This document shows positions 1 through 64,000 of a DNA stretch of 64,000 bases, in pieces (positions within the stretch are counted from its first letter, which is position 1; each line of letters opens with the position of its first letter). Origin of the DNA: Owenweeksia hongkongensis DSM 17368 (GTDB lineage Bacteria > Bacteroidota > Bacteroidia > Flavobacteriales > Schleiferiaceae). The notes beneath the pieces are model-generated. The model was given only the letters and a program-made list of their open reading frames with translations, did no database searches and was not told the origin of the DNA. The DNA lies in NCBI RefSeq assembly GCF_000236705.1, contig NC_016599.1, positions 2,356,001 to 2,420,000 on the forward strand, read 5' to 3'. The position numbers and the translations under genes are program-made.

Positions 1-1416
1 ATTGAACAACTTATAGAAGCCAAAAAGCGACTGAAGCAAGCTGGTTTTCTCAGGTTGAGCCTCATGAAGCCGCTCAGCAAGCTTCGCTAGGCTCGCCCAA
101 ATTTGCGACAATGTATTGCTCTGATTAGCAAAAAACTGAACAAATTCCGCATTGAGCGTATCGCCACTTTCCTGCTGCAATTCGGCCGCAGAAATGAAGA
201 TTCTGTTCTGTTTTCGCATGTAATACCGGAGCGATTCTGTACTCACACTATCACCCACCCATCGCTTAAAAAGTGGGTGCCCCAGCATGTCATCCCACTT
301 CTGAAAATGGAAGCTCGGATGACCTTGTTTATCTCTTCGTCCGCTACTTTCAAACTCCTGAAACATTTCCAGTAATAGCTGAAAAAAACCAGCTACCGGA
401 GTATTGGAAAGTGGCAATCCCATCGTTACGTTTAGCGTAGAAACATCTGCCGCAAGATTGTTGAGAAAGGGCATCAGCATTTCTTCATCGGCTAGCACCA
501 CGGCCACATCTTCCAGCTGCTTTTCCTGAAACCGCAAAACAGCCGCATTGGCTGCAATGGCCTGCTGCTGACGGCCACTCACATTTACAACTTCTATATT
601 TTTGGGTATTTCCGAAAGGCTATTATGCATCCATCGGAAATCCTCTTTTTCAATCAGCTCTTGCACGAGCTTGCTTTGGCGCAAAAAGTTTCCCGCTTCC
701 TGATCGATATCATTAAAATAATACTCATCCACATCCCAATAAAAGTCAGCCAAGCCCTCATGATATAAAGTGCGCAGTATTTCCTCTTCCGAAGCATTGA
801 GGGCATTAAAACCAATGAACACAAACTTTTCAAATTGCTGTTTTAAAGTTTCAGTATGCGTGGTAATCGTATCCGCCATTTCGCGGTAAGCAAGCCCCTG
901 ATACACCACTTTTTCTTCTTTCAACCTTTCGGTGAAATGTGTGTACACATCCGGCAAAAGCCTCCATAGTTTGAGGTAATTCTGCACCAGCTCACTCATT
1001 TCCTTTTCAGGATCCAGGTCCCACCTCTTGATTCGCTCTACATCCGCCAAATAATCAAACACCTCACGGGCATTTACACGATAGCGATCCAGCTCATTAA
1101 AGTCCGCCAACAGCAAATGTGCCCACTGGCTGAAATTCGCAAAACTCTCTTTGGGCTCTGGCGCCACAGCCGCATAACTATCATACAACTTAAACATCAA
1201 GGACGGTTGATCGGCCTGTTGCCAGCCTAAGCTTTGCAGCATGAAATCTTCGATGGTGGTGATATACGGACTAAAAACCGGCTTGGTGATAAGCTTGCTC
1301 AATTCCTTTTTAAGGAAAACCGCAGCCCTACGGCTCGGCAATACGATTCCTATTTTTTGAAAATCCGGATAGCGTTCAAGAATATCAGCAGCGGTGCTCG
1401 TAAGAAAGTTGGCCAT
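1..1416 (-). CDS. AddB-like PD-(D/E)XK nuclease family protein (5' part, truncated by window edge)
   Basis: The reading frame is open for 472 codons from an ATG and runs off the left edge, so the C-terminal part is missing. The N-terminus resembles the inactivated helicase half of AddB/RecB-family exonucleases of Bacteroidota, with a conserved LPSRRAAVFLKKEL segment (residues 26-39) followed by a stretch ending TTIEDFML. In this family a PD-(D/E)XK nuclease domain with an iron-sulphur cluster usually lies at the C-terminus; that part is not visible. Inferred role: partner of an AddA-type helicase in processing double-strand breaks in the cytoplasm. The start is the only ATG near the family N-terminus. 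The family call rests on the N-terminal half only. Confidence 0.75.
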   Translation of the reverse strand, partial: MANFLTSTAADILERYPDFQKIGIVLPSRRAAVFLKKELSKLITKPVFSPYITTIEDFMLQSLGWQQADQPSLMFKLYDSYAAVAPEPKESFANFSQWAHLLLADFNELDRYRVNAREVFDYLADVERIKRWDLDPEKEMSELVQNYLKLWRLLPDVYTHFTERLKEEKVVYQGLAYREMADTITTHTETLKQQFEKFVFIGFNALNASEEEILRTLYHEGLADFYWDVDEYYFNDIDQEAGNFLRQSKLVQELIEKEDFRWMHNSLSEIPKNIEVVNVSGRQQQAIAANAAVLRFQEKQLEDVAVVLADEEMLMPFLNNLAADVSTLNVTMGLPLSNTPVAGFFQLLLEMFQEFESSGRRDKQGHPSFHFQKWDDMLGHPLFKRWVGDSVSTESLRYYMRKQNRIFISAAELQQESGDTLNAEFVQFFANQSNTLSQIWASLAKLAERLHEAQPEKTSLLQSLFGFYKLFN

Positions 1417-1483
1417 GGGAAATATTTAGGAGGGTAAAAGTAGGGAGGGATTTGGGATTGACGGTTTTTGAGTTGTGATTTAT

Positions 1484-1766
1484 CAAAAAATGGCACGCGG
1501 ATGAGCGCAGATTTAAAAGTTATAATTTCTTCACCGCAGAGTCACAGAGTACGCTGAGTTTTTCGCAGAGTAACATCTCTGACTTATTTCACTTTGCGTT
1601 TTTCTCTTTGCGCCCTTTGCGTGAAATGGGCATGCGGATAACGTTGTTAAGCGCAGATTGAGGAAATAATTTATCCGAGTTCTATCTTTCACCATTGAGG
1701 GCTCGGAGTTTCGCAGAGTTATCTTTGCGCTTTCTTTACTTAGCGTCTTTGCGTGAAACATTCACC
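1484..1766. repeat. degenerate composite repeat patch (CGCAGAG / CGCAAAG type)
   Basis: This non-coding stretch is made of short related words such as caccgcagagtcacagag, tttcgcagagt, ctttgcgtgaaa and cacgcggatgagcgcag, mostly in one orientation. The same vocabulary (acgcaaagtcgcaaagg, actctgtgtactcggtgg, ggaatacggattacgc) forms the much cleaner array near 31.6-32.2 kb, so this looks like an old, decayed member of the same family. It lies in the 471-bp gap between the nuclease gene and the first barrel gene. Open frames across it are spurious. Confidence 0.6.
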
Positions 1767-1857
1767 ATGGAGATTGCGCGAAAGGTATTTCATCTGTTTA
1801 ATCATTGTAATCACTGACTCAGCGTATTCTCTTTTTATACTACTTCAAAAACTTAAT

Positions 1858-1865
1858 TAGATTTG
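1858..1865 (+). promoter_or_regulatory. putative -7 element TAGATTTG
   Basis: Matches the Bacteroidota -7 consensus TAnnTTTG, 22 nt before the ATG of the first barrel gene. No clear TTG -33 box was found at the expected distance. Confidence 0.35.
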
Positions 1866-1887
1866 CTGTACGAAAACCCCTATAAAA

Positions 1888-2598
1888 ATGCGCTCAACTA
1901 TTTACTTCGCTATTGCTTTCTTGCTATTCTGCTTTTCAGCAAAAGCCCAAAATAGCTTCTCATTCAAAAGCGGAATAAAAAACAGTCCTGAGGGTTTGGT
2001 GCACCCTGAGACTTATCTTTTTCTTGGAGACGAATGGACATCCATCATAAACACAAATGCGGTCATTCCTCAGTTCGACTTAGGGTTTACTTTAAAAGAT
2101 CCCGGCAGCCAATGGGCTTTATATTTTGGTCTGAACTACCGTCACATCGAAACAAAATCCACAGTATACTATGACATTCAAAGTGGACCAGGTGGATATA
2201 GCACGCCCCCTTTTAACGTGGATTACGTCACTTCCTTAAACTACTTCGGGGTTAGTTTGGGAGCGGCTTATTTTATTCCATCCAAAAATAGAAACTCACA
2301 ATTGAGTATTCCCTTTGGGGTGCAGATGCTACTTCCATTTTCGTGCACGGCAACTCAAGAACTCGGACAGGACACCTACTTGTCTAGCGAAATATTCCAA
2401 GGTCAAAATTTTTCCGATGGCATTTATCTTGGACTGTATTTACGCCCTACTTATTCCTTTAAGTTATCCAAAAAATCAAATAGCCCTTGGCGCTTTGGCA
2501 TTTTTGCAGAAGCTGAACTCTTACATTTAAATCAGCCAAATCATGACCCTTCATTTCTTGGAGGTGGTGGTTTTGAAATACGATATTTGCTCAACTAA
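1888..2598 (+). CDS. predicted outer-membrane beta-barrel protein (first of tandem pair)
   Basis: A 236-residue protein with a clear signal peptide (hydrophobic run followed by SAKAQ, about residues 1-21). The rest is rich in alternating aromatic and polar strands and ends in a barrel-like strand with a GGGGFEIRYLL tail, so it is probably a small outer-membrane barrel. I do not recognise a named family. It is a tandem paralog of the next gene: the tails SPWRFGIFAE...DPSFLGGGGFEIRYLL and SPWNFALFAD...DPSLFIGGGLGVRYAL correspond closely. The two genes are 7 bp apart and almost certainly co-transcribed. Substrate or role unknown. Confidence 0.7.
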   Translation: MRSTIYFAIAFLLFCFSAKAQNSFSFKSGIKNSPEGLVHPETYLFLGDEWTSIINTNAVIPQFDLGFTLKDPGSQWALYFGLNYRHIETKSTVYYDIQSGPGGYSTPPFNVDYVTSLNYFGVSLGAAYFIPSKNRNSQLSIPFGVQMLLPFSCTATQELGQDTYLSSEIFQGQNFSDGIYLGLYLRPTYSFKLSKKSNSPWRFGIFAEAELLHLNQPNHDPSFLGGGGFEIRYLLN

Positions 2599-2605
2599 AC
2601 AACGC

Positions 2606-3328
2606 ATGAAAAAACTAACCCTCCTTCTCGCCCTTGCTGTTTTTAGCCTTTCGGCAAAAGCTCAAGCACCGCAAAAAACGCAAATCTCGCTTGATGTAAG
2701 CGCAGCTTACCAGCCTGAGAGTTATTTTTTTGGCCCCGCTTTAGAAATGGGCTTTTCCCCAAAAAAAACCTATGACCTTCTTCCTATTTTTACAGGGCAA
2801 CTGGGTGTCAGAGATTTCATTGGCCGCAGCGGCTGGTTCTATGAGGGAAGTATGGTTTACAATTATACCCAACTTCACCTTAGCTCTAAATTAACTTTCC
2901 CTGATCAAATTGACCCATACTATGGTTTTGTAAAAGAAACCAGTACTCCTAAAATCGAAATTCGCGAACATTATCATTCTTTAGGTTTAAGCGCAGGAGC
3001 CGGGTACCGTTGGCAAAACAGAACGCAAAATAAGAGATTTGTGCTCCCTCTTGGTTTTAAAACCTACAACACCTTTGACCGAAAACAAACCACGAAAACC
3101 GATGAAGGGAAAACTTCTCGAAAGATATTTCAAGATGCCAAATTTGAAGACTGGCTATACTATGGTATTTACACCAAGCCATCTTTTGAGTTTTCACTTT
3201 CCAAAAAGAGATCACCCTGGAACTTTGCCCTATTTGCAGATGTAAGCTTGCTCTGGAATGCAAGCTCAGATTTGGACCCATCCTTATTTATTGGAGGAGG
3301 GTTGGGTGTACGCTATGCGCTTAAATAA
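2606..3328 (+). CDS. predicted outer-membrane beta-barrel protein (second of tandem pair)
   Basis: A 240-residue protein. The frame is open further upstream, but the start chosen here is the ATG giving MKKLTLLLALAVFSLSAKAQ, a typical signal peptide; it lies 7 bp after the preceding stop, whereas the longer version would run into the upstream gene and bury the signal. The body has repeated amphipathic strands and the same SPW...LFAD...GGG...RYAL terminal pattern as its upstream paralog, consistent with an outer-membrane barrel. Function unknown; tandem duplication with divergence is the simplest reading. Confidence 0.72.
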   Translation: MKKLTLLLALAVFSLSAKAQAPQKTQISLDVSAAYQPESYFFGPALEMGFSPKKTYDLLPIFTGQLGVRDFIGRSGWFYEGSMVYNYTQLHLSSKLTFPDQIDPYYGFVKETSTPKIEIREHYHSLGLSAGAGYRWQNRTQNKRFVLPLGFKTYNTFDRKQTTKTDEGKTSRKIFQDAKFEDWLYYGIYTKPSFEFSLSKKRSPWNFALFADVSLLWNASSDLDPSLFIGGGLGVRYALK

Positions 3329-3369
3329 AAAAGCCAAATCTTGGGACAGGTCCGACTTTATACAATCTA

Positions 3370-4158
3370 CTAAAACAACTTTTCAATAAACCAATATTTG
3401 AGTTTACCTAGAGGTCCCTTCTTCCAAGAATAGTACCCTCCCCCATCTAAAGAGTAATACTTAAAAGGAAGCTCCTTGATAATTTTCTTTTGCTTTTTCT
3501 TAAATGATATGCTTTCATCCACAGCCCTCACCAAGTTGCCATACACATTAGAAGAATCATTGGGAATGGTTCGCATTGCAAGCATAATTTCCACACAACT
3601 ATTATGAAATGTGAATAGATTATTGCACAAGCCAAAATTCGGCCTTACCTCAACTCCATCAACAAAATAGACCTTATTACTATCAACCAGAGTAGTGCCT
3701 TTGACAAATTCCTTGCTCAATCTATTAAGGTCAATGTTACTATTCAGTTTTCTTAAATCCTTGCTACTCAATAGTCGATTTACAATCGTTGGCGTATCAG
3801 CACATAACCCATATTTATCATGTTTGTTTCTGGCCAAATGCGCATGTGCACTGTCATAAGTCATTTCGTAAACAACTAAAGAAAAACTACCCGATACAAT
3901 TGAGTCATTTTTAACAACTAAGTTGAAGAAAGTATTATCTCGATAGCCATAGAAATCATAAAATGAGCACACAGCGGAGTCCACACTGGCCATCACAAAC
4001 AACTCATCCTGATACCAGAATGAACAACCAGATTCATCAAAATTCGAAAAGGCATAAACTGAATCACACTCTTGAGCTGACAAGGTCCTTGCCATAAGAG
4101 CCAGAAAAATGAACGAGTAAGTAATTTTCGTCCGGAGCCTTTCCTTGTAAATCCCCAT
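3370..4158 (-). CDS. hypothetical secreted protein
   Basis: A 262-residue protein with an N-terminal signal peptide (ITYSFIFLALMARTLSAQ, then the mature part begins ECDS). The ATG overlaps the TGA of menB as TGATG, suggesting translational coupling; a GTG four codons upstream is possible but would overlap menB more. The mature part has several cysteines and no motif I recognise. Composition is AT-richer than menB. Its link to menaquinone synthesis is probably only positional. Confidence 0.6.
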   Translation of the reverse strand: MGIYKERLRTKITYSFIFLALMARTLSAQECDSVYAFSNFDESGCSFWYQDELFVMASVDSAVCSFYDFYGYRDNTFFNLVVKNDSIVSGSFSLVVYEMTYDSAHAHLARNKHDKYGLCADTPTIVNRLLSSKDLRKLNSNIDLNRLSKEFVKGTTLVDSNKVYFVDGVEVRPNFGLCNNLFTFHNSCVEIMLAMRTIPNDSSNVYGNLVRAVDESISFKKKQKKIIKELPFKYYSLDGGGYYSWKKGPLGKLKYWFIEKLF

Positions 4159-5000
4159 CAAGGAATCCACTTATTCTCACCAAAGTTTGGCTTGCGCTTT
4201 TCCAAAAATGCATTTCTGCCTTCTGCAGCTTCTTCGGTCATATAGGCAAGGCGGGTGGCTTCACCGGCAAATACCTGCTGGCCCACCATACCATCATCGG
4301 TAAGGTTCATGGCAAACTTTAGCATTTTGATAGAAGTAGGCGACTTGGCCAATATCTCTTGCGCCCATTCGTAGGCTGTATCTTCCAGCTCATCGTGTGG
4401 CACCACTTTGTTTACCATACCCATTTCATAGGCTTCTTGAGCAGAGTAGTTTCGTCCTAAAAAGAAAATTTCTCTGGCTTTTTTCTGTCCCACCATTTTT
4501 GCCAAATAAGCTGAGCCATAGCCACCGTCAAAGCTGGTAACGTCTGCATCTGTTTGTTTAAAAATAGCATGCTCCTTACTGGCCAAGGTCATATCGCAAA
4601 CCACGTGAAGGCTATGTCCGCCACCCACGGCCCAGCCGGGCACCACAGCAATTACCACCTTTGGCATAAAGCGGATTAGGCGCTGTACCTCCAAAATATT
4701 TAATCTGTGATAGCCATCTTCTCCCACATAACCTTGATGTCCGCGAGCTGATTGATCGCCACCAGAACAAAAAGAATAAACACCATCTCTGGTAGAAGGC
4801 CCCTCCGCAGAAAGGAGGATTACCCCTATTGAGGTATCTTCTTGCGCATCGTAAAAAGCATCATATAACTCTTTGGTGGTTTTTGGTCTAAATGCATTTC
4901 TAACGTTTGGTCTATTAAACGCAATTCTTGCAACCCCGTTACACTTTTTATAGGTAATATCTTCAAATTCGGCTGCGGTGGTCCAATTTATAGTGCTCAT
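4158..5000 (-). CDS. menB: 1,4-dihydroxy-2-naphthoyl-CoA synthase
   Basis: Crotonase-superfamily enzyme that cyclises o-succinylbenzoyl-CoA in menaquinone synthesis, acting in the cytoplasm. The 280-residue product has the MenB-type oxyanion-hole segments SGGDQ (79-83) and GWAVGGGHSL (122-131) and the MenB-specific TSFDGGYGSAYLA segment (from about 155), which separates MenB from generic enoyl-CoA hydratases. The start at MSTINW is preferred over upstream in-frame codons because it fits family length and lies about 25 nt after a good promoter. No other men genes are in the window. It overlaps the following secreted-protein gene by one base. Confidence 0.93.
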   Translation of the reverse strand: MSTINWTTAAEFEDITYKKCNGVARIAFNRPNVRNAFRPKTTKELYDAFYDAQEDTSIGVILLSAEGPSTRDGVYSFCSGGDQSARGHQGYVGEDGYHRLNILEVQRLIRFMPKVVIAVVPGWAVGGGHSLHVVCDMTLASKEHAIFKQTDADVTSFDGGYGSAYLAKMVGQKKAREIFFLGRNYSAQEAYEMGMVNKVVPHDELEDTAYEWAQEILAKSPTSIKMLKFAMNLTDDGMVGQQVFAGEATRLAYMTEEAAEGRNAFLEKRKPNFGENKWIP

Positions 5001-5025
5001 CAGATTATGTCTTTTTATAAGACTG

Positions 5026-5054
5026 CAAATGTAAGTACACATTATCAAAACCAA
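5026..5054 (-). promoter_or_regulatory. Bacteroidota-type promoter of menB
   Basis: On the minus strand a TTG box (5054-5052) is followed after 18 bp by TACATTTG (5033-5026), matching the TTG-N17-20-TAnnTTTG consensus of the main Bacteroidota sigma factor. It sits 25 nt upstream of the chosen menB ATG and supports that start. Confidence 0.6.
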
Positions 5055-5185
5055 TTGCCTAGTACAAATCGATATTGGCTTTTCTTCTATTTTAGAATCT
5101 TATTTTCAGATATATCATATTTGTGCATTCTCGGTTTTATATTGGAAACTGTACTTTAGTTTGCGAAAAGCAAGCACCTTAACTT

Positions 5186-6187
5186 ATGTTAGAACTTAGT
5201 TTTGATTCTGTAGCCGAGCCTTTGCTTGGCCCAAAATGGCAAAGCCTGTATAAGGCTTACTGGCCGGCTTACAAAAAATGGTATGAAAGCAATGGTGCCG
5301 ATAAAAAACCTAGTTTGGGAATTGCCAAAAACAGGCTTCAGCGCTATATGCCAGAAATGATGCCTACCTACGAACGTATGTGCGAACTGGCTGGTGATGA
5401 TAATACAGCCCATCGTTTTCTTACGGGCTGGCAACCTCCTGCATATATTTCTGGCTGCTCGCAAGCCGTCTTTACCGATTCGCCCACGCTGGTGCGTAAT
5501 TATGATTATCACCCGCATCTTATTGAAGGCACATTGCTACATAGTTCGTGGAATGGAAAACAAGTGATGGCCGTAAGCGATTGTTTAATGGGTGTTTTAG
5601 ACGGAATGAATTCTGATGGACTTGTGGTCTCGCTCACCTTTGGTGGAAGGCGCAATGTAGGCCGCGGATTTGGAATTCCATTTGTGCTACGCTACATACT
5701 TGAATTTTGTAGTAATGTAGCCGAAGCTGTGGAGGTACTAAAGACAGTGCCCGTCCACATGGCGTATAACATTATGCTGCTCGATAAAACCGGAGCCCAC
5801 AGTATGATTATGATTACTCCACAGCAGCAGCCAAGAGTTACGGATATGCGCGCCTGTGCCAATCATCAAGGTGAACTGCGCTGGCCGGACACCAAACGAT
5901 TTCCCAATAGCCTGGAGCGCGAGCGTTTTTTGAATGAACTGCTTAGCCGGCCGGGTCTCACGGAATGGGAAATGGCCGATAACTTTTTGCGGGTACCCTT
6001 ATTTAACACAAGATACAAACGTGGAGCCGGCACCATTTATACTGCCGTGTATCGCCCAGCTGAAGGCTATATGCAACTTCGCTGGCCTGATAAAACCATT
6101 ACCCAATCCTTTGCTTATTTTGAAGAAGCCTCCACCCCTATTTTCATTTATGCTCCTGATTTGGAGGAAGAGCTGAAAAGCAAATAG
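5186..6187 (+). CDS. C45-family Ntn hydrolase / acyl-CoA:6-APA acyltransferase-like protein
   Basis: A 333-residue cytoplasmic protein (no signal peptide) resembling the C45 peptidase / isopenicillin-N acyltransferase-like group. The Gly90-Cys91 junction in YISGCSQAVF fits the autoproteolytic site that exposes an N-terminal nucleophile cysteine, and RNYDY (104-108) matches the conserved (A/R)RNYD segment shortly after it. Family members hydrolyse or transfer acyl groups on amide substrates; the substrate here is unknown. A choloylglycine-hydrolase-like role is an alternative. Its stop codon directly abuts the stop of the convergent T9SS gene. Confidence 0.72.
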   Translation: MLELSFDSVAEPLLGPKWQSLYKAYWPAYKKWYESNGADKKPSLGIAKNRLQRYMPEMMPTYERMCELAGDDNTAHRFLTGWQPPAYISGCSQAVFTDSPTLVRNYDYHPHLIEGTLLHSSWNGKQVMAVSDCLMGVLDGMNSDGLVVSLTFGGRRNVGRGFGIPFVLRYILEFCSNVAEAVEVLKTVPVHMAYNIMLLDKTGAHSMIMITPQQQPRVTDMRACANHQGELRWPDTKRFPNSLERERFLNELLSRPGLTEWEMADNFLRVPLFNTRYKRGAGTIYTAVYRPAEGYMQLRWPDKTITQSFAYFEEASTPIFIYAPDLEEELKSK

Positions 6188-8773
6188 CTACAGCTTTACT
6201 ACCTTGAAAGTATTACCAGCAATATTGATAAAGTAATAACCTGCCGGAAGATGATGTATATCAATTTGCCAGTGACTTCCCTGAGCTAACTTTTCTCGTA
6301 AAACCACCTTTCCTGAAAGGTTTGTCAAATGTACTTCCGGAGCTTGTTCATCTGTACTTTCAATGTTTATGACACCAGTTGCTGGATTGGGAAACAATGA
6401 AAAAATATTTTTGGCGGGGAGTTCTTCAATACCAATGTTCGGAACCGTGATCTTCATGCAATGTCTGGCTGTTACTCCGCATACATCGGTAGCATCGAGG
6501 CACACATTGTACACTCCTGTATTTGCATAAGTATGAGATATCTTCTTACCACTCCCAAAGGTTCCATCACCAAAACGCCAGGTACCTTGCACAAAACCAA
6601 TTGAGCTAGCTGCAAAATCAACATCCAAATTGTTTACCCGAGCAGAAAAAGTAGCATTACCCGTATTTGTAAAAGCAAGTACCTCCACCGTATCTGTATA
6701 AATACAAGTGCCTTTGTACAATGTAGCCCAATATTTTCCTGATTGATGCACATTCCTACTCGGCTGACTGCTACCGTCATTCCACCGCAAACTGTCCAGG
6801 CCGTTGGTATTTATACTCAGAAGTACAGAATCATTTGTACACAAAAGAGGAATCTCAGGTGTAATTTTGGAAGGCCCAAAAATTTCAATGCTATCCTTTC
6901 TATAGCAACCGTCTTCATCTTTTGCGGTAAGCACATACACACCCGGCCCGTTTATATAAGTATTGTGAATAGTGCTCCCTGTACTCCAATCAAAGCTTTG
7001 ATAAGTGTAGGGCGCAGAAATGGAGAAGTTTGCATTATCACAATACATCTTGTTTCCGGTGGAGGTTGTAAAATTAATTCCCGCACCATAATATCGCACA
7101 GAGTCGCGTACAATTTTTATTTGGTCGGTAGCTACGCAGCCATTTGAAGTAGAAACATCTAAGGTGTAAGTGATAGTACTGTCGGGTGATGCAATGGGAA
7201 ACTGGGCCGTAGGATCACTTAAGCCATGAGCTGGCGACCATTGATAAGTAAGCTGAGAAACGCTACCGCTGCGTGGCACCAACTTAATTGATTCACCGCA
7301 ATACAAAAAAGTATCTTTTGGAAGGGATAAGCCAATTATTGAGTCACGTTTAAACTTAGCTACGAAGTTTCCGTATTGAACGGTAGAGAAGTTTCCGAAG
7401 AGATACGAATCTGAATTTATACCGGATATATACACGTTTTCCTGTAAATCTACTCCTAAGCCAATTGGCCTTGCCAATGAACCATTTACACTACCATGCG
7501 GTGCATAGGCTGCACCTCCCCAATGGTAATTTCCACCACTGTCCATTTTACAAATAAAGAGACCCGTGATATTTCCAGCAGATAACAAATCATTTCCAAA
7601 GGTGAGGTCGTTATCAAAAATCCCAGAAAAATAAGTATCACCATTGCCTAAAGTAATAGCCTCACTATGAAAGTTGGAAAAAGCTAAACTCACCGAGGCT
7701 CCTCCAAAATATTCGGCCCAAGCCCATTGTTTCTGAGGGTTAATTTTTGCGACATAACTAAGTTGCGTGCCTCCTGTCAATAGAGTTGATCCAAACTGAA
7801 TGGCATCAATAAACGATTCTCCTGTAATGTATAAGTTGCCAAAATCATCATAAGCTGCGTGCCAAGTTTTGGGCCCTGAAACAGTATTTGAACCTGCTGC
7901 TGTTAGCCACCATGATTCTTGCCCGGCAGCATCATAACCCAAAATGGCCAAAGCATATTGCCCTCCAGTAGTGGAGACCGTTTGACTTGCAAAGGTTAGG
8001 CTACCCACATAATTTGTGATTACAGTGGGTGCCTGAGCATTATCCACCGCTATTATTGGTGAATGTGAGCTTCTCTCGAAATCTCTGGCCCAAAGCCATG
8101 TTCCCGATGAATCGATTTTTGATATATAGTACGTATCTCCAGAAGTAGATAATGGAATATTCCCGAAAGAAATGGTAGATGAAGACTGTGGATAAATACT
8201 AGCACTACCGGCAATGTATATATTTCCATTCGCATCCCCTTCTATGGAAGAAGGCTCTACTTTCATTTGGCTCTCCGCTTGAGTAGCCCATAGCCATTGC
8301 TGAGTGTTTGTATTGAGGCGCGCCACAAAAGTGTTGAAAGAACCAAGATGAAGCTCGGATAATGTATCGCTACCAAAGATGGCTGTATGGGTGTAAATTC
8401 CGGTTACCGTAATAAACCCGGCCTCGTCAAAGTAAAAGTCGTGTGGAATTGGAAAGTTGTTAAATCCCGAAGGTAATTTAGCTTCAAATTGCACTGCCCA
8501 GCTCCACACTTGATTTTTAGAATACTTTGCGATGAAGTGACTGGTATCAGGTGTACTAAGCGTAATCCCTGCAATGGTAAAAGCACCCTGAAAAGTTCCA
8601 ACAAAGTACATGTTACCAGCTGTATCGCCATGTGATTCCAACAACTGCACATGACTAGGCAAACCTACATCAAAAGCCCATTCCCATGTAGGGCAGTCAT
8701 TTTGAGCTTTCGCTAAAAACCCTATTAAAAATGCAATTGAGAAAAATAGAGTCCTAAGCACTTGCTTTTTCAT
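6188..8773 (-). CDS. large T9SS cargo protein: SBBP-type beta-propeller, PKD domain, type A sorting domain
   Basis: An 861-residue secreted protein. Start at MKKQ gives a signal peptide ending LAKAQ (residue 24). The first ~430 residues carry repeated blades of the form DxxGNxYxxGxF...FGxxxLxxxxxxxFIAKxxxxxxWxWA, typical of SBBP-like propellers. A region with Ig-like segments follows (KLVPRSGS...YQWSP), then a PKD domain (WRFGDGTF...HTYANTGVYNVCL) and a type A sorting domain (IFSLFPNPATGVINI...GYYFINI...KVVKL). In this family the sorting domain directs export by T9SS and surface attachment. It is a full-length paralog of the protein at 16.7-19.2 kb. Binding target unknown. Confidence 0.85.
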   Translation of the reverse strand: MKKQVLRTLFFSIAFLIGFLAKAQNDCPTWEWAFDVGLPSHVQLLESHGDTAGNMYFVGTFQGAFTIAGITLSTPDTSHFIAKYSKNQVWSWAVQFEAKLPSGFNNFPIPHDFYFDEAGFITVTGIYTHTAIFGSDTLSELHLGSFNTFVARLNTNTQQWLWATQAESQMKVEPSSIEGDANGNIYIAGSASIYPQSSSTISFGNIPLSTSGDTYYISKIDSSGTWLWARDFERSSHSPIIAVDNAQAPTVITNYVGSLTFASQTVSTTGGQYALAILGYDAAGQESWWLTAAGSNTVSGPKTWHAAYDDFGNLYITGESFIDAIQFGSTLLTGGTQLSYVAKINPQKQWAWAEYFGGASVSLAFSNFHSEAITLGNGDTYFSGIFDNDLTFGNDLLSAGNITGLFICKMDSGGNYHWGGAAYAPHGSVNGSLARPIGLGVDLQENVYISGINSDSYLFGNFSTVQYGNFVAKFKRDSIIGLSLPKDTFLYCGESIKLVPRSGSVSQLTYQWSPAHGLSDPTAQFPIASPDSTITYTLDVSTSNGCVATDQIKIVRDSVRYYGAGINFTTSTGNKMYCDNANFSISAPYTYQSFDWSTGSTIHNTYINGPGVYVLTAKDEDGCYRKDSIEIFGPSKITPEIPLLCTNDSVLLSINTNGLDSLRWNDGSSQPSRNVHQSGKYWATLYKGTCIYTDTVEVLAFTNTGNATFSARVNNLDVDFAASSIGFVQGTWRFGDGTFGSGKKISHTYANTGVYNVCLDATDVCGVTARHCMKITVPNIGIEELPAKNIFSLFPNPATGVINIESTDEQAPEVHLTNLSGKVVLREKLAQGSHWQIDIHHLPAGYYFINIAGNTFKVVKL

Positions 8774-8922
8774 ACTCACCAATAGTTTGATACCACAAAG
8801 ATGTAGAAATTTAAGTCGAGTATTTCCTACAAATTAGCCGCAGCGTACACCTATTTATTTTAGCAACTAAAAAACCACTAATGAATAGAGAGGTGCTTTT
8901 GGTATTTTTGAAAAGCAAGGTT

Positions 8923-9381
8923 TTACTCTTTCATAAGCTTAATCGATGCTCCATTTTGATTTAAAATATAAACGCCCTGCGGCAAATGACCTAGGCCAAT
9001 TCGCTGATTGGCCTCCACCATTTGGATCATTCGTCTCATTCCGGTAATATCATAAATCTCCACCTTTCCCCTTTGAGCTACCGTGATATAGCCTTTAGCA
9101 AGATTAGGGTAAATAGATGTAGCAACATTCGCTTCTTCCACACCGAGGATTGTTCCATTTACAAGCTCTATATAATTTGCGTTTGGAATAACATCCGAAG
9201 GACCACTTCCGCTAATGTCAAAAATAGAATCCTGTTTAACCGAAAGTGCAGAAGCAAATTCTGTAACATCAAGGCTATGACTATAATCATCACCGTTTTG
9301 ATCTGTTGCTAATTGGGTAAAACTTTGTGCGCTAAGCACACCGACCTAGCACAGGGCTGCTGCGAATACAAGTTTTTTCAT
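8923..9381 (-). pseudogene. small T9SS cargo pseudogene: amber codon in signal peptide plus internal deletion
   Basis: From ATG at 9381 the frame reads MKKLVFAAALC, then TAG (9348-9346), then VGVLSAQSFTQLATDQNGDD in the same frame, so a normal signal peptide is cut by an amber codon. Downstream the frame stays open to a type A sorting-domain-like end. Compared with the intact paralog at 15.2-16.0 kb, the start (ATDxxGDD) and the FDIS..GPSDVxPxxNY segment match, but about 120 residues between them are missing. The sorting-domain PNP motif is degraded to PNL. Its upstream region still resembles that of the paralog. Read-through is conceivable, but the double lesion favours a pseudogene. Confidence 0.75.
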
Positions 9382-9403
9382 CATTAGAATATTTAGTTTC
9401 TAA

Positions 9404-9431
9404 AGGATGCTTAAATGGAGAAAGGGGTTGC
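9404..9431 (-). promoter_or_regulatory. decayed ECF-type promoter GCAACC-N16-CATCCT
   Basis: On the minus strand GCAACC (9431-9426) is followed after 16 bp by CATCCT (9409-9404), 22 nt before the pseudogene ATG. It aligns over 26 bp with the element upstream of the intact paralog (GCAACC-N16-CATCTA), with the -10-like half less conserved. Confidence 0.4.
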
Positions 9432-9547
9432 GTTCTTAATATTGGTATTAATACGCCAACGACACCCCGCTCACCCCTTCATATTACCATCTTTCACTCA
9501 TTCTATCAATAAGCGATCGTTCAGTAATTTTAATCTTTGCAAGTATT

Positions 9548-10663
9548 TTAAGTTCTACTCAAGCCATGCATCTCCCTCCAAAATTGGCTTTGTAGCCAGC
9601 GCTGTTCTAAGCAATAAAAATGTTGACGGGCCTCTTTGTATTGATCATACTGTAGCATTACTTCCTTTTGAAAATAAGGAAGAGCTTCGATAGCACCAAT
9701 TTTACAATGCCCAATGATTTCTGCTGCACGCATGCCTTGCGTTATAGCTTTGATTATACCCTGAGAGGTAATTGGGTCGTAAGCCGAAGCGGCATCGCCA
9801 ATGGCCAGCCAGTTTTCACCTACTACCTTGTCTAAGCAAAAAGACTGTGCCGGAAAACCGAGTAGTTTCTGATCAATAGGCTCCATCTGTGCAATCCACT
9901 GATGTGTATTTGGCGATTGTTGTAAGAGTTTAATCCAGTTTTTAAGATTATTCAGTCTCAACTTCTTTACTGTTTCGGCATTGGTGTAAAGTGTAACCAA
10001 CAATTGCTCGTTGGGAATTCTAGCGGCATACCACCAACCATTTTCTACCGATTCTAAATGTGTAAGCTTAGAAACCTCCCGAAGCCCTTTATTTTTGAAT
10101 CTTAAGGCTAAACACACTAGAGGTGTTTCGTGCTGCTTCTTACTTCCCTTATCGGTAGCAAAAATACTGCGCGCACCAGAAGCATCTACTACAAAATCAG
10201 CCTCAATAGAACTTGAGGCTCCCGCCTTACTCTTCAAGTTCAACTGATAACCACGCTCTGTTGTTGTACTACTTTGATAAATGTGTCCTGACAAAACTTT
10301 GGCGCCACGCACCACAGCTTCATTCACTAAAAATTGATTGAATTGTGAGCGGTTTAAATGCCAGCCGTGTCCAAATGGGCTCAAAATACTATCGTTATAG
10401 CCTCGTTTTTCATTGCCCCAATAAGAGCAACTACCAAAGCAAGGTTCGTGCTTCTGGGCCAGAAAAGCTTCAGAGATCCCCAATTGCCGCAGTATGGGGT
10501 TCATCTCAGGAGGAATGCTTTCACCAATATGAAATTTACCTGTTTTTGAAGTATCTACCAGAGTAACATTGGCCACACCAGCATTTAAAATGGAAATGGC
10601 GCAGGAACACCCTGCGGGTCCTGCGCCAATTATTACCACACTATAATCGCTAACTAAATCCAA
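9548..10663 (-). CDS. LodB-like FAD-dependent oxidoreductase (CTQ maturation factor)
   Basis: A 371-residue flavoprotein of the group 2 monooxygenase / tryptophan-halogenase-like fold: dinucleotide-binding GAGPAG (13-18), VDASGARS (159-166) and the FAD-pyrophosphate GD motif followed by DPITSQGI (289-303). It starts with TTG two bases after the stop of the LodA-like gene. In Marinomonas, LodB is needed in the cytoplasm to build the cysteine tryptophylquinone cofactor of LodA, and this gene order supports the same role. No signal peptide. A generic geranylgeranyl-reductase-like enzyme is the alternative if seen without context. Confidence 0.82.
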   Translation of the reverse strand: MDLVSDYSVVIIGAGPAGCSCAISILNAGVANVTLVDTSKTGKFHIGESIPPEMNPILRQLGISEAFLAQKHEPCFGSCSYWGNEKRGYNDSILSPFGHGWHLNRSQFNQFLVNEAVVRGAKVLSGHIYQSSTTTERGYQLNLKSKAGASSSIEADFVVDASGARSIFATDKGSKKQHETPLVCLALRFKNKGLREVSKLTHLESVENGWWYAARIPNEQLLVTLYTNAETVKKLRLNNLKNWIKLLQQSPNTHQWIAQMEPIDQKLLGFPAQSFCLDKVVGENWLAIGDAASAYDPITSQGIIKAITQGMRAAEIIGHCKIGAIEALPYFQKEVMLQYDQYKEARQHFYCLEQRWLQSQFWREMHGLSRT

Positions 10664-10665
10664 GA

Positions 10666-12843
10666 TTAATTTTTCGGAGGATGCACTTCGTCAGTCACAG
10701 TATTTGGCCAAAAAACAACCAGGTTACTGTCGTCTTTTTTGAAAAGACTTTCCACTTCTAGGTAGTAATCCTTACTAAATTCATCAGGATAGTCTTTAAT
10801 TGCCGGCCCCTGGATAATAGTCCCAATCTTCACCCATTCAGTCAGTATGTCTCTGCGGTTCTGATAGCGACCTACGTTCATCGCTGCCGTGTCAAATTCT
10901 TTTGAATCGGGACAATCGGGAGTTTTTAAATTCTCTTGGGCTGCCGTGCCTTCTCCGCGCACGGAGTATCTCTGTTTGGTAGCTTTTAGATCACCATTAT
11001 TGGCTGACAAATCATCAAAAGTGTACACGGCCACAGGCCTTTGGGCTGGCCACGACCAAAATAACGTAGTGTTTACTGTTCCGCTGTATACATTTTTATC
11101 AGTGATTTTTCCACCTGGATTTGGTGCTGGAGTGTGCGTGGCGCAAGAGTTGTAATCCGTATGCCAAGGGATGGACATAAACTTACACAAGTCTCCCGGT
11201 TGCACAGGATCCGATCTTAATGGGATATAGCCTATCCCTAGGAATGGTTGATCTTTTGTTGCCGAAGCATAATCCAAGGATTCACCATTGATCCTAAAAG
11301 GTCCAATAGCTGGGTTTTGCCAGTCTTTATTATATAAATTAGGATCGCGCACAATAAAAGTCAAATCAATACCTGGACTAAAACGACCACCCAGGCAATT
11401 GACTAAAATGGTTTTATCGAGTTGCTCGCCAGCTCCAATGGGTAATTTGCTTGCTCCAACACTCATTCCTTTGTTCCATTGCTGCATATAAAAATATTGC
11501 TGTCGCGAAACAGTTAAAAAGGCTTGATTAGAGTCGCCCAATGAAAGCGGCATTAATGGTGCCCCTTTATCGTTTTGGCTATCATCCGGATTTCGGATAA
11601 ATTTCATAATGTCGAAAGGCGGCTTTTCCTCCGTTAAAAGCTTCATTCTTTCATGTGCCGAAATTGCCTGATCTGGTAAATTAGTATTCCACATTTGCAT
11701 GTGAGCTGCATTCAAGGTGGGAAAAATATCATCTTGAAAGAAAGGCTTATAGTCGGGATTATAGTTTCCATTGCTATAAACTTCCGGCTGAAGATCAAAG
11801 TTTTCTAACCATGTATTATAAACATCATCCCAAAGGTTTACCACATTCAAGGTTTGAGGAGCATAAGCAGGATCGGTAACTACCGCCCAAGCACTGCCTT
11901 CAACAGGTTGTTGACTACCATCTTCAAAAACCAGTACTGCGGTTACCGGACCATCCGAAGTGTCGTCAAGCCAGTTATCATTATCCACATCCTTACATAA
12001 TGGCTGCTCGGCATCAAAATTCCCTTGATTATCAAAAGCACAGGCTAAACCATGTCCACCCAATACCAAAAGTCGGCCATTAGGTTCGGTAAGGATTTCT
12101 CCTAAATAGCTAATGGGATCACTCCCATTGGCGCCACTTCCGTTAGTTGCAGGAAACTGAATCGGGTAATTAGGTAGATCCGTAATAGTGCCTGAGCTCT
12201 TATCATAATAACTGGCCTTAGGTTCATCATCAAATTTAATTGGCTTAGTTCCCTGGCTGGCTTTAATCGCTCGTGGCCCCGCATCAATCACCAGCTTCTT
12301 CAAGCGATTTGTGTCGCCCGGATCCACGTTGTAAGGGTTTTGTGGTGAAGTACTATCGAAATTCGGATTCCTCAATGGTGGGGTGCTCACTAGCTTAGTT
12401 ATAGTTTTATCATCTATAGGCGGATGGGGTTTGTACAACTCAATTCCCTTGTTTGCATCTTCATCTATCTCCCAGCAATTGGCTTTTTTATTGGCCAAAT
12501 GGGCTGTCCAAATGATGTCTGTTACTTTCTTACCGTCTACAGTAGACCCGATTAATACTTCCTCTCCGCCTTGAGTGGGGTAAGTGAGTTTTTCTCCTTC
12601 ATTAGGATATTGGAAAATCTTGAAGCGTGCTGCCTGTCTTTTTAATCTTCCCGAGCCATCTCGTATATCTCCACTGGTGATGTGGGTGCTTTCGGTGCCT
12701 GGTTTTATGGGAAGCCCACCCGTTATTGCACTAGCTCCATGTGGAGAGGCGGCCATGGTTTCTGGCCCCAAATAGTATTCTGTACTATTCCCAACTCTGG
12801 CCATGCCAATAGCGGGATGTATTCTTAAGCTTGAATTTGCCAT
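10666..12843 (-). CDS. LodA/GoxA-like CTQ-dependent amine or amino-acid oxidase/dehydrogenase
   Basis: A 725-residue protein, close to the 726 residues of Marinomonas LodA. It has the family N-terminus RIHPAIGMARVGNS (7-20). The cofactor region reads KFMSIPWHTDYNSC (554-567), then WSWPAQRP (596-603). By alignment with LodA, Cys567 and a Trp at 596 or 598 (598 favoured, in the WPA context) would form cysteine tryptophylquinone, and Asp563, four residues before the Cys, matches the Asp needed for LodA maturation. The Cys-Trp spacing is only about 31 residues against 65 in LodA, so it belongs to another subgroup and its substrate cannot be inferred. No signal peptide. It sits 25 bp after a haem-c lipoprotein gene and 2 bp before the LodB-like gene, forming one operon. 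Confidence 0.88.
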   Translation of the reverse strand: MANSSLRIHPAIGMARVGNSTEYYLGPETMAASPHGASAITGGLPIKPGTESTHITSGDIRDGSGRLKRQAARFKIFQYPNEGEKLTYPTQGGEEVLIGSTVDGKKVTDIIWTAHLANKKANCWEIDEDANKGIELYKPHPPIDDKTITKLVSTPPLRNPNFDSTSPQNPYNVDPGDTNRLKKLVIDAGPRAIKASQGTKPIKFDDEPKASYYDKSSGTITDLPNYPIQFPATNGSGANGSDPISYLGEILTEPNGRLLVLGGHGLACAFDNQGNFDAEQPLCKDVDNDNWLDDTSDGPVTAVLVFEDGSQQPVEGSAWAVVTDPAYAPQTLNVVNLWDDVYNTWLENFDLQPEVYSNGNYNPDYKPFFQDDIFPTLNAAHMQMWNTNLPDQAISAHERMKLLTEEKPPFDIMKFIRNPDDSQNDKGAPLMPLSLGDSNQAFLTVSRQQYFYMQQWNKGMSVGASKLPIGAGEQLDKTILVNCLGGRFSPGIDLTFIVRDPNLYNKDWQNPAIGPFRINGESLDYASATKDQPFLGIGYIPLRSDPVQPGDLCKFMSIPWHTDYNSCATHTPAPNPGGKITDKNVYSGTVNTTLFWSWPAQRPVAVYTFDDLSANNGDLKATKQRYSVRGEGTAAQENLKTPDCPDSKEFDTAAMNVGRYQNRRDILTEWVKIGTIIQGPAIKDYPDEFSKDYYLEVESLFKKDDSNLVVFWPNTVTDEVHPPKN

Positions 12844-12868
12844 TGTATTTCTTTTTGTAATTGGTTGA

Positions 12869-14248
12869 TTAATTTGAACGATTTACTTCACTTCCGCCTT
12901 GGTAATTCTTTAAAAGAATATGGCTGGTATTGGCATTTTTACCCGGGAGAATGTCCGTGGATCCTAATACATTGGTTACCGGAAAAGTATTGTGGCAACC
13001 AAAGCAACTGTTTTGAGAGCGCACATTTTGTGTAAAAGTTTCAATAGTTGCATTGGATAAGGTTAAGGAGCCTGTCACCATTTCTGAGTTTACATTCGGG
13101 TTCCAATTGGGTTGTAAAACGCCCTTCTCTGTATTGAACCAAACCGCGCCAACTTCAAAGTAATTCTTCCAAACAGAGTTTTCAACTTTAAGCTGATCTT
13201 TTACATTCGCATTCAGGTGATCAATGTTGCCACGGTTGGTAGGACTTCCTCCACCCTGCGCATACTGGCGAGCTACTTGGGTAACAGGGGTGAGGGTTTG
13301 ATTAACTTCATTTACAAAGCGAAGAATTTCAGCATTGTTCACGTTGGTTTTTCTAGCCGTAGTATTGGCTTTATAAAGCAACCACCCCTTCTCAGAAACG
13401 GGATCATTCATACCTTGTGTCACAACACCATTAGAATCCTGTTTAAAGTTTGGTGCGTTACCATCAAATTCAAAAGTTGCCCATATAAACTCAGGATGCC
13501 CTTCGACCACCACTGCAATATGCAACCCTATTAATGCTACCTCCACATCTTTCTGCACTTTCGGATTGTTATCCGGGATTCGTGGCTCACCATCTACCAT
13601 GGTAAGCAATTGAATATTGGCTTTTGTAGTATATAGGTTACTAACATCTTCATCAGGTTGCACCAGCTTCCAGTTAGCTTTTAGCGACATTGATCCTACA
13701 GGAAAGTTGGCGGTAGAATCGAACCCAACAAACACCCCGGGATCATACAATTTATTATCTAGTATCCAGTCTCTATACATATCATTAATCATAATATTGC
13801 TATACACGGCTCTTCCATGCTGATCTATCAACATTCCTTTAGAAAGTGCCTGCTCAACGATGTCCAAAACCTGATTGGTATCATTCTTAGAATTTGGATG
13901 TATCGCATTATTTGTATAGAAGCTTTCAAAGCGAAGTTTTCCATTTACCTCTTCAGTGAGCCACAAAAAATACTGCCAAGAGATTAAGTGAAAGTCACAA
14001 TTGGTAACATCATTCCCTTGTGGAAAATTTTGTGGTTGCGGGGTGGGAACAGTGCCCGAAAACCATTCTGGGGGTGCCTCGCAGTTTCCATCAACACCGT
14101 TGATTTCGCTTGAGCTTGCCGTAGTTGTAGCCAACTCAACAGCTTCGTTTTCGGTTTTGGTTTCTGTGTTTTCATTTGGTGATGAATTACATGCCACTGA
14201 GCCAAGGGCCAGCAACAGCAAAAAACACTGGTTTGGGATGTTTTTCAT
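12869..14248 (-). CDS. lipoprotein with C-terminal haem-c (CXXCH) motif, partner of LodA-like enzyme
   Basis: A 459-residue predicted lipoprotein: signal peptide ending LALGSVAC with lipid-attachment Cys20, then a polar Ser/Thr/Glu-rich linker. The central domain is one I do not recognise (contains HLISWQYFLWLTEE and several conserved-looking aromatic segments). Near the C-terminus CFGCH (415-419) is a single haem-c attachment motif, and Met or His ligands are available around it. As the first gene of the operon with the LodA-like and LodB-like genes, it is a plausible periplasmic or surface electron acceptor. The haem-c function is inferred from one CXXCH only. Confidence 0.72.
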   Translation of the reverse strand: MKNIPNQCFLLLLALGSVACNSSPNENTETKTENEAVELATTTASSSEINGVDGNCEAPPEWFSGTVPTPQPQNFPQGNDVTNCDFHLISWQYFLWLTEEVNGKLRFESFYTNNAIHPNSKNDTNQVLDIVEQALSKGMLIDQHGRAVYSNIMINDMYRDWILDNKLYDPGVFVGFDSTANFPVGSMSLKANWKLVQPDEDVSNLYTTKANIQLLTMVDGEPRIPDNNPKVQKDVEVALIGLHIAVVVEGHPEFIWATFEFDGNAPNFKQDSNGVVTQGMNDPVSEKGWLLYKANTTARKTNVNNAEILRFVNEVNQTLTPVTQVARQYAQGGGSPTNRGNIDHLNANVKDQLKVENSVWKNYFEVGAVWFNTEKGVLQPNWNPNVNSEMVTGSLTLSNATIETFTQNVRSQNSCFGCHNTFPVTNVLGSTDILPGKNANTSHILLKNYQGGSEVNRSN

Positions 14249-15059
14249 TGTTTAAGAAATTTGGTTTTATTAATTGATTTGTATTAAAATTATTCATTAG
14301 GGTTTAGTCATACTTTCCAAAATCAAGTTTGAGAATTGGTGTAGACTCTACTAGCTATATGTTGGATTTGTAACCTGCATATTTCTTCTACCTATATAGC
14401 ATTATGAAAGTTGGTTTTTTTTATACCTAATTATTCTTCAATTAAGCCGTGTGCACTCCACCTTTCTATAAAACAATACATAGACCTAAATGACTTATGC
14501 AATAGCAATAAAGTGGAGGTAAATAAGCTGCTATTGAATAGTAAGCTGTGGATTTATAGCTACTGTTCCTGAGCTACTTATCCGCCATAGGATAAAGTCG
14601 TTTTACCTGATAGAATAAGGGTCAGGACTTTAAATAAAGTGATTGTTCCAAATCGCTTGGAAAGATTGATGATTTTCATAAAACAGGTTTTGATTGAAAA
14701 AAATGATTGAAAATTTTTGAAAAGAAATCAATCCTGTTTATAGCGCTCTTTCGAGCACGGAAAATGCCAAGTAAATTTTTGCATGATTTGAGGTTTAGTT
14801 GGATGCTTGAAAGTAGTCAAATTATTTTCTTCACCAAAAATCTACACGCTCTTTTGTGAAATTAAAGTTTGATATACAACTTTTTACGTAATGCAAATTG
14901 TGACATTTTCATACTGATTGCCATATTCCACATGCTTTTAAGTAGTACTTGCTATTGATGTATCTTCTTAATAATCGAATTTGAAACTTCGCTGATTAAA
15001 AAGAGTTTTAATACGAATATTACTCTCTTCCTTTCACATCACCCTCAATCACACTTTAA

Positions 15060-15180
15060 TTAAGCACTAGCTTCGGGTAGATGAAAGTCTTGATGGCTCT
15101 GGTGTAGCTTATCAAAGTTATCTTCAGTTTTCATCAATGAAATACAGACACTTTACGGTGTCCAGCTTTTCTTCATCCAT
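15060..15180 (-). other. two tiny overlapping open frames (18 and 24 codons)
   Basis: MDEEKLDTVKCLYFIDEN starts at 15180 and stops at 15124; a second frame, MKTEDNFDKLHQSHQDFHLP followed by EASA, starts at 15134, inside the end of the first, and stops at 15060. Both are acidic and polar, and the overlap resembles coupled genes, but they are short enough to occur by chance and could also be the remains of one frameshifted gene. No ribosome-binding evidence. Confidence 0.15.
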
Positions 15181-15200
15181 ATTAGAATAAAAATCAAAAA

Positions 15201-15223
15201 CCCTTTGTGTAAAACACAAAGGG
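15201..15223 (-). terminator. rho-independent terminator
   Basis: Perfect 10-bp stem (CCCTTTGTGT / ACACAAAGGG) with a 3-nt loop. On the minus strand it is followed by TTTTTGATTTTT. It ends the transcript of the adjacent small T9SS cargo gene. Confidence 0.85.
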
Positions 15224-15230
15224 CTGAGGA

Positions 15231-16028
15231 TTATTTCTTCTGGAATTGACCAAGCTTAATTCCTGAATCATCGAGTAATAGATAGCTACCCGGAGGTAGA
15301 TGACTGACGTCAACAGCCTCGTTTTGCCGACTGATTGGGTTCAACCAAACTTTTCCTGAAACACCTACAATTTGAATAGCCCCATTATAATTCAACTCAA
15401 TAGAGTTGGTAGCAGGATTTGGGAAAATACTCATGTCATGTTTAAGTTCCGCTAGGGATACCGAAGCAGGAATAGCGCTTCCGTAGTTTGAATCAGGCAT
15501 TACATCAGAAGGCCCAGCCCCAGCAGGTGAAATATCAAAAGAACCTGTAAATGCCAGCATATTAATGACTGGTGAACTGCCAATTTCCGAAACGGGTATG
15601 GCAAAAATGCCACAGGTACTACTGTTGGTATCTAAGGTAAACATGATATTGGCTGGTGAGCCGTTTACATAACTTTCTGTGTACACTGTTGGGAAAATAC
15701 TGTTTTGATAAGCATACAGCATAATATCAGCCTTCATCGAGGTATTTGGAGTTTGGCTAGCAAGATTGGCTTGTGGTATCGCAGCACCATCCGCTGGGTT
15801 ATTATTGGTATCAAGCGCTAGGGCGTAGCCAAAATCTTTGTGTCGGGTATTGTGATGATCAATCTTGACAAAAAGTGTGTCATTAGTTGAATTTAATCTA
15901 AAGCCTAGTGATTTGGAATCCAGACCAAATGCATGGTCGTCACCAGTTTTATCCGTGGCAATGTTGGTGTACGTCTGAGCTGACATGGCTAAAGGCAAGA
16001 TCAGACAATGGGTAATTAATTTTTTCAT
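15231..16028 (-). CDS. small T9SS cargo protein with type A sorting domain
   Basis: A 265-residue secreted protein: signal peptide MKKLITHCLILPLAMSAQ, a ~170-residue domain of unknown function (IATDKTGDD, FGYALALDTNNNPADG, FDISPAGAGPSDVMPDSNYG) and a type A sorting domain (MSIFPNPATNSIEL...LPPGSYLL). The ALALDTNNN.ADG segment with many Asp/Asn looks like a calcium-supported beta-sandwich, but this is inference. It is the intact paralog of the pseudogene at 8.9-9.4 kb. Preceded by an ECF-type promoter and followed by a strong terminator, so it is probably monocistronic. Confidence 0.78.
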   Translation of the reverse strand: MKKLITHCLILPLAMSAQTYTNIATDKTGDDHAFGLDSKSLGFRLNSTNDTLFVKIDHHNTRHKDFGYALALDTNNNPADGAAIPQANLASQTPNTSMKADIMLYAYQNSIFPTVYTESYVNGSPANIMFTLDTNSSTCGIFAIPVSEIGSSPVINMLAFTGSFDISPAGAGPSDVMPDSNYGSAIPASVSLAELKHDMSIFPNPATNSIELNYNGAIQIVGVSGKVWLNPISRQNEAVDVSHLPPGSYLLLDDSGIKLGQFQKK

Positions 16029-16051
16029 TTTCGTAAGTTTTATTTACCCAA

Positions 16052-16079
16052 TAGATGCTTAAAAAATGAAAAGGGTTGC
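16052..16079 (-). promoter_or_regulatory. ECF-type promoter GCAACC-N16-CATCTA
   Basis: On the minus strand GCAACC (16079-16074) is followed after exactly 16 bp by CATCTA (16057-16052), 23 nt before the ATG. The -35 half and spacing are identical to the two promoter-like elements flanking the ECF sigma gene at 49.0 kb; the -10 half differs at one base from CGTCTA. Confidence 0.5.
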
Positions 16080-16210
16080 CACAAAATCACTGTTTAACAT
16101 TTCTTTAGGACTTCCTTTTTAAAGTGAAATCCAAGAATGGGTGCTCATCACTGAGGTAAAACCTGAGAGCACTTGAATTAGTCAGATAAGCATTTTGAGT
16201 AAAGCCATGC

Positions 16211-16666
16211 TTAGCGTTTTAGATTTGCCTCATAAAGATCAATCCACTCTTGGGCAGTCATTTTGCTGGCAAGCTCACCAAAGAGATCGTAGGGAATCTG
16301 ATCCATTTTTTTGAGACGAACACAGCTTTTACCCATGTCTAATTTGCCTTTTACCCGATTGGCATATTCGGTGGTAAACCACTCCATCAATTCAGGATTG
16401 GCATAAATGCCCATGTGATAAACGGCTATAAAGTTTTTTTGAGAAGCCAAATTCATAAAGGGCAATGGAAGCTTGGTATTGCAGTGATAGCCATCGGGAT
16501 AAACCGAATGAGGGACCACATAACCAAGCATTTTATAATTCATACACTCCTCAAAACCCGAAGGCAAATTATCTAAAATCACTTGCCGTAATTTCAACAT
16601 GGGCTCCTTGCGATCCTCAGGGAGTTCTTCTAAATATTGCTCGGGTGTAGTAGCTTTTGATTGCAT
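16211..16666 (-). CDS. DUF1801 domain-containing protein
   Basis: A 151-residue cytoplasmic protein of the DUF1801 / YdhG-like fold: N-terminal TPEQYLEELPEDRKEPMLKLRQ, a central FEECMNYKMLGYVVP strand and the NFIAVYHMGIYANPEL and GKSCVRLKKMDQIPYDLFGEL segments. Biochemical role unknown for the family. It lies between the two members of the right-hand T9SS paralog pair; no equivalent is present in the left-hand block. Confidence 0.8.
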   Translation of the reverse strand: MQSKATTPEQYLEELPEDRKEPMLKLRQVILDNLPSGFEECMNYKMLGYVVPHSVYPDGYHCNTKLPLPFMNLASQKNFIAVYHMGIYANPELMEWFTTEYANRVKGKLDMGKSCVRLKKMDQIPYDLFGELASKMTAQEWIDLYEANLKR

Positions 16667-16722
16667 AGTGGTGTGAATAGGTTTTTGGCAAATTTAGGGA
16701 TGAAACCACAAGAGAGGTATGG

Positions 16723-19248
16723 CTATATCTTTCCAAATTTGGAAGTCTGATTCCCAACCTTAATAAAGTAGTAACCTGACGGCAGGCTCTGAATATTGAG
16801 TTGCCAATTATTGCTTTTGGATAAATTCTTCTCCAAGAGAATTCGTCCTGAAACATCAAAAACCATAATATGTGGAGCTAGCACTCTTGCACTCGAAATG
16901 TTTAGGATATCATTAGCTGGGTTTGGGAAGAGTGAGAAAACCTCAATAGGCTTGAGTTCGGTAATTCCAATATCTGTAACACTTACATTTTTACACTGCT
17001 CACCTTCGCCCCCACAAATGTCTTTGGAATAAAAACATACTGGATATGTGCCTGGGTTTGCGTAGGTATGAGAAACATTGACTCCTGAAAGATAGGTTCC
17101 ATCACCAAAATCCCAGTAGCCATTATTTACACCAATGGATGTTGGTGCAAAGTGAACCTCAAGACCATAAATGGAATCTGCAAAATTGGCATTGGCTGTG
17201 TCAGTAAAAAGGATAACCTCCACCGTATCCGTTGCCCAGCATGCTCCTCGATATGCATCAACCCAATATTTCCCAGGCTGGTTTGCGTAAATCTGTGATG
17301 ACTTACTGCCAGTATTCCACTTTAGACTATCCAACCCAAAAGTGTTGATTGACAAAGGAAGTGAATCATTATCGCAAAGTAAAAAAGACGGAGACTTAAT
17401 GTCTGCTAGAGGAGCCAACGTGATACTGTCCATCTCGAAGCATCCCAAAGAGTCTCTGGCAACGAGAATATATTTACCCGGTTTTTTGGGGAAAATACTT
17501 TGGGTTGTATCACCATTATCCCAATGAAAATCACTGAAATATGAAGGTGCAGAAATTGAAAAATTCGCATTTTGACAAAAGAAATTAGAACCATTTGATG
17601 TACTTATAGGTATTCCGGACCCAAAACTTGATGCAGAATCTACAAATAAATTTATTGTATCCATAGCTGTACAGCCTAAAGAACTTGTTACGGATACATA
17701 ATATGTTCTAGTAGATTTAGTATCGAAAGTAGGGTTTAAAGTGTCTGGGTTACTAAGCCCAACTTCCGGTGTCCATTTTATATTCATTTCTCCCAGCATA
17801 TTAGAGTAAGTTGGGAGTCTATACCTAGATCCGCATTGCAGAAGTGTATCTACTCCGGCATTCACTTCTGGTATACCCGAAACATTAATTTTGGCGATAA
17901 AATGATCCGGATTCTGAATAAAGTTAAATCCAAATCTAGCCTTACTCCTTGTTTTTCCCTGAAAGTAAATATTGCCATCAACATCACTTGTTAGGATGCG
18001 CCTTGAAAAAACTGTATTGTTAGAAAAAGAATGAATCTTCAGATTTAAAGCCCATTCCCAAGTTCCTTGACTATTGCATTTAGCCCATAAATAAGCCGGT
18101 TTATTAATTGATGCCTTAATGGTATCGTTTCCAAAAACGATCTCTTCCTTATAACTTCCAACATAATAAGTGTTACCAAACTTATTGGTAACCACACCTA
18201 TCAACCCGTGAGAACTTGTTGAAGTAACCACCTTCCTATCTGAACTAGTGGCCCATTGCCATTGTCCTGCTGAATTTACTTTAGCAACAAATTGGTTAGG
18301 GAGAGATGTGCTTAAGCTGGTCGTTCCGATTTGTAGTCCTCCGGTAAAATCGCCCGCTAAATACACATTGTTATTTTGGTCAAGTTTCAAACTACGAACC
18401 CAACCAGTGGAGCCACCAGAACTCTGTGTTTTCCACTGCGTATTCCCTGAAGTATCCAGAGCAGTAATAAAATACTTTCCCTGAATTAGATTGGCCGACC
18501 AAAATGTGCCAGCAGCCACCATTTTTGATTTTCTATATGCCAGTTGGGGAGGTGTCGCGCCACCACCAATTTGCTTTACCCATATCCAATTACCTGAAGA
18601 AGAAAGTTTGGCAACAAAAGAAATGCTAGTATCCAAAGGCAGACTATGGCCTCCAAAGTGTAGCGAATCAGAAAACGCGGAAGCTAAATTATCAAACCCT
18701 GCAACAAAAATATTGCCTGTCGAATCTGTTATTATTGAACTGCCTCTTACATGACTACTATCAGTTACACCTTTCGCCCACAACCATTGCTGAGTATTTA
18801 AGTCAAGTTTTGCGACAAAAAGACTTGACCAATTATGACCTGACACAAGCGACATAGGGCCTAAATAAAGTGAGTCGTAAAAAGAGCCAGTAATCATCAA
18901 TGAGTTGGTGGCCTCGTTTATATCTAAATCAAAAACATCATTACCTGCTAAAAATTTTTGACTCAGCTGTACAGCCCAACTCCAGATGTGATTTGTATCT
19001 CTTTTGGCAATAAAGTAACGGCCATTTGCAGCATTCAATGCGGATGTACCTAAAGTTATTGAACCATGAAAATCACCCATTACGTATTGATTGCCATCAG
19101 CGTCAACTTCTATACTATGTAATTGATAGCCTGTGTTTACACCCAAACTATCCGCCCATTCCCAAACTTCACAGTTTCCTTGTGAAAATGACTTGGGATG
19201 AAAGGCGCAAATCGCTATAATTATAAGACAAAACCTTAAATATTGCAT
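16723..19248 (-). CDS. large T9SS cargo protein: SBBP-type beta-propeller, PKD domain, type A sorting domain
   Basis: An 841-residue secreted protein. The start at MQYLRF gives a signal peptide ending SFSQ (about residue 23); the frame is open further upstream but would place 46 polar residues before the signal. The order is propeller blades (DADGNQYVMGDFHG...FIAKRDTNHIWSWAVQ), an Ig-like region (YRLPTYSN...VSVTSSLGC), a PKD domain (WDFGDGTY...HTYANPGTYPVCF) and a sorting domain (VFSLFPNPANDILNI...GYYFIKV). It matches the 6.2-8.8 kb protein along its whole length. Likely displayed on the cell surface; ligand unknown. Confidence 0.85.
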   Translation of the reverse strand: MQYLRFCLIIIAICAFHPKSFSQGNCEVWEWADSLGVNTGYQLHSIEVDADGNQYVMGDFHGSITLGTSALNAANGRYFIAKRDTNHIWSWAVQLSQKFLAGNDVFDLDINEATNSLMITGSFYDSLYLGPMSLVSGHNWSSLFVAKLDLNTQQWLWAKGVTDSSHVRGSSIITDSTGNIFVAGFDNLASAFSDSLHFGGHSLPLDTSISFVAKLSSSGNWIWVKQIGGGATPPQLAYRKSKMVAAGTFWSANLIQGKYFITALDTSGNTQWKTQSSGGSTGWVRSLKLDQNNNVYLAGDFTGGLQIGTTSLSTSLPNQFVAKVNSAGQWQWATSSDRKVVTSTSSHGLIGVVTNKFGNTYYVGSYKEEIVFGNDTIKASINKPAYLWAKCNSQGTWEWALNLKIHSFSNNTVFSRRILTSDVDGNIYFQGKTRSKARFGFNFIQNPDHFIAKINVSGIPEVNAGVDTLLQCGSRYRLPTYSNMLGEMNIKWTPEVGLSNPDTLNPTFDTKSTRTYYVSVTSSLGCTAMDTINLFVDSASSFGSGIPISTSNGSNFFCQNANFSISAPSYFSDFHWDNGDTTQSIFPKKPGKYILVARDSLGCFEMDSITLAPLADIKSPSFLLCDNDSLPLSINTFGLDSLKWNTGSKSSQIYANQPGKYWVDAYRGACWATDTVEVILFTDTANANFADSIYGLEVHFAPTSIGVNNGYWDFGDGTYLSGVNVSHTYANPGTYPVCFYSKDICGGEGEQCKNVSVTDIGITELKPIEVFSLFPNPANDILNISSARVLAPHIMVFDVSGRILLEKNLSKSNNWQLNIQSLPSGYYFIKVGNQTSKFGKI

Positions 19249-19265
19249 ATGTTTTAGTTCTTCTG

Positions 19266-19273
19266 CAAAGCTA
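19266..19273 (-). promoter_or_regulatory. putative -7 element TAGCTTTG
   Basis: TAGCTTTG followed by C on the minus strand, 17 nt before the ATG of the large T9SS cargo gene; it supports the shorter start. No clear -33 TTG. Confidence 0.35.
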
Positions 19274-19333
19274 CTAAGCATTTGAAGATAAAAACCGGAA
19301 ATTTGTTTATGAAAATAGTTAGCGCAAAAAATA

Positions 19334-19359
19334 AAAAGCAGCCTATCAGAGCTGCTTTT
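19334..19359 (-). terminator. rho-independent terminator of the carboxylase gene
   Basis: AAAAGCAGC (19334-19342) pairs with GCTGCTTTT (19351-19359) across an 8-nt loop. On the minus strand the stem runs into a T-rich tract (TTTTTATTTTTT). It lies 27 bp after the carboxylase stop. Confidence 0.75.
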
Positions 19360-19385
19360 CTTTAATATCAAATGTGGCTTAGCCA

Positions 19386-20927
19386 CTATAAAGGAATATT
19401 CCCGTGCTTTTTCTTGGGTAAAGTCACCGCTTTATTTTCCAGCATTTTGAAAGCCTTGATAAGCTTTTCGCGAGTTTGGTCAGGACGAATTACCTCATCT
19501 ACATAACCACGTGCCGCAGCACGGTATGGGTTAGCAAAAATGTGTGCGTATTCCGCTTCTTTTTCGGCAAGTTTTGCCGCAGGATCATCCGCATTTTTGA
19601 TTTCATTTTTAAAGATAATTTCAGCAGCTCCTTTGGCACCCATCACTGCAATTTCTGCCGATGGCCATGCGTAGTTCATATCGGCACCAATGTGCTTAGA
19701 GTTCATTACATCATAAGCACCACCGTAGGCCTTACGGGTAATTACAGTGATACGCGGTACAGTTGCTTCGCTAAAGGCGTAAAGCAATTTCGCACCATTG
19801 GTAATAATTGCATTCCATTCCTGATCTGTTCCCGGAAGGAAACCTGGAACGTCTTCAAACACCAACAGAGGGATGTTGAAAGAATCGCAGAAACGTACAA
19901 AGCGCGCGGCTTTGGTACTGCTATCAATATCTAAAACTCCTGCAAGGTAAGCCGGCTGATTGGCCACAATACCGATAGATTTTCCGGCAAGGCGGGCAAA
20001 ACCAACTACTATGTTTGAGGCAAAATCTTTGTGAACTTCCAGGAAGCTATTTTCATCTACTGTACCGTCAATCACTTCACGGATGTCATAAGGCTGATTG
20101 GGGTTATCTGGAATAATGTCGTTTAGCAAAGGACGCTTCTCATCACCCGGAGTATAGGCGATTGATGGTGCATCCTCTTCGCAGTTTTGCGGCATATAGC
20201 TCAAAAGTTGCTTCAAACCATTGATGCAGGCAATTTCATTTTCGAAAGTAAAATGGGTAACTCCTGATTTGGTAGAATGCGCAGAGGCACCACCTAGCTC
20301 TTCAGAGCTCACTTCTTCATGTGTTACAGTTTTTACCACATTTGGCCCTGTTACAAACATGTAAGAGGTATTTTCTACCATCGCAATAAAGTCGGTAAGA
20401 GCCGGAGAATACACAGCGCCACCGGCACATGGCCCCATAATAGCTGAAAGCTGAGGGATAACACCACTACTCAATGTGTTGCGATAAAAGATGTCGGCAT
20501 AGCCGCCCAATGAAACCACACCTTCCTGAATACGTGCACCTCCTGAATCATTAAGGCCCAAAACCGGAGCACCATTCTTCATGGCAAGGTCCATTATTTT
20601 ACAAATCTTCTCAGCATGAGCTTCTGCCAATGATCCCCCAAGCACGGTAAAATCCTGTGCAAAAACATAAGTCAGTCGACCATTGATTTCACCGTATCCG
20701 GTAACTACACCATCACCCAAAATCTTTTGTTTGTCCAAACCAAAATCGGTACTGCGGTGTGTTACCAACATTCCGATTTCTTCAAAGGTGCCTTCATCCA
20801 TCAAAAAGTGGATGCGCTCACGAGCGGTAAGCTTACCTTTTTTATGTTGGCTTTCAATACGTTTTTCACCACCACCAAGTTTTGCCTCGGCTATTTTGGT
20901 GTCTAGTTTTTGAATTTTACTGTCCAT
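19386..20927 (-). CDS. acyl-CoA carboxylase, carboxyltransferase (beta) subunit
   Basis: A 513-residue carboxyltransferase of the PccB/MmdA type, which moves CO2 from biotin onto propionyl-CoA or a related acyl-CoA in the cytoplasm. Visible family segments are [54 protein letters not shown] and, in the C-terminal half, [25 protein letters not shown] and [11 protein letters not shown]. Length fits propionyl-CoA carboxylase beta. The start MDSKIQ was chosen over an upstream in-frame codon by family length. No biotin carboxylase or biotin-carrier gene is nearby, so the partner subunit is encoded elsewhere; methylmalonyl-CoA decarboxylase alpha is the alternative. Confidence 0.88.
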
Positions 20928-21037
20928 ATTTTTTATCCTGAAAGCCACATGGGCTTGTGTTCAACATTATTAATTGGGGTGCAAATATCTAAAGTCTAAA
21001 ACTTCTAGCAGTTTTATTCTTTCAAAATTGATTTCCC

Positions 21038-21949
21038 CTAGTTCTTTATGATAATTATTGATTCTTGACTTTGCACTAAGCTCTTTCCTAAAAAATGATA
21101 ACTCACATCATTTTCAGAAAGTAAATCTTCCAAATATTGGTGTGTAACAAAGGTATGTCCGTAATCATTCGTGTCTTTTATACTATCGCTCAAAAACGCA
21201 AATTTGCTATCCTCAGATACTTGCTGATATACAAAATTTTGATTTTTAGTCACGCCAAAATATTTTGGATCTTCACTGTTGTTGAAAGTAAAAACCAGGG
21301 CTCCGCCTGAGTTTAGGCATTGAATCAATTTATTCAACCAAGGTGCAAAGGTGGTTTTTGGCAAATGGCTAAAAACAGACACCGCTAAGATGAGATCTTG
21401 TTTTTCGCAATTCAAACTCTCAGCATCCTGGCTGTGAAAAATTCCTTTGAAACCAAAATGGCGCTTCTGAAAATCCAGCGCCTGACTTTTTACCTCAGAA
21501 ATTTCAATTTCAGATTCTGGAAACTTTTGCTTCAAAAATCTTGAAACACGCCCATAGCCGCTACCAAAATCCAGTATTTTTTGGGGTGCTATTTTATACT
21601 CTTCGCAAATGCGCTTTAAATTAAGAGCTGTTTCCGCGCCTATCCTAAAGTTTGTGTAAACTGCGTTTTCCAGATTATACCTGTGACCAAAAACATGAAT
21701 TGCAAACATCACATCATTCTTGTGTGTGGCCATGTTTATGGTGTCAATGTTGTATTCAGCGCAGAGCTTGGTGGCCACTTTGCTCGCAATGGCAGGATCT
21801 ATTTCAATATCCTCCTTCTGGGTGAGATTCATGTAAGCACCCAAAAAATCGAAGCGGTCGTTTAGATTCTTTTCTGCAGTAGCCAAATTATGTCTTAACT
21901 CAGTTATTCCAAGTTTTAGAAGAATGTAGTCCTTGAGCTTATTAAACAT
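21038..21949 (-). CDS. class I SAM-dependent methyltransferase
   Basis: A 303-residue cytoplasmic protein with a Rossmann methyltransferase core: motif I ILDFGSGYGR (125-134), an acidic strand end EIEISEVKSQ and a post-II segment DLILAVSVFSHLP. The N-terminal ~100 residues are a helical extension containing NLATAEKNLNDRFDFLG. Substrate unknown; the SVFSHL segment is common in small-molecule and glycan methyltransferases. Monocistronic in appearance. Confidence 0.8.
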   Translation of the reverse strand: MFNKLKDYILLKLGITELRHNLATAEKNLNDRFDFLGAYMNLTQKEDIEIDPAIASKVATKLCAEYNIDTINMATHKNDVMFAIHVFGHRYNLENAVYTNFRIGAETALNLKRICEEYKIAPQKILDFGSGYGRVSRFLKQKFPESEIEISEVKSQALDFQKRHFGFKGIFHSQDAESLNCEKQDLILAVSVFSHLPKTTFAPWLNKLIQCLNSGGALVFTFNNSEDPKYFGVTKNQNFVYQQVSEDSKFAFLSDSIKDTNDYGHTFVTHQYLEDLLSENDVSYHFLGKSLVQSQESIIIIKN

Positions 21950-22043
21950 GTGGTTTTACTCTGGTGATTTTTGATGAATCCAAAGGCGGTAAAAATATAT
22001 AAATTAATTCCAGCCTATAATCTCCAAAGTTCAAGAGACTATT

Positions 22044-23453
22044 CTACTGCCATCCGCCACCCAAAGCGGTGTATAGTTGCACCCTTGTGCGAAGTTCCAT
22101 AAATCGCAAATCGATTAAGGTCAACTCTGATGCAAGCGTATTTTCTCGGGCATTCAGCACTTCCAGGTAATTGGCTAAACCATTATTCAAAAGCTCTTCT
22201 GAATACTGCAAAGCAAGATCATAGGCTTCAAATTCTTTAGTTTTGATTTCCACTTTTTGCTTAGTAGCCTCATAGGTTCCCAAAGCATCTGAAACCTCAC
22301 GACCTGCTGTAAGCAATGACTGCTCAAAGCGCAACAAAGCTTCACGTTGCGCGGCTTGCGACACTTCATAATTGGTTCTAATTCGTCTTTGGTTGAAGAT
22401 GGGCTGCGTAAGCGATCCTATCAAATTGAAGAAAATAGACTGAGGCGTAATCCAAGTTTCTAATGCCAGGCTTTGATAACCACCAGTAGCTGTAATTTGA
22501 AAAGTGGGGAAGAAATTGGCACGGGCCACATTTGTCAATTCAAAGGCATTCATCAACCCAAACTCTGCAGCTCTCACATCCGGACGATTGGCCAGCAATT
22601 GAGCAGGCACACCTTCACCAAATAGCGTGTCGATTTGTTGTGAATCTAAATCTGTTCTTTCAATGGTATGAGGAGCTTCGCCTAAAAGAATGCTTAAGGC
22701 ATTTTCCTGCAAGCGAATTTGATTACCAATATCAATCAGCAAAGATTGTGATGCATATAGTTGAGCCGCTGTTTGCTGCACGCCTACTTCAGTCACATTT
22801 CCAGCATCTTTCAAAGCCTTGGTAGTTTCAAGTCCTTTTTCACGATTCTCAACAGTTTCGCGGGTTACCTGAAGCTGTTCATCCAAAGCTAAAAGCTGAT
22901 AATATGAAGTAGCAATGGTAGCGATAAGCCGAGTTTTTACAGCCTTGTGCGCCTCCAGGCTTTGCAGATAACTAGCCTCGGCTGCACGCTTAGTACTGCG
23001 TATTCTACCCCACACATCCAGCTCCCAGGAGGCTGCAGCCGAAAGCTCATATTGATCTAAACTTCCGTTAAACACCTGCCCAAATTGACTATTATTAGAA
23101 AACTCCTGATGTGTCCACTGAGCAGTGGCATCCAAGGTTGGAAAATAACCAGCTTTGCCCTGCTTTAAGTAAGCCTGTGCAGCTGTCATTTGCTCAATCG
23201 CAATGCGAATATCCAGATTGTTTTCCAGTCCTTTTTCTATAAGGTTTACCAAAGTGGTATCGGTAAAAACCTCTCGCCACGAAAGTGAGGCAAAGCTAGT
23301 GGTATCCTCTGGCTGGGCATCAGTACGGTATAAATTCTCCGTTGGAAGTTCATCATCCGGGCGCTCATAATTTTTTGCCACGAGGCAACTTTGCGCTACC
23401 AGCGCCAAAATTGGCACCACCCAGATTATCGGTTTTATTCTAAGAGCGGTCAT
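22044..23453 (-). CDS. RND efflux outer-membrane channel (OprM/TolC family lipoprotein)
   Basis: A 469-residue outer-membrane channel lipoprotein (lipid Cys23 in LALVAQSC) with the OEP family architecture: the conserved start NYERPDDELP, two homologous helical repeats (SWREVFTDTTLVNLIEKGLENNLDIRIA...; later ELTNVARANFFPTFQITATGG) and the segment LLANRPDVRAAEFGLM. It is the exit duct of a tripartite drug-efflux pump. Start 1 bp after the RND pump stop; last gene of the triad. Confidence 0.92.
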   Translation of the reverse strand: MTALRIKPIIWVVPILALVAQSCLVAKNYERPDDELPTENLYRTDAQPEDTTSFASLSWREVFTDTTLVNLIEKGLENNLDIRIAIEQMTAAQAYLKQGKAGYFPTLDATAQWTHQEFSNNSQFGQVFNGSLDQYELSAAASWELDVWGRIRSTKRAAEASYLQSLEAHKAVKTRLIATIATSYYQLLALDEQLQVTRETVENREKGLETTKALKDAGNVTEVGVQQTAAQLYASQSLLIDIGNQIRLQENALSILLGEAPHTIERTDLDSQQIDTLFGEGVPAQLLANRPDVRAAEFGLMNAFELTNVARANFFPTFQITATGGYQSLALETWITPQSIFFNLIGSLTQPIFNQRRIRTNYEVSQAAQREALLRFEQSLLTAGREVSDALGTYEATKQKVEIKTKEFEAYDLALQYSEELLNNGLANYLEVLNARENTLASELTLIDLRFMELRTRVQLYTALGGGWQ

Positions 23454-23454
23454 A

Positions 23455-26400
23455 TTAAGCGTTTTCTTTATCGAGGACTGCCTGCGGCTTTCCGGTGATT
23501 TTTTCCTGTAAAAACTGAAATACTATAAATAAAGTGGGGATGATGAAGAGTCCCAAAATAGTTCCTATCAACATACCTCCTGCGGCCCCAGTTCCGATAG
23601 ATCGGTTACCTACAGCCCCCACACCTTGCGCCAAAGCTAAAGGCATAAGTCCGAGAATAAATGCAAAGGAGGTCATTAAAATAGGACGAAGTCTGGAGCG
23701 AGCCCCTTCTATGGCTGCTTCGGTTATTCCCATGCCTTGTATCTTTCTGCGCTGTAGCGCAAACTCTATAATAAGAATGGCGTTTTTCGCCAAAAGGCCG
23801 ATGAGCATTATCAGTGCTATTTGGAAGTAAATGTTGTTTTCCAATCCTGCAGCCCACGTAGTAAAGTAGGCTCCGGCCACCCCAAGCGGCAATGAAAAGA
23901 GTACTGATAATGGCAACAAATAACTTTCATATTGAGCTGCCAAAAAGAAGTACACGAACAAAATACTCAGCGCAAAAATCAAAACCGATTGTCCGGCAGA
24001 AGCAATTTCTTCACGCGTAATTCCTGAAAAGGCAATGTCAAAATTATTGGGCAAGTTGTCTTCTGCAGTTTCCTGAATGGCCTTAATAGCATCACCAGAA
24101 CTATAGCCGGGAGAAGCGGCACCATTTAGGGTAACCGAATTAAATAAATTGAAACGACTCACCGTTTGTGGCCCGTAAGACCTATTAAGCGATACAAACT
24201 GCGAAACAGGCGCCATCTCACCTTTATTGTTTTTTACAAACATGCTGTTAAGTGCGGAAACACTTTCACGATCCTCAGGCTCCGCCTGCACAAACACGCG
24301 ATATTGTTTACCAAATCGACTAAAATCGGTAGCATAAAAACCACCCACATATCCTTGCATGGTGCTAATGATATCCGAAACAGAAACGCCCGCTTCTTTG
24401 GCTCGCGGCACGTCTATGTCCATGGAGAGCTGCGGGAAATTGGTACTAAACGAATTGGATGCGTAAGCAACTTCAGGGCGCTGCATAAGCGCTTGCACAA
24501 AGTTGGTAGCTGTGGCGTCAAGATCTTTTATATCACCTGCTGCTCTGTCCAAAATCTGCATGCTAAAACCATCAGAGCTACCAAAACCAGGAATACTTGG
24601 CGGTGTAAAGAATATGATTTTGGCATCAGCTATAGCTGTGGCACGCTGATTTAGAGTGGCGATAATGTTTCCAATGCTAGTAGAGTCACTCTCGCGATCT
24701 TCCCATTTATCAAGCATGATAAAGCCCATTCCGTAAGATGAACCTTCGCCTGCAAAAAAGTTTCGGCCACTAATCATAGTCCCCGTTCTCACGCCCGGCA
24801 CTTGTTCTATGATTTCGTACAAATCCATAGCCGACTCAAAGGTTCTGTCCATAGAAGCTCCTTCCGGAAGCTCCATATTCACAAAGATCACCCCTCTATC
24901 TTCCGTTGGCACAAATCCAGTTGGAGTAACACTATTAGTCCACCAAATAACTCCTCCCGAAAATAAAAGGATGGCAAGGGTAATCCACTTATGGCGGGTC
25001 AAGAAACCCAATGAACGAATATATCGCTGAGAAATAGCTTCAAACCCGGCATTGAAAGCCGCATAAAAACGCTGTAAGAAATTTTGTTTTTTCTCACCAT
25101 GCTTGTTGTGCTTTCGCAGAAACAATGCACACAGCGCAGGACTCAGCGTAAGTGCGTTTACAGCAGAAATCAAAATGGCAATAATCAAGGTGACTCCGAA
25201 TTGCTCATAAAATACACCCGATGGACCCTGAATAAATGTGATGGGAATAAACACCGCTGCCATTACCAAGGTGATGGAAATAATGGCACCGCTTATTTCG
25301 CTCATCGCTGATTTGGTAGCCTCGGTGGCATCTGTATATCCGTCTTCCAACTTGGCGTGAACAGCCTCAACCACTACAATAGCATCATCAACCACAATAC
25401 CAATGGCAAGGATGAGGGCAAAAAGAGTAAGTAGATTTATTGAGTATCCAAAAATCTGCAGAAAGAAGAATGTACCGATAATAGCCACTGGCACCGCAAT
25501 ACCAGGAATAATGGTGGATTTAAAATCTTGGAGGAAAAGAAAAACCACCAAAAACACCAAGAGGAAAGCCTCGATTAGAGTTTCAATTACTTTATCAATA
25601 CTGGCTGTAAGAAACTGATTGGTATCGTAGTTTATAGTGTAATCTACTCCAGGAGGAAAACCTTCTTTGAGTTCATCCAACTTCACATAAAGTTCTTCAA
25701 TAATGGCTTGTGCGTTAGATCCCGGGGTTTGAAAAATTCCAAAGTTGATACTAGGGTGCCCCTTGGAGCGACCTACAGATGAGTAGCTAAAAGCATCCAA
25801 CTCAACTTTGGCCACATCACCTACGGTCAAAAACTGCCCATTGCCCAAAGATTTTATAATAATGTCTTTGTACTCCTGAGCGGTTTTAAATCGTCCTTGG
25901 TAGGTGATTACATATTCAAATGCTTCTCCGCTATTTTGCCCAAGCGAACCAGCTGCCGCCTCACGACTTTGCTCGCCAATGGCGGCAATCACTTCGTTGG
26001 TGCTCAGTCCATAGCTCGCCATTTTTGCCGGGTCGAGCCACACACGCATAGAATAATCCTTTCCTCCAAAAACATTTACCGCACCTACACCATTCACACG
26101 CTGTAGCTCAGGACGCACATTTATATTCAAATAGTTTTGAAGGTAAGTATCGTTGTAATCAGGATTGCTGGAAAGCAAAGACACATACATCAAGGCTGAT
26201 GTTTGCTGCTTTTGGGTAATAACCCCAGCACGAATCACCTCTGAAGGCAGCAATGAATTGGCACGAGCCACACGGTTCTGCACGTTTACAGAGGCGATGT
26301 CAGGATTTACACCTTGTGCAAAGTATACAGTAATATTGGCTGTACCCGTGTTACTAGCTGTAGAAGTCATGTAGGTCATGTCTTCCACTCCATTGATTTG

Positions 26401-26601
26401 TTCCTCTATGGGGATTATAACACTCTCCAAAATGGTTTGAGCATTTGCCCCAGGATAACTTGCGGTAACCTGAACAGTGGGAGGCGCGATGTCAGGATAT
26501 TGAGTAACCGGCAGGGTGCTAAGACCCAAAATACCAAGCACCACAATTACGATGGAAACTACGGTAGAAAGAACCGGGCGTGTAATGAAAGTTTGTAACA
26601 T
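23455..26601 (-). CDS. RND multidrug efflux pump (AcrB/MexB, HAE1 type)
   Basis: A 1048-residue inner-membrane proton-driven pump of the HAE1 class. Visible features are the N-terminal membrane helix followed by LPVTQYPDIAPPTVQVTASY, periplasmic porter domains (SVNVQNRVARANSLLP; SMRVWLDPAKMASYGLS), the proton-relay GIVVDDAIVVVEAV in the fourth membrane segment, and a C-terminal GLLAKNAILIIEFA. Length equals the family norm. It is the middle gene of an adaptor-pump-channel operon; no TetR or two-component regulator is adjacent. Substrates probably hydrophobic or amphiphilic compounds. Confidence 0.95.
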   Translation of the reverse strand: MLQTFITRPVLSTVVSIVIVVLGILGLSTLPVTQYPDIAPPTVQVTASYPGANAQTILESVIIPIEEQINGVEDMTYMTSTASNTGTANITVYFAQGVNPDIASVNVQNRVARANSLLPSEVIRAGVITQKQQTSALMYVSLLSSNPDYNDTYLQNYLNINVRPELQRVNGVGAVNVFGGKDYSMRVWLDPAKMASYGLSTNEVIAAIGEQSREAAAGSLGQNSGEAFEYVITYQGRFKTAQEYKDIIIKSLGNGQFLTVGDVAKVELDAFSYSSVGRSKGHPSINFGIFQTPGSNAQAIIEELYVKLDELKEGFPPGVDYTINYDTNQFLTASIDKVIETLIEAFLLVFLVVFLFLQDFKSTIIPGIAVPVAIIGTFFFLQIFGYSINLLTLFALILAIGIVVDDAIVVVEAVHAKLEDGYTDATEATKSAMSEISGAIISITLVMAAVFIPITFIQGPSGVFYEQFGVTLIIAILISAVNALTLSPALCALFLRKHNKHGEKKQNFLQRFYAAFNAGFEAISQRYIRSLGFLTRHKWITLAILLFSGGVIWWTNSVTPTGFVPTEDRGVIFVNMELPEGASMDRTFESAMDLYEIIEQVPGVRTGTMISGRNFFAGEGSSYGMGFIMLDKWEDRESDSTSIGNIIATLNQRATAIADAKIIFFTPPSIPGFGSSDGFSMQILDRAAGDIKDLDATATNFVQALMQRPEVAYASNSFSTNFPQLSMDIDVPRAKEAGVSVSDIISTMQGYVGGFYATDFSRFGKQYRVFVQAEPEDRESVSALNSMFVKNNKGEMAPVSQFVSLNRSYGPQTVSRFNLFNSVTLNGAASPGYSSGDAIKAIQETAEDNLPNNFDIAFSGITREEIASAGQSVLIFALSILFVYFFLAAQYESYLLPLSVLFSLPLGVAGAYFTTWAAGLENNIYFQIALIMLIGLLAKNAILIIEFALQRRKIQGMGITEAAIEGARSRLRPILMTSFAFILGLMPLALAQGVGAVGNRSIGTGAAGGMLIGTILGLFIIPTLFIVFQFLQEKITGKPQAVLDKENA

Positions 26602-26616
26602 CTTGTTTACAGGATT

Positions 26617-27753
26617 TTATTTAAACACCGGTTCAAAGGAATAGGCCTCCTTAAAAGGAATGGGCTCAGCGTTTACCTTAGCACCATTTCTTATTTTACC
26701 TACACCTTTTGCTATAATTACATCACCTACTTTGAGGCCGCTGCTTACTACCACCAATCCATTGGCACGCGTTTGTACTTCTATAGCCTTTGGGGTGGCT
26801 TCATTATTTTCATTAATGGTGAAAACAAAAACTTGCCCCTGTTGCTCATAAGTAGCAGGCTCTGGCACCACCACTACACTGTCATAATGCACGGGCAACA
26901 TTACGGTAGCCGTGTTTCCATTAGTAAGCAATTGATTTGGATTGCTAAAAAGCACTCTGAATTTTGTAGTTCCCGTGGATTTATTGATCTGTCCACTCAC
27001 CGTTTCTATTTTTCCTTTTATAGGATAAGTGGTGTTGTTAGCCAATTTTAAAGTGAGTTCAGGAAAGTTGGCAATTCGTTCTTTCCGCGTTTTCCCCGGG
27101 CTGCCTTGTAAAAAGTCCAAATATTCACTTTCATTCATCGAGAAGCTGGCATACACATTCTCAATTGCCGAAACGGTGGTAATGGGTGTTTGATCAGATG
27201 GGCTTACCAGTGAGCCTTTACGGTAATTAATAGCTCCCAAAACACCATCCACGGGGCTTTTGATGTTGGAATAATTAATACTAGCCGATACACTATTGTA
27301 GTTGCTTTCGGCTGTTGCCAAATTTGCTTTGGCTGTTTCCAACTGCATTGGGCTGATAATTTCCTTTTTTACCAGAGGTTTCAATTTTTCTACCTCCACC
27401 TTTGCGGCCTCAACCTGAGCTTTTGCAGCACCGGCTTCCTGTGTCAGGCTTTGGGTTTCCAACTTAAAAAGCAACTGTCCCTTTTTTACCTCCTGCCCTT
27501 CGTCCACCAGCACCTCTGTAATATACCCACTCACCTTAGCGCGCACATCGCTGTTTATGGCACCTTCAATTGTTGCAGGGTAGTCCCTGTGGGAAACCAA
27601 ACTCTGCACTTCTGCTTTTATCGTGGGAACAGTGGTAGCTGTAGCTTTCTTTGGTTCGTCTTTTCCTTCTGATTGATTGCAGGACGAAAGGAAGACGAAA
27701 CTCCCGAAAGCTAAAGCGACAAGTGTGAAATTCAATTTTGGCAAAATTTGCAT
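26617..27753 (-). CDS. RND efflux periplasmic adaptor (AcrA/MexA family lipoprotein)
   Basis: A 378-residue membrane-fusion lipoprotein. The start MQILPKL gives a signal peptide with lipid Cys25 in FLSSCNQ; the longer in-frame start is rejected because it hides the lipobox. The order is lipoyl half-motif (RAKVSGYITEVLVDEGQEVKKGQLLFKLE), an alpha-hairpin (AGAAKAQVEAAKVEVEKLKPL), the second lipoyl half (YSNIKSPVDGVLGAINYRKGSLV), then beta-barrel and membrane-proximal domains. It joins the pump to the outer-membrane channel and is the first gene of the triad. Confidence 0.93.
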   Translation of the reverse strand: MQILPKLNFTLVALAFGSFVFLSSCNQSEGKDEPKKATATTVPTIKAEVQSLVSHRDYPATIEGAINSDVRAKVSGYITEVLVDEGQEVKKGQLLFKLETQSLTQEAGAAKAQVEAAKVEVEKLKPLVKKEIISPMQLETAKANLATAESNYNSVSASINYSNIKSPVDGVLGAINYRKGSLVSPSDQTPITTVSAIENVYASFSMNESEYLDFLQGSPGKTRKERIANFPELTLKLANNTTYPIKGKIETVSGQINKSTGTTKFRVLFSNPNQLLTNGNTATVMLPVHYDSVVVVPEPATYEQQGQVFVFTINENNEATPKAIEVQTRANGLVVVSSGLKVGDVIIAKGVGKIRNGAKVNAEPIPFKEAYSFEPVFK

Positions 27754-27929
27754 CGCGTATTTTAATTTAAGATGACATAAACCCAACGGGCTGTATGATA
27801 AGGGCAAAAGTATTTTTTTGTAAGCATACTACTACCTGAAATTGCATAAATAAAGCCTATGGTCTATCATCACGTTTTTCTATTTATATCAGCCTTACCT
27901 CCACATTTTTCTCCTTAAACACAAAAAAA

Positions 27930-27949
27930 CCCCTACCGTTAGGTAGAGG
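27930..27949 (-). terminator. rho-independent terminator of the DUF4890 gene
   Basis: CCCCTACC (27930-27937) pairs with GGTAGAGG (27942-27949) over a GTTA loop, with one wobble. On the minus strand seven T follow. It separates the DUF4890 gene from the efflux operon. Confidence 0.75.
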
Positions 27950-27989
27950 TTAGTCTTAAAAATTCTTAATCGCCTTACTGAAGTTGGAC

Positions 27990-28352
27990 TTAATCTTGAG
28001 CGGGTTCAAGCTCTTTTGCATCTGAAGACTCCATTCTCCTATGCTTACCTCCCTTTCTGCGATTCTTCTGCATTTCCTCCAACTTAGCAAATTGCTCATC
28101 TGTTAAGATTTCTTTCATCTTAGCCTGGTGCGCCTCATGCGCAGTTTTGCGATCATCCTTCATGAAATTAGCCATTTCTAAATTTGCGTTATAAACGGAT
28201 TCCTTTTGATCTGCAGTTAACTCCAACTTCTCTGTCATCTGCTCCGTCATTTTAGAAGCGCGTTCTTCAGGACTACCACCTTGTTTTGGCTGAGCCATTG
28301 CCGGAAGGCTAAAAATACCGGCCAATACTACTGCTGCAATTGTCTTTTTCAT
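27990..28352 (-). CDS. periplasmic DUF4890 / Spy-CpxP-like protein
   Basis: A 120-residue secreted protein: signal peptide ending PAMAQ, then a charged helical region SKMTEQMTEKLELTADQKESVYNANLE... and MKEILTDEQFAKLEEMQKNR, which is the LTxxQ-like pattern of DUF4890 / Spy-type proteins, and a Lys/Arg-rich tail. Related proteins act as periplasmic chaperones or envelope-stress sensors; that role is inferred. It sits upstream of the efflux operon but is separated from it by a terminator. Confidence 0.75.
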   Translation of the reverse strand: MKKTIAAVVLAGIFSLPAMAQPKQGGSPEERASKMTEQMTEKLELTADQKESVYNANLEMANFMKDDRKTAHEAHQAKMKEILTDEQFAKLEEMQKNRRKGGKHRRMESSDAKELEPAQD

Positions 28353-28396
28353 AATAAATCGTTTTGTTTATTATGACTGAAAATTATGCCAAAGGT

Positions 28397-28936
28397 TTAA
28401 TTGACTTTGTCGAAGGCAAGAACCACATCCACCTCCAAACTAAGGATACCTTGAAAATCCTGACTAATTGTGGTTTCCAATACTTGAATGTCTTCTTCAT
28501 TTACTAAAACGTCAAAGATAAATTCTGTTTCCCCATCTGTAAGAATCACTTTGGATTGATCAGAAGTAGTAGTCCACTCTCCAGAGCCTTCGAAATCAAT
28601 TGGAATGGGTAAAGGAAAACCAGTTCCCGTAAGGTCTACCATCGCAATAAATGAAAAATTGTAATCCATAAGATTCGGGTTCCGCTGAAAATTGATTTTT
28701 CCATTCACAGACACGCCACTACCAGACACCCTTGTTGGGGAACCACTTCCCGTAAAGTCAGGAATTTCGGAGTCATACTCTACTGCCTTTAACTTCCAGC
28801 TGCCCTCCAACCTTTTCTCATATGGGAATTCACTGACCACTTGAATAACTGATTCTTTGTCCTCTTTTTTGCATGAAAGAAGAATAACAAATGAAGCGAT
28901 CAGGGTGAGTAAGGATACCTTTTTGATGTGAAGCAT
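28397..28936 (-). CDS. hypothetical lipoprotein, lipocalin-like
   Basis: A 179-residue predicted lipoprotein (lipid Cys22 in FVILLSCKK). After a Lys/Glu linker, RLEGSWKLKAVEY is the usual start of lipocalin-like domains in Bacteroidota, followed by alternating beta strands. Similar proteins are of unknown function. It starts 12 bp after the SDR gene and may share its transcript. Confidence 0.62.
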   Translation of the reverse strand: MLHIKKVSLLTLIASFVILLSCKKEDKESVIQVVSEFPYEKRLEGSWKLKAVEYDSEIPDFTGSGSPTRVSGSGVSVNGKINFQRNPNLMDYNFSFIAMVDLTGTGFPLPIPIDFEGSGEWTTTSDQSKVILTDGETEFIFDVLVNEEDIQVLETTISQDFQGILSLEVDVVLAFDKVN

Positions 28937-28948
28937 TGCTGAAGAGAT

Positions 28949-29650
28949 TTAAGTATCTCTCAACGAAAATACACAATCGGGAGCAGTTTCAGGATGTTTA
29001 ATTACTTTCAACAATTTGGACGCCACATCAATGGGACTCGACAACTCCCCTTTGTCCTTATAATCCACAAAACGTTGCTTATCCGGAAAATCTTCTGTGT
29101 CCAACCTACGAATCTCCCCTTGCATATCGGTATCAACTATTCCCGGTGCTATGGCAAATGAATGTATGTTCGGATAATCTTCTCGAAGGACTTGGGTAAA
29201 CAAGTTGATACCCGCCTTGGAAGCACAGTAGGTGCTCCAGCCAGAAACCGGATAACTTGCTGCACCCGAAGAAATATTTACTATCACTTTTTCTGCCTCC
29301 AACTTTTCTGTTTGCTCAATAAAGAGCTTACATAAAATACTTGGGGCGATAAGATTGATCTGATACGCCCGCTCAATACTTGCAGGGCTCACCTGGCCCG
29401 CTGGTTTCACATCACCAAGCCATCCAGCATTGTTTACAAGTACAAGCTTTTCAGCTTCTTTATTAATGTTGAAATTGATGAGCTTATACTCATCATAATT
29501 ATTCAAATTGTAAGTAAGGTGACGATAATTGGGGTGATTAATCACATGCCTGCGACTTATTCCTACTACTTTATGACCATCCTCCAAAGCTTGCATAGCT
29601 AGCTGATAGCCGATCCCTGAACTGGTTCCGGTGATAAAAAACTGTATCAT
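28949..29650 (-). CDS. SDR family NAD(P)-dependent oxidoreductase
   Basis: A 233-residue classical short-chain dehydrogenase: cofactor motif TGTSSGIG (7-14), NNAG (73-76), catalytic Ser127/128, Tyr141 and Lys145 (YCASK). ISRR after the second strand suggests NADP(H) preference. The C-terminal part is short, as in sepiapterin-reductase/benzil-reductase-like members. The ATG overlaps the KtrA-like stop by ATGA, so the two are coupled. Substrate unknown. Confidence 0.85.
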   Translation of the reverse strand: MIQFFITGTSSGIGYQLAMQALEDGHKVVGISRRHVINHPNYRHLTYNLNNYDEYKLINFNINKEAEKLVLVNNAGWLGDVKPAGQVSPASIERAYQINLIAPSILCKLFIEQTEKLEAEKVIVNISSGAASYPVSGWSTYCASKAGINLFTQVLREDYPNIHSFAIAPGIVDTDMQGEIRRLDTEDFPDKQRFVDYKDKGELSSPIDVASKLLKVIKHPETAPDCVFSLRDT

Positions 29651-30321
29651 TTATTAATTTCTAAAAATCGTGTGAGATGAGATGTTTTTCCAAATAAAAC
29701 TATAACGTCACCCTCTTGTAAAACGGTATCAGCGGAAGGCACACCAATTATATGCTTTTCTCCATCTTCTTCTTTTCTGAGTAGGGTAACCAGATTTACC
29801 TCATATTTTTGGCGCAAGCCGATATCCTCCAGGCTTCTATCAAAAATATTCTTTGGAGCTTTTACTTCTACAATCTGATAATCGTCAGGTAGCTGCATGC
29901 TCATTAGCACATTCGGGTTTATGAGGCTTTCGGCTACGTTATTCCCTACCTCATCTTCTGGAGAAAGAATTTCCTTAATTCCCATTTTCTCCAAAATCCT
30001 GCGCTGAGAAGGACCTTGAACACGCGCCATAATCCGCTTTACCTCCAACTCCTGAAGCGTAAAAGTGGTGAGCAACAAATCCTGAAAATTCTCACCAATG
30101 GCGACTACCACGGCATCCATTTCCAAAATGTTCTGAGATTTTAAAGCTTTGCCATCAGTGGCGTCCAGCGTTACAGCGTACGACACATCATCTTTTATGG
30201 CCTCTACTCTTTCCTCATCATTATCTATGGCCATTACTTCCGCACCTTTTTGCGCAAGCTTTTTGGCGATGGCAGTTCCAAATTGGCCCAGCCCTATTAC
30301 TGCAAATTTACTCTGTGCCAT
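29647..30321 (-). CDS. KtrA/TrkA-family potassium-transport regulatory protein
   Basis: A 224-residue cytoplasmic RCK protein: Rossmann TrkA-N domain with GLGQFG (10-15) and the acidic AIDNDEERV after the second strand, binding NAD(H)/ATP, then a TrkA-C domain (about residues 140-224, YQIVEVKAPKNIFDRSLEDIGL...GDVIVLFGKTSHL). One RCK unit of this length is KtrA-like. It would gate a KtrB/TrkH potassium channel, which is not in the window. It lies 6 bp after the transsulfuration gene and overlaps the SDR gene by four bases. Confidence 0.87.
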   Translation of the reverse strand: MAQSKFAVIGLGQFGTAIAKKLAQKGAEVMAIDNDEERVEAIKDDVSYAVTLDATDGKALKSQNILEMDAVVVAIGENFQDLLLTTFTLQELEVKRIMARVQGPSQRRILEKMGIKEILSPEDEVGNNVAESLINPNVLMSMQLPDDYQIVEVKAPKNIFDRSLEDIGLRQKYEVNLVTLLRKEEDGEKHIIGVPSADTVLQEGDVIVLFGKTSHLTRFLEINK

Positions 30322-30327
30322 GTTGCA

Positions 30328-31488
30328 CTATATTTTATTTAATGCCTGATCAATGTCGGCTTTAAGGTCGTCAATATCTTCAATACCCACGCTGAGGCGA
30401 ATTAGCGAATCTACAATTCCTAGCTTCTCTCTTTCTTCTTTTGGGATGGAAGCATGCGTCATACTTGCAGGATGCCCGGCCAATGATTCTACGCCCCCCA
30501 AGGATTCTGCCAAAGTGAACACATTAAAAGAAGAAATCACTTTCCTCGTATCCTCTAATGACCCACCCTTTATGCTAAAGGAAATCATTCCACCAAAATC
30601 CTTCATTTGCTCTTTGGCAACACTGTGATTTGGATGACTTTCAAAGCCTGGCCAGTACACATTTTCCACTTTAGGGTGATCCTTCAAAAAGTGAGCAATG
30701 GCCTTTCCATTTTCGCAATGGCGCTGCATACGTACGTGCAAAGTTTTTATTCCGCGAACTACCAAAAAAGCATCCATGGGACCGCAAACGGCACCGGAAG
30801 AATTTTGAATGAAATACAACTTTTCAGCAATAGCTTCATCTTTTACGGCAAGTAAACCCAACACCACATCTGAGTGGCCGCCCAAATATTTGGTAGCACT
30901 GTGCATCACAATATCGGCTCCCATTTCCAGCGGGCGTTGAAGGTAAGGCGTGGCAAAAGTGTTGTCCACTATCAAAAGTGCATTGGCAGCTTTAGCCACC
31001 TTGCTCATCGCTTTGATGTCGATGATATTCATCATGGGGTTGGTAGGGGTTTCCACCCAAATAATCTTGGTGTTTTCATTTACATAGTCACCAATTTTAT
31101 CGGCATTGTCCATATCCACAAAATGAAACTTGATGCCTAATGGCTCAAATATTTTGGTAAACAAACGATAGGTGCCTCCGTACAAATCATTGGTAGAAAT
31201 TACCTCATCACCTGGCTTTAGGGTTTTGATAACGCAATCAATAGCCGCCAACCCACTGCCGAAAGCCAAACCAAACTTTCCACCCTCTATGGAAGCAATG
31301 CTATCTTCCAAAGCTTTTCGGGTAGGGTTTCCAGAGCGAGAATACTCAAAGCCCTGATGATCCCCTGGAGCTGCCTGAGCATAAGTTGATGTTTGGTAAA
31401 TAGGGGGCATCACCGCGCCATAAGCCTTGTCGGGCTGCTGGCCACCGTGTATGGTAAGTGTGTTGAATTTCAAATTATCGTCTGCCAT
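30328..31488 (-). CDS. PLP-dependent cystathionine gamma-synthase/gamma-lyase family enzyme
   Basis: A 386-residue Cys/Met-metabolism enzyme. PLP-binding Lys200 lies in SATKYLGGHSD; other family segments are EYSRSGNPTR (48-57, phosphate binding from the neighbouring subunit), FGSGLAAI and SLGGVESLAGHPASMTHASIP. Family members make or split cystathionine, linking cysteine and methionine pools in the cytoplasm. Sequence alone does not separate synthase from lyase; the SLGG.E..A.HPA.MTH.S pattern is common to both. First gene of an apparent unit with the KtrA-like and SDR genes, which are metabolically unrelated. Confidence 0.88.
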   Translation of the reverse strand: MADDNLKFNTLTIHGGQQPDKAYGAVMPPIYQTSTYAQAAPGDHQGFEYSRSGNPTRKALEDSIASIEGGKFGLAFGSGLAAIDCVIKTLKPGDEVISTNDLYGGTYRLFTKIFEPLGIKFHFVDMDNADKIGDYVNENTKIIWVETPTNPMMNIIDIKAMSKVAKAANALLIVDNTFATPYLQRPLEMGADIVMHSATKYLGGHSDVVLGLLAVKDEAIAEKLYFIQNSSGAVCGPMDAFLVVRGIKTLHVRMQRHCENGKAIAHFLKDHPKVENVYWPGFESHPNHSVAKEQMKDFGGMISFSIKGGSLEDTRKVISSFNVFTLAESLGGVESLAGHPASMTHASIPKEEREKLGIVDSLIRLSVGIEDIDDLKADIDQALNKI

Positions 31489-31582
31489 TTCAATGTTTTG
31501 AATATGTAGAGCAAATGTAACGGACGTGAAGGGAAATTGTTAATCGGTTGAATTGTTAATTAGTTAAAAAACTACCACGTTT

Positions 31583-32236
31583 ATTTTTTCACGCAAAGAC
31601 GCCAAGTCGCCAAGCTCCGTGGAACTCTGTTTACTCTGTGGTCAAAAAAAAGTGGAACGCGGATGACACGGATCTAGCTGATTGGTGCGGTTTTATTTTT
31701 TCACGCAAAGTCGCAAAGGAACCCACGCAAAGAAATCTCAGTAAAACTCTGTGTACTCAGTAGTAAAGGGTAGAACGCTGATGACGCGAGTTGAGCTGAA
31801 TAGCACTGATTTTTCACACAGCGCTTACAAAGAAACGCGCAAAGTAAGCTCCGTGGAACTCTGTTTACTCTGTGGTGAAAAAAATGGAATACGGATTACG
31901 CAGATCTAGCTGATTGGTGCGGTTTTATTTTTTCACGCAAAGTCGCAAAGGAAACCACACAAAGAAATCTCAGAAAACTCTGGGTACTCGGTAGTAAAGG
32001 GTAGAACGCTGATGACGCGGGTTGAGCTGAATAGCAGTGATTTTTCACACAGCACTTACAAAGAAACGCGCAAAGCAAGCTCCGTGGAACGCTGTTTACT
32101 CTGTGGTGAAAAAAATGGAATACGGATTACGCGGATCTAGCTGATTGGTGCGGTTTTATTTTTCACGCAAAGTCGCAAAGGAAACCACACAAAGAAATCT
32201 CAGTGAAACTCTGTGTACTCGGTGGTTAAAAATAAA
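31583..32236. repeat. array of a ~231-bp composite direct repeat (about 2.8 copies)
   Basis: Units begin with gatctagctgattggtgcgg at 31671, 31903 and 32134, giving periods of 232 and 231 bp; the copies are about 95% alike by eye. A partial unit end precedes the first and a ~100-bp unit start follows as the third. Each unit combines acgcaaagtcgcaaagg, ctctgtgtactcggtgg, cgctgatgacgcg and ggaatacggattacgc. It fills nearly the whole 816-bp gap between two divergent genes. Open frames on either strand here are by-products of the repeat. Confidence 0.9.
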
Positions 32237-32276
32237 AAGGGAGCAGTGCTAAAAAATCTCAAATCGAAAATGAGTG

Positions 32277-32284
32277 TAGCTTTG
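32277..32284 (+). promoter_or_regulatory. putative -7 element TAGCTTTG of the EamA gene
   Basis: TAGCTTTGC lies 20 nt before the ATG and just outside the repeat array. No clear -33 TTG. Confidence 0.35.
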
Positions 32285-32304
32285 CCGCTTCAAAATCAAT
32301 TTGG

Positions 32305-33192
32305 ATGTCTCCAAAACTACTTGCGCATTTTGCTCTTTTTGCTGTGGCTCTCATCTATGGGCTCAATTATTCTATTGCCAAAGATGTGATGCCTGCATTT
32401 ATAGAACCTCGCGGATTTATACTGCTTCGCGCGATTGGTGCTACGGCTCTTTTTTGGCTCACAGCCTTAAGTTTTGGCAACGAAAAAATTGCTCTCCAGC
32501 ACCATTGGCGTTTGGCAGTATGTGGCGTGTTTGGTGTGGCAGCCAACCAAATGCTGTTTTTTGAAGGGCTGAACATCACCAGCCCCATCAATGCGGCCGT
32601 GATGATGACCACCAATCCTATTTTGGTTTTAATAATGTCGGCCATTATTTTGAAAGAAAGTTTGCGATGGAGCCGTGTTTTAGGAATTGCCTTGGGAATT
32701 GCCGGGGCACTTTTCTTAATTACACGTGGCGGACAAGTGGTAGATATTTTTGATGCCGATAAATCCTTGGGCAACCTTTTGGTGTTTCTCAACGCTGCAT
32801 CTTATGCCGCCTATTTGGTTTTAGTAAAACCTTTGATGGCGAATTACAAAGCTATCACGGTAATAAAATGGGTATTTCTATATGGGCTCATTTTGGTTTT
32901 CCCCTTTGGCGCAAGCCAACTGATGGACGTAACGTGGCACGCATTTCCTCCAGACATCATCTGGAAAGTGGCTTTTGTGGTGATTGGCACCACCTATTTG
33001 GCCTACCTATTTAACGTGTTTGCGCTAAAAACGGTGACCAGCACAACAGTGAGTTTTTACATATACCTGCAGCCGCTAATTGCTGCGATTGCTGCTATTG
33101 CCATGGGAAGAGACCAGCTCACCTCTGTGCTTTTACTCTCGGCAGCATTAATATTTAGCGGAGTTTTTCTAGTGTCTTTTTACAAACGGTGA
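32305..33192 (+). CDS. EamA/DMT-family transporter
   Basis: A 295-residue inner-membrane protein with about ten hydrophobic segments arranged as two EamA repeats: first half LIYGLNYSIAKDVMPAF...PINAAVMMTTNPILVLIMSAIILKE, second half ASYAAYLVLVKPLM...STTVSFYIYLQPLIAAIAAIAMG. Length and repeat pattern are typical of drug/metabolite exporters such as RhtA/YdcZ-like proteins. Substrate unknown. It is divergent from the transsulfuration gene across the 231-bp repeat array, so amino-acid export is a guess only. Confidence 0.88.
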   Translation: MSPKLLAHFALFAVALIYGLNYSIAKDVMPAFIEPRGFILLRAIGATALFWLTALSFGNEKIALQHHWRLAVCGVFGVAANQMLFFEGLNITSPINAAVMMTTNPILVLIMSAIILKESLRWSRVLGIALGIAGALFLITRGGQVVDIFDADKSLGNLLVFLNAASYAAYLVLVKPLMANYKAITVIKWVFLYGLILVFPFGASQLMDVTWHAFPPDIIWKVAFVVIGTTYLAYLFNVFALKTVTSTTVSFYIYLQPLIAAIAAIAMGRDQLTSVLLLSAALIFSGVFLVSFYKR

Positions 33193-33267
33193 TTATTAAC
33201 CTGAGTTGTTTAATAGTTCAGGATTCAGGCTACTTAAAAATGGTGAGTTTTGACTACAAGATCAGCA

Positions 33268-33285
33268 GGAATAGCGAGCTATTCC
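33268..33285. repeat. short palindrome in a non-coding gap
   Basis: GGAATAGC-GA-GCTATTCC is a perfect 8-bp stem with a 2-nt loop, in the 268-bp gap before yicC. No T-run follows on either strand, so it is not a classical terminator; it may belong to a dispersed palindromic element. Confidence 0.4.
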
Positions 33286-33445
33286 AATGGACTTGTGGGA
33301 AGAAAATAGCCGTTTTTAAGTGGATGTCTTTCAAAAAAGCAAAAATTCCGCCCTGCATAACGTGTTAAATCTTCACCAAAGTGCCATGAATATTAGGTTT
33401 TTTGAAAATCTGAAGCTGTAAATATTAATCGAACTCAGGTTATTA

Positions 33446-33453
33446 TACTTTTG
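33446..33453 (+). promoter_or_regulatory. -7 element TACTTTTG directly upstream of yicC
   Basis: TACTTTTGC ends only 7 nt before the yicC ATG, so transcription would begin at or within a few bases of the start codon, giving a leaderless or near-leaderless mRNA. The -33 region lacks a clear TTG. Confidence 0.45.
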
Positions 33454-33460
33454 CAAGCCT

Positions 33461-34330
33461 ATGGCGCACCTATATTCAATGACGGGTTTCGGGAAGGCTA
33501 TTCTCCAACTACCCGCAAAAAAAATTACCATTGAGGTAAAAAGTCTCAACAGCAAGCAGCTGGACATCAACGTTCGCATGCCTTCTTTTTATAAAGAAAA
33601 AGAAAGCCCCATTCGTCAGAAATTGGCGGAAGAGCTGAACCGTGGAAAGATAGATTTGAACTTTTATAGCGAAGTAACAGGAGCCGAAAAAGCCCCTCGT
33701 GTAAACCGTGCTTTGGTGGTAGAATATATCAGTCAGCTAAAAGGCATAATGGATGAAACGGGAGTGGAGGGCGATATAATGTCTGCCGTGATGCGCCTGC
33801 CAGATGTGATGCAAGCTGCCGAAGATGAGGTGGACGAAGCCGAGTGGAAAGCTATTCAGGAAGTGGTGCACCAGGCGGTGGAACAACTCAACGGATTTAG
33901 AGCCGATGAGGGTGCTACCCTAAAAGTAGATCTTGACAATCGCATTGCCATCATTCGCGAAAAGATGGCGGGAATTGATGTGCACGAAGAAGATCGCGTA
34001 AAGCGCATCAAGGAAAAGCTGAGCCGTGGTTTGGCAGAAATTGCTGAGAAGCCAGACGAAAATCGCTACGAGCAGGAGCTTATTTACTACCTCGAAAAAC
34101 TTGACGTTACCGAAGAGAAAGTTCGCCTGAAAAGTCACTTAGACTATTTTGAGCAACTGCTAAATGAAGGTGGACCTATTGGCAAAAAACTTGGATTTAT
34201 TAGCCAGGAAATAGGCCGTGAGATAAACACCATGGGCTCAAAAGCCAATCATGCTGCCATGCAAAAGCTTGTGGTAGAAATGAAGGACGAGCTGGAAAAA
34301 ATAAAGGAGCAGGTACTAAACATCTTGTAA
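33461..34330 (+). CDS. yicC: YicC family endoribonuclease
   Basis: A 289-residue cytoplasmic protein with the YicC N-terminal domain (MTGFGKAILQLPAKKITIEVKSLNSKQLDINVRMP) and a C-terminal DUF1732 domain (YEQELIYYLEKLDVTEEKVRLKSHLDYF...GPIGKKLGFISQEIGREINTMGSKA). YicC proteins are RNA-binding endoribonucleases implicated in RNA turnover and stress fitness. Full length. Founder gene of an operon with a lipoprotein gene, gmk and nadD; the yicC-gmk pairing is conserved in many bacteria. Confidence 0.93.
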   Translation: MAHLYSMTGFGKAILQLPAKKITIEVKSLNSKQLDINVRMPSFYKEKESPIRQKLAEELNRGKIDLNFYSEVTGAEKAPRVNRALVVEYISQLKGIMDETGVEGDIMSAVMRLPDVMQAAEDEVDEAEWKAIQEVVHQAVEQLNGFRADEGATLKVDLDNRIAIIREKMAGIDVHEEDRVKRIKEKLSRGLAEIAEKPDENRYEQELIYYLEKLDVTEEKVRLKSHLDYFEQLLNEGGPIGKKLGFISQEIGREINTMGSKANHAAMQKLVVEMKDELEKIKEQVLNIL

Positions 34331-34346
34331 GCTTGTACTAAAAAAC

Positions 34347-34910
34347 ATGAGGTTGTTAATTGGATTGATATTCTTGACTTTAATGAGTTGCTCCATGCAA
34401 AGACAGCTTAGAAATCCGGTGCCAAATGTTAGCCTGTTTGAGGAAAGTAAAACATTTACAGACTCCTTAATTGCTAATGGAGTGGATACAATCCTTGTTT
34501 ATCATAAACAACATGGTATGTATCTCAGAAGCTATTACATCTTTTGGAAAGGGGAGCAGCTTGAAGTTAGGTTGATTAATGAAAATGGAATTTTCAATCT
34601 GAATTCATGGGATATGGTAGGATTATATAGAAATGAACGCTTATTTGAGTTCTATCAGAAACATGAAAAGGAACTGAACCAAAGCACCATTCCTGAAGCA
34701 AGCATATCGCACTACCCATATGTTGATATTGCGGTAATAATTGATCCTAAACTTTTAGAATTACACCTTCCTTGGGGTGTCATTTCTTCTTTTGACTCCT
34801 CTCCGTATCAATTCGCAAGATTAATTGAAAGTATATTATTTAATATCGAACAAAGTACTTACTGGGAAAAGGACGAAAAGAATGTGCTTTTAAAAAATTC
34901 CAAAAACTAA
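34347..34910 (+). CDS. hypothetical lipoprotein inserted between yicC and gmk
   Basis: A 187-residue predicted lipoprotein (lipid Cys15 in LTLMSCSMQ). No motif recognised; the body is mixed alpha/beta with many Tyr, Ile and Asn. Visibly AT-richer than the genes on either side. Spacing is tight (16 bp after yicC, 5 bp before gmk), so it is co-transcribed, but it interrupts an otherwise common gene pair, suggesting later insertion. Function unknown. Confidence 0.6.
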   Translation: MRLLIGLIFLTLMSCSMQRQLRNPVPNVSLFEESKTFTDSLIANGVDTILVYHKQHGMYLRSYYIFWKGEQLEVRLINENGIFNLNSWDMVGLYRNERLFEFYQKHEKELNQSTIPEASISHYPYVDIAVIIDPKLLELHLPWGVISSFDSSPYQFARLIESILFNIEQSTYWEKDEKNVLLKNSKN

Positions 34911-34915
34911 AATAA

Positions 34916-35488
34916 ATGGCTAAACAGGGTAAGCTATTAATATTTTCCGCGCCCAGCGGATCGGGAAAAACCACTTTGGTGAGGTTTCTTTTGAGCCTTG
35001 ATCTCGGAATAGAATTCAGCATTTCGGCAACCAGCCGTGCGCCACGTGGCGAAGAAGTGGATGGCAAGGACTACTACTTTCTTTCGGAAGAAGATTTTAA
35101 AAAGCGCGTGATTCACGGAGATTTTTTGGAGTGGGAAGAAGTGTATAGCGGAACCATGTATGGCACGCTTCGCTCGGAAGTGGAGCGCATTTGGGAAAAA
35201 GGAAATGCTGTGATTTTTGATATGGACGTGGTGGGCGGACTCAACCTGAAAAGCCTGTATGGCGATGCTGCACTTTCTATTTTTGTGATGCCCCCAAGCA
35301 TGGAAGAATTGGAAAAGCGCTTACGCGGAAGACAAACCGATAGCGAGGATAAAATAAGACAGCGCCTGGCCAAAGCCCGAAAAGAAATTGGTCGCTCCGA
35401 TCGTTTTGATCACATTTTGCTGAACAATGATTTGGCTACAGCCAAAAAGGAAGCCGAAAGTTTAGTGCGTTTATTTTTAGGGAAATGA
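34916..35488 (+). CDS. gmk: guanylate kinase
   Basis: Phosphorylates GMP to GDP with ATP in the cytoplasm. The 190-residue protein has the P-loop SAPSGSGKTT (11-20), the GMP-binding SATSRAPRGEEVDGKDYYFLS segment in two parts, LEWEEVYSGTMYGT and the lid/ADP region RGRQTDSEDKIRQRL. Standard family length. Its stop overlaps the nadD start as ATGA. Confidence 0.96.
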   Translation: MAKQGKLLIFSAPSGSGKTTLVRFLLSLDLGIEFSISATSRAPRGEEVDGKDYYFLSEEDFKKRVIHGDFLEWEEVYSGTMYGTLRSEVERIWEKGNAVIFDMDVVGGLNLKSLYGDAALSIFVMPPSMEELEKRLRGRQTDSEDKIRQRLAKARKEIGRSDRFDHILLNNDLATAKKEAESLVRLFLGK

Positions 35489-36066
35489 GCAAAAAGAAAA
35501 CAGGACTTTACTTCGGGACTTTCAACCCTATCCACATCGGGCATTGTGTGATTGCGCAACACATGCTTGAGTTTACTGATCTTGATGAAGTTTGGTTTGT
35601 GGTAACCCCCCACAATCCTCACAAAAAGAAAAATACCCTGCTGGATGACTATCAGCGCCTGCACATGGTACAGCTTGCTGTAGATGATCAATACAAAATG
35701 CAGGTGAGCAATATGGAGTTTGACCTGCCGCAACCTTCTTATACGGCCACCACTTTGGCCCATGCGGTAGAAAAATATCCCAATCATGAGTTTTCACTCA
35801 TCATGGGTGCCGACAATCTGGAGACCTTTCACAAGTGGCGCAACTATGAGTGGATATTGGAGCACCACCACATATATGTGTACCCACGCATAGAATCTGA
35901 TGGTGGAGATTTGAAACTACACCCACACGTTACCATCACCGAGGCACCTATCATGCAAATTGCCTCAACCGACATTCGAAATGCTATAAAAGATGGCAAG
36001 AATGTAAGTTTTATGCTTCCCGAAAAAGTGTGGAAGTATGTAGATGAAGAGCTTTTTTATAGGTAG
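35485..36066 (+). CDS. nadD: nicotinate-nucleotide adenylyltransferase
   Basis: Converts nicotinate mononucleotide and ATP to deamido-NAD in NAD synthesis. The 193-residue protein has the nucleotidyltransferase start GLYFGTFNPIHIGH with HxGH at 17-20, VVTPHNPHKKK, FSLIMGADNLETFHKWRNYE and the ISTxxIR-type signature ASTDIRNAI. Full length; last gene of the yicC-gmk operon, overlapping gmk by four bases. Confidence 0.95.
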   Translation: MSKKKTGLYFGTFNPIHIGHCVIAQHMLEFTDLDEVWFVVTPHNPHKKKNTLLDDYQRLHMVQLAVDDQYKMQVSNMEFDLPQPSYTATTLAHAVEKYPNHEFSLIMGADNLETFHKWRNYEWILEHHHIYVYPRIESDGGDLKLHPHVTITEAPIMQIASTDIRNAIKDGKNVSFMLPEKVWKYVDEELFYR

Positions 36067-36075
36067 AAATTTAGT

Positions 36076-36116
36076 CACCCTAAGTGACCTAAAAAGTGAG
36101 GTTGTATCGCAGGGTG
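36076..36116. repeat. REP-like element copy 1 (CACCCT...GAGGTTGTATCG...AGGGTG)
   Basis: Ends are inverted (CACCCT / AGGGTG) and the interior contains AGTGACC and GAGGTTGTATCG, both also present in the element at 39.38-39.42 kb. It lies just after nadD in a 172-bp gap. No gene content. Confidence 0.55.
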
Positions 36117-36238
36117 GCGCTTTAGTTTGCTTCCACTCAGCACTTCTGCGGTGATGTAATTCGTTTCACCCTGGTGAACTTGTCTTATTATATTGCTAGA
36201 TTAAATTCTTTGAAATTGTATTTACGAATAAGAGCAAA

Positions 36239-36985
36239 ATGAAAAATTTCAGAAGCGAATTTCAAGCATATTTGGATCGAGTCAATTCCTATTCAAAGAT
36301 TGTAACACCCCATTCTATATTTGGCGATATCCATATTCGATTTGAACTTGGAGGTGACACTAGGTTTAAAATAATAAGAAATGGGGTCGAGGTTGAATGG
36401 TGGAACGATAGGCGCAGAATGACAAAGATTGACAAAGTCAACTACAAAAATCACATCAAAGAAAGAGTGTCACAAGCTACATTTCGAGCAACAACCTTGT
36501 TCAACGAGACATTTAATGATCCAGAATCTGAGATTTGGGTTCTTATTTACGAATATGAAGAAGGACTTTTCAATAACGGTAATAACTTTTTGCTAAATCT
36601 ATTTTCACCGAATTTACTTAACAGGTTCTATGATAACACAGAACAAGTGGAAACTCAGATGATGACGGAGCATCAGGATGGGAGTTTTACTTTTGATAAA
36701 GTTGAGGCAAGAATAGTTATTGGAAAAGTGAAAGTGAAGGACATTAAAACCGAAGAAATCCTGAACGGTATTGCGAACAATGAAATGGGGCTTGAGCCTT
36801 CGATTAGTCAAACTGTTTACTTTTTAGACCCTAGCACAAATCGCGGATTCTACATGTATGATGATAGGGGCTGTTATGTGTGGAGTGACACTCCTGATAA
36901 AATAACGCCCCTCTATCACAAGCGAAATGAGTGGATAGTAAACTACCATCGGCCTGAGATTGACAAATATTTTAACAAATATTAG
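36239..36985 (+). CDS. DUF3885 domain-containing protein
   Basis: A 248-residue cytoplasmic protein resembling DUF3885: GDIHIRFELGG near the N-terminus, a central ATTLFNETFNDPESEIWVLI segment and the C-terminal YFLDPSTNRGFYMYDDRGCYVWSD followed by ITPLYHKRNEWIVNYHRPEI. Proteins of this family have no assigned activity; some are associated with immunity-type loci, but no toxin gene is seen here. AT-rich compared with nadD and preceded by a REP-like element. Confidence 0.72.
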   Translation: MKNFRSEFQAYLDRVNSYSKIVTPHSIFGDIHIRFELGGDTRFKIIRNGVEVEWWNDRRRMTKIDKVNYKNHIKERVSQATFRATTLFNETFNDPESEIWVLIYEYEEGLFNNGNNFLLNLFSPNLLNRFYDNTEQVETQMMTEHQDGSFTFDKVEARIVIGKVKVKDIKTEEILNGIANNEMGLEPSISQTVYFLDPSTNRGFYMYDDRGCYVWSDTPDKITPLYHKRNEWIVNYHRPEIDKYFNKY

Positions 36986-37109
36986 TGGATATTCTTTTTA
37001 CCCAAACAAAGCTTAAGCCGCCAGCCTTGATAAGTGCTGGCATGGTTTTGCATGAAGCCATGTCTCTACTATATATGCTAGAAAGTATTAGAGTTTATAA
37101 AAAGAAATA

Positions 37110-37763
37110 ATGCAGACATTAAAAGAACAAACAGACGCCAAAATTGCCGCTGGGAGAAAAGCTAATCCAGAATTTATGAAAGGTGTGGATGCTATAATTG
37201 AAGAAGCAAAAGCTTTTGAAAAGGGAAGCCATGCCATTAAAGTTGGAGAAAAGGCACCAGATTTTGAGCTGCCCAATGCAAAAGGAGAAAACGTGTCTAT
37301 GGAGGCTTTGTTAGAAAAAGGCCCGCTTGTGATTACCTTTTACAGAGGTAGTTGGTGTCCTTACTGCAACTTGCAATTTAAAGCTTTACAATCTCGATTG
37401 GGTGAAATTCAGGCGCTAGGTGCTACATTAATTGGCATTAGCCCGGAAGTACCTGACGGCTCTTTGACCGAAAGTGAGATTAGCAAAATGGAGTTCACCG
37501 TATTGTCTGACCAGGATGCAAAAGTTGCTTCACAATATGGAGTAGCCTGGGAGGTTCCTGAGTTTTTGCAAGAACATATGCGGGTAGATCGCAAACTCGA
37601 CTTGGAAAAAATCAACAATGGAAACGGTAGCATTTTACCTATTCCAGCCACATTTATTGTGGACAGCAATGGTATTGTAAAGTGGACTTATGTGAATGTT
37701 GATTACAGAACACGCTCAGAGCCTGAGGAAATTATTGAGGCTTTGAAAAATCTATCGAAATAG
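37110..37763 (+). CDS. peroxiredoxin-like AhpC/TSA protein
   Basis: A 217-residue cytoplasmic thiol enzyme: an N-terminal helical extension (~40 residues), then thioredoxin-fold core with VGEKAPDFELPNAKGE and the active site FYRGSWCPYCN with Cys83 and Cys86. The CPYC pair and the helical N-terminus fit the peroxiredoxin-like redoxin group that reduces peroxides with thiols. No leader peptide. Confidence 0.85.
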   Translation: MQTLKEQTDAKIAAGRKANPEFMKGVDAIIEEAKAFEKGSHAIKVGEKAPDFELPNAKGENVSMEALLEKGPLVITFYRGSWCPYCNLQFKALQSRLGEIQALGATLIGISPEVPDGSLTESEISKMEFTVLSDQDAKVASQYGVAWEVPEFLQEHMRVDRKLDLEKINNGNGSILPIPATFIVDSNGIVKWTYVNVDYRTRSEPEEIIEALKNLSK

Positions 37764-37867
37764 GTTTTTTCCGATTTCATTTTCCGGGTTTATTATTCAT
37801 AATGGTGGTAAAGTATTAGGGTTTTGGTAAAATACTTTGACGGCTTTACTTTGCCACAAAGTATTCT

Positions 37868-38452
37868 ATGCAGCCAATCTCCACCAAGCAAGATCAATCC
37901 ACCGCCACACAGGTTTTAGCGGAAGCTTACCAGCAAGCCTCTAATATTAACTGGGCCGTAGATTCGAGCAGCAAAAAGCTGAACTACTTTTTTTCTTCTT
38001 TGCTGAAAGATGCTATCGCAAAAGATGGTGCCTACCTTACGAGTAACAGTCGTGGTGTTTTGCTTTTGTATAATATGAAAGCCAGGAGCCGCTCGATAAG
38101 TTCAGTATTTAGAAAGCTGCATCTTATGATCTTTTTAATAGGCATAAAGAAAAGTACACAGCTGATGAAGCTGGAAAAGCTGAAGAACAAGTTGAGGCCT
38201 AAATCTGGTTTATACGGAATGGCTTTGGCGATATTGAATGATGAACACCGCTGGCAAACTGCTCTGGAAGTGAAACGGGGTTTCTTAGAATTATCTAAAA
38301 AAAAGCAATTGCCGATATATGCGGAGACCACAAATGAGCGCATTGTAAAACTGTATGAAACCATAGGCTTTGATACTTACCACAAAATGAGGCACCCTTA
38401 TACAGAGCTAAATGTGTGGTTTATGAAAATGGAAAGCAGACCAGAGAATTAA
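37868..38452 (+). CDS. GNAT family N-acetyltransferase
   Basis: A 194-residue cytoplasmic protein. The C-terminal part has the GNAT shape: LYGMALAILNDEHRWQTALEVKRGFLELSKKK followed by LPIYAETTNERIVKLYETIGF, the usual motif B segment in which a residue after the Asn lines up with acetyl-CoA. The N-terminus is divergent. Substrate unknown. It is monocistronic between two redoxin genes. Confidence 0.75.
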   Translation: MQPISTKQDQSTATQVLAEAYQQASNINWAVDSSSKKLNYFFSSLLKDAIAKDGAYLTSNSRGVLLLYNMKARSRSISSVFRKLHLMIFLIGIKKSTQLMKLEKLKNKLRPKSGLYGMALAILNDEHRWQTALEVKRGFLELSKKKQLPIYAETTNERIVKLYETIGFDTYHKMRHPYTELNVWFMKMESRPEN

Positions 38453-38547
38453 GAGAAATCATTTACATGGCATAAAAATTGTCAGGTAAAGAACATTCGG
38501 AAAAATCTCACTTTCCTATTTTTGATTCTCATTAAACAAATTAATCT

Positions 38548-39162
38548 ATGAAAAAACTGAGTTACTTACTGGCCATCGCAGCCACAGCCGTTTTTGCTTT
38601 TGCGTTTACCAACAATGATATGTTGAGCATTGGTGAAAAAGCTCCATTGGCAGATGTCAAGATGAAAGACGTTTCAGGAAAATCACTTAGCCTGAATGAT
38701 ATGAAGGGTGAAAATGGTCTTTTGGTGATTTTTAGTTGCAACACTTGCCCGTTTGTAATCGGCTGGGAAGACCAATATCCAGGACTTGGGAAGTTTACCA
38801 AGAAAAACAATATAGGCATGGTGCTAGTGAATAGCAACGAGGCCAAGCGTGCGGGTGAAGACTCTATGGAAGAAATGAAGGCTCACTATAAGGATGCCGG
38901 ATACAACACGCCTTACGTGATTGATGAAAACCATAAACTGGCTGATGCCATGGGTGGAAAAACTACCCCACATGTATACCTTTTTGACAAAGACATGAAG
39001 CTGGTATATCGTGGAGCCATTAACGATAAGTATGAAAACAAAGAAAAGAAAGCCACTAAATTTTACCTGAATGATGCCATGGCACAGTTGGTAAAAGGCC
39101 AAGAAATAGACAATCCCGTGACTACGGAGCGTGGTTGTTCTATTAAAAGGGTTAAATCTTAG
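38548..39162 (+). CDS. secreted thioredoxin-fold redoxin (CNTC motif)
   Basis: A 204-residue protein with an N-terminal signal sequence or membrane anchor (LLAIAATAVFAFAF), then IGEKAPLADVKMKDVSGK and the active site IFSCNTCPFV with Cys64 and Cys67. TTPHVYLF carries the cis-Pro. A further Cys197 in RGCSIKR at the C-terminus is conserved in this redoxin group. Probably a periplasmic thiol-disulphide enzyme; partner unknown. Ends at a strong terminator. Confidence 0.85.
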   Translation: MKKLSYLLAIAATAVFAFAFTNNDMLSIGEKAPLADVKMKDVSGKSLSLNDMKGENGLLVIFSCNTCPFVIGWEDQYPGLGKFTKKNNIGMVLVNSNEAKRAGEDSMEEMKAHYKDAGYNTPYVIDENHKLADAMGGKTTPHVYLFDKDMKLVYRGAINDKYENKEKKATKFYLNDAMAQLVKGQEIDNPVTTERGCSIKRVKS

Positions 39163-39190
39163 ATTTATAACTCTTTCCCTATAAATGCGA

Positions 39191-39220
39191 AAGCGGCCTC
39201 TAACCCGGGCCGCTTTTTTT
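39191..39220 (+). terminator. rho-independent terminator
   Basis: AAGCGGCC (39191-39198) and GGCCGCTT (39208-39215) form an 8-bp stem with a 9-nt loop, followed by a run of T to 39220. It ends the redoxin transcript. Confidence 0.88.
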
Positions 39221-39378
39221 GTTTTATGAAGTTCTCTTTTATCAACCAGCCTTCGATACTTTAAAACTTTGCTCACGCCAGTTTTAAAACTCAGGCTGAC
39301 GCATCATAAATTATAAAAGCGACCGTAGCAATAGTCGATCTTTTTCACATCGTCACTTACTTGTATCTGCGGAATGTC

Positions 39379-39417
39379 TCCCTGAGTGACCGACCGCAGG
39401 GAGGTTGTATCGAAGGG
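39379..39417. repeat. REP-like element copy 2
   Basis: TCCCTGAGTGACC...GAGGTTGTATCG, sharing AGTGACC and the 12-bp GAGGTTGTATCG with the element at 36.08-36.12 kb; ends CCCT / AGGG are inverted. It lies in the convergent gap between the redoxin gene and the next minus-strand gene. Confidence 0.5.
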
Positions 39418-39425
39418 CAACTACC

Positions 39426-40079
39426 CTAATCGGCTGAAGCAAAATTCCGCCACACTCTAAGGTTAGAAAACCCACCTTTTTGCAAACCCTTCTGAGCAAT
39501 TAGTGGTTTCTGAAAAACATCGATTGTCTTTTCTCCTGAAAAGGATCCATATTTACTAAGGTCAAAACTAAGAGTGCCTATATCACCAAAAAAGCCGGTT
39601 CCTTTGGTAAAGCGCATTTTCACTTCACTCTTTCCGCTATAGCGGGAATTGGTTTCGTCCGTCATTTCTACATAAAGTCGCTGGGTATCGCCCCAAGTCA
39701 TTTTATCCATAAAGCCCAATTCCTTTATCTCTATCAGTTCATCACCGTTCCAAATTTCCACTCGAGAAATCAGATTACTTGTAATACCAATATCTATTCT
39801 ATCCACATTGGGGTTTCCGCCAACGGTAATGCGTTGGCCATAAAAGTCTCTGCCTTGTATTCCATTATTATTTGGGGAGTGAAAATCCACGCTCGACTTA
39901 AAGACTCCAACTTTAGTAAACTCAGTAGGTACTTCTGAAAGAACTATGGTTTTACCTTCTACAGGATTGGCAATATTAAGGTCAGCTTGTGGATCGCTGA
40001 AACTAAATCCAACTATTAAAATAAGGACTAGCAGAAATGCTGATAAACCACCGAGCCATTTTAAAACTTTCTTTTTCAT
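39426..40079 (-). CDS. hypothetical membrane-anchored protein
   Basis: A 217-residue protein with one N-terminal hydrophobic segment (WLGGLSAFLLVLILIVGFSF, about 9-28), then a soluble beta-rich domain outside the cytoplasm. Not recognised. It lies 89 bp after the TonB-receptor-like gene on the same strand and could be part of that unit, but a short palindrome (40139-40153) lies between. Confidence 0.6.
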   Translation of the reverse strand: MKKKVLKWLGGLSAFLLVLILIVGFSFSDPQADLNIANPVEGKTIVLSEVPTEFTKVGVFKSSVDFHSPNNNGIQGRDFYGQRITVGGNPNVDRIDIGITSNLISRVEIWNGDELIEIKELGFMDKMTWGDTQRLYVEMTDETNSRYSGKSEVKMRFTKGTGFFGDIGTLSFDLSKYGSFSGEKTIDVFQKPLIAQKGLQKGGFSNLRVWRNFASAD

Positions 40080-40138
40080 AAGGTTTAGATTTTAGAAAAT
40101 TAGAACGTGAACTTGTTCGAGCTTAGTATAGACTTGCC

Positions 40139-40153
40139 AGGGTTCAGAACCCT
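40139..40153. repeat. perfect 15-bp palindrome AGGGTTC-A-GAACCCT
   Basis: Seven-base arms around a single central A, in the gap between the hypothetical and the TonB-receptor-like gene. No T-run follows, so it is not a standard terminator. Confidence 0.45.
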
Positions 40154-40168
40154 CGCAGGGCTACAGAA

Positions 40169-42877
40169 TTAAATCCCAAACTTCACCCCTACTAAAACAT
40201 ATCTCGGCAACACATTGTAACGGGTAGTGCTCACAAAAAAATCATTGAAAGCATCCTGACGAATAATCTCCTCACCCAGCAAATTGAGAGAGCGAATGCT
40301 AAACTCCCATGGGCCATCATTCAATAGATAATACAAGCCGGCATTCAGAAAGTCGTATTCACTGGTTCCCAAGCCGCCACCGGCTTTGTAAAGGTTATAA
40401 GTATAGTCTGCTCTAAAGGTGAAGCCATTCCAAAAGGCCGCCTCCACTTCTATTGACGGGCTATGGGTAACAAAACTATTGCTCACACCTGCCCCGGTGT
40501 AGTCATTGTAAATTAGGCTATAGGTCAAATCTAGATTCGGGGCTTTCTTAAAGTTAGTGCTCAAGCCAGCGCTATAGTTTTGCGTTACACTTTCGCTTTC
40601 ATTAGCCTCACCATTCACTTGATTGTTAATATCACTCAAAGCCACATTTGCACCAACATCAGCTTTTAATTTTCCAAAGCGCTTTTCTATGCGCCCAAAC
40701 CCTGCCAATATCTGGTTTATTCCATCCGTATTTATGGGAGTGTTTATGCGTCCCAAACCAGTATTGTCAAAAACCACCACATTGGTAATATCCCTTTCCT
40801 TGAGGCTATAATTTACCCCTCCAAAAATGTTGGTGAAGTTGAACAGATTGATATTGTAATAGGCCAATGTAATTTGATGAACCAAAGCATTTGTAATTTC
40901 CGGGTTTCCCCTAAAAAGGGAGTTGTAGCTGGAAATAACCGTTCCATTTATCACATTATTGATGTCCGTAAATTCGGCCTGCATCTTATAGTCCAGCTGA
41001 ATTCTCTCCGATTTTTTAAAGTCATATCTCGCAAAAAAATCGGGAAGCAAAAACTGACGGGTATCCGGATTTTCGCGACCATTCTGCGTGTCATTCAGAT
41101 TATACACATGATAATTCAAACCTGGGGTAAGAATGAATTTCCCAAGCTTCACCTTGTAATGAGCCGACCCATATAGGTCAGTGAGTGAAAACTTCACATC
41201 GTTATTATTCAAATCATCCTGAGTGTACAGATTTCGCGTTCCATCGTTTAGCTCTTCTTCTATGTATGAATTATAAATCTGGTCGGTGTGGCTTACTCCA
41301 ATAGTAAAGTTTAAGTGCGTGGTTTTACTAAACAGGTAATAATAATTCAGGCTTGCGTCATACTTATTGGTCTTCACCTCTTTGTACTGAATCAAGTTAA
41401 AAGGCGAAGCCAAGCTATCTGCTGGTGGTATCACTTGAATAAAAAGAGGTAAATCTGAACTCAAAGCTAAAGTGGGGTTTTGTAGTTTATGAAGCTGCTG
41501 CCCCTCAAATGAAAATAGGTGGCCGTTATCTGTTTCCCAATATGCTTCCAGCTTTTGCTGAATGGAATAGGGCTTTTCCCGATCGGCCGAATTCACACCA
41601 TTGGTGATGATTCCATAATCTGAAGATTGTCTGGTCACGTTTTCTATTTCCGAAATCTTACCAAAAGCATCGTAGCTAATATGTACTTCTTTGTTTGGCG
41701 TATAGGTTACCGAAACCTTCCCCAGGCCCGACTTATTATTCTGCACATTATTAGTGCTAAGCACCTCGGTAAGGTCATTCGTGTCTACCTGCAAATACTT
41801 TCTATTGGTAAGATTAGATGACAAAGTTTTGGTTTGGCTACCTATCACAAAACCCGTTACACTCCACTTTTTGCTTGGGTTGTAACTAAAGTTAAAAGCG
41901 CCCAACTTGGAGGTAATTTCCTCCGCACGATTGTTTGAAGTAGTGCTCACACCAATGTTGTCCTGCCCAAATCGAAAGGAAGAACCTGATCGCATATTGA
42001 AGTTTCGAAAGCCTCCGCTAAAGCGAAAATAATCCTGAGCCGTAAAAGCAGGCTCCCCAACATTATTGATATCGCCAATAAAGTTGACACTAAACTTGGG
42101 CGAATAATAGAAAAGATTGGGGTGTAAAAGGTAGCGTTCATCTAGGCCTCCTTCGGCTGTCATATCTCCAAAAAAGATGTTTTTCTTTCCCTCTTTCAGC
42201 TTTATGTTCAGCGCAATTCTATCGTCATTATCCACACCTTGCATAGGTGAAACATCATTATAATTCCGCAATACCTGCACTTTATCCACCGCATTGGCAG
42301 GAATATTTTTGGTAGCCAACTTGGTATCTCCATCAAAAAAGTCACGGCCCTCTACCATCACTTTCTCCACATTTTTGCCCTGCACTTTTACCTGGCCATC
42401 TTTGTCCACCTCAAAACCCGGCAGTTGCTCCAGCACATCTTCCAACTTACGCTCTTGCCCCGTGGTAAAAGCCTCCGCTTTGTAACTTATGGTATCTCCA
42501 GAAACGGTGATAGGAATATCCTCCACTACCTCCACTTCCTGAAGTTCATTATTAAGAGGAGTCATCACAATGTTTTGCACCACTGTTTCATCACTTTCCT
42601 TTACTGTAAAAGTGATTTCTTGCTGCTCAAAACCCAAATAGGAAAAACGGAGAAAATAGGCTTCCCCACGATCTACTGAAATTCGATATCGACCTCGGTC
42701 ATCCGAAAAAGCATAGCCCAACATCGAAGTATCCGCAGCGCTTAGAGCTATTATATTGGCCATCTCAAGCGGAGTATTGGCCGTATCCTTTACGGTTCCC
42801 TCTATTCTTAGCTTTTGGCCAAATGTGTTTATTGCAAAAAGTAAAATAACAAATATTAGCAGCGTTTTTAAATACAT
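40169..42877 (-). CDS. TonB-dependent-receptor-like outer-membrane barrel (carboxypeptidase-like regulatory domain)
   Basis: A 902-residue outer-membrane protein: signal peptide ending INTFGQ, a carboxypeptidase-like regulatory domain (LRIEGTVKDTANTPLEMANIIAL...YLFRFSYLGFEQQEI style, about residues 22-110), a plug-like region with LEDVLEQLPGFEVDKDGQVKV and VMVEGRDFFDGD, then a long beta-barrel of the outer membrane protein beta-barrel family ending in ...YVLVGVKFGI. It lacks an obvious TonB box. It is 11 bp downstream of a GLPGLI gene, the usual partner of this barrel type in Bacteroidota; the role of the pair is unknown. Confidence 0.85.
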   Translation of the reverse strand: MYLKTLLIFVILLFAINTFGQKLRIEGTVKDTANTPLEMANIIALSAADTSMLGYAFSDDRGRYRISVDRGEAYFLRFSYLGFEQQEITFTVKESDETVVQNIVMTPLNNELQEVEVVEDIPITVSGDTISYKAEAFTTGQERKLEDVLEQLPGFEVDKDGQVKVQGKNVEKVMVEGRDFFDGDTKLATKNIPANAVDKVQVLRNYNDVSPMQGVDNDDRIALNIKLKEGKKNIFFGDMTAEGGLDERYLLHPNLFYYSPKFSVNFIGDINNVGEPAFTAQDYFRFSGGFRNFNMRSGSSFRFGQDNIGVSTTSNNRAEEITSKLGAFNFSYNPSKKWSVTGFVIGSQTKTLSSNLTNRKYLQVDTNDLTEVLSTNNVQNNKSGLGKVSVTYTPNKEVHISYDAFGKISEIENVTRQSSDYGIITNGVNSADREKPYSIQQKLEAYWETDNGHLFSFEGQQLHKLQNPTLALSSDLPLFIQVIPPADSLASPFNLIQYKEVKTNKYDASLNYYYLFSKTTHLNFTIGVSHTDQIYNSYIEEELNDGTRNLYTQDDLNNNDVKFSLTDLYGSAHYKVKLGKFILTPGLNYHVYNLNDTQNGRENPDTRQFLLPDFFARYDFKKSERIQLDYKMQAEFTDINNVINGTVISSYNSLFRGNPEITNALVHQITLAYYNINLFNFTNIFGGVNYSLKERDITNVVVFDNTGLGRINTPINTDGINQILAGFGRIEKRFGKLKADVGANVALSDINNQVNGEANESESVTQNYSAGLSTNFKKAPNLDLTYSLIYNDYTGAGVSNSFVTHSPSIEVEAAFWNGFTFRADYTYNLYKAGGGLGTSEYDFLNAGLYYLLNDGPWEFSIRSLNLLGEEIIRQDAFNDFFVSTTRYNVLPRYVLVGVKFGI

Positions 42878-42888
42878 AAGTCGGTGGC

Positions 42889-43716
42889 CTAATCTGGAAT
42901 TTGAATCTTTATTCCACTATTTCCGCCACGGCTGCCACCGCCTCCGTACATCTCTTTCATCTGCTCCATCTTTTTGGTAGCAATCTCTTTAAACTCTTTG
43001 CGCGTTACCTCTTCGCCTGTTTTCGGCTCTTCAATAGTTACTTTCTCTTTAGGATTCAACACTACTTGACTGCAAAGAATTACCGTGCTTCCATTGTTCA
43101 CTTCCATTATCAAGCCTGGCAAACCCCAGTATTGATCAGGGCCTTGGTTTACCGGAATTTGTTGCGTATACCACGCGGTAATCGTCACTATTTTCTTTTC
43201 CTCTTCTTCCTCTATTTCTTCGTCATCTGCAGATGTGCTAATGCTCTTTTCGACTACTTCTGTTTCGGCTGTTGCCTTAAAGCAAGTATAACTTCCAATG
43301 GTTTTCGATTCTTTGCCGAGCTTCCAATCGAGCGCCTCCAAGGTATCTTTTATCAAAAACTCCTTTCCAAAAAACTCCATCTGTCGGGTTTCGCGGCTAT
43401 CCTTTACTTGTTTGTAAAAAACACCTCCCCTACCCATTACGGTTCCCAAAATGTCCATTCCCGGAAAACCGCCTTGCTCAAGCTGTTCCACTTCTTTATA
43501 AATGGATTCGGTTTTCGAAAAAGTAAGTGTGTATTCTTTTTGAAGATATTGATTCAGCATCTTCATCACCATGGCTTGCTGATCGCCACTTACGGCAGAT
43601 GAGTCCATTTTTAAATCCAGCGATGTGGATGTTTTGTAGGTTGCAATGCCTTGAAAGTTTTGAGCTTGACTCAAACCTAAAGCACCAGCAAATAGAAGGG
43701 TAAGAATGTATTTCAT
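42889..43716 (-). CDS. GLPGLI family protein
   Basis: A 275-residue secreted protein with signal peptide ending GLSQAQ and the family hallmark YWGLPGLIMEVNNG in its central part, preceded by ITAWYTQQIPVNQGPDQ. Glu/Lys-rich insertion (DDEEIEEEEEKK) before the motif and Gly-rich tail (GGGGSRGG). GLPGLI proteins are exported, of unknown role, and often paired with a barrel receptor gene, as here. Confidence 0.9.
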   Translation of the reverse strand: MKYILTLLFAGALGLSQAQNFQGIATYKTSTSLDLKMDSSAVSGDQQAMVMKMLNQYLQKEYTLTFSKTESIYKEVEQLEQGGFPGMDILGTVMGRGGVFYKQVKDSRETRQMEFFGKEFLIKDTLEALDWKLGKESKTIGSYTCFKATAETEVVEKSISTSADDEEIEEEEEKKIVTITAWYTQQIPVNQGPDQYWGLPGLIMEVNNGSTVILCSQVVLNPKEKVTIEEPKTGEEVTRKEFKEIATKKMEQMKEMYGGGGSRGGNSGIKIQIPD

Positions 43717-43798
43717 AGGGCGGTAATTTTTCCAACAACGAAATGTACGAAGTATGTTGCTGGTTGGCCGCGTTTTAACAAAACTTTAGTACGAAGGT

Positions 43799-44266
43799 TC
43801 AACGCATATCAAACTGGCGCATACCTTCACCCAAAGCCATTGCCACCGCATTGGAAAGATTGAAGCTGCGCACTTTGCCGCCAAAGGGAATCTTCACCAA
43901 CTGCTCTTTAAATTGCTCCACCATTTCCGGGTCCAAGCCTTTTGACTCCTTGCCAAAAATCAACCAATCCCCAGCTTTGAATTCAGTTTTGTAATATGCC
44001 TTGTCAGCCTTGGTGGTAAAGAAAAACATGCGCGATGGATCTTCAACTTTCGTTAAAAGCGCTTCAAAGTTTTCATGAATAGTTAAGTCCAAATCCGGCC
44101 AATAGTCCAAACCAGCCCGCTTTACTCTGCTATCGGTAATTTCAAAACCCATAGGTTTTACAATATGCAAGCGGCTTTCACTACCCACACAAAGCCGACC
44201 AATGTTCCCCGTATTATTAGGAATTTCAGGGTTTACTAAAACGATGTTCAAATGTGGTGAGGCCAT
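43799..44266 (-). CDS. trmL: tRNA (cytidine(34)-2'-O)-methyltransferase
   Basis: A 155-residue SPOUT methyltransferase that methylates the wobble ribose of tRNA-Leu isoacceptors. Visible family motifs are the N-terminal VLVNPEIPNNTGNIGRLC and the knotted C-terminal segments WLIFGKESKGL, KIPFGGKVRSFNLSNAVAMALGE. Full length for TrmL. It lies 34 bp after the PNP gene, same strand. Confidence 0.92.
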   Translation of the reverse strand: MASPHLNIVLVNPEIPNNTGNIGRLCVGSESRLHIVKPMGFEITDSRVKRAGLDYWPDLDLTIHENFEALLTKVEDPSRMFFFTTKADKAYYKTEFKAGDWLIFGKESKGLDPEMVEQFKEQLVKIPFGGKVRSFNLSNAVAMALGEGMRQFDMR

Positions 44267-44300
44267 AAAATAAGGTCAGTAATAACTTAAAAATGAAAGC

Positions 44301-45113
44301 CTATAATTTCTCAATCAGCTCTGCAAAAAGCGAGCTCAACACGTTGTCCGCCTTATTGGCTACGGCAATTATTTCATCTATTGCCACAGACTTTAAATCA
44401 TCAGGATTGCATTCATCGGTAATTACCGACACTGCCATACAAGGCACCCCCATGTGATTAGCCACAATAACTTCAGGCACCGTGCTCATCCCAACCAAAT
44501 CAGCTCCGATGATTCCTAAAAATCTATATTCAGCGCGGGTTTCCAGATTTGGGCCTGGAACCGCGACATAAACACCTTCTTTAATATTTACTACCTTCTG
44601 TTTGGCTATTTCTTTAAACTTTGCTCCAAGATCTCGTGAATACGGTTGGCTCATGTCAGGGAACCTAGGACCCAAAATTTCTGGGTTTGGTCCTGTAAGT
44701 GGATTTTCAGTTTGGAGATTTATATGGTCATCAATCAGCACCAAATCTCCTTTTTTGTAGTTGAGATTTATCCCCCCGGCAGCATTTGATAGCAACAGGT
44801 TTTTAATACCCAACAGCTTCATTACTCTTAAAGGAAAGGTAATCTCTTTGGTAGAATAACCTTCATAAAAATGAAAACGCCCTTGCATGGCAATCACACG
44901 CTTACCCGCAACTAAACCCAATACTAACTGTCCCGCATGAAACTCCATTGTAGCAACTGGAAAATGAGGAATACTACTGTAATGGACTCGCTCTAACACC
45001 TCCATTTTTTCGATAAACTTACCCAAGCCTGTGCCCAACACAATTCCAACATCAGCCTTATCAAAACCTTTACGTCTCAAAAATTCGGATGCCTCTTCAA
45101 TTCGATGAATCAT
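44301..45113 (-). CDS. purine-nucleoside phosphorylase (trimeric type)
   Basis: Cleaves inosine/guanosine with phosphate in purine salvage. The 270-residue protein has GIVLGTGLGKFIEKM, a phosphate-binding HAGQ-like EFHAGQLVLG, MQGRFHFYEGYS, LSNAAGGINLNYKKGDLVLIDDHIN, GADLVGMSTVPEVIVANHMG and SVITDECNPDD, the pattern of the trimeric PNP family. Full length. Exact substrate range not determined by sequence. Confidence 0.92.
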   Translation of the reverse strand: MIHRIEEASEFLRRKGFDKADVGIVLGTGLGKFIEKMEVLERVHYSSIPHFPVATMEFHAGQLVLGLVAGKRVIAMQGRFHFYEGYSTKEITFPLRVMKLLGIKNLLLSNAAGGINLNYKKGDLVLIDDHINLQTENPLTGPNPEILGPRFPDMSQPYSRDLGAKFKEIAKQKVVNIKEGVYVAVPGPNLETRAEYRFLGIIGADLVGMSTVPEVIVANHMGVPCMAVSVITDECNPDDLKSVAIDEIIAVANKADNVLSSLFAELIEKL

Positions 45114-45265
45114 GGATGGGGAGTTTAATTCCTGTTTAGAAATTCAAAATTCGACAAAACAGAATAGATAGCCAACATTAAATATGAGACCAAGGCTTCA
45201 ATCGAATTAAAATAGAAAGTAGTAAAAGAGGGAAAAAAAATTAAAATTTGGGCAGTAATCCAAAT

Positions 45266-45700
45266 TTAGCTCACCACATACTGCTCAATATAATTTGACA
45301 AGTCTTTCATAGAAATCGGCTTCGGAATGTAATGATCCATCCCTGCCTCCAGATACTTTTCTTTATCACCTTGCATGGCATTGGCCGTAAGAGCTATAAT
45401 AACAGGAGCTTCTTCTCCCATTACTTTCTTTATTTCTTGACTAGCAGCTACACCGTCCAATTGCGGCATTTGAATATCCATAAATACCAAATCATACGCA
45501 CCACTCACAACAGCTTCCACAGCCTCTCGACCGTTCGAAACAATGTCAACATTATGATTAAGTTTCCTAAAAAGGAGTTTAGCTAACTTTTGATTAACCA
45601 AATTATCTTCTGCCATTAAAATTCTCGAACCCGCAGAGTTGTTTGCGGTAGGTGTGAATGCCCTGACTGTTTTTTCAGTTATCTCTTGCACGTAATCCAA
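45266..45700 (-). CDS. stand-alone response-regulator receiver domain
   Basis: A 144-residue protein that is only a receiver domain after a ~24-residue N-terminal tail: acidic pocket ILMAEDN (27-33), phospho-acceptor Asp75 in LVFMDIQMP, Thr105 and Lys127 in YIPKP. The motif wording (ILMAEDNLVNQKLAKLLFRK) is that of receivers at the end of hybrid histidine kinases, not of DNA-binding regulators. No ATG is available; the frame opens after a stop and could begin at TTG (45700). It may be a CheY-like shuttle or a remnant; no kinase is nearby. Confidence 0.75.
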   Translation of the reverse strand: MDYVQEITEKTVRAFTPTANNSAGSRILMAEDNLVNQKLAKLLFRKLNHNVDIVSNGREAVEAVVSGAYDLVFMDIQMPQLDGVAASQEIKKVMGEEAPVIIALTANAMQGDKEKYLEAGMDHYIPKPISMKDLSNYIEQYVVS

Positions 45701-45955
45701 TTTTAGTTGTTCAACTTATCTAAGTATTTTTTGTTTTTGGCGGTTGAGAGAGAGGGCCAAAAACACTTTTATAAATAAGGTTATAAAAAAACAAGCACAA
45801 GAACTCAAAGTAGAGGACGAGAAATTCTTGAGATTATTTACACCTGAAAATTAATAGAATTTCACCAGAATGCAACAATTTTGTGATGATTCACACGTTA
45901 TATTCGGTCAATCACATTTAACGCATGATTAATCTTACAGAATAGAGTTACTTTC

Positions 45956-47050
45956 TTATAAGCCATACACTTTACCTGGGTAGCTTTTCACCACCCCTTT
46001 TAGCTCTAAACCCATCAAATGTTGCAAGGCTTTATTAACCGGGATTTTCAATGATAAGCAGATAATATCCAACTCTTCCTTTCCACCTCTATCACGCAGC
46101 AAGTCAGCTATTTGCTTTTCCGCTCCTTCTAATTCAGGAAATAATTGTGGTTGAATAATTCTCTTTTCGTCCGCTTGCCAACCCAGGATATATTTTAAAT
46201 CTTCCACACCTGTAATCATCGCGGCTTTATTGATTTTTATCAAATGATTGCATCCTTCTGAAAAAGGCGCTCCCAGATTTCCGGGAACGGCAAACACCTC
46301 TCGGTTATAGCTATTGGCTATTTCAGCGGTAATAAGAGCCCCTCCTTTTTTAGCAGCTTCCACCACTATCACGGCATCTGAAATACCCGCGACTATTCTA
46401 TTTCGTTTGGGAAAATTCTCTCGATCTGGGTTGGTTTCACTTATAAACTCCGTTAGCAATCCTCCGTTTTCCAACATTTGATTGGCCACTTTTTTATGGA
46501 GTTGTGGATATACTCTATCCAAGCCATGAGCCAAAACACCAACTGTAGGAACTCCCATTTTAAGTGATTCCTTGTGAGCACAAATGTCAATACCGTATGC
46601 AAGCCCACTTATCACCAACGGATTGAATGGCTTGAGGTCTTCAATAAAATTTTCACAAAACTCAAGCCCATAACTCGTGGCATTCCGAGTACCTACGATA
46701 GCTATTACTTGCCTTTTATTAAGGTCTACATTTCCTTTATAATAAAGCATTAGGGGGCCATCATTGCACATTTTCAATCGCTGGGGATAGTCTTCTTCCA
46801 GATAGAACAGTGACTGAATTTTGTTCGTCTCTATAAATTTCAGCTCCTCTTCGGCCCTGGATATTACATCCTGAGTTGAAACACTCTTGGCAACAGTACC
46901 TCCTATTCCTGGAATTTTGAGCAGTGTAGCCTTCTTCTCCTTAAAAACCGCTTCCGCACTTCCGCAATGCGCAATCAAGGTTTTAGCCACGCGATCACCC
47001 ACGTTTGGGATAAGGCTGATGCCGATTTGAAAAATGCGTTGTGAATCCAA
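45956..47050 (-). CDS. dprA: DNA-processing protein DprA
   Basis: A 364-residue cytoplasmic protein that loads RecA on incoming single-stranded DNA in transformation. An N-terminal helix-hairpin-helix region (LIPNVGDRVAKTLIAHCG...LLKIPGIGG) is followed by the Rossmann core (VAIVGTRNATSYGLEFCE, VISGLAYGIDICAHKESL, TVGVLAHGLDRVYP, ENFPKRNRIVAGISDAVIVVEAA, GALITAEIANSYNREVFAVPG) and a C-terminal winged-helix-like tail. The start is TTG; no ATG is near. Domain order and length are complete. Confidence 0.94.
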   Translation of the reverse strand: MDSQRIFQIGISLIPNVGDRVAKTLIAHCGSAEAVFKEKKATLLKIPGIGGTVAKSVSTQDVISRAEEELKFIETNKIQSLFYLEEDYPQRLKMCNDGPLMLYYKGNVDLNKRQVIAIVGTRNATSYGLEFCENFIEDLKPFNPLVISGLAYGIDICAHKESLKMGVPTVGVLAHGLDRVYPQLHKKVANQMLENGGLLTEFISETNPDRENFPKRNRIVAGISDAVIVVEAAKKGGALITAEIANSYNREVFAVPGNLGAPFSEGCNHLIKINKAAMITGVEDLKYILGWQADEKRIIQPQLFPELEGAEKQIADLLRDRGGKEELDIICLSLKIPVNKALQHLMGLELKGVVKSYPGKVYGL

Positions 47051-47142
47051 TTATCGAGTGACTTGCTGATTAACAATACAAGATAATTAAAATAGGTCAA
47101 GAGAAAACCATGTTTCTCCTGACCCAAATTCTCAAAATAACT

Positions 47143-48984
47143 TTACTCTATAATCACCTTTTGCTGTAACACTCCATCCTGAGTTTTTGCACTTAAAACG
47201 TAGTTTCCTTTTTGTAAGTGCTCCACATTCAATTTCCAATAAGCACCTTCTTTTTTCGCTACAGCGGAATGAACACGGCCACTCATATCTATAAGTTTCA
47301 CATCATTCAATTCTCCGTAAGGCAGCTCGATGTTTAATTCTATAATTGCAGGATTTGGAAACACCTTCAAACTTTCCAGTTCAGCCGTTTCAGTGCTCAG
47401 ATATTTTTGAAGATCTACCTGAGCAATGTGATTCAAAGTAACGCCTCCAGTGCTTGTAGTTGCTCCGTTAAAATCACCGCCCAAATAAAGTTGATCGTTA
47501 ATTATTGTCATTGCTCGGACTGTGGAATCCAGCATTCCAAAAGCCTCCACGTAACCATTTCGATAAAGTCCCATGTTCTTGCCATAGTTCCCTACTATCG
47601 CGGCAATGTCAAAATCACCACCAATCAATAATGCATCAGGATGAGCCTCCAAACATTTCACACCTCCATTTTTATCATAGTTTCCTAAACCTGGGCCAAA
47701 AACGGTCTCCCAAGTATTATTTCGGTAAACTACTAGTCCACCACTATCTTGCCTGGCTTGTGTATAAAAGTCAGTTCCGATAAATATTTCATTACCAAAA
47801 TCCTCAATATCGTAAACCGGAACTTTCACGGATGCATCAAAATACTCAGCCTGGCGCCCATTGAGCATGGCTATATTCTCCACACCAGCGGTATCATTAA
47901 GTTGAAACACTCCTCCCACAATAAGTTTGTTATTGTACACATGCAGCGCACCCACTTCACCATATATATCTAATGCAGTGGCTCGCCACTCGGTACCATC
48001 CCATTTCGCCAAACTTTGGAACGTATCAGTTGCATTATATCTGCTTTTAAAGAAACCTCCTGCATAAAGTGTGTCTTCATATATTTCCAAATCCAACACA
48101 TAGTTTACCAAAGCACCGGTATAAAAATCACCGACAGCAGTCCATTTTGACCCATCCCATTTTGCCACGCCAGAGTTCACATAAGTAGTATCTACCATGT
48201 AAAAATAACCTGCAACATATAGCTCACCATGGTACATAATTGCATCGGACACATGTCCCTGAAAACCTGATCCACCTATACCCATCCAATCATAACCGGC
48301 AAAACCAGAAAAGTAATTGGCAAAGCTTCCGGCTGCTTGACCATCGGCTGTATCAAACTTTCCACCTGCATAAATCCCGGAATTATTGTCACTAATAATT
48401 GTGTTTACAGGGCCATTCACTCCGCCTTTTAGGGGCTCATAATCTATAGGTTGGAAATATCCTGGTTGAATCCAGGCAAGTTCTTCGGCCGTAAATCCAC
48501 TCTGCGATACCCAGTTATTAAGTTCAGAATCGCGCATGTCCAGCAGATAAGCATCATTCATATTAGCACTAATATGTTTACTCAGTTCTGGGTGGCCACT
48601 TTCTTTAATAAGAAAACCAACCGCGCAGTGCACACCAAATCCATCGATAAAAATGGGTCGTCTACCCTTGTGGGTAATATTATTTGGAAACAAACCTCGC
48701 TTAGCGTATTTATACAAATCAACTAAGCTAGAAGCACGGTTTTGCTTCTGCTCTAATGTGAGATTTTCCACACTTCGTTGGCTAAGTTCTGCATGCACCA
48801 AATACAGGTGCTGTTGTATCAATTCGCTTTCGCTAAAATTGGCATTTAGATTTGGAACATCTTTCCAGCTGTGCTGCTCATAAGCCCAGCGATCATTGAT
48901 GTCCACCAGTTTTTCGAGCAATCCTTCGGCCCGCATTACTCCGCCAAAAGCGAGAGTCACAAAAAGTAATTTTATAATCTTCAT
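47143..48984 (-). CDS. T9SS cargo protein with beta-propeller and type A sorting domain, divergent from ECF sigma gene
   Basis: A 613-residue secreted protein: signal peptide (LLFVTLAFGGVMRAEG), an N-terminal ~180-residue helical domain of unknown type (LVDINDRWAYEQHSWKDVPNLNANFSES...GVHCAVGFLIKESGHPELS), then blades of the form GxLYVAGxFxxxDTxxVxxxAKWDGSKWTAVG typical of kelch-like propellers, and a type A sorting domain (LKVFPNPAIIELNIELPYG...LQKGNYVL). An ECF-type promoter precedes it, back to back with that of the ECF sigma gene, so surface display under ECF control is likely. Confidence 0.82.
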   Translation of the reverse strand: MKIIKLLFVTLAFGGVMRAEGLLEKLVDINDRWAYEQHSWKDVPNLNANFSESELIQQHLYLVHAELSQRSVENLTLEQKQNRASSLVDLYKYAKRGLFPNNITHKGRRPIFIDGFGVHCAVGFLIKESGHPELSKHISANMNDAYLLDMRDSELNNWVSQSGFTAEELAWIQPGYFQPIDYEPLKGGVNGPVNTIISDNNSGIYAGGKFDTADGQAAGSFANYFSGFAGYDWMGIGGSGFQGHVSDAIMYHGELYVAGYFYMVDTTYVNSGVAKWDGSKWTAVGDFYTGALVNYVLDLEIYEDTLYAGGFFKSRYNATDTFQSLAKWDGTEWRATALDIYGEVGALHVYNNKLIVGGVFQLNDTAGVENIAMLNGRQAEYFDASVKVPVYDIEDFGNEIFIGTDFYTQARQDSGGLVVYRNNTWETVFGPGLGNYDKNGGVKCLEAHPDALLIGGDFDIAAIVGNYGKNMGLYRNGYVEAFGMLDSTVRAMTIINDQLYLGGDFNGATTSTGGVTLNHIAQVDLQKYLSTETAELESLKVFPNPAIIELNIELPYGELNDVKLIDMSGRVHSAVAKKEGAYWKLNVEHLQKGNYVLSAKTQDGVLQQKVIIE

Positions 48985-49004
48985 AATGATAGGGGTTTTC
49001 TTAA

Positions 49005-49032
49005 TTGACGTGGAAAGTTGCCGAAAGGTTGC
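49005..49032 (-). promoter_or_regulatory. ECF-type promoter GCAACC-N16-CGTCAA of the T9SS cargo gene
   Basis: On the minus strand GCAACC (49032-49027) is followed after 16 bp by CGTCAA (49010-49005), 20 nt before the ATG. Together with the plus-strand site its -35 box forms an inverted repeat GGTTGCGC...GCGCAACC (49027-49034 and 49055-49062). Confidence 0.62.
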
Positions 49033-49056
49033 GCAAAAAATTATCTATTGCCGAGC

Positions 49057-49084
49057 GCAACCTAAATTTACATACTATCGTCTA
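49057..49084 (+). promoter_or_regulatory. ECF-type promoter GCAACC-N16-CGTCTA of the ECF sigma operon
   Basis: GCAACC (49057-49062), exactly 16 bp, then CGTCTA (49079-49084), ending 21 nt before the TTG start of the sigma gene. AAC in the -35 box and CGTC in the -10 box are classical ECF promoter cores, suggesting autoregulation. Confidence 0.68.
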
Positions 49085-49105
49085 TACTAAAAAGCCGGGC
49101 CTATT

Positions 49106-49663
49106 TTGGAATTAGAGTCTCTTGTTCGCGCTTCACAAAAAGGTGATAAAAAAGCGCATGGTGAACTGTACACCCTCCTGCATCGCAAGATGTTTGGGGT
49201 ATGTCTTCGCTATGCCTCATCCGAAGCAGAGGCGCAGGACCACTTGCACGATGGCTTTATACATTTATTTAAAAATATTAAGAAATACGGCTTTCAAGGT
49301 TCCTTTGAAGGATGGGCGCGCAGGCTTTTTGTAAATCTAATTCTTCAAAAATTTCGCAGCAAAAAACTGCTGTACGCCACAGGTTTTGAATTTAACGAAA
49401 CGAATGAAGTAAGCTATGAACACATTCTGGAAGACATTAATGCCGCTGAATTGCTCCAATTAATTACTGAGCTGAGTCCGCAATACAAGCTGATTTTTAA
49501 CCTGTACGCTATTGAGGGGTACAGCCACAAGGAGATTGCTGAGAAACTTGAAATCAGCGAAGGCACCAGCAAATCCAATCTTTCGCGGGCACGAAGCATT
49601 TTGCAAGCCAAAGTATTGGAGCGTTTTCCACAATGTTATCAAATGAAGAGTAATGGGGGATAA
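49106..49663 (+). CDS. ECF-family RNA polymerase sigma factor
   Basis: A 185-residue sigma-70 factor of the ECF group. Region 2: ALxRYASSEAEAQDHLHDGFIHLFKNI followed by FEGWARRLFVNLILQKFR; region 4: LSPQYKLIFNLYAIEGYSHKEIAEKLEISEGTSKSNLSRARSIL, a helix-turn-helix that reads the -35 box. Starts with TTG, the only initiator close to the family N-terminus. The next gene, overlapping by 11 bp, encodes an anti-sigma-like membrane protein. An ECF-type promoter lies just upstream. Confidence 0.92.
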   Translation: MELESLVRASQKGDKKAHGELYTLLHRKMFGVCLRYASSEAEAQDHLHDGFIHLFKNIKKYGFQGSFEGWARRLFVNLILQKFRSKKLLYATGFEFNETNEVSYEHILEDINAAELLQLITELSPQYKLIFNLYAIEGYSHKEIAEKLEISEGTSKSNLSRARSILQAKVLERFPQCYQMKSNGG

Positions 49664-51122
49664 TAGTAAAATAGATAAGCTGTTTTCTGATGGTCTCAAT
49701 GATTTTGAGGCATCACCACAAAGCGACTCATGGGCACGTATAAATGCTACCATGGAGAAAAAGCAGCAAAAGAAACGAGGTTTTTACTGGCGCTGGGCTT
49801 CCATTGCCGCAGCGGTGGTTTTGGCATTTTATTCAGGTTATTATTTTAATGATAATACCACCATTGAAACTTATCCGAATATTCAGAATACGAAACCCAG
49901 CGACTCAAATCCCGATTACATTTCGCATGAAGAAAGCATGGAGCAATCGGAACTAAATGAACAGGTTTCAAAAGAAACTTCACAACCCGAACGTGGAACT
50001 CAAAAACCAAAAAACTCAACTAGCGACCCTATTCAAAATTCGAATAAGGTTGCTTCAAATTCTTCCTCTTCGGAAAAACCTGCTCTTAAAACCAATGGCA
50101 AAGCGGGTTCTGCCAGCGGCAATACTTCCAAACAAACCGTAGCCATTGCTGATAAAACTTCGGAGCAGGAAGCCGAGAATATTGTGGTTTCAAATTTTGA
50201 GGACAACTCAAATACCGATATCGAAAGTGAAGAAATAGCGACTATAGAAACACAAAATCAAACAGTAAAAACAATGGAGGAGCCTCAGGTGGTTATAGCA
50301 ACTCCAAAGGAAACTCAATTGAACCCTGCTGCTGAAATTCTTGACTACGCAGAGAGTCCGCAAGTGGACAATTCCCCGTTTTCCCGATTTTCAATAAGTG
50401 CCATGTCTTCGCCTACTTTTCCATTTACTGATATTACGGTAAACCAAAGTGACGAAACCACAGAAGATAATGTGGATCAGCAAAAGCTAAAAACCAGCTA
50501 CAGCTATGGACTTGGATTTGGCTACAGGCTTTCTAAAAAATTGGAGCTCCAAACAGGAATAATGGTAAATCACTGGAATCAGGAAGCCACTGGAGTAAAA
50601 TTAAAAGTTACGCCCTCATTTACTACCAGTACCAACACTTCCCTTGATGCCAGTGGCAATACTTCTTCTGGTAATGTAAATTTCACCGGACTGACAGACC
50701 CCACGAATCAAGGCAAACTTGAAGCAACCAATATTGGAGGACAACCCTATTCTATCCTCCCGGGACTCAAAGAAAGTTATCAATTTATTGAGGTTCCGAT
50801 AGCTATTGGTTACTATTTGGTAGACAGTAAGCGTTGGTTTGTGAAAGCGAATATTGGACTCAACTCACGCTTCATTAGCCAGTCAAAAGTTACGCTTGTG
50901 TATGCTGACGGCACCGAAGTTCCTTATGAGCAATTTGACTTAGAAACCTACTCCATGCAACTAATTGGAGGCTTTGGAGCCGGAGTGAAATTTGCCGAAA
51001 ACTGGGAATTTGGATTGCACCCCACGCTACTTTACGGCATTACTCAGGTAAATACGCACAGCGAAATTGATACATATTTTCATCAAGTATTGATTTATAG
51101 TTCCTTATCTTACAGGTTCTGA
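49653..51122 (+). CDS. anti-sigma-like membrane protein fused to an outer-membrane beta-barrel
   Basis: A 489-residue protein in three parts: a ~45-residue cytoplasmic N-terminus with DxLFSDGLNDFEASPQSDSWARI, resembling short anti-sigma domains; one membrane helix (46-64, WASIAAAVVLAFYSGYYF); a ~190-residue Ser/Asn/Glu-rich linker; and a C-terminal region of amphipathic strands (YSYGLGFGYRLSKKLELQTGIMV...EVPIAIGYYLV...HQVLIYSSLSYRF) ending in Phe, as outer-membrane barrels do. It overlaps the ECF sigma gene, so it is the likely sigma partner. An alternative is a porin-like protein with an unusual anchor. Confidence 0.75.
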   Translation: MGDNSKIDKLFSDGLNDFEASPQSDSWARINATMEKKQQKKRGFYWRWASIAAAVVLAFYSGYYFNDNTTIETYPNIQNTKPSDSNPDYISHEESMEQSELNEQVSKETSQPERGTQKPKNSTSDPIQNSNKVASNSSSSEKPALKTNGKAGSASGNTSKQTVAIADKTSEQEAENIVVSNFEDNSNTDIESEEIATIETQNQTVKTMEEPQVVIATPKETQLNPAAEILDYAESPQVDNSPFSRFSISAMSSPTFPFTDITVNQSDETTEDNVDQQKLKTSYSYGLGFGYRLSKKLELQTGIMVNHWNQEATGVKLKVTPSFTTSTNTSLDASGNTSSGNVNFTGLTDPTNQGKLEATNIGGQPYSILPGLKESYQFIEVPIAIGYYLVDSKRWFVKANIGLNSRFISQSKVTLVYADGTEVPYEQFDLETYSMQLIGGFGAGVKFAENWEFGLHPTLLYGITQVNTHSEIDTYFHQVLIYSSLSYRF

Positions 51123-51136
51123 TTTTAAAGATTTTT

Positions 51137-51144
51137 TACATTTG
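51137..51144 (+). promoter_or_regulatory. -7 element TACATTTG, 6 nt before the HU/SPOR gene ATG
   Basis: TACATTTG followed by TAGGCT and the start codon predicts a near-leaderless transcript. No clear -33 TTG. Confidence 0.4.
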
Positions 51145-51150
51145 TAGGCT

Positions 51151-52146
51151 ATGAAGCTCAGTTTACACGAACATATCAGCCAACTTTTATTCGATCACGA
51201 GTGTGTGATCGTGCCTGGCTTTGGTGCATTTCTCACCCGCTATTATGCAGCAGAAGTAAATCATGCTACACACATGATGCGTCCACCTTCAAGGAGGGTT
51301 CACTTCAATGCAAGTATTAATGAGAATGAAGGCCTATTGGCCAAGGCTATTAGCCACACTGAAGGTGTGAGCTATACCAATGCTCTTGAAATAATCAAGG
51401 CAGAAGTAGCTGCGTGGAAACACTCATTGAGCAAAAGCAAAAAGCTAAACCTACCAGGTATTGGCCGTTTGTACATTGATGAAGCTTCTAAAAAACTACA
51501 GTTTTCACCTTCGTTGGAAACAAACTATTCAACTTCTTCCTACGGACTTTCTATCTTCAGGTCTCCAGCTATACAACGTGAAGCGCAGATTAGAAAAACC
51601 ATTCACAAAGCCATTGAAAAGCATGTGGTGGTAGAGCATTCTGAAACCAAAACCCGTAAAGTAGCAACTTGGATTCCTTGGGCAGCTGCTCTTGGACCAA
51701 TCATTATTGCCTCAGTAATTGGCTATTCCTATTTTACTCAGGGTACGATGAACCCTATGGAAAACGTTGCTGGAATCAACTGGATGCAGTTTAGCCGTCC
51801 TATCGAAAAGATGGAAAATGCTCCAAGTGATGCTATAGTAAAAGAAGAAGTAAACACTCCGGTTGTAACTGAAACCATTGAAGCTCCAGTAGAAATTGCA
51901 GAGCCAGAAGAAGTTGTTTTGGAGAAAGGATACTTCATCATTGTAGGATCTTTTAAAGACGCCGAAAACGCAGGAACCTATATTGCTGAGCTAAACAGCA
52001 AGGGGTATGATGCCTACCTGGCTAATGGTGATAAGCGTTTTTTCCGCGTGGCTGTGGGCCAATACCCTACTCATGAAAGTGCTGCACAGGCTTTAACATC
52101 TGTAAAGCAAAACCTTCAACCACAATCTTGGATTTATAGCAATTGA
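51151..52146 (+). CDS. HU-CCDC81 and SPOR domain membrane protein
   Basis: A 331-residue protein: two HU-CCDC81 modules in the first ~140 residues (HISQLLFDHECVIVPGFGAFLTR; later KSKKLNLPGIGRLYI), one membrane helix (174-194, WIPWAAALGPIIIASVIGY), an acidic/Pro linker and a C-terminal SPOR domain (about 255-331, YFIIVGSFKDAENAGTYIAEL...RVAVGQYPTHESA). The cytoplasmic part may bind DNA or a division protein and the SPOR domain binds denuded peptidoglycan at the septum. This architecture is characteristic of Bacteroidota. Confidence 0.9.
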   Translation: MKLSLHEHISQLLFDHECVIVPGFGAFLTRYYAAEVNHATHMMRPPSRRVHFNASINENEGLLAKAISHTEGVSYTNALEIIKAEVAAWKHSLSKSKKLNLPGIGRLYIDEASKKLQFSPSLETNYSTSSYGLSIFRSPAIQREAQIRKTIHKAIEKHVVVEHSETKTRKVATWIPWAAALGPIIIASVIGYSYFTQGTMNPMENVAGINWMQFSRPIEKMENAPSDAIVKEEVNTPVVTETIEAPVEIAEPEEVVLEKGYFIIVGSFKDAENAGTYIAELNSKGYDAYLANGDKRFFRVAVGQYPTHESAAQALTSVKQNLQPQSWIYSN

Positions 52147-52156
52147 TGTACTTTTG
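52128..52156 (+). promoter_or_regulatory. Bacteroidota-type promoter of the thioesterase gene
   Basis: TTG (52128-52130), 18-bp spacer, TACTTTTG (52149-52156): a full match to TTG-N17-20-TAnnTTTG. It lies over the end of the HU/SPOR gene. CCCGCG just after it and CCGCGGG just before the start codon form an inverted repeat in the short leader. Confidence 0.65.
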
Positions 52157-52180
52157 CCCGCGAATTGAAAACCCCGCGGG

Positions 52181-52723
52181 ATGAAAGCTAAAACACCAAA
52201 AGATTCGCTTACCATATTTACGGAGATCGTTCTTCCTAACGATACCAACAACCTCAAAAACCTTTTTGGAGGTCAGCTTTTGAGCTGGATGGATCGCGCA
52301 TCTGCAGTAGCAGCACATCGCCACTGTAAGCGTATTGTGGTAACTGCTTCTGTAAACAATGTTTCATTTGCACATCCCATTCCCCAGGGTGCTATCGTCA
52401 CTCTCGAAGCCAAAGTTTCGCGCGCTTTTACCTCTAGTATGGAGGTAATTGTAGATGTATTTGTAGAAGATCAAACTGTGGCCGGGAAAAAAATCCGTGC
52501 CAACGAAGCTATCTACACCTTTGTAGCCGTGGATCAATTAGGTAATCCAATCAACGTTCCGGAACTGATTCCTGAAACAGATCTTGAAAAGCAAAGACAT
52601 GAAGGTGCTTTGCGCAGAAAGCAACTTTCATTAATCATAGGTGGAAAAATGAAACCGGAAGATGCCACCGAGCTTAAGGCTCTTTTCTTCCCTGAGGATG
52701 CCGATTCAAAACAGGATGCTTAA
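52181..52723 (+). CDS. acyl-CoA thioesterase (hotdog fold)
   Basis: A 180-residue cytoplasmic hotdog enzyme of the YciA/BACH type: NDTNNLKNLFGGQLLSWMDRASAVAAHRHC holds the conserved Asn-x(3-5)-GG...MD pattern of the active-site helix, followed by VNNVSFAHPIPQGAIVTLEA and ANEAIYTFVAVD. Hydrolyses acyl-CoAs; chain length not known. The 3' end overlaps the convergent DUF6427 gene by 18 bp. Confidence 0.88.
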   Translation: MKAKTPKDSLTIFTEIVLPNDTNNLKNLFGGQLLSWMDRASAVAAHRHCKRIVVTASVNNVSFAHPIPQGAIVTLEAKVSRAFTSSMEVIVDVFVEDQTVAGKKIRANEAIYTFVAVDQLGNPINVPELIPETDLEKQRHEGALRRKQLSLIIGGKMKPEDATELKALFFPEDADSKQDA

Positions 52724-53659
52724 CGCTAAGAAAATTATTAGCAGTAAATAATATAAATCCTTTTGCCAGGCCTTTTTTCGGTAATGAATAAGGTTTACAA
52801 CCAAAGCCGCAAGAGGAATGGACAGCCAAATCCATAGGTCAAAACTATTTTCCACATAGGTTCCTGCTAGCACCAATAGACCACTCATCGCTAAAAGAAA
52901 CGTAAACACTTGCCGTTTCTGAACGCTTGCTTTTCCGTAAATCTGAGGAGTTTCAATAAAAGCGGGTACAGCAGCTATTGCCAGAGGTATGTACACCCAG
53001 AGTTTTTCAATATCTCTAAAGTGAAAACCCAGATTGATACCTGCAAACCTCTCCATCATGAAGTTGATTCCATTAATACCAGCAAGCCAGTAAAGCACAG
53101 TGAAAGTCATAAAGTAAATCGCTGCGGCTCCCATTATTGGCATCAAAAAAGTACGAATGCCTCCGTGCCCAAAATTGAAAATCGCCAGCCAAATTACTAG
53201 CAGCAAAAAACACATTTCTGGAACCAGAATGGTGACTATTCCTAAAGCTACACCCGCATCAAATAATATATAAGATGGATCAACAGTTCTCACAAGCATA
53301 AGCAACCTGAGCACCAAAAACGACCCTAAGGGTAAAGTTAACAGCAACTCAATATCGCCACCACCGCTTGTAAGCATTGGCAAACACAAAAGTGTAAACA
53401 CTGGTAAATACTGGTAATCGTTTTTTAGAAAACCAATGCTGTTAATTCCACTATTTATACCAAAAGCTACCCCTGCAGTAATGATTACCATGAGTACCTT
53501 AAACCAAAAAAGGGAAATCTCAACGTCAAAAAAATGAATATTCAGTTGAGCATTTTCGGCTCCAAGCCAAATAACGGCAAGCACAGCTGCTGCCAAAGAA
53601 GCCACCAAAGCCCGCACAAGTGAAGGAATACTAATATTATTGAAAAGCTTTGCGAGCAT
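52706..53659 (-). CDS. DUF6427 family integral membrane protein
   Basis: A 317-residue polytopic inner-membrane protein with about eight to nine hydrophobic segments and short loops; begins MLAKLFNNISIPSLVRALV and ends in a last helix LLLIIFLALSILF. The wording fits the Bacteroidota DUF6427 family, of unknown function, which often sits next to a tiny membrane-protein gene and purD, as here. It converges with the thioesterase gene with an 18-bp overlap. Confidence 0.72.
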   Translation of the reverse strand: MLAKLFNNISIPSLVRALVASLAAAVLAVIWLGAENAQLNIHFFDVEISLFWFKVLMVIITAGVAFGINSGINSIGFLKNDYQYLPVFTLLCLPMLTSGGGDIELLLTLPLGSFLVLRLLMLVRTVDPSYILFDAGVALGIVTILVPEMCFLLLVIWLAIFNFGHGGIRTFLMPIMGAAAIYFMTFTVLYWLAGINGINFMMERFAGINLGFHFRDIEKLWVYIPLAIAAVPAFIETPQIYGKASVQKRQVFTFLLAMSGLLVLAGTYVENSFDLWIWLSIPLAALVVNLIHYRKKAWQKDLYYLLLIIFLALSILF

Positions 53660-53680
53660 TGGCCTTTTTATATAATTTTG
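53649..53680 (+). promoter_or_regulatory. Bacteroidota-type promoter of the 57-aa membrane protein gene
   Basis: TTTG (53649-53652), 20-bp spacer, TAATTTTG (53673-53680), 20 nt before the ATG. It overlaps the start of the divergent DUF6427 gene. Confidence 0.5.
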
Positions 53681-53700
53681 GCGTCAAATTTTAGACTATC

Positions 53701-53874
53701 ATGCAAATCAGAGATATAGTATACGGACTTGGCGATTTTATTGAGTGGACATTTGGCATTCTTCCAGTCGCTGGAAATATTCCAAACATCCTTTTCATTG
53801 TTATTGGATTCATCTTTTTCTTTTACTGGATGGGCCAAATGAACAAACACAAAAAACAAGGCGGTCCGGTTTAG
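53701..53874 (+). CDS. small membrane protein, 57 aa (DUF6341-like)
   Basis: ATG to TAG gives MQIRDIVYGLGDFIEW..., one strong hydrophobic helix (NIPNILFIVIGFIFFFYWMG, about residues 25-44) and a basic tail NKHKKQGGP. Divergent from the DUF6427 gene, convergent with purD (3 bp apart), and preceded by a good promoter. It resembles the small DUF6341-type proteins found beside DUF6427 and purD in Flavobacteriia; that name is tentative. Function unknown. Confidence 0.72.
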   Translation: MQIRDIVYGLGDFIEWTFGILPVAGNIPNILFIVIGFIFFFYWMGQMNKHKKQGGPV

Positions 53875-53877
53875 ATC

Positions 53878-55146
53878 TTAAAGATCGAAACCTATATCCT
53901 TACGATATACGATACCATCGTAGCAAACTTTATTAATAGAGGCGTAGCTCTTTTGCAGCGCCTCTTTTTTATTGGCACCATACGATGTAAACGCCATAAC
54001 ACGTCCACCATTAGTTTGTAAGTCCCCATTTACCAGCTTAGTTCCTGCATGAAAAACGATGGTGTCTTCTACATTTTGTAGGCCGCTAATACTTTTTCCT
54101 TTTGCATAAGCTTCCGGATATCCTTCAGAAACTACCATTACCGTGCAAGCACTTCTATCCTCGGTTTCCAGGGTTACTTCGCCTAATTTTCCTGTAGCAG
54201 CTTTCTCAAACACCTCTACCAAATCAGACTTGATACGTGGCATTACCACTTCGGTTTCGGGGTCACCCATACGCACATTGTACTCAATCACCATAGGCTC
54301 ATCACCAACTTTTATAAGACCAAAAAACACAAAACCTGTGTAGTCCATTTTTTCGCTTTCCAATCCGGCTATAGTTGGCTTCACGATTTTTTCTTCCACC
54401 TTTTGCATAAGTGCCTTATCGGCAAATGGCACCGGAGAAACAGCTCCCATTCCACCAGTATTTAAGCCTTTATCACCTTCACCAATTCGCTTGTAATCTT
54501 TTGCTTCAGGCAGAATCACATAGTCCTTACCATCAGTCAGAGCAAAAACAGAAAACTCGATACCGTCTAAAAACTCTTCTATCACAACTCGCTTAGAAGC
54601 CTCTCCAAACTTGCCTTCCAGCATGTTTTTCAATTCTTCCTGCGCTTCCGCTAAATTGTCAATTATCAACACACCTTTACCCGCTGCAAGACCATCTGCT
54701 TTCAAAACATATGGAGGCTCCAATGTTCCCAAAAACTCATTAGCTGCTTCTAATTCGCTAATGCTAAAACCCTGGTAAGCCGCAGTAGGCACATTGTATT
54801 TTTGCATGAATTTTTTACAAAACTCCTTGCTTCCTTCCAGCTGTGCCGCGTGTGCATCCGGGCCTATCACCATTATGTTTTTAAGCTCAGCTGTAGTTTT
54901 AAAGTGATCCTTGATTCCATTTACTAAAGGATCTTCAGGGCCAACCACTACCATATCAATGGCTTTGTCAAGGCAAAAACTCCCCACCTCATTAAAGTCA
55001 TTGATGTTCAATTGTACATTTTCGGCAACATCACCAGTACCTCCATTTCCTGGGGCGATGTATAGTTTTTCCAACTTTGAACTTTGGGCCATTTTCCAAG
55101 CCATGGCGTGTTCGCGACCTCCGCTTCCTAATAGTAAAATCTTCAT
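53878..55146 (-). CDS. purD: phosphoribosylamine--glycine ligase
   Basis: Joins glycine to phosphoribosylamine in de novo purine synthesis. The 422-residue protein begins MKILLLGSGGREHAMAWK (family N-terminus; an open extension upstream is rejected) and has the ATP-grasp segments DGLAAGKGVLII, EEFLDGIEFSVFALTDG, GDKGLNTGGMGAVSP, VFFGLIKVGDEPMVIEYNVRMGDPE. Full length. Divergent from gdhA across a 264-bp gap; no other pur gene is near. Confidence 0.95.
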   Translation of the reverse strand: MKILLLGSGGREHAMAWKMAQSSKLEKLYIAPGNGGTGDVAENVQLNINDFNEVGSFCLDKAIDMVVVGPEDPLVNGIKDHFKTTAELKNIMVIGPDAHAAQLEGSKEFCKKFMQKYNVPTAAYQGFSISELEAANEFLGTLEPPYVLKADGLAAGKGVLIIDNLAEAQEELKNMLEGKFGEASKRVVIEEFLDGIEFSVFALTDGKDYVILPEAKDYKRIGEGDKGLNTGGMGAVSPVPFADKALMQKVEEKIVKPTIAGLESEKMDYTGFVFFGLIKVGDEPMVIEYNVRMGDPETEVVMPRIKSDLVEVFEKAATGKLGEVTLETEDRSACTVMVVSEGYPEAYAKGKSISGLQNVEDTIVFHAGTKLVNGDLQTNGGRVMAFTSYGANKKEALQKSYASINKVCYDGIVYRKDIGFDL

Positions 55147-55166
55147 AGTGTAATAGAATGTGGCCG

Positions 55167-55174
55167 CAAAAATA
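55167..55174 (-). promoter_or_regulatory. putative -7 element TATTTTTG of purD
   Basis: TATTTTTGCGGCCACATT on the minus strand, 20 nt before the chosen purD ATG. It shares TTTGCGGCC(N)CATT with the promoter of the divergent gdhA gene. Confidence 0.42.
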
Positions 55175-55365
55175 AAATATTGAAAACGCTTAAGCGGAAA
55201 ATGTTTGAGAGACTTTTTATCGCAGCGAAAATGAAGCATTAAGACCTGATAAAGATAAGCGCAAACCCTCACGAACACTGGCGAATGACCTTACAATCCT
55301 AAAATGAGGTTCCAACCGAATTATTTTTCATTAATCATTTGAGAATCAATATTTCATCAAATTAA

Positions 55366-56763
<1,398 letters not shown>

Positions 56764-56784
56764 TTCTCTCCTTTTTTTAATATC

Positions 56785-56820
56785 AAATCCCCGTTTCGAA
56801 ATACTTCGAAGCGGGGATTT
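56785..56820. terminator. bidirectional terminator between gdhA and the tail-fibre-like gene
   Basis: A 16-bp near-perfect stem (AAATCCCCGTTTCGAA / TTCGAAGCGGGGATTT) with a 4-nt loop, followed by TTTTT on the plus strand. It lies between convergent genes and can serve both. Confidence 0.88.
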
Positions 56821-56841
56821 TTGGTTTAGTTGGGTATATTA

Positions 56842-57876
56842 TTACTGCACACTTCCAAACACGATAAAATAAAAGTTTGAGTTTAAAGCTGCCCCACCAC
56901 CATCGGCAATGTTTATCTCAATTTCTGTTGCCGAAACTTTGTTGGCAGTTGCTATTTCATCTCCGGGACCGGCATTATAAGATGTAGCAATAATTACAGG
57001 CTCTCCTACTATGGTATTATTTAACACAATGCGGTATTCACCGGTGGTAGCCGCAGGTTTTGTAACACTTACCACTCCATAATCAGTAACCAATGACGCT
57101 GTGGTGGTACCTGATGATACATAGCCGTAAGCTATTGGCAAACCATTGGCGTACACAGTTCCCTTATCAGGAGATGTGGTAGCATTAAGCTCTTCATCCA
57201 CCGTTACCTTTGAAAACTCTGCACTACCGTCCGCATTTACTGCGGCCACAATCGAAGTTCCTGTTTGAAACTCTATGAATTGTGATGTAGCACTTGCGGT
57301 ATTTGGGACAACCAACTCCAATAAATCCTTTCCACTTGGATGGTCCGAGCTTTCAAAACGCACAGAGTTTGCATTTCCTATTGGCTGTAAAATTGATAAA
57401 GAGTTCGTAGGACTTGTCAAACCAATACCTACGTTTCCGGCCGTGTAATTAATATTTGCTCCATTTTTCTCCCATACTTTATCGCCTGAGCTAAGAGCAT
57501 AAGGAACACTGAGCAGCTGCGAAGTTCCCATCGAAGTAAAGCTACTTCCTCCAGAAGCATCCAGCTCAGTTTCCAAGTGGAACTCATCAGAGCCCCAGTC
57601 TATAGCGGCCATTGTGCCGCTTACAACCGTTCCTCCACCTACTTGTAAATTCACCAAACCAAAATCATTAGTGGACAAGGTGTGGGTTTCTGAATATACT
57701 ACCGTGCCACCAGGTGAACCTTCGTGGATATTTATTCTAAAGCTAACATTATGATTGGCTATTGGCTGTCCTGCATTATCTCGAACTACAGTCTGGTATT
57801 GAAATCTTTCAGGGGCTTGGGCGCTCACCATTAAGCTTAGCGCAAAAATTAATAGGGTAAAAATTGAAGTCTTCAT
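56842..57876 (-). CDS. tail-fibre-like secreted protein (paralog A)
   Basis: A 344-residue secreted protein: signal peptide ending MVSAQ, a ~110-residue N-terminal domain (APERFQYQTVVRDNAGQPIA...LQVGGGTVVSGTM...LLSVPYALSSG) shared almost unchanged with paralog B, a short tail-fibre-like part (NVGIGLTSPTNSLSILQP, RFESSDHPSGKDLLELVVP) and a unique C-terminal ~100 residues. Such proteins are common in marine Bacteroidota; no activity is assigned. No canonical T9SS sorting domain, although a T9SS protein is encoded upstream in the same row. Confidence 0.78.
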   Translation of the reverse strand: MKTSIFTLLIFALSLMVSAQAPERFQYQTVVRDNAGQPIANHNVSFRINIHEGSPGGTVVYSETHTLSTNDFGLVNLQVGGGTVVSGTMAAIDWGSDEFHLETELDASGGSSFTSMGTSQLLSVPYALSSGDKVWEKNGANINYTAGNVGIGLTSPTNSLSILQPIGNANSVRFESSDHPSGKDLLELVVPNTASATSQFIEFQTGTSIVAAVNADGSAEFSKVTVDEELNATTSPDKGTVYANGLPIAYGYVSSGTTTASLVTDYGVVSVTKPAATTGEYRIVLNNTIVGEPVIIATSYNAGPGDEIATANKVSATEIEINIADGGGAALNSNFYFIVFGSVQ

Positions 57877-57977
57877 AATTAATGACTTTTGATGATTGAA
57901 AAGGTTTGTTTGATAGTTTTAGCCGCCATACATCGCTACACTATGAAGCAAGGAACGGAGGCCATATTTACATTAGA

Positions 57978-59345
57978 TTATTTATACACGATAAAGTGAA
58001 AATTGCCTTGAATTAGCGTTCCTGTGCTGTTATACAAGTAAACGAGGAGCTTTCCATTTACACTGCTGGTTCTAAAAGATTTGACTGTAGAACTGGCAGC
58101 AGTAACAACGGTGGTATAATTTGTATAGTGATATGTTTCCCCGGTTATAATGATTTCGTAACGGTTAGCTACGTTGTCGTAAGTAACTGTGTAGCCTCCA
58201 GAGCCACTGTGTATGGTTGCGGTAGAACTGATTGACCCAAAAGCAAGTGGACTAATTGCAGCTGTGGTTTGCACGGTATTGTCACCAAATTCTATTTCTT
58301 CAAATTTTGCTGAGCCATCTGCATGTACGGCCGCCACAATTGTATTCCCTTTTTGAAACTCTATGAATTGTGATGAGTTACTTGCTGTACTTGGCACAAT
58401 TAACTCTAAAAGATCCTTTCCTGCAGGGTGGTCTGAGCTTTCAAAACGTGCTGTATTTGAAGTTCCGAGGGGCTGTAATATCGAAAAGGTATTCACAGGG
58501 GAGGCCAAACCAATACCTACATTGCCAGTATTAAAATGAATATTGGAACCAGACGTTGTCCAAGGGCTACTACCAGCATTATCTGCCGCAGGTGCCCAGG
58601 CAGAACCACTCCACTTTAATACTTCCCCATTGCTCGCACCCATATCATCAATTTTTGCTGCGGTAACAGCATCATTGGCAATCTGAGCAGTGCTTACAGC
58701 ATTGTTAGCAATTTTAGCATTTGTTACAGCGTCATTTTGTATTTCGCTGGTGGCAATGTCTATCCCCAAATCTGCGGAAATCACATTAGTTCCAGAAATA
58801 GTAACTCCTGTGCCGCCTGTATATGTAGTACTTGCAGGGCCAGTATTATCAGCTGCTGGTGCCCAGGATGTTCCATTCCATTTTAAAACCTCTCCGTTAC
58901 TTGGGCTTCCCTGTGCATCGGTCAAGTCATTCATCTCCATATTAGAAGCCTTTCCACTACTCAAGGCATAAGGCACACTTAGTAATTGTGAAATTCCCAT
59001 TGACACGTAGCTGCTACCACCAGAAGCATCTAGTTCGATTTCCAAATGAAATTCATCTGAACCCCAATCAATGGCTGCCATGGTGCCACTTACCACAGTT
59101 CCTCCACCTACTTGTAAACTCACCAAACCAAAATCATTAGTGGACAAGGTGTGGGTTTCAGAATATACTACTGTGCCCCCAGCTGAACCTTCGTGGATAT
59201 TTATTCTAAAACTCACATTTTGATTGGCTATTAGCTGTCCTGCATTATCCCGAACTATAGTCTGATATTGAAATCTTTCAGGGGCTTGGGCGTTCAACAT
59301 TAAGCTTAGCGCAAAAATTAATAGGGTAAAAATTGAAGTCTTCAT
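57978..59345 (-). CDS. tail-fibre-like secreted protein (paralog B, with repeats)
   Basis: A 455-residue secreted protein whose signal peptide and first ~130 residues match paralog A at about 90%. A ~130-residue insertion follows: two copies of NGEVLKW(N/S)G(T/S)(S/A)WAPAADN and a run of short repeats (NDAVTNAKIANNAVSTAQIA, NDAVTAAKI) like those of phage tail fibres and trimeric stalks. The NVGIGLASPVNTFSILQP block is again shared, and the last ~80 residues are unique. Probably a surface or released adhesin-like protein. It follows the small T9SS gene by 2 bp. Confidence 0.8.
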   Translation of the reverse strand: MKTSIFTLLIFALSLMLNAQAPERFQYQTIVRDNAGQLIANQNVSFRINIHEGSAGGTVVYSETHTLSTNDFGLVSLQVGGGTVVSGTMAAIDWGSDEFHLEIELDASGGSSYVSMGISQLLSVPYALSSGKASNMEMNDLTDAQGSPSNGEVLKWNGTSWAPAADNTGPASTTYTGGTGVTISGTNVISADLGIDIATSEIQNDAVTNAKIANNAVSTAQIANDAVTAAKIDDMGASNGEVLKWSGSAWAPAADNAGSSPWTTSGSNIHFNTGNVGIGLASPVNTFSILQPLGTSNTARFESSDHPAGKDLLELIVPSTASNSSQFIEFQKGNTIVAAVHADGSAKFEEIEFGDNTVQTTAAISPLAFGSISSTATIHSGSGGYTVTYDNVANRYEIIITGETYHYTNYTTVVTAASSTVKSFRTSSVNGKLLVYLYNSTGTLIQGNFHFIVYK

Positions 59346-59347
59346 AA

Positions 59348-59827
59348 TTAGTGGCTTTTAATGATTGAAAAGGTTTGTTTGATAGTTTCTCCTGCCATAA
59401 ATCGCAGGTAATAGGAGCCATCCGAATACGAGGTCATATCTATAGTTTGGCTTTCGCCCGGAACTAATTTTTGCTGTAAAAGCAATTTTCCATTTACTGT
59501 GTAAAGTGATAACCAACCACTTTCGGTTAACTTTTCGGTAGTGATATTCAACGATTCTACTACTGGATTGGGAAATACCGAGATGAGTGGATCATTACTA
59601 AATTCTTCTAGCGAGATAACCTGCAATTTGGTTTGATGAAACCCTTGGGTAAGGGTAACTCCAGAATTGCTGGCGGTGCTTATTACAGGTTCGCCAATGG
59701 TAAAACTTAGCTGGTTATTTCCATTAGAGTAATGGCCACCTGAGCTCGCAACCACTTTTTGATCAGTGCTTTGGGAAAAAGCCAACAAGCTTATCCCACA
59801 TAAAATAAGGGTAGAAATTGTTTTCAT
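59348..59827 (-). CDS. small T9SS protein with type A sorting domain
   Basis: A 159-residue secreted protein: signal peptide ending LLAFSQ, a short segment SSGGHYSNGNNQLSFTIGEPVISTASNSGVTLTQGFHQTKL that is commonly found directly before sorting domains, and a type A sorting domain (PLISVFPNPVVESLNI...YSDGSYYLRF). It has almost no room for a catalytic domain, so it may act as an anchor or partner of the following tail-fibre-like proteins, with which it forms a row of three. Confidence 0.8.
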   Translation of the reverse strand: MKTISTLILCGISLLAFSQSTDQKVVASSGGHYSNGNNQLSFTIGEPVISTASNSGVTLTQGFHQTKLQVISLEEFSNDPLISVFPNPVVESLNITTEKLTESGWLSLYTVNGKLLLQQKLVPGESQTIDMTSYSDGSYYLRFMAGETIKQTFSIIKSH

Positions 59828-60146
59828 TATTAATTAAGGTTTATCGTTAAAAATACAGTCAGTGACCATCTATTTGCTAATAAATTCAGGTAGAACTGAA
59901 CTCATAAATGAGCATAGCGTAAGAGCTAGAAGTGGAGAAAACTGAGCTTATCAAGAAATTAATTACTCAAATGTAAAGAGATGACTACCTTACTAAAGCC
60001 TATAATGAGCCGTTGGTACGTTGCGGCAGTAAGTTGAAATTTTTGATGATTTTAGGGTAGCCCTAAAAAAGGAAAGGCCGTCCTATACAGAACGACCTTT
60101 TCCCCTCGCAACAATCCAAGAGATGAACCCTTGGTGTTATTTTAAA
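59828..60146. other. intergenic region with a terminator only
   Basis: About 320 bp between the TonB-dependent receptor gene and the small T9SS gene, both on the minus strand. Apart from the terminator at 60071-60102, nothing is recognised; a promoter for the small T9SS gene must lie here, but no consensus match was found. Confidence 0.45.
60071..60102 (-). terminator. rho-independent terminator of the TonB-dependent receptor gene
   Basis: Arms GGAAAGGCCGT and ACGACCTTTTCC form a stem with one bulge and a wobble around a ~9-nt loop; on the minus strand CCTTTTTT follows. It lies ~45 bp after the receptor stop. Confidence 0.65.
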
Positions 60147-63071
60147 TTACTTGAATTTATACGTATAACCTAATGAGAATTGAACTCCAGGGCTCAATCG
60201 ACTGAAGATTTGATCCTGAGCCTCGTAACCTACATAGAAACTTTCCTGAACATCATTTAAAATGTTTTTTACCTTAAAGGTCACTGCCGAGCGGCTATCT
60301 TTACCAAATGCCTTTCGGGCGGTGAAATTAAGCGAGTGGAACATTTCTGTATATACATCCGGGAATACTCTACCACCCACTACTTCAAGTGTTCTACCTT
60401 TTACATTATAAAATACACCTGCGTTAAATTTCTTATCAAGATTGTCATAAGATAGACCCGCATTTACTATATAAGGCGCTTGACCAGCCATTGGCCTTTT
60501 TCCTGTTATTTCCTGCCCTTCTCTTGCGTATGCTTTTCGTCCCTCTTCTTCTACGTTACTCATATCTATTTGCGAGTAAGCATATGTAAAGTTTCCACTA
60601 AATGAATATTTATCAAATACTGGACTAATGAAGCCTAAGTTCTTTCTAAACTCAATCTCGGCTCCAAAAAGCTGTCCATTCCCAACATTACGCGGCTGAA
60701 ATTCTGAAGTAGTTTGCGCGGTAGGAATTCGAACGAGCTCAATAGCGTTATCAAAAAATTTGGCAAAACCGCTTATCGAGAAAACCTCACCAGGTTTCAT
60801 AAACATCTCCCAGCGCAAATCAAAATTATTGATTCTTGTTTCTGTTAAGTCTCCATTCCAAAGTACCTCACCTGTTCCTCCGTCAGTATATTCATAAAAC
60901 CCTCCGTTAAAAATTCGATCTGTAATAGGATCTTGAATTTGAGCAAACGAAAGTTCCTTAAATGATGGGCGAGCAATAGAGCGGAAGTATGAAAAACGAA
61001 TGTTTTCATTTTCATCCTTGGCAAAAATCAAATTAGCAGAAGGAAATAAATCAAGGGCATCAAGTACTTTTTCATTATCCAATACATTTCCACCTTGAGC
61101 ACCATTAGCACCAGCTTGATCTCTACCTGTATGGTATTGTACAAAGTACTCTGCTCGTAACCCTAAAATCGCCTTCAATCTCATAGAAAGGCTTACCTCT
61201 TCAGAAACATAAAAAGCTGTATTGTGAGCCGTAGAAGTATATTCATTGGCATTTACCTCTTCCTGACTTGGGTTATACCACATTTGAGAACCATTAGGGT
61301 AAATATTCTCCGGTGTTAATACTGCATTTGGATCTCCTGTAAACTCAGGCCAGTTAAGATATGATTGCAAATCGAACGTCAAAATTTCATAACTCCTGTT
61401 TTTGTAAACATAGCTACCTCCAAATTTTAGTTTAGCATCACGGTCGAACATTTTATGCTTACGAATCAGGTTCAGTTGAGCTACAGTGTTGATTTCACTC
61501 AAATCTCTCCAGCTGCGTCTTGGGTTTCCTCCTTGTCCTGCTTCAAATGTAGAATCTCCACGATTTATAGAGAAGGATGTTTTTCTCAAATCTGGCTCAT
61601 CCATTCGAGATAGAGTTGGAGATATTCTCCAGTTTACTTCCCATTTGTCATCTTTAAGATGATGCTCTCCACTAAGCAGCACGTTTGTTAGCGCTCGCTC
61701 AGAGTATACCAAGCTATTCTGATATGCCTGATACCCCGACTGACCGGTAGCATTTCCGTTTTCACTATTGTCCACATGCATTTGCGCGGCCTCAGTTTCG
61801 CCATTCTGCAAATGCATTACAGTAAACTGGTACTTTGCGTTTTGCGTTTTATAAGCCAGTCCCGCTATTCCTCCAAGAAGTACATTATTAGATCCCTTAG
61901 AGCCATTTCTTTTATTTGTGTAAAGCATCTCAGGATTATCATTCCCCTGAGTAGGAAGCACATATTCACCATACTCTACCTCATCATAATAATCTGTAGA
62001 ATTCTTGTAGGTAAGTGAAAAAATATAACCTAGCTTATTTCCATTTTCCAGCATTTTCTGATTTCCCGCTGAAACACCAAGATCATAATCCATAAAGCTA
62101 CGTTGCTTCATAGCTCCCAAAGTGGGATTAAAACTTCCGATGAAATCGTTTATTTCCTGATCGCTATAAGTGCTTCTGCTAAATGGAGATGGTATTGGAT
62201 TATCATCGGCTCCTTCAGGAAGTGCGCGCGTACCATCATCAAAACCTAAGAAATCTGTTTTACCACCATCATAAGTTATATAGTCGCTATTGAAGTGCAT
62301 TGCCGGGTTATAACCCAAACCTACTGAAACATCAAACACAGGTCTATCCGGAAAATCCTTGGTAACAATATCTACCAAACCACCTGTAAAGTCAGCTGGC
62401 AATTCAGCCAATCCTGACTTTAGGATAGTCATATTATCAATAAGATTAGTTGGAAAAATATCAATTTGAATAGCGTTTCTATCAGGATCAAGCCCTGGAA
62501 CATCCACACCATTCAGCATAGTTTTGGTATAACGATCTCCTATGCCTCGTACATATACATATTTGCCGCCCTCTACTGAAACTCCGGTTACACGTTTTGC
62601 AGCATCTCCCGCATCAGAGTCACCCGTTTTCTTAAGCTCTCCGGCAGATATTCCATCTATTACGTTGGTTGATTTTTTCTTTAAAGTCATCATAGCAGCC
62701 TGAGTGTTTCTTGCCACTTCGGCTGTAATAACCACTTCGCCAAGCTCATTAGAAGCAGGCTTTAGAGCGATTGCCTCTACTACGGTTACATCTCCTGACT
62801 TTACTTTTAAGTCCGTGATGTTTACACTGGCCATTCCTATAAATGTAACTTCAAGATTGTAAGTACCCTCTTCTGCTGATAGTTCAAACTTACCATCAAA
62901 ATCGGTGGTGGCACCTGTCATGGTACCCTTCAGTACAGCGTTTGCACTAAATAAAGGTTCACCGGTTTCTCCGTCAATTACCTGACCTCGAATGATACCT
63001 TTTTGTGAAAAACTAACCAATGGCATAGCCAGGGCCAGCATAATAACTAATGTTTTAATTGTGTGATTCAT
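60147..63071 (-). CDS. TonB-dependent receptor with carboxypeptidase-like N-terminal domain
   Basis: A 974-residue outer-membrane transporter: signal peptide ending LVSFSQ, a CarboxypepD_reg-like domain (KGIIRGQVIDGETGEPLFSANAVL..., about 24-110), a plug domain (SAGELKKTGDSDAGDAAKRVTGVSVEGGKYVYVRGIGDRY with LNGVDVPGLDPDRNAIQIDIFP), then a barrel ending ...FSLGYTYKFK. Takes up a large substrate using TonB energy; the substrate is unknown. No SusD gene follows; the upstream gene on the same strand encodes a beta-helix-like secreted protein that may be its partner. Confidence 0.9.
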   Translation of the reverse strand: MNHTIKTLVIMLALAMPLVSFSQKGIIRGQVIDGETGEPLFSANAVLKGTMTGATTDFDGKFELSAEEGTYNLEVTFIGMASVNITDLKVKSGDVTVVEAIALKPASNELGEVVITAEVARNTQAAMMTLKKKSTNVIDGISAGELKKTGDSDAGDAAKRVTGVSVEGGKYVYVRGIGDRYTKTMLNGVDVPGLDPDRNAIQIDIFPTNLIDNMTILKSGLAELPADFTGGLVDIVTKDFPDRPVFDVSVGLGYNPAMHFNSDYITYDGGKTDFLGFDDGTRALPEGADDNPIPSPFSRSTYSDQEINDFIGSFNPTLGAMKQRSFMDYDLGVSAGNQKMLENGNKLGYIFSLTYKNSTDYYDEVEYGEYVLPTQGNDNPEMLYTNKRNGSKGSNNVLLGGIAGLAYKTQNAKYQFTVMHLQNGETEAAQMHVDNSENGNATGQSGYQAYQNSLVYSERALTNVLLSGEHHLKDDKWEVNWRISPTLSRMDEPDLRKTSFSINRGDSTFEAGQGGNPRRSWRDLSEINTVAQLNLIRKHKMFDRDAKLKFGGSYVYKNRSYEILTFDLQSYLNWPEFTGDPNAVLTPENIYPNGSQMWYNPSQEEVNANEYTSTAHNTAFYVSEEVSLSMRLKAILGLRAEYFVQYHTGRDQAGANGAQGGNVLDNEKVLDALDLFPSANLIFAKDENENIRFSYFRSIARPSFKELSFAQIQDPITDRIFNGGFYEYTDGGTGEVLWNGDLTETRINNFDLRWEMFMKPGEVFSISGFAKFFDNAIELVRIPTAQTTSEFQPRNVGNGQLFGAEIEFRKNLGFISPVFDKYSFSGNFTYAYSQIDMSNVEEEGRKAYAREGQEITGKRPMAGQAPYIVNAGLSYDNLDKKFNAGVFYNVKGRTLEVVGGRVFPDVYTEMFHSLNFTARKAFGKDSRSAVTFKVKNILNDVQESFYVGYEAQDQIFSRLSPGVQFSLGYTYKFK

Positions 63072-63147
63072 TACTCCTCTTTTTCTGAATTGTTGCGATA
63101 GAATTCGATCTGGTGTAGATGGAATGAATTTATTTGAAATGAAAAAA

Positions 63148-63179
63148 AAGCATGCTTCGAATCACTCCGAAGCATGCTT
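63148..63179 (-). terminator. rho-independent terminator of the beta-helix-like gene
   Basis: Perfect 12-bp stem (AAGCATGCTTCG / CGAAGCATGCTT) around an 8-nt loop; on the minus strand a run of T follows. It separates this gene from the TonB receptor gene, although read-through may occur. Confidence 0.88.
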
Positions 63180-63201
63180 GCATTCTATGTTGAATGAATA
63201 A

Positions 63202-64000
63202 TTATTGTCCGATTTTGCTTAGTTCGCCAGAAGCAGCAGCCCAAGTCCAGCCTGCAAACTCTCCGCTATTAGCACCTACAGTGTTAGCACCTTCAGCAAC
63301 TTCAGTTACTTCAGTAGGTACGCTACCTTCAAACAGGTCAGCAAGGGTTCCTCCGTTGATAGTAACTTGGATGTTAGAAGTAGCTCCGCTCATGTCTCCT
63401 CCAAAAGATTCGAATGGAGAAAAGTCAGCAGTAGCAGCATATCCAGAAGCAAGACCGTAGAAGTATACATTTTCTAAAGCAGCATTAGTTTCTGAATCCC
63501 AGTCTACCAAGTGATCAATGTTTTCACCAGCGTAAACAGTACCATTCTTAAACCAGTGAGTTCCAGTTGCAGCAGGACCTTCAGGACCGTCAAGTTCGAA
63601 AGCAGAACCACCATTAGGAGTGATTACTACAAAGTTTTCGCAAGTACCCAACCAATCTTGGTCAGTATCAAGACCATCGTCACCAGAGTTCCAAATAAGA
63701 ACGTCAGATACACTAACAGTTCCACCGAACCACTCGATACCATCATCTTGGTTAGCTACTACTTCGATGTGGTGAATTGTGGTTCCAGAACCAACACCAC
63801 CTAAAGTAAGACCATTGATTTCGTTACCAGAACCAATGTTAGTACCACCGTGACGAATAGAAACGTAAGTAAACTCACCAGAACTGTGAGCAGGCTCAGT
63901 ACCACCGTAAAGACCGTTTTGATCAGAAGTAGGAATACCTTCAATCTGTACTTCAGTAGCTGAAGCAGAAATAGGAGCATTTCCTAAGATGATAACACCA
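63202..64000 (-). CDS. secreted beta-helix-like protein (3' part, truncated by window edge)
   Basis: The frame is open for 266 codons from the right edge to its stop; the N-terminus is missing. The visible part has right-handed beta-helix character: GVIILGNAPIS, EGIPTSDQNGLYGGTEPAHS, GEFTYVSIRHGGTNIG, NEINGLTLGGVGSGTTIHHI, EVVANQDDGIEWFGGTVSVSDV, with repeated Gly/Asn turns. Similar proteins occur in marine Bacteroidota and other phyla, often annotated only as hypothetical, and often next to a TonB receptor, as here. The C-terminus (GWTWAAASGELSKIG) lacks an obvious type A sorting domain. Codon use resembles highly expressed genes. Confidence 0.72.
   Translation of the reverse strand, partial: GVIILGNAPISASATEVQIEGIPTSDQNGLYGGTEPAHSSGEFTYVSIRHGGTNIGSGNEINGLTLGGVGSGTTIHHIEVVANQDDGIEWFGGTVSVSDVLIWNSGDDGLDTDQDWLGTCENFVVITPNGGSAFELDGPEGPAATGTHWFKNGTVYAGENIDHLVDWDSETNAALENVYFYGLASGYAATADFSPFESFGGDMSGATSNIQVTINGGTLADLFEGSVPTEVTEVAEGANTVGANSGEFAGWTWAAASGELSKIGQ

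Follow-up and report, generated by a model that had tools for sequence, protein, structure and literature searches.

A possible peroxide-linked cassette of a LodA-like quinoprotein and a P460-like haem c lipoprotein in Owenweeksia hongkongensis

RESULTS

A LodA-like gene set with an upstream haem-c gene

The window (the whole stretch of DNA that was analysed, 64,000 nucleotides of Owenweeksia hongkongensis DSM 17368, NC_016599.1, positions 2,356,001 to 2,420,000) contains at positions 9548 to 14248 three minus-strand open reading frames that may form a cassette in which the H2O2 of a CTQ oxidase is used by an exported P460-like haem partner, a proposal that we put forward tentatively. It builds on the genes themselves, their conservation, the P460 fold similarity, the CTQ residues, an invariant lysine and a block of DNA that recurs in a distant genus. 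The genes encode, in this order, a haem-c lipoprotein, a LodA-like protein and a LodB-like protein, and their spacers of 25 and 2 bases bear out the tight arrangement described in a sequence-only reading of this DNA. The features are as follows.

12869..14248, minus strand: 459-aa haem-c lipoprotein (open reading frame, CXXCH, family alignments, AF2 model, VIA)
14189..14191, minus strand: codon of Cys20 in LGSVAC, the putative lipobox (from the sequence, assigned by eye)
13679..13681, minus strand: Lys190 codon; the residue aligns with the lysine of the haem cross-link in P460 (57/57; profile alignments)
13520..13522, minus strand: His243 codon; the residue may ligate the iron as second ligand or lie in the distal pocket (57/57)
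12992..13006, minus strand: codons of the haem-c motif CFGCH, residues 415 to 419 (Cys415, Cys418 and His419 in 57/57)
10666..12843, minus strand: 725-aa LodA-like CTQ quinoprotein, group IB type (PF17990, PF18417, model, tree)
11155..11157, minus strand: codon of Asp563, conserved CTQ-site aspartate (alignment and window sequence)
11143..11145, minus strand: codon of Cys567, CTQ cysteine (alignment and window sequence)
11050..11052, minus strand: codon of Trp598, CTQ tryptophan (alignment and window sequence)
9548..10663, minus strand: 371-aa LodB-like flavoprotein, predicted CTQ maturase (TTG is the listed start; NCBIfam matches)
9560..14280, no strand assigned: block shared with Roseivirga ehrenbergii (locus L042; 79% DNA identity, ending near the edges of the three genes)

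Promoter-like sites were rarer in a simple sigma-70 scan than in shuffled sequences (10 versus 15.7), and a Bacteroidota-type promoter pattern was found at two sites in the window and at none before the operon. The interval between the operon and the next upstream gene holds a hairpin with a T run (15225-15199).

The LodA-like protein matched LodA_N (2e-52) and LodA_C (2.1e-38), and its model (pTM 0.90) matched LodA (2ymw) with a Z of 38.3 across 546 residues and 28% identity in the structural alignment. Asp563, Cys567 and Trp598, which lies in a W-P-A-Q-R segment 31 residues past Cys567, were found as the earlier reading had given them and were invariant in 29 of 29 aligned LodA-like sequences (that of the window counted in). 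By residue numbers, the CTQ Cys-Trp stretch comprises 31 residues in this protein versus 65 in LodA, and most of residues 568 to 596 had a pLDDT below 50 in the model. The scores did not reach the equivalog cut-offs for LodA and GoxA, with 207.9 bits for the L-lysine 6-oxidase LodA equivalog (NF038172) against a curated cut-off of 600. The LodB-like flavoprotein matched NF038171 (1.5e-83), NF038174 (8e-62) and NF049967 (4.4e-54), in all cases below the equivalog cut-offs. Judged by its residues, its LodA fold and its LodB-like neighbour gene, the LodA-like protein is probably a CTQ enzyme, with CTQ formation predicted.

Matched via an Oceanospirillum gene, the LodA-like subfamily corresponds to published group IB (Campillo-Brocal et al. 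2015, PMC4417212). Fold, CTQ Cys, Trp and Asp, and a downstream LodB-like gene are shared with LodA and group IB, whereas the haem-c gene upstream is an addition of the window operon. The literature searched bears out the earlier reading in that it knew of no cytochrome gene in lod operons: no paper joining P460 and LodA was found, and the distribution paper nowhere uses the word "cytochrome" in its main text.

The haem protein resembles cytochromes P460/c'-beta

The haem protein has a single CXXCH, near its C terminus, and matches to cytochrome c assembly genes are present in the genome. No Pfam match above cut-off, no NCBIfam match and no PDB sequence match were obtained for it, and fold comparison led to P460/c'-beta, so an ordinary class I or II cytochrome c was rejected. 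In VIA comparisons of the AF2 model (pLDDT 86.9), rows 1 to 17 of 25 were all P460/c'-beta (Z 5.0 to 5.9, 123 to 139 residues aligned) and the next unrelated row had a Z of 3.6, values that are tempered by the fact that a Z below 8 can reflect a common arrangement. P460/c'-beta families also took Foldseek ranks 1 to 6, but at E values of 0.08 to 0.47.

Profile matches to P460 were weak at full length. The window haem protein scored 14.2 bits against PF16694 (below the curated cut-off of 27), 13 of 41 family members matched PF16694 at an E of ≤1 (best, 0.0018), and the full-length comparison of the haem family with P460 gave probabilities of 16 to 21. A clear match appeared only after cutting, when insertions were removed by predicted strands and alignment, with scores of 52.9 to 55.8 in four cut variants compared to 30.8 for a wrong-order control and 30.3 to 36.7 for 20 column shuffles; the shuffles kept the CXXCH and reached up to 81% probability, and five of the 17 P460 sequences in the profile are near-copies. 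Lys190 paired with the P460 cross-link lysine in the alignments of all four variants. For the distal-carboxylate region (P460 Glu96/Asp102), two strand registers scored alike (54.9 and 55.8).

On these profile and model comparisons, the haem protein looks like a large, undescribed, distant relative of the P460/c'-beta fold family (PF16694; PMC11928373), with which it shares fold similarity, the C-terminal CXXCH, a lysine at the cross-link position and a W-A-x-F type strand. It differs in its length of about 460 aa with large insertions (solved P460/c'-beta chains have 135 to 161 aa), in being a lipoprotein and in its invariant His243. The putative LGSVAC lipobox at the end of the signal region was missed by a lipobox pattern scan.

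Lys190, His243 and the CXXCH held throughout an alignment of 57 haem-family sequences, composed of the 41 rows of alignment A3 (which is without L007, the second L031 copy, L035, L068, L091 and the L074 fragment), the first five of these loci and 11 later sequences. The strongly conserved carboxylate Glu260 was absent in 4 of the 57, and Trp193, Tyr363 and Ser442 each failed in 2. In an earlier 11-row alignment, neither His243 nor Glu260 was invariant throughout; the odd row there, the second L031 copy, has His243 and is without Glu260 in the 57-row alignment.

Distribution and movement of the gene set

Relatives were drawn largely from a contig scan that retained the 80 top-ranking of at least 533 and is biased to near kin of the window. 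The same haem-c gene was found upstream of lodA in 30 of 49 group-IB-like subfamily tree rows, and a haem gene private to this genome was thereby rejected. The pairing spans Bacteroidota, Pseudomonadota and Verrucomicrobiota among the relatives sampled. The last sense codon of the haem gene lies 0 to 104 bp from the lodA start in 28 of the 30 rows (365 and 415 bp in the other two), and with this short, repeated spacing chance does not explain the adjacency. Several loci were cut by contig ends (e.g., L043, L049, L050 and L082).

The earlier reading had proposed to test whether such pairings form one clade. The pairing follows, for the most part, a single LodA clade (29 of the 36 rows of that branch; SH-aLRT, 97), and several more pairings lie elsewhere in a tree of 88 rows, of which 79 came from the scan, one from the window and 8 from other loci (the L087 row is the second of two lodA copies). 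This tree was made by a quick method without bootstraps, has long end branches (L119, L037, L087, L089, L092 and L039) and leaves aside further LodA loci and the 19 regions of evenly drawn class samples; the class samples yielded one new locus, G748, where the haem gene immediately precedes lodA.

Matches to the DNA block were found in 12 other genomes, all from outside the genus, whereas the three listed genomes from within it gave no match. The three-gene block thus seems, from these sequence matches, to travel as a unit and to be horizontally exchanged. Within Bacteroidota, the haem family occurs mostly apart from lodA (11 of 14 carriers read), and its chemistry may therefore be independent of LodA. 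Near solitary haem relatives, no clear second enzyme family was seen, save one uncharacterized protein of 600 to 700 aa.

In other subfamily members, a tyrosinase, a ferritin-like protein or a fused iron domain fills the slot of the haem gene. Fusions of LodA-like proteins with domains of catalase type (PF00199) or iron redox type (PF14518) have been reported, as have LodA-like genes that lie close to genes for tyrosinases, multicopper oxidases or ferritin-like proteins. What these systems share with the window is the linkage of a CTQ oxidase to a metalloprotein of oxygen or peroxide chemistry; the window partner differs from them in that it is a P460-like haem c protein, encoded separately and exported.

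DISCUSSION

In the proposed cassette, the LodB-like flavoprotein would mature the CTQ of the group IB LodA-like protein, which would oxidize an amine or amino acid, most likely with release of H2O2. The peroxide would form a Lys190-haem cross-link in the exported, here lipoprotein-anchored haem protein, as in cytochromes P460, a step suggested by residue alignment and by the observation that the cross-link in an inactive P460 pro-enzyme required peroxide to form (PMC11928373). The haem protein would probably also run a peroxidase-type reaction, removing peroxide or oxidizing the LodA product. In favor of such peroxide use, one P460-superfamily member has peroxidase-like activity; against it, the cross-link suppresses peroxidase activity in a characterized P460. 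The LodA-like and haem proteins would have to meet outside the cytoplasm, and they may not do so, since no export signal was seen in LodA-like proteins (N-terminal hydropathy was low in the 13 checked) whereas the haem protein is exported.

A more elaborate version, which we regard as unlikely, is a two-protein relay in which H2O2 from the quinone enzyme forges the Lys-haem cross-link of its partner and then fuels surface oxidation of the quinone enzyme's product, with ferritin-like, tyrosinase, fused iron-enzyme and catalase-type partners as alternative second steps. The VioA/VioB type, an oxidase with a coupling enzyme, is a possible analogy; no tie of VioA/VioB to LodA was found in the literature searched.

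The sequence-only reading had put forward as one option a dehydrogenase linked to respiration, in which reduced CTQ would pass electrons to haem c. Such a pair would be a two-protein counterpart of quinohaemoprotein amine dehydrogenase (QHNDH). The tight and conserved pairing is compatible with this, and the invariant His243 could ligate iron and give an electron carrier. There is also the precedent of QHNDH, an enzyme in which CTQ and haem c are joined (PMC7876137) and which shares with the window the presence of both in one genetic unit. The CTQ subunit of QHNDH, thioether-bridged and 9 kDa in size, and its di-haem subunit are both absent from the three window genes, and membership was rejected because the neighboring protein has one CXXCH. 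The QHNDH maturase is of the radical-SAM type, and a counterpart is likewise absent from the three genes. A dehydrogenase is unlikely: the partner resembles P460/c'-beta, whose reviewed members are ligand binders or catalysts and not simple carriers; no second haem protein is among the three open reading frames of the operon; and the exchange of partners in the slot, together with the reported involvement of a group IB relative in Caulobacter in peroxide generation, argues against it and for an oxidase with a metalloprotein that uses peroxide. The other option in the earlier reading, a surface enzyme with controlled peroxide output, lies nearer to the evidence.

Alternatively, the haem protein could be a mere shield or scavenger of peroxide, without physical link to an antimicrobial LodA-like enzyme. 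Group IA LodA, AlpP and their kin are antimicrobial through amino-acid oxidase activity, and the catalase-type fusions and the peroxidase-like P460-superfamily protein would fit such a role. A single P460-type haem c would, however, hardly be an efficient scavenger, and the haem gene is found also without lodA, which makes this explanation quite unlikely.

That the haem protein acts on hydroxylamine or NO, with LodA supplying ammonia or imine, would suit the P460-type fold and the invariant Lys190, since characterized P460s oxidize hydroxylamine. Nevertheless, we judge it very unlikely, as no single position could be assigned in this family to the distal carboxylate that hydroxylamine oxidation requires, the strongly conserved Glu260 is missing in 4 of 57 sequences, and no nitrogen-oxide gene is among the three open reading frames. 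Highly improbable is a role of the upstream metalloprotein in building the LodA-like quinone, in the manner of MauG and methylamine dehydrogenase: the slot repeatedly holds haem or other metals that use oxygen, and di-haem MauG takes part in tryptophylquinone synthesis, but a MauG-type maturase was rejected on the single CXXCH versus two c-type haems, LodB and GoxB are already known maturases with a LodB-like gene present in the window, and no signal is visible in the LodA-like protein, in contrast to the exported haem protein.

With these findings, group IB LodA-like enzymes, for which no substrate is reported, gain a conserved candidate partner, and a large unannotated P460/c'-beta branch with an invariant cross-link lysine comes into view in bacteria not chosen for hydroxylamine metabolism. 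Since P460 maturation needs peroxide, an oxidase in the same operon as its source becomes a sharp question. The partner swaps along one enzyme family offer a natural series on the cellular use of amino-acid-oxidase peroxide. If the relay were true, the partner would be a new large P460 branch outside nitrogen-cycle bacteria, and two protein-derived cofactors would be coupled, the CTQ being built from the enzyme's own residues.

The operon and its LodA-like protein

In a genome made up of a single 4.0-Mb contig, the operon consists of three minus-strand open reading frames (ORFs), with intergenic gaps of 25 bases (haem/LodA-like) and 2 bases (LodA-like/LodB-like):

12869-14248, minus strand: haem-c lipoprotein, 459 aa
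10666-12843, minus strand: LodA-like protein, 725 aa
9548-10663, minus strand: LodB-like flavoprotein, 371 aa

The LodA-like protein matched the LodA_N and LodA_C domains but fell far short of the curated lysine-oxidase and glycine-oxidase thresholds. Asp563, Cys567, and Trp598 were all correctly placed in the sequence-only reading. The model of the protein (pTM 0.90) aligned with LodA (2ymw) at Z 38.3 over 546 residues; most GoxA entries reached a Z of about 31, and unrelated rows scored near 4. The Cys-to-Trp stretch of the quinone CTQ, shorter than in LodA, was mostly of low confidence. On both sides the operon is flanked by a duplicated gene pair (window 6188-9339 and 15231-19386), encoding large proteins of 864 and 887 aa (36% identical) and small proteins of 138 and 265 aa that carry T9SS-type sorting tails and share 34% identity across 89 residues; this duplication is older.

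A haem-c gene accompanies lodA in most of one subfamily

A genome_contigs scan with the LodA-like protein yielded 79 loci; these come from the 80 top-scoring of at least 533 relatives and are biased to near kin. Their surroundings were searched with profiles for the haem protein, LodA, and LodB and later for the ferritin-like (PF12902) and tyrosinase (PF00264) genes that turned up in them, whose identities Pfam confirmed in example proteins. A tree built from 88 LodA sequences with a quick method set apart a subfamily of 49 rows at SH-aLRT 100. The gene directly upstream of lodA encoded the haem-c protein in 30 of these 49 rows. The haem-c, LodA-like, and LodB-like arrangement first noticed from the sequence stands, and the pairing is real and widespread. 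Measured between the haem gene's last sense codon and the start of lodA, the spacing had a median of 30 bp (n = 30) and was 0 to 104 bp in 28 rows (365 and 415 bp in the other two). Most haem-type rows fell in one branch (29 of 36 rows; SH-aLRT 97), and the window's own 10-row branch was haem-type throughout. A ferritin-like protein gene took the upstream position in 11 of the 49 rows and a tyrosinase gene in 3; in one more (L068) a ferritin-like gene took this position, with the haem gene next to it on the side away from lodA. One row ended at a contig edge, and three had no upstream partner. Two of these three (L065 and L067) carried a fused PF14518 iron-enzyme domain, leaving L078 as the sole one without any recognised partner. 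The PF14518 domain was C-terminal in the LodA-like proteins of L065, L067, and L087 (9902-13783 and 15124-19005); the first L087 copy, also fused, lies outside the tree, and the second gave a weak QHNDH gamma-subunit match (0.0013) across the CTQ region.

Outside the subfamily, the haem gene was also found upstream of lodA in L037 and L089, both long branches, downstream of lodA in tyrosinase-type operons of variable order in four Bacteroidota loci (L028, L035, L105, and L110), and 2.5 kb away on the opposite strand in L112. This variation in gene order favours a functional tie over inherited order. The L037 LodA-like protein (7542-11072; 1176 aa) contains a long insertion within the chain and, towards its C-terminus, gives PA14/PINIT-like matches; next to its gene lie a divergent LodB-like gene and the haem gene.

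Sampling bias was checked in evenly drawn sets of 274 Gammaproteobacteria and 289 Alphaproteobacteria, each including one already-known centre genome, in which 8 and 11 genomes, respectively, had a LodA match. From the other 17 matching genomes, 19 regions were examined. The haem gene lay upstream of lodA in G748 (48% identity to the window protein); G845 had a ferritin-like gene by lodA, and G1002 matched the contig of the ferritin-like locus L079 in length and gene content. The haem gene was absent from the other 16 regions. The pairing is thus a property of this one subfamily, which is itself rare.

Oceanospirillum beijerinckii is described as having two lodA genes, of classes IB and III, and the catalase-type LodA fusions, including its 973-aa protein, are all placed in group III (PMC4417212). 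We found frames of 977 and 700 aa in that genome. As L066, a 692-aa protein, is a member of the subfamily, the subfamily corresponds to published group IB. The word "cytochrome" is absent from the main text of PMC4417212.

The three-gene block appears to be a mobile cassette. Window positions 5000-20000, compared with a 22-kb Roseivirga ehrenbergii locus, gave one long DNA match (79% over 4,735 columns) spanning 9560-14280, near the outer edges of the three genes, and a second of 63 bp; the remaining flanks had no match at E 1e-5. LodA matches were present in 13 relatives, among them the window's own genome; the other 12 were all outside its genus, and none of the three same-genus genomes among those listed had a match.

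The haem protein resembles cytochrome P460

The haem protein had no Pfam match above the cut-off and none in NCBIfam or PDB sequences; in 13 of 41 haem-family proteins a weak match to Cytochrome_P460 was obtained (best, 0.0018). The six top Foldseek matches of its AF2 model (pLDDT 86.9) were all P460 or c'-beta, with weak E-values, as were VIA-align rows 1 to 17 (123 to 139 residues aligned), whose Z of 5.0 to 5.9 (next row, 3.6) alone gives modest support. This support is strengthened by a profile comparison with 17 P460 domains collected here: after removal of loops from the haem protein, the match was 52.9 to 55.8, versus 30.3 to 36.7 for 20 column shuffles with the haem motif kept in place. 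The same alignments place Lys190 at the position of the cross-link lysine of P460, which is Lys78 in the Methylococcus protein. Lys190, His243, and CXXCH were kept in 57 of 57 aligned sequences, the window's included, while Glu260 was lost in four and Trp193, Tyr363, and Ser442 in two each; His243 would be the strongest candidate for the distal position or for a second ligand. Around lodA, all 40 haem-family ORFs (one a fragment) had a single CXXCH, and in 38 the N-terminal segment was strongly hydrophobic and, for most Bacteroidota members, of the lipoprotein kind (partly judged by eye).

Within Bacteroidota, lodA is usually missing beside members of the haem family: 15 of 296 genomes carried the family, and the gene adjoined lodA in 3 of 14 carriers examined (some regions stop at contig ends). 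Two loci without lodA, L031 (7486-10482) and L232 (4727-7834), have tandem haem-c family genes; in each pair, one member retains Lys190, His243, and CXXCH but not Trp193, Glu260, Tyr363, or Ser442. Directly upstream of other lodA-less haem-c genes stands an uncharacterised 600- to 700-aa protein without a Pfam family (L030, 4785-6914; L229, 3058-5163; L234, 7791-9611; the latter two 65 and 44% identical to the L030 protein), a possible further enzyme partner for this haem family.

How the pair may work

Characterised LodA-type enzymes are oxidases, and one group IB member has been tied to peroxide. The haem-lysine cross-link of cytochrome P460 is reported to arise during aerobic expression, and the anaerobically made pro-enzyme to require peroxide, oxygen alone being insufficient (PMC11928373). 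Among near relatives, the proteins swapped at the position upstream of lodA share a likely metal centre handling oxygen or peroxide. Taken together, these points lead us to think that the LodA-like enzyme would produce H2O2 and that its P460-like partner would consume this peroxide in maturing itself and perhaps in a second oxidation. Three points weigh against this reading: no export signal is visible in the LodA-like protein, whereas the haem protein is exported, the cross-link lowers peroxidase activity in P460, and the haem family in Bacteroidota is mostly found without lodA. One would not expect evolution to exchange an ordinary electron carrier for a ferritin-like protein or a tyrosinase. 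Direct electron transfer from CTQ to haem, which would make the enzyme a dehydrogenase (one of the two options in the sequence-only reading), is a less probable alternative to peroxide use. We found no report of the haem gene-lodA pairing in the literature searched; it is a novel variation on known kinds, on both the quinoenzyme side and the haem side.
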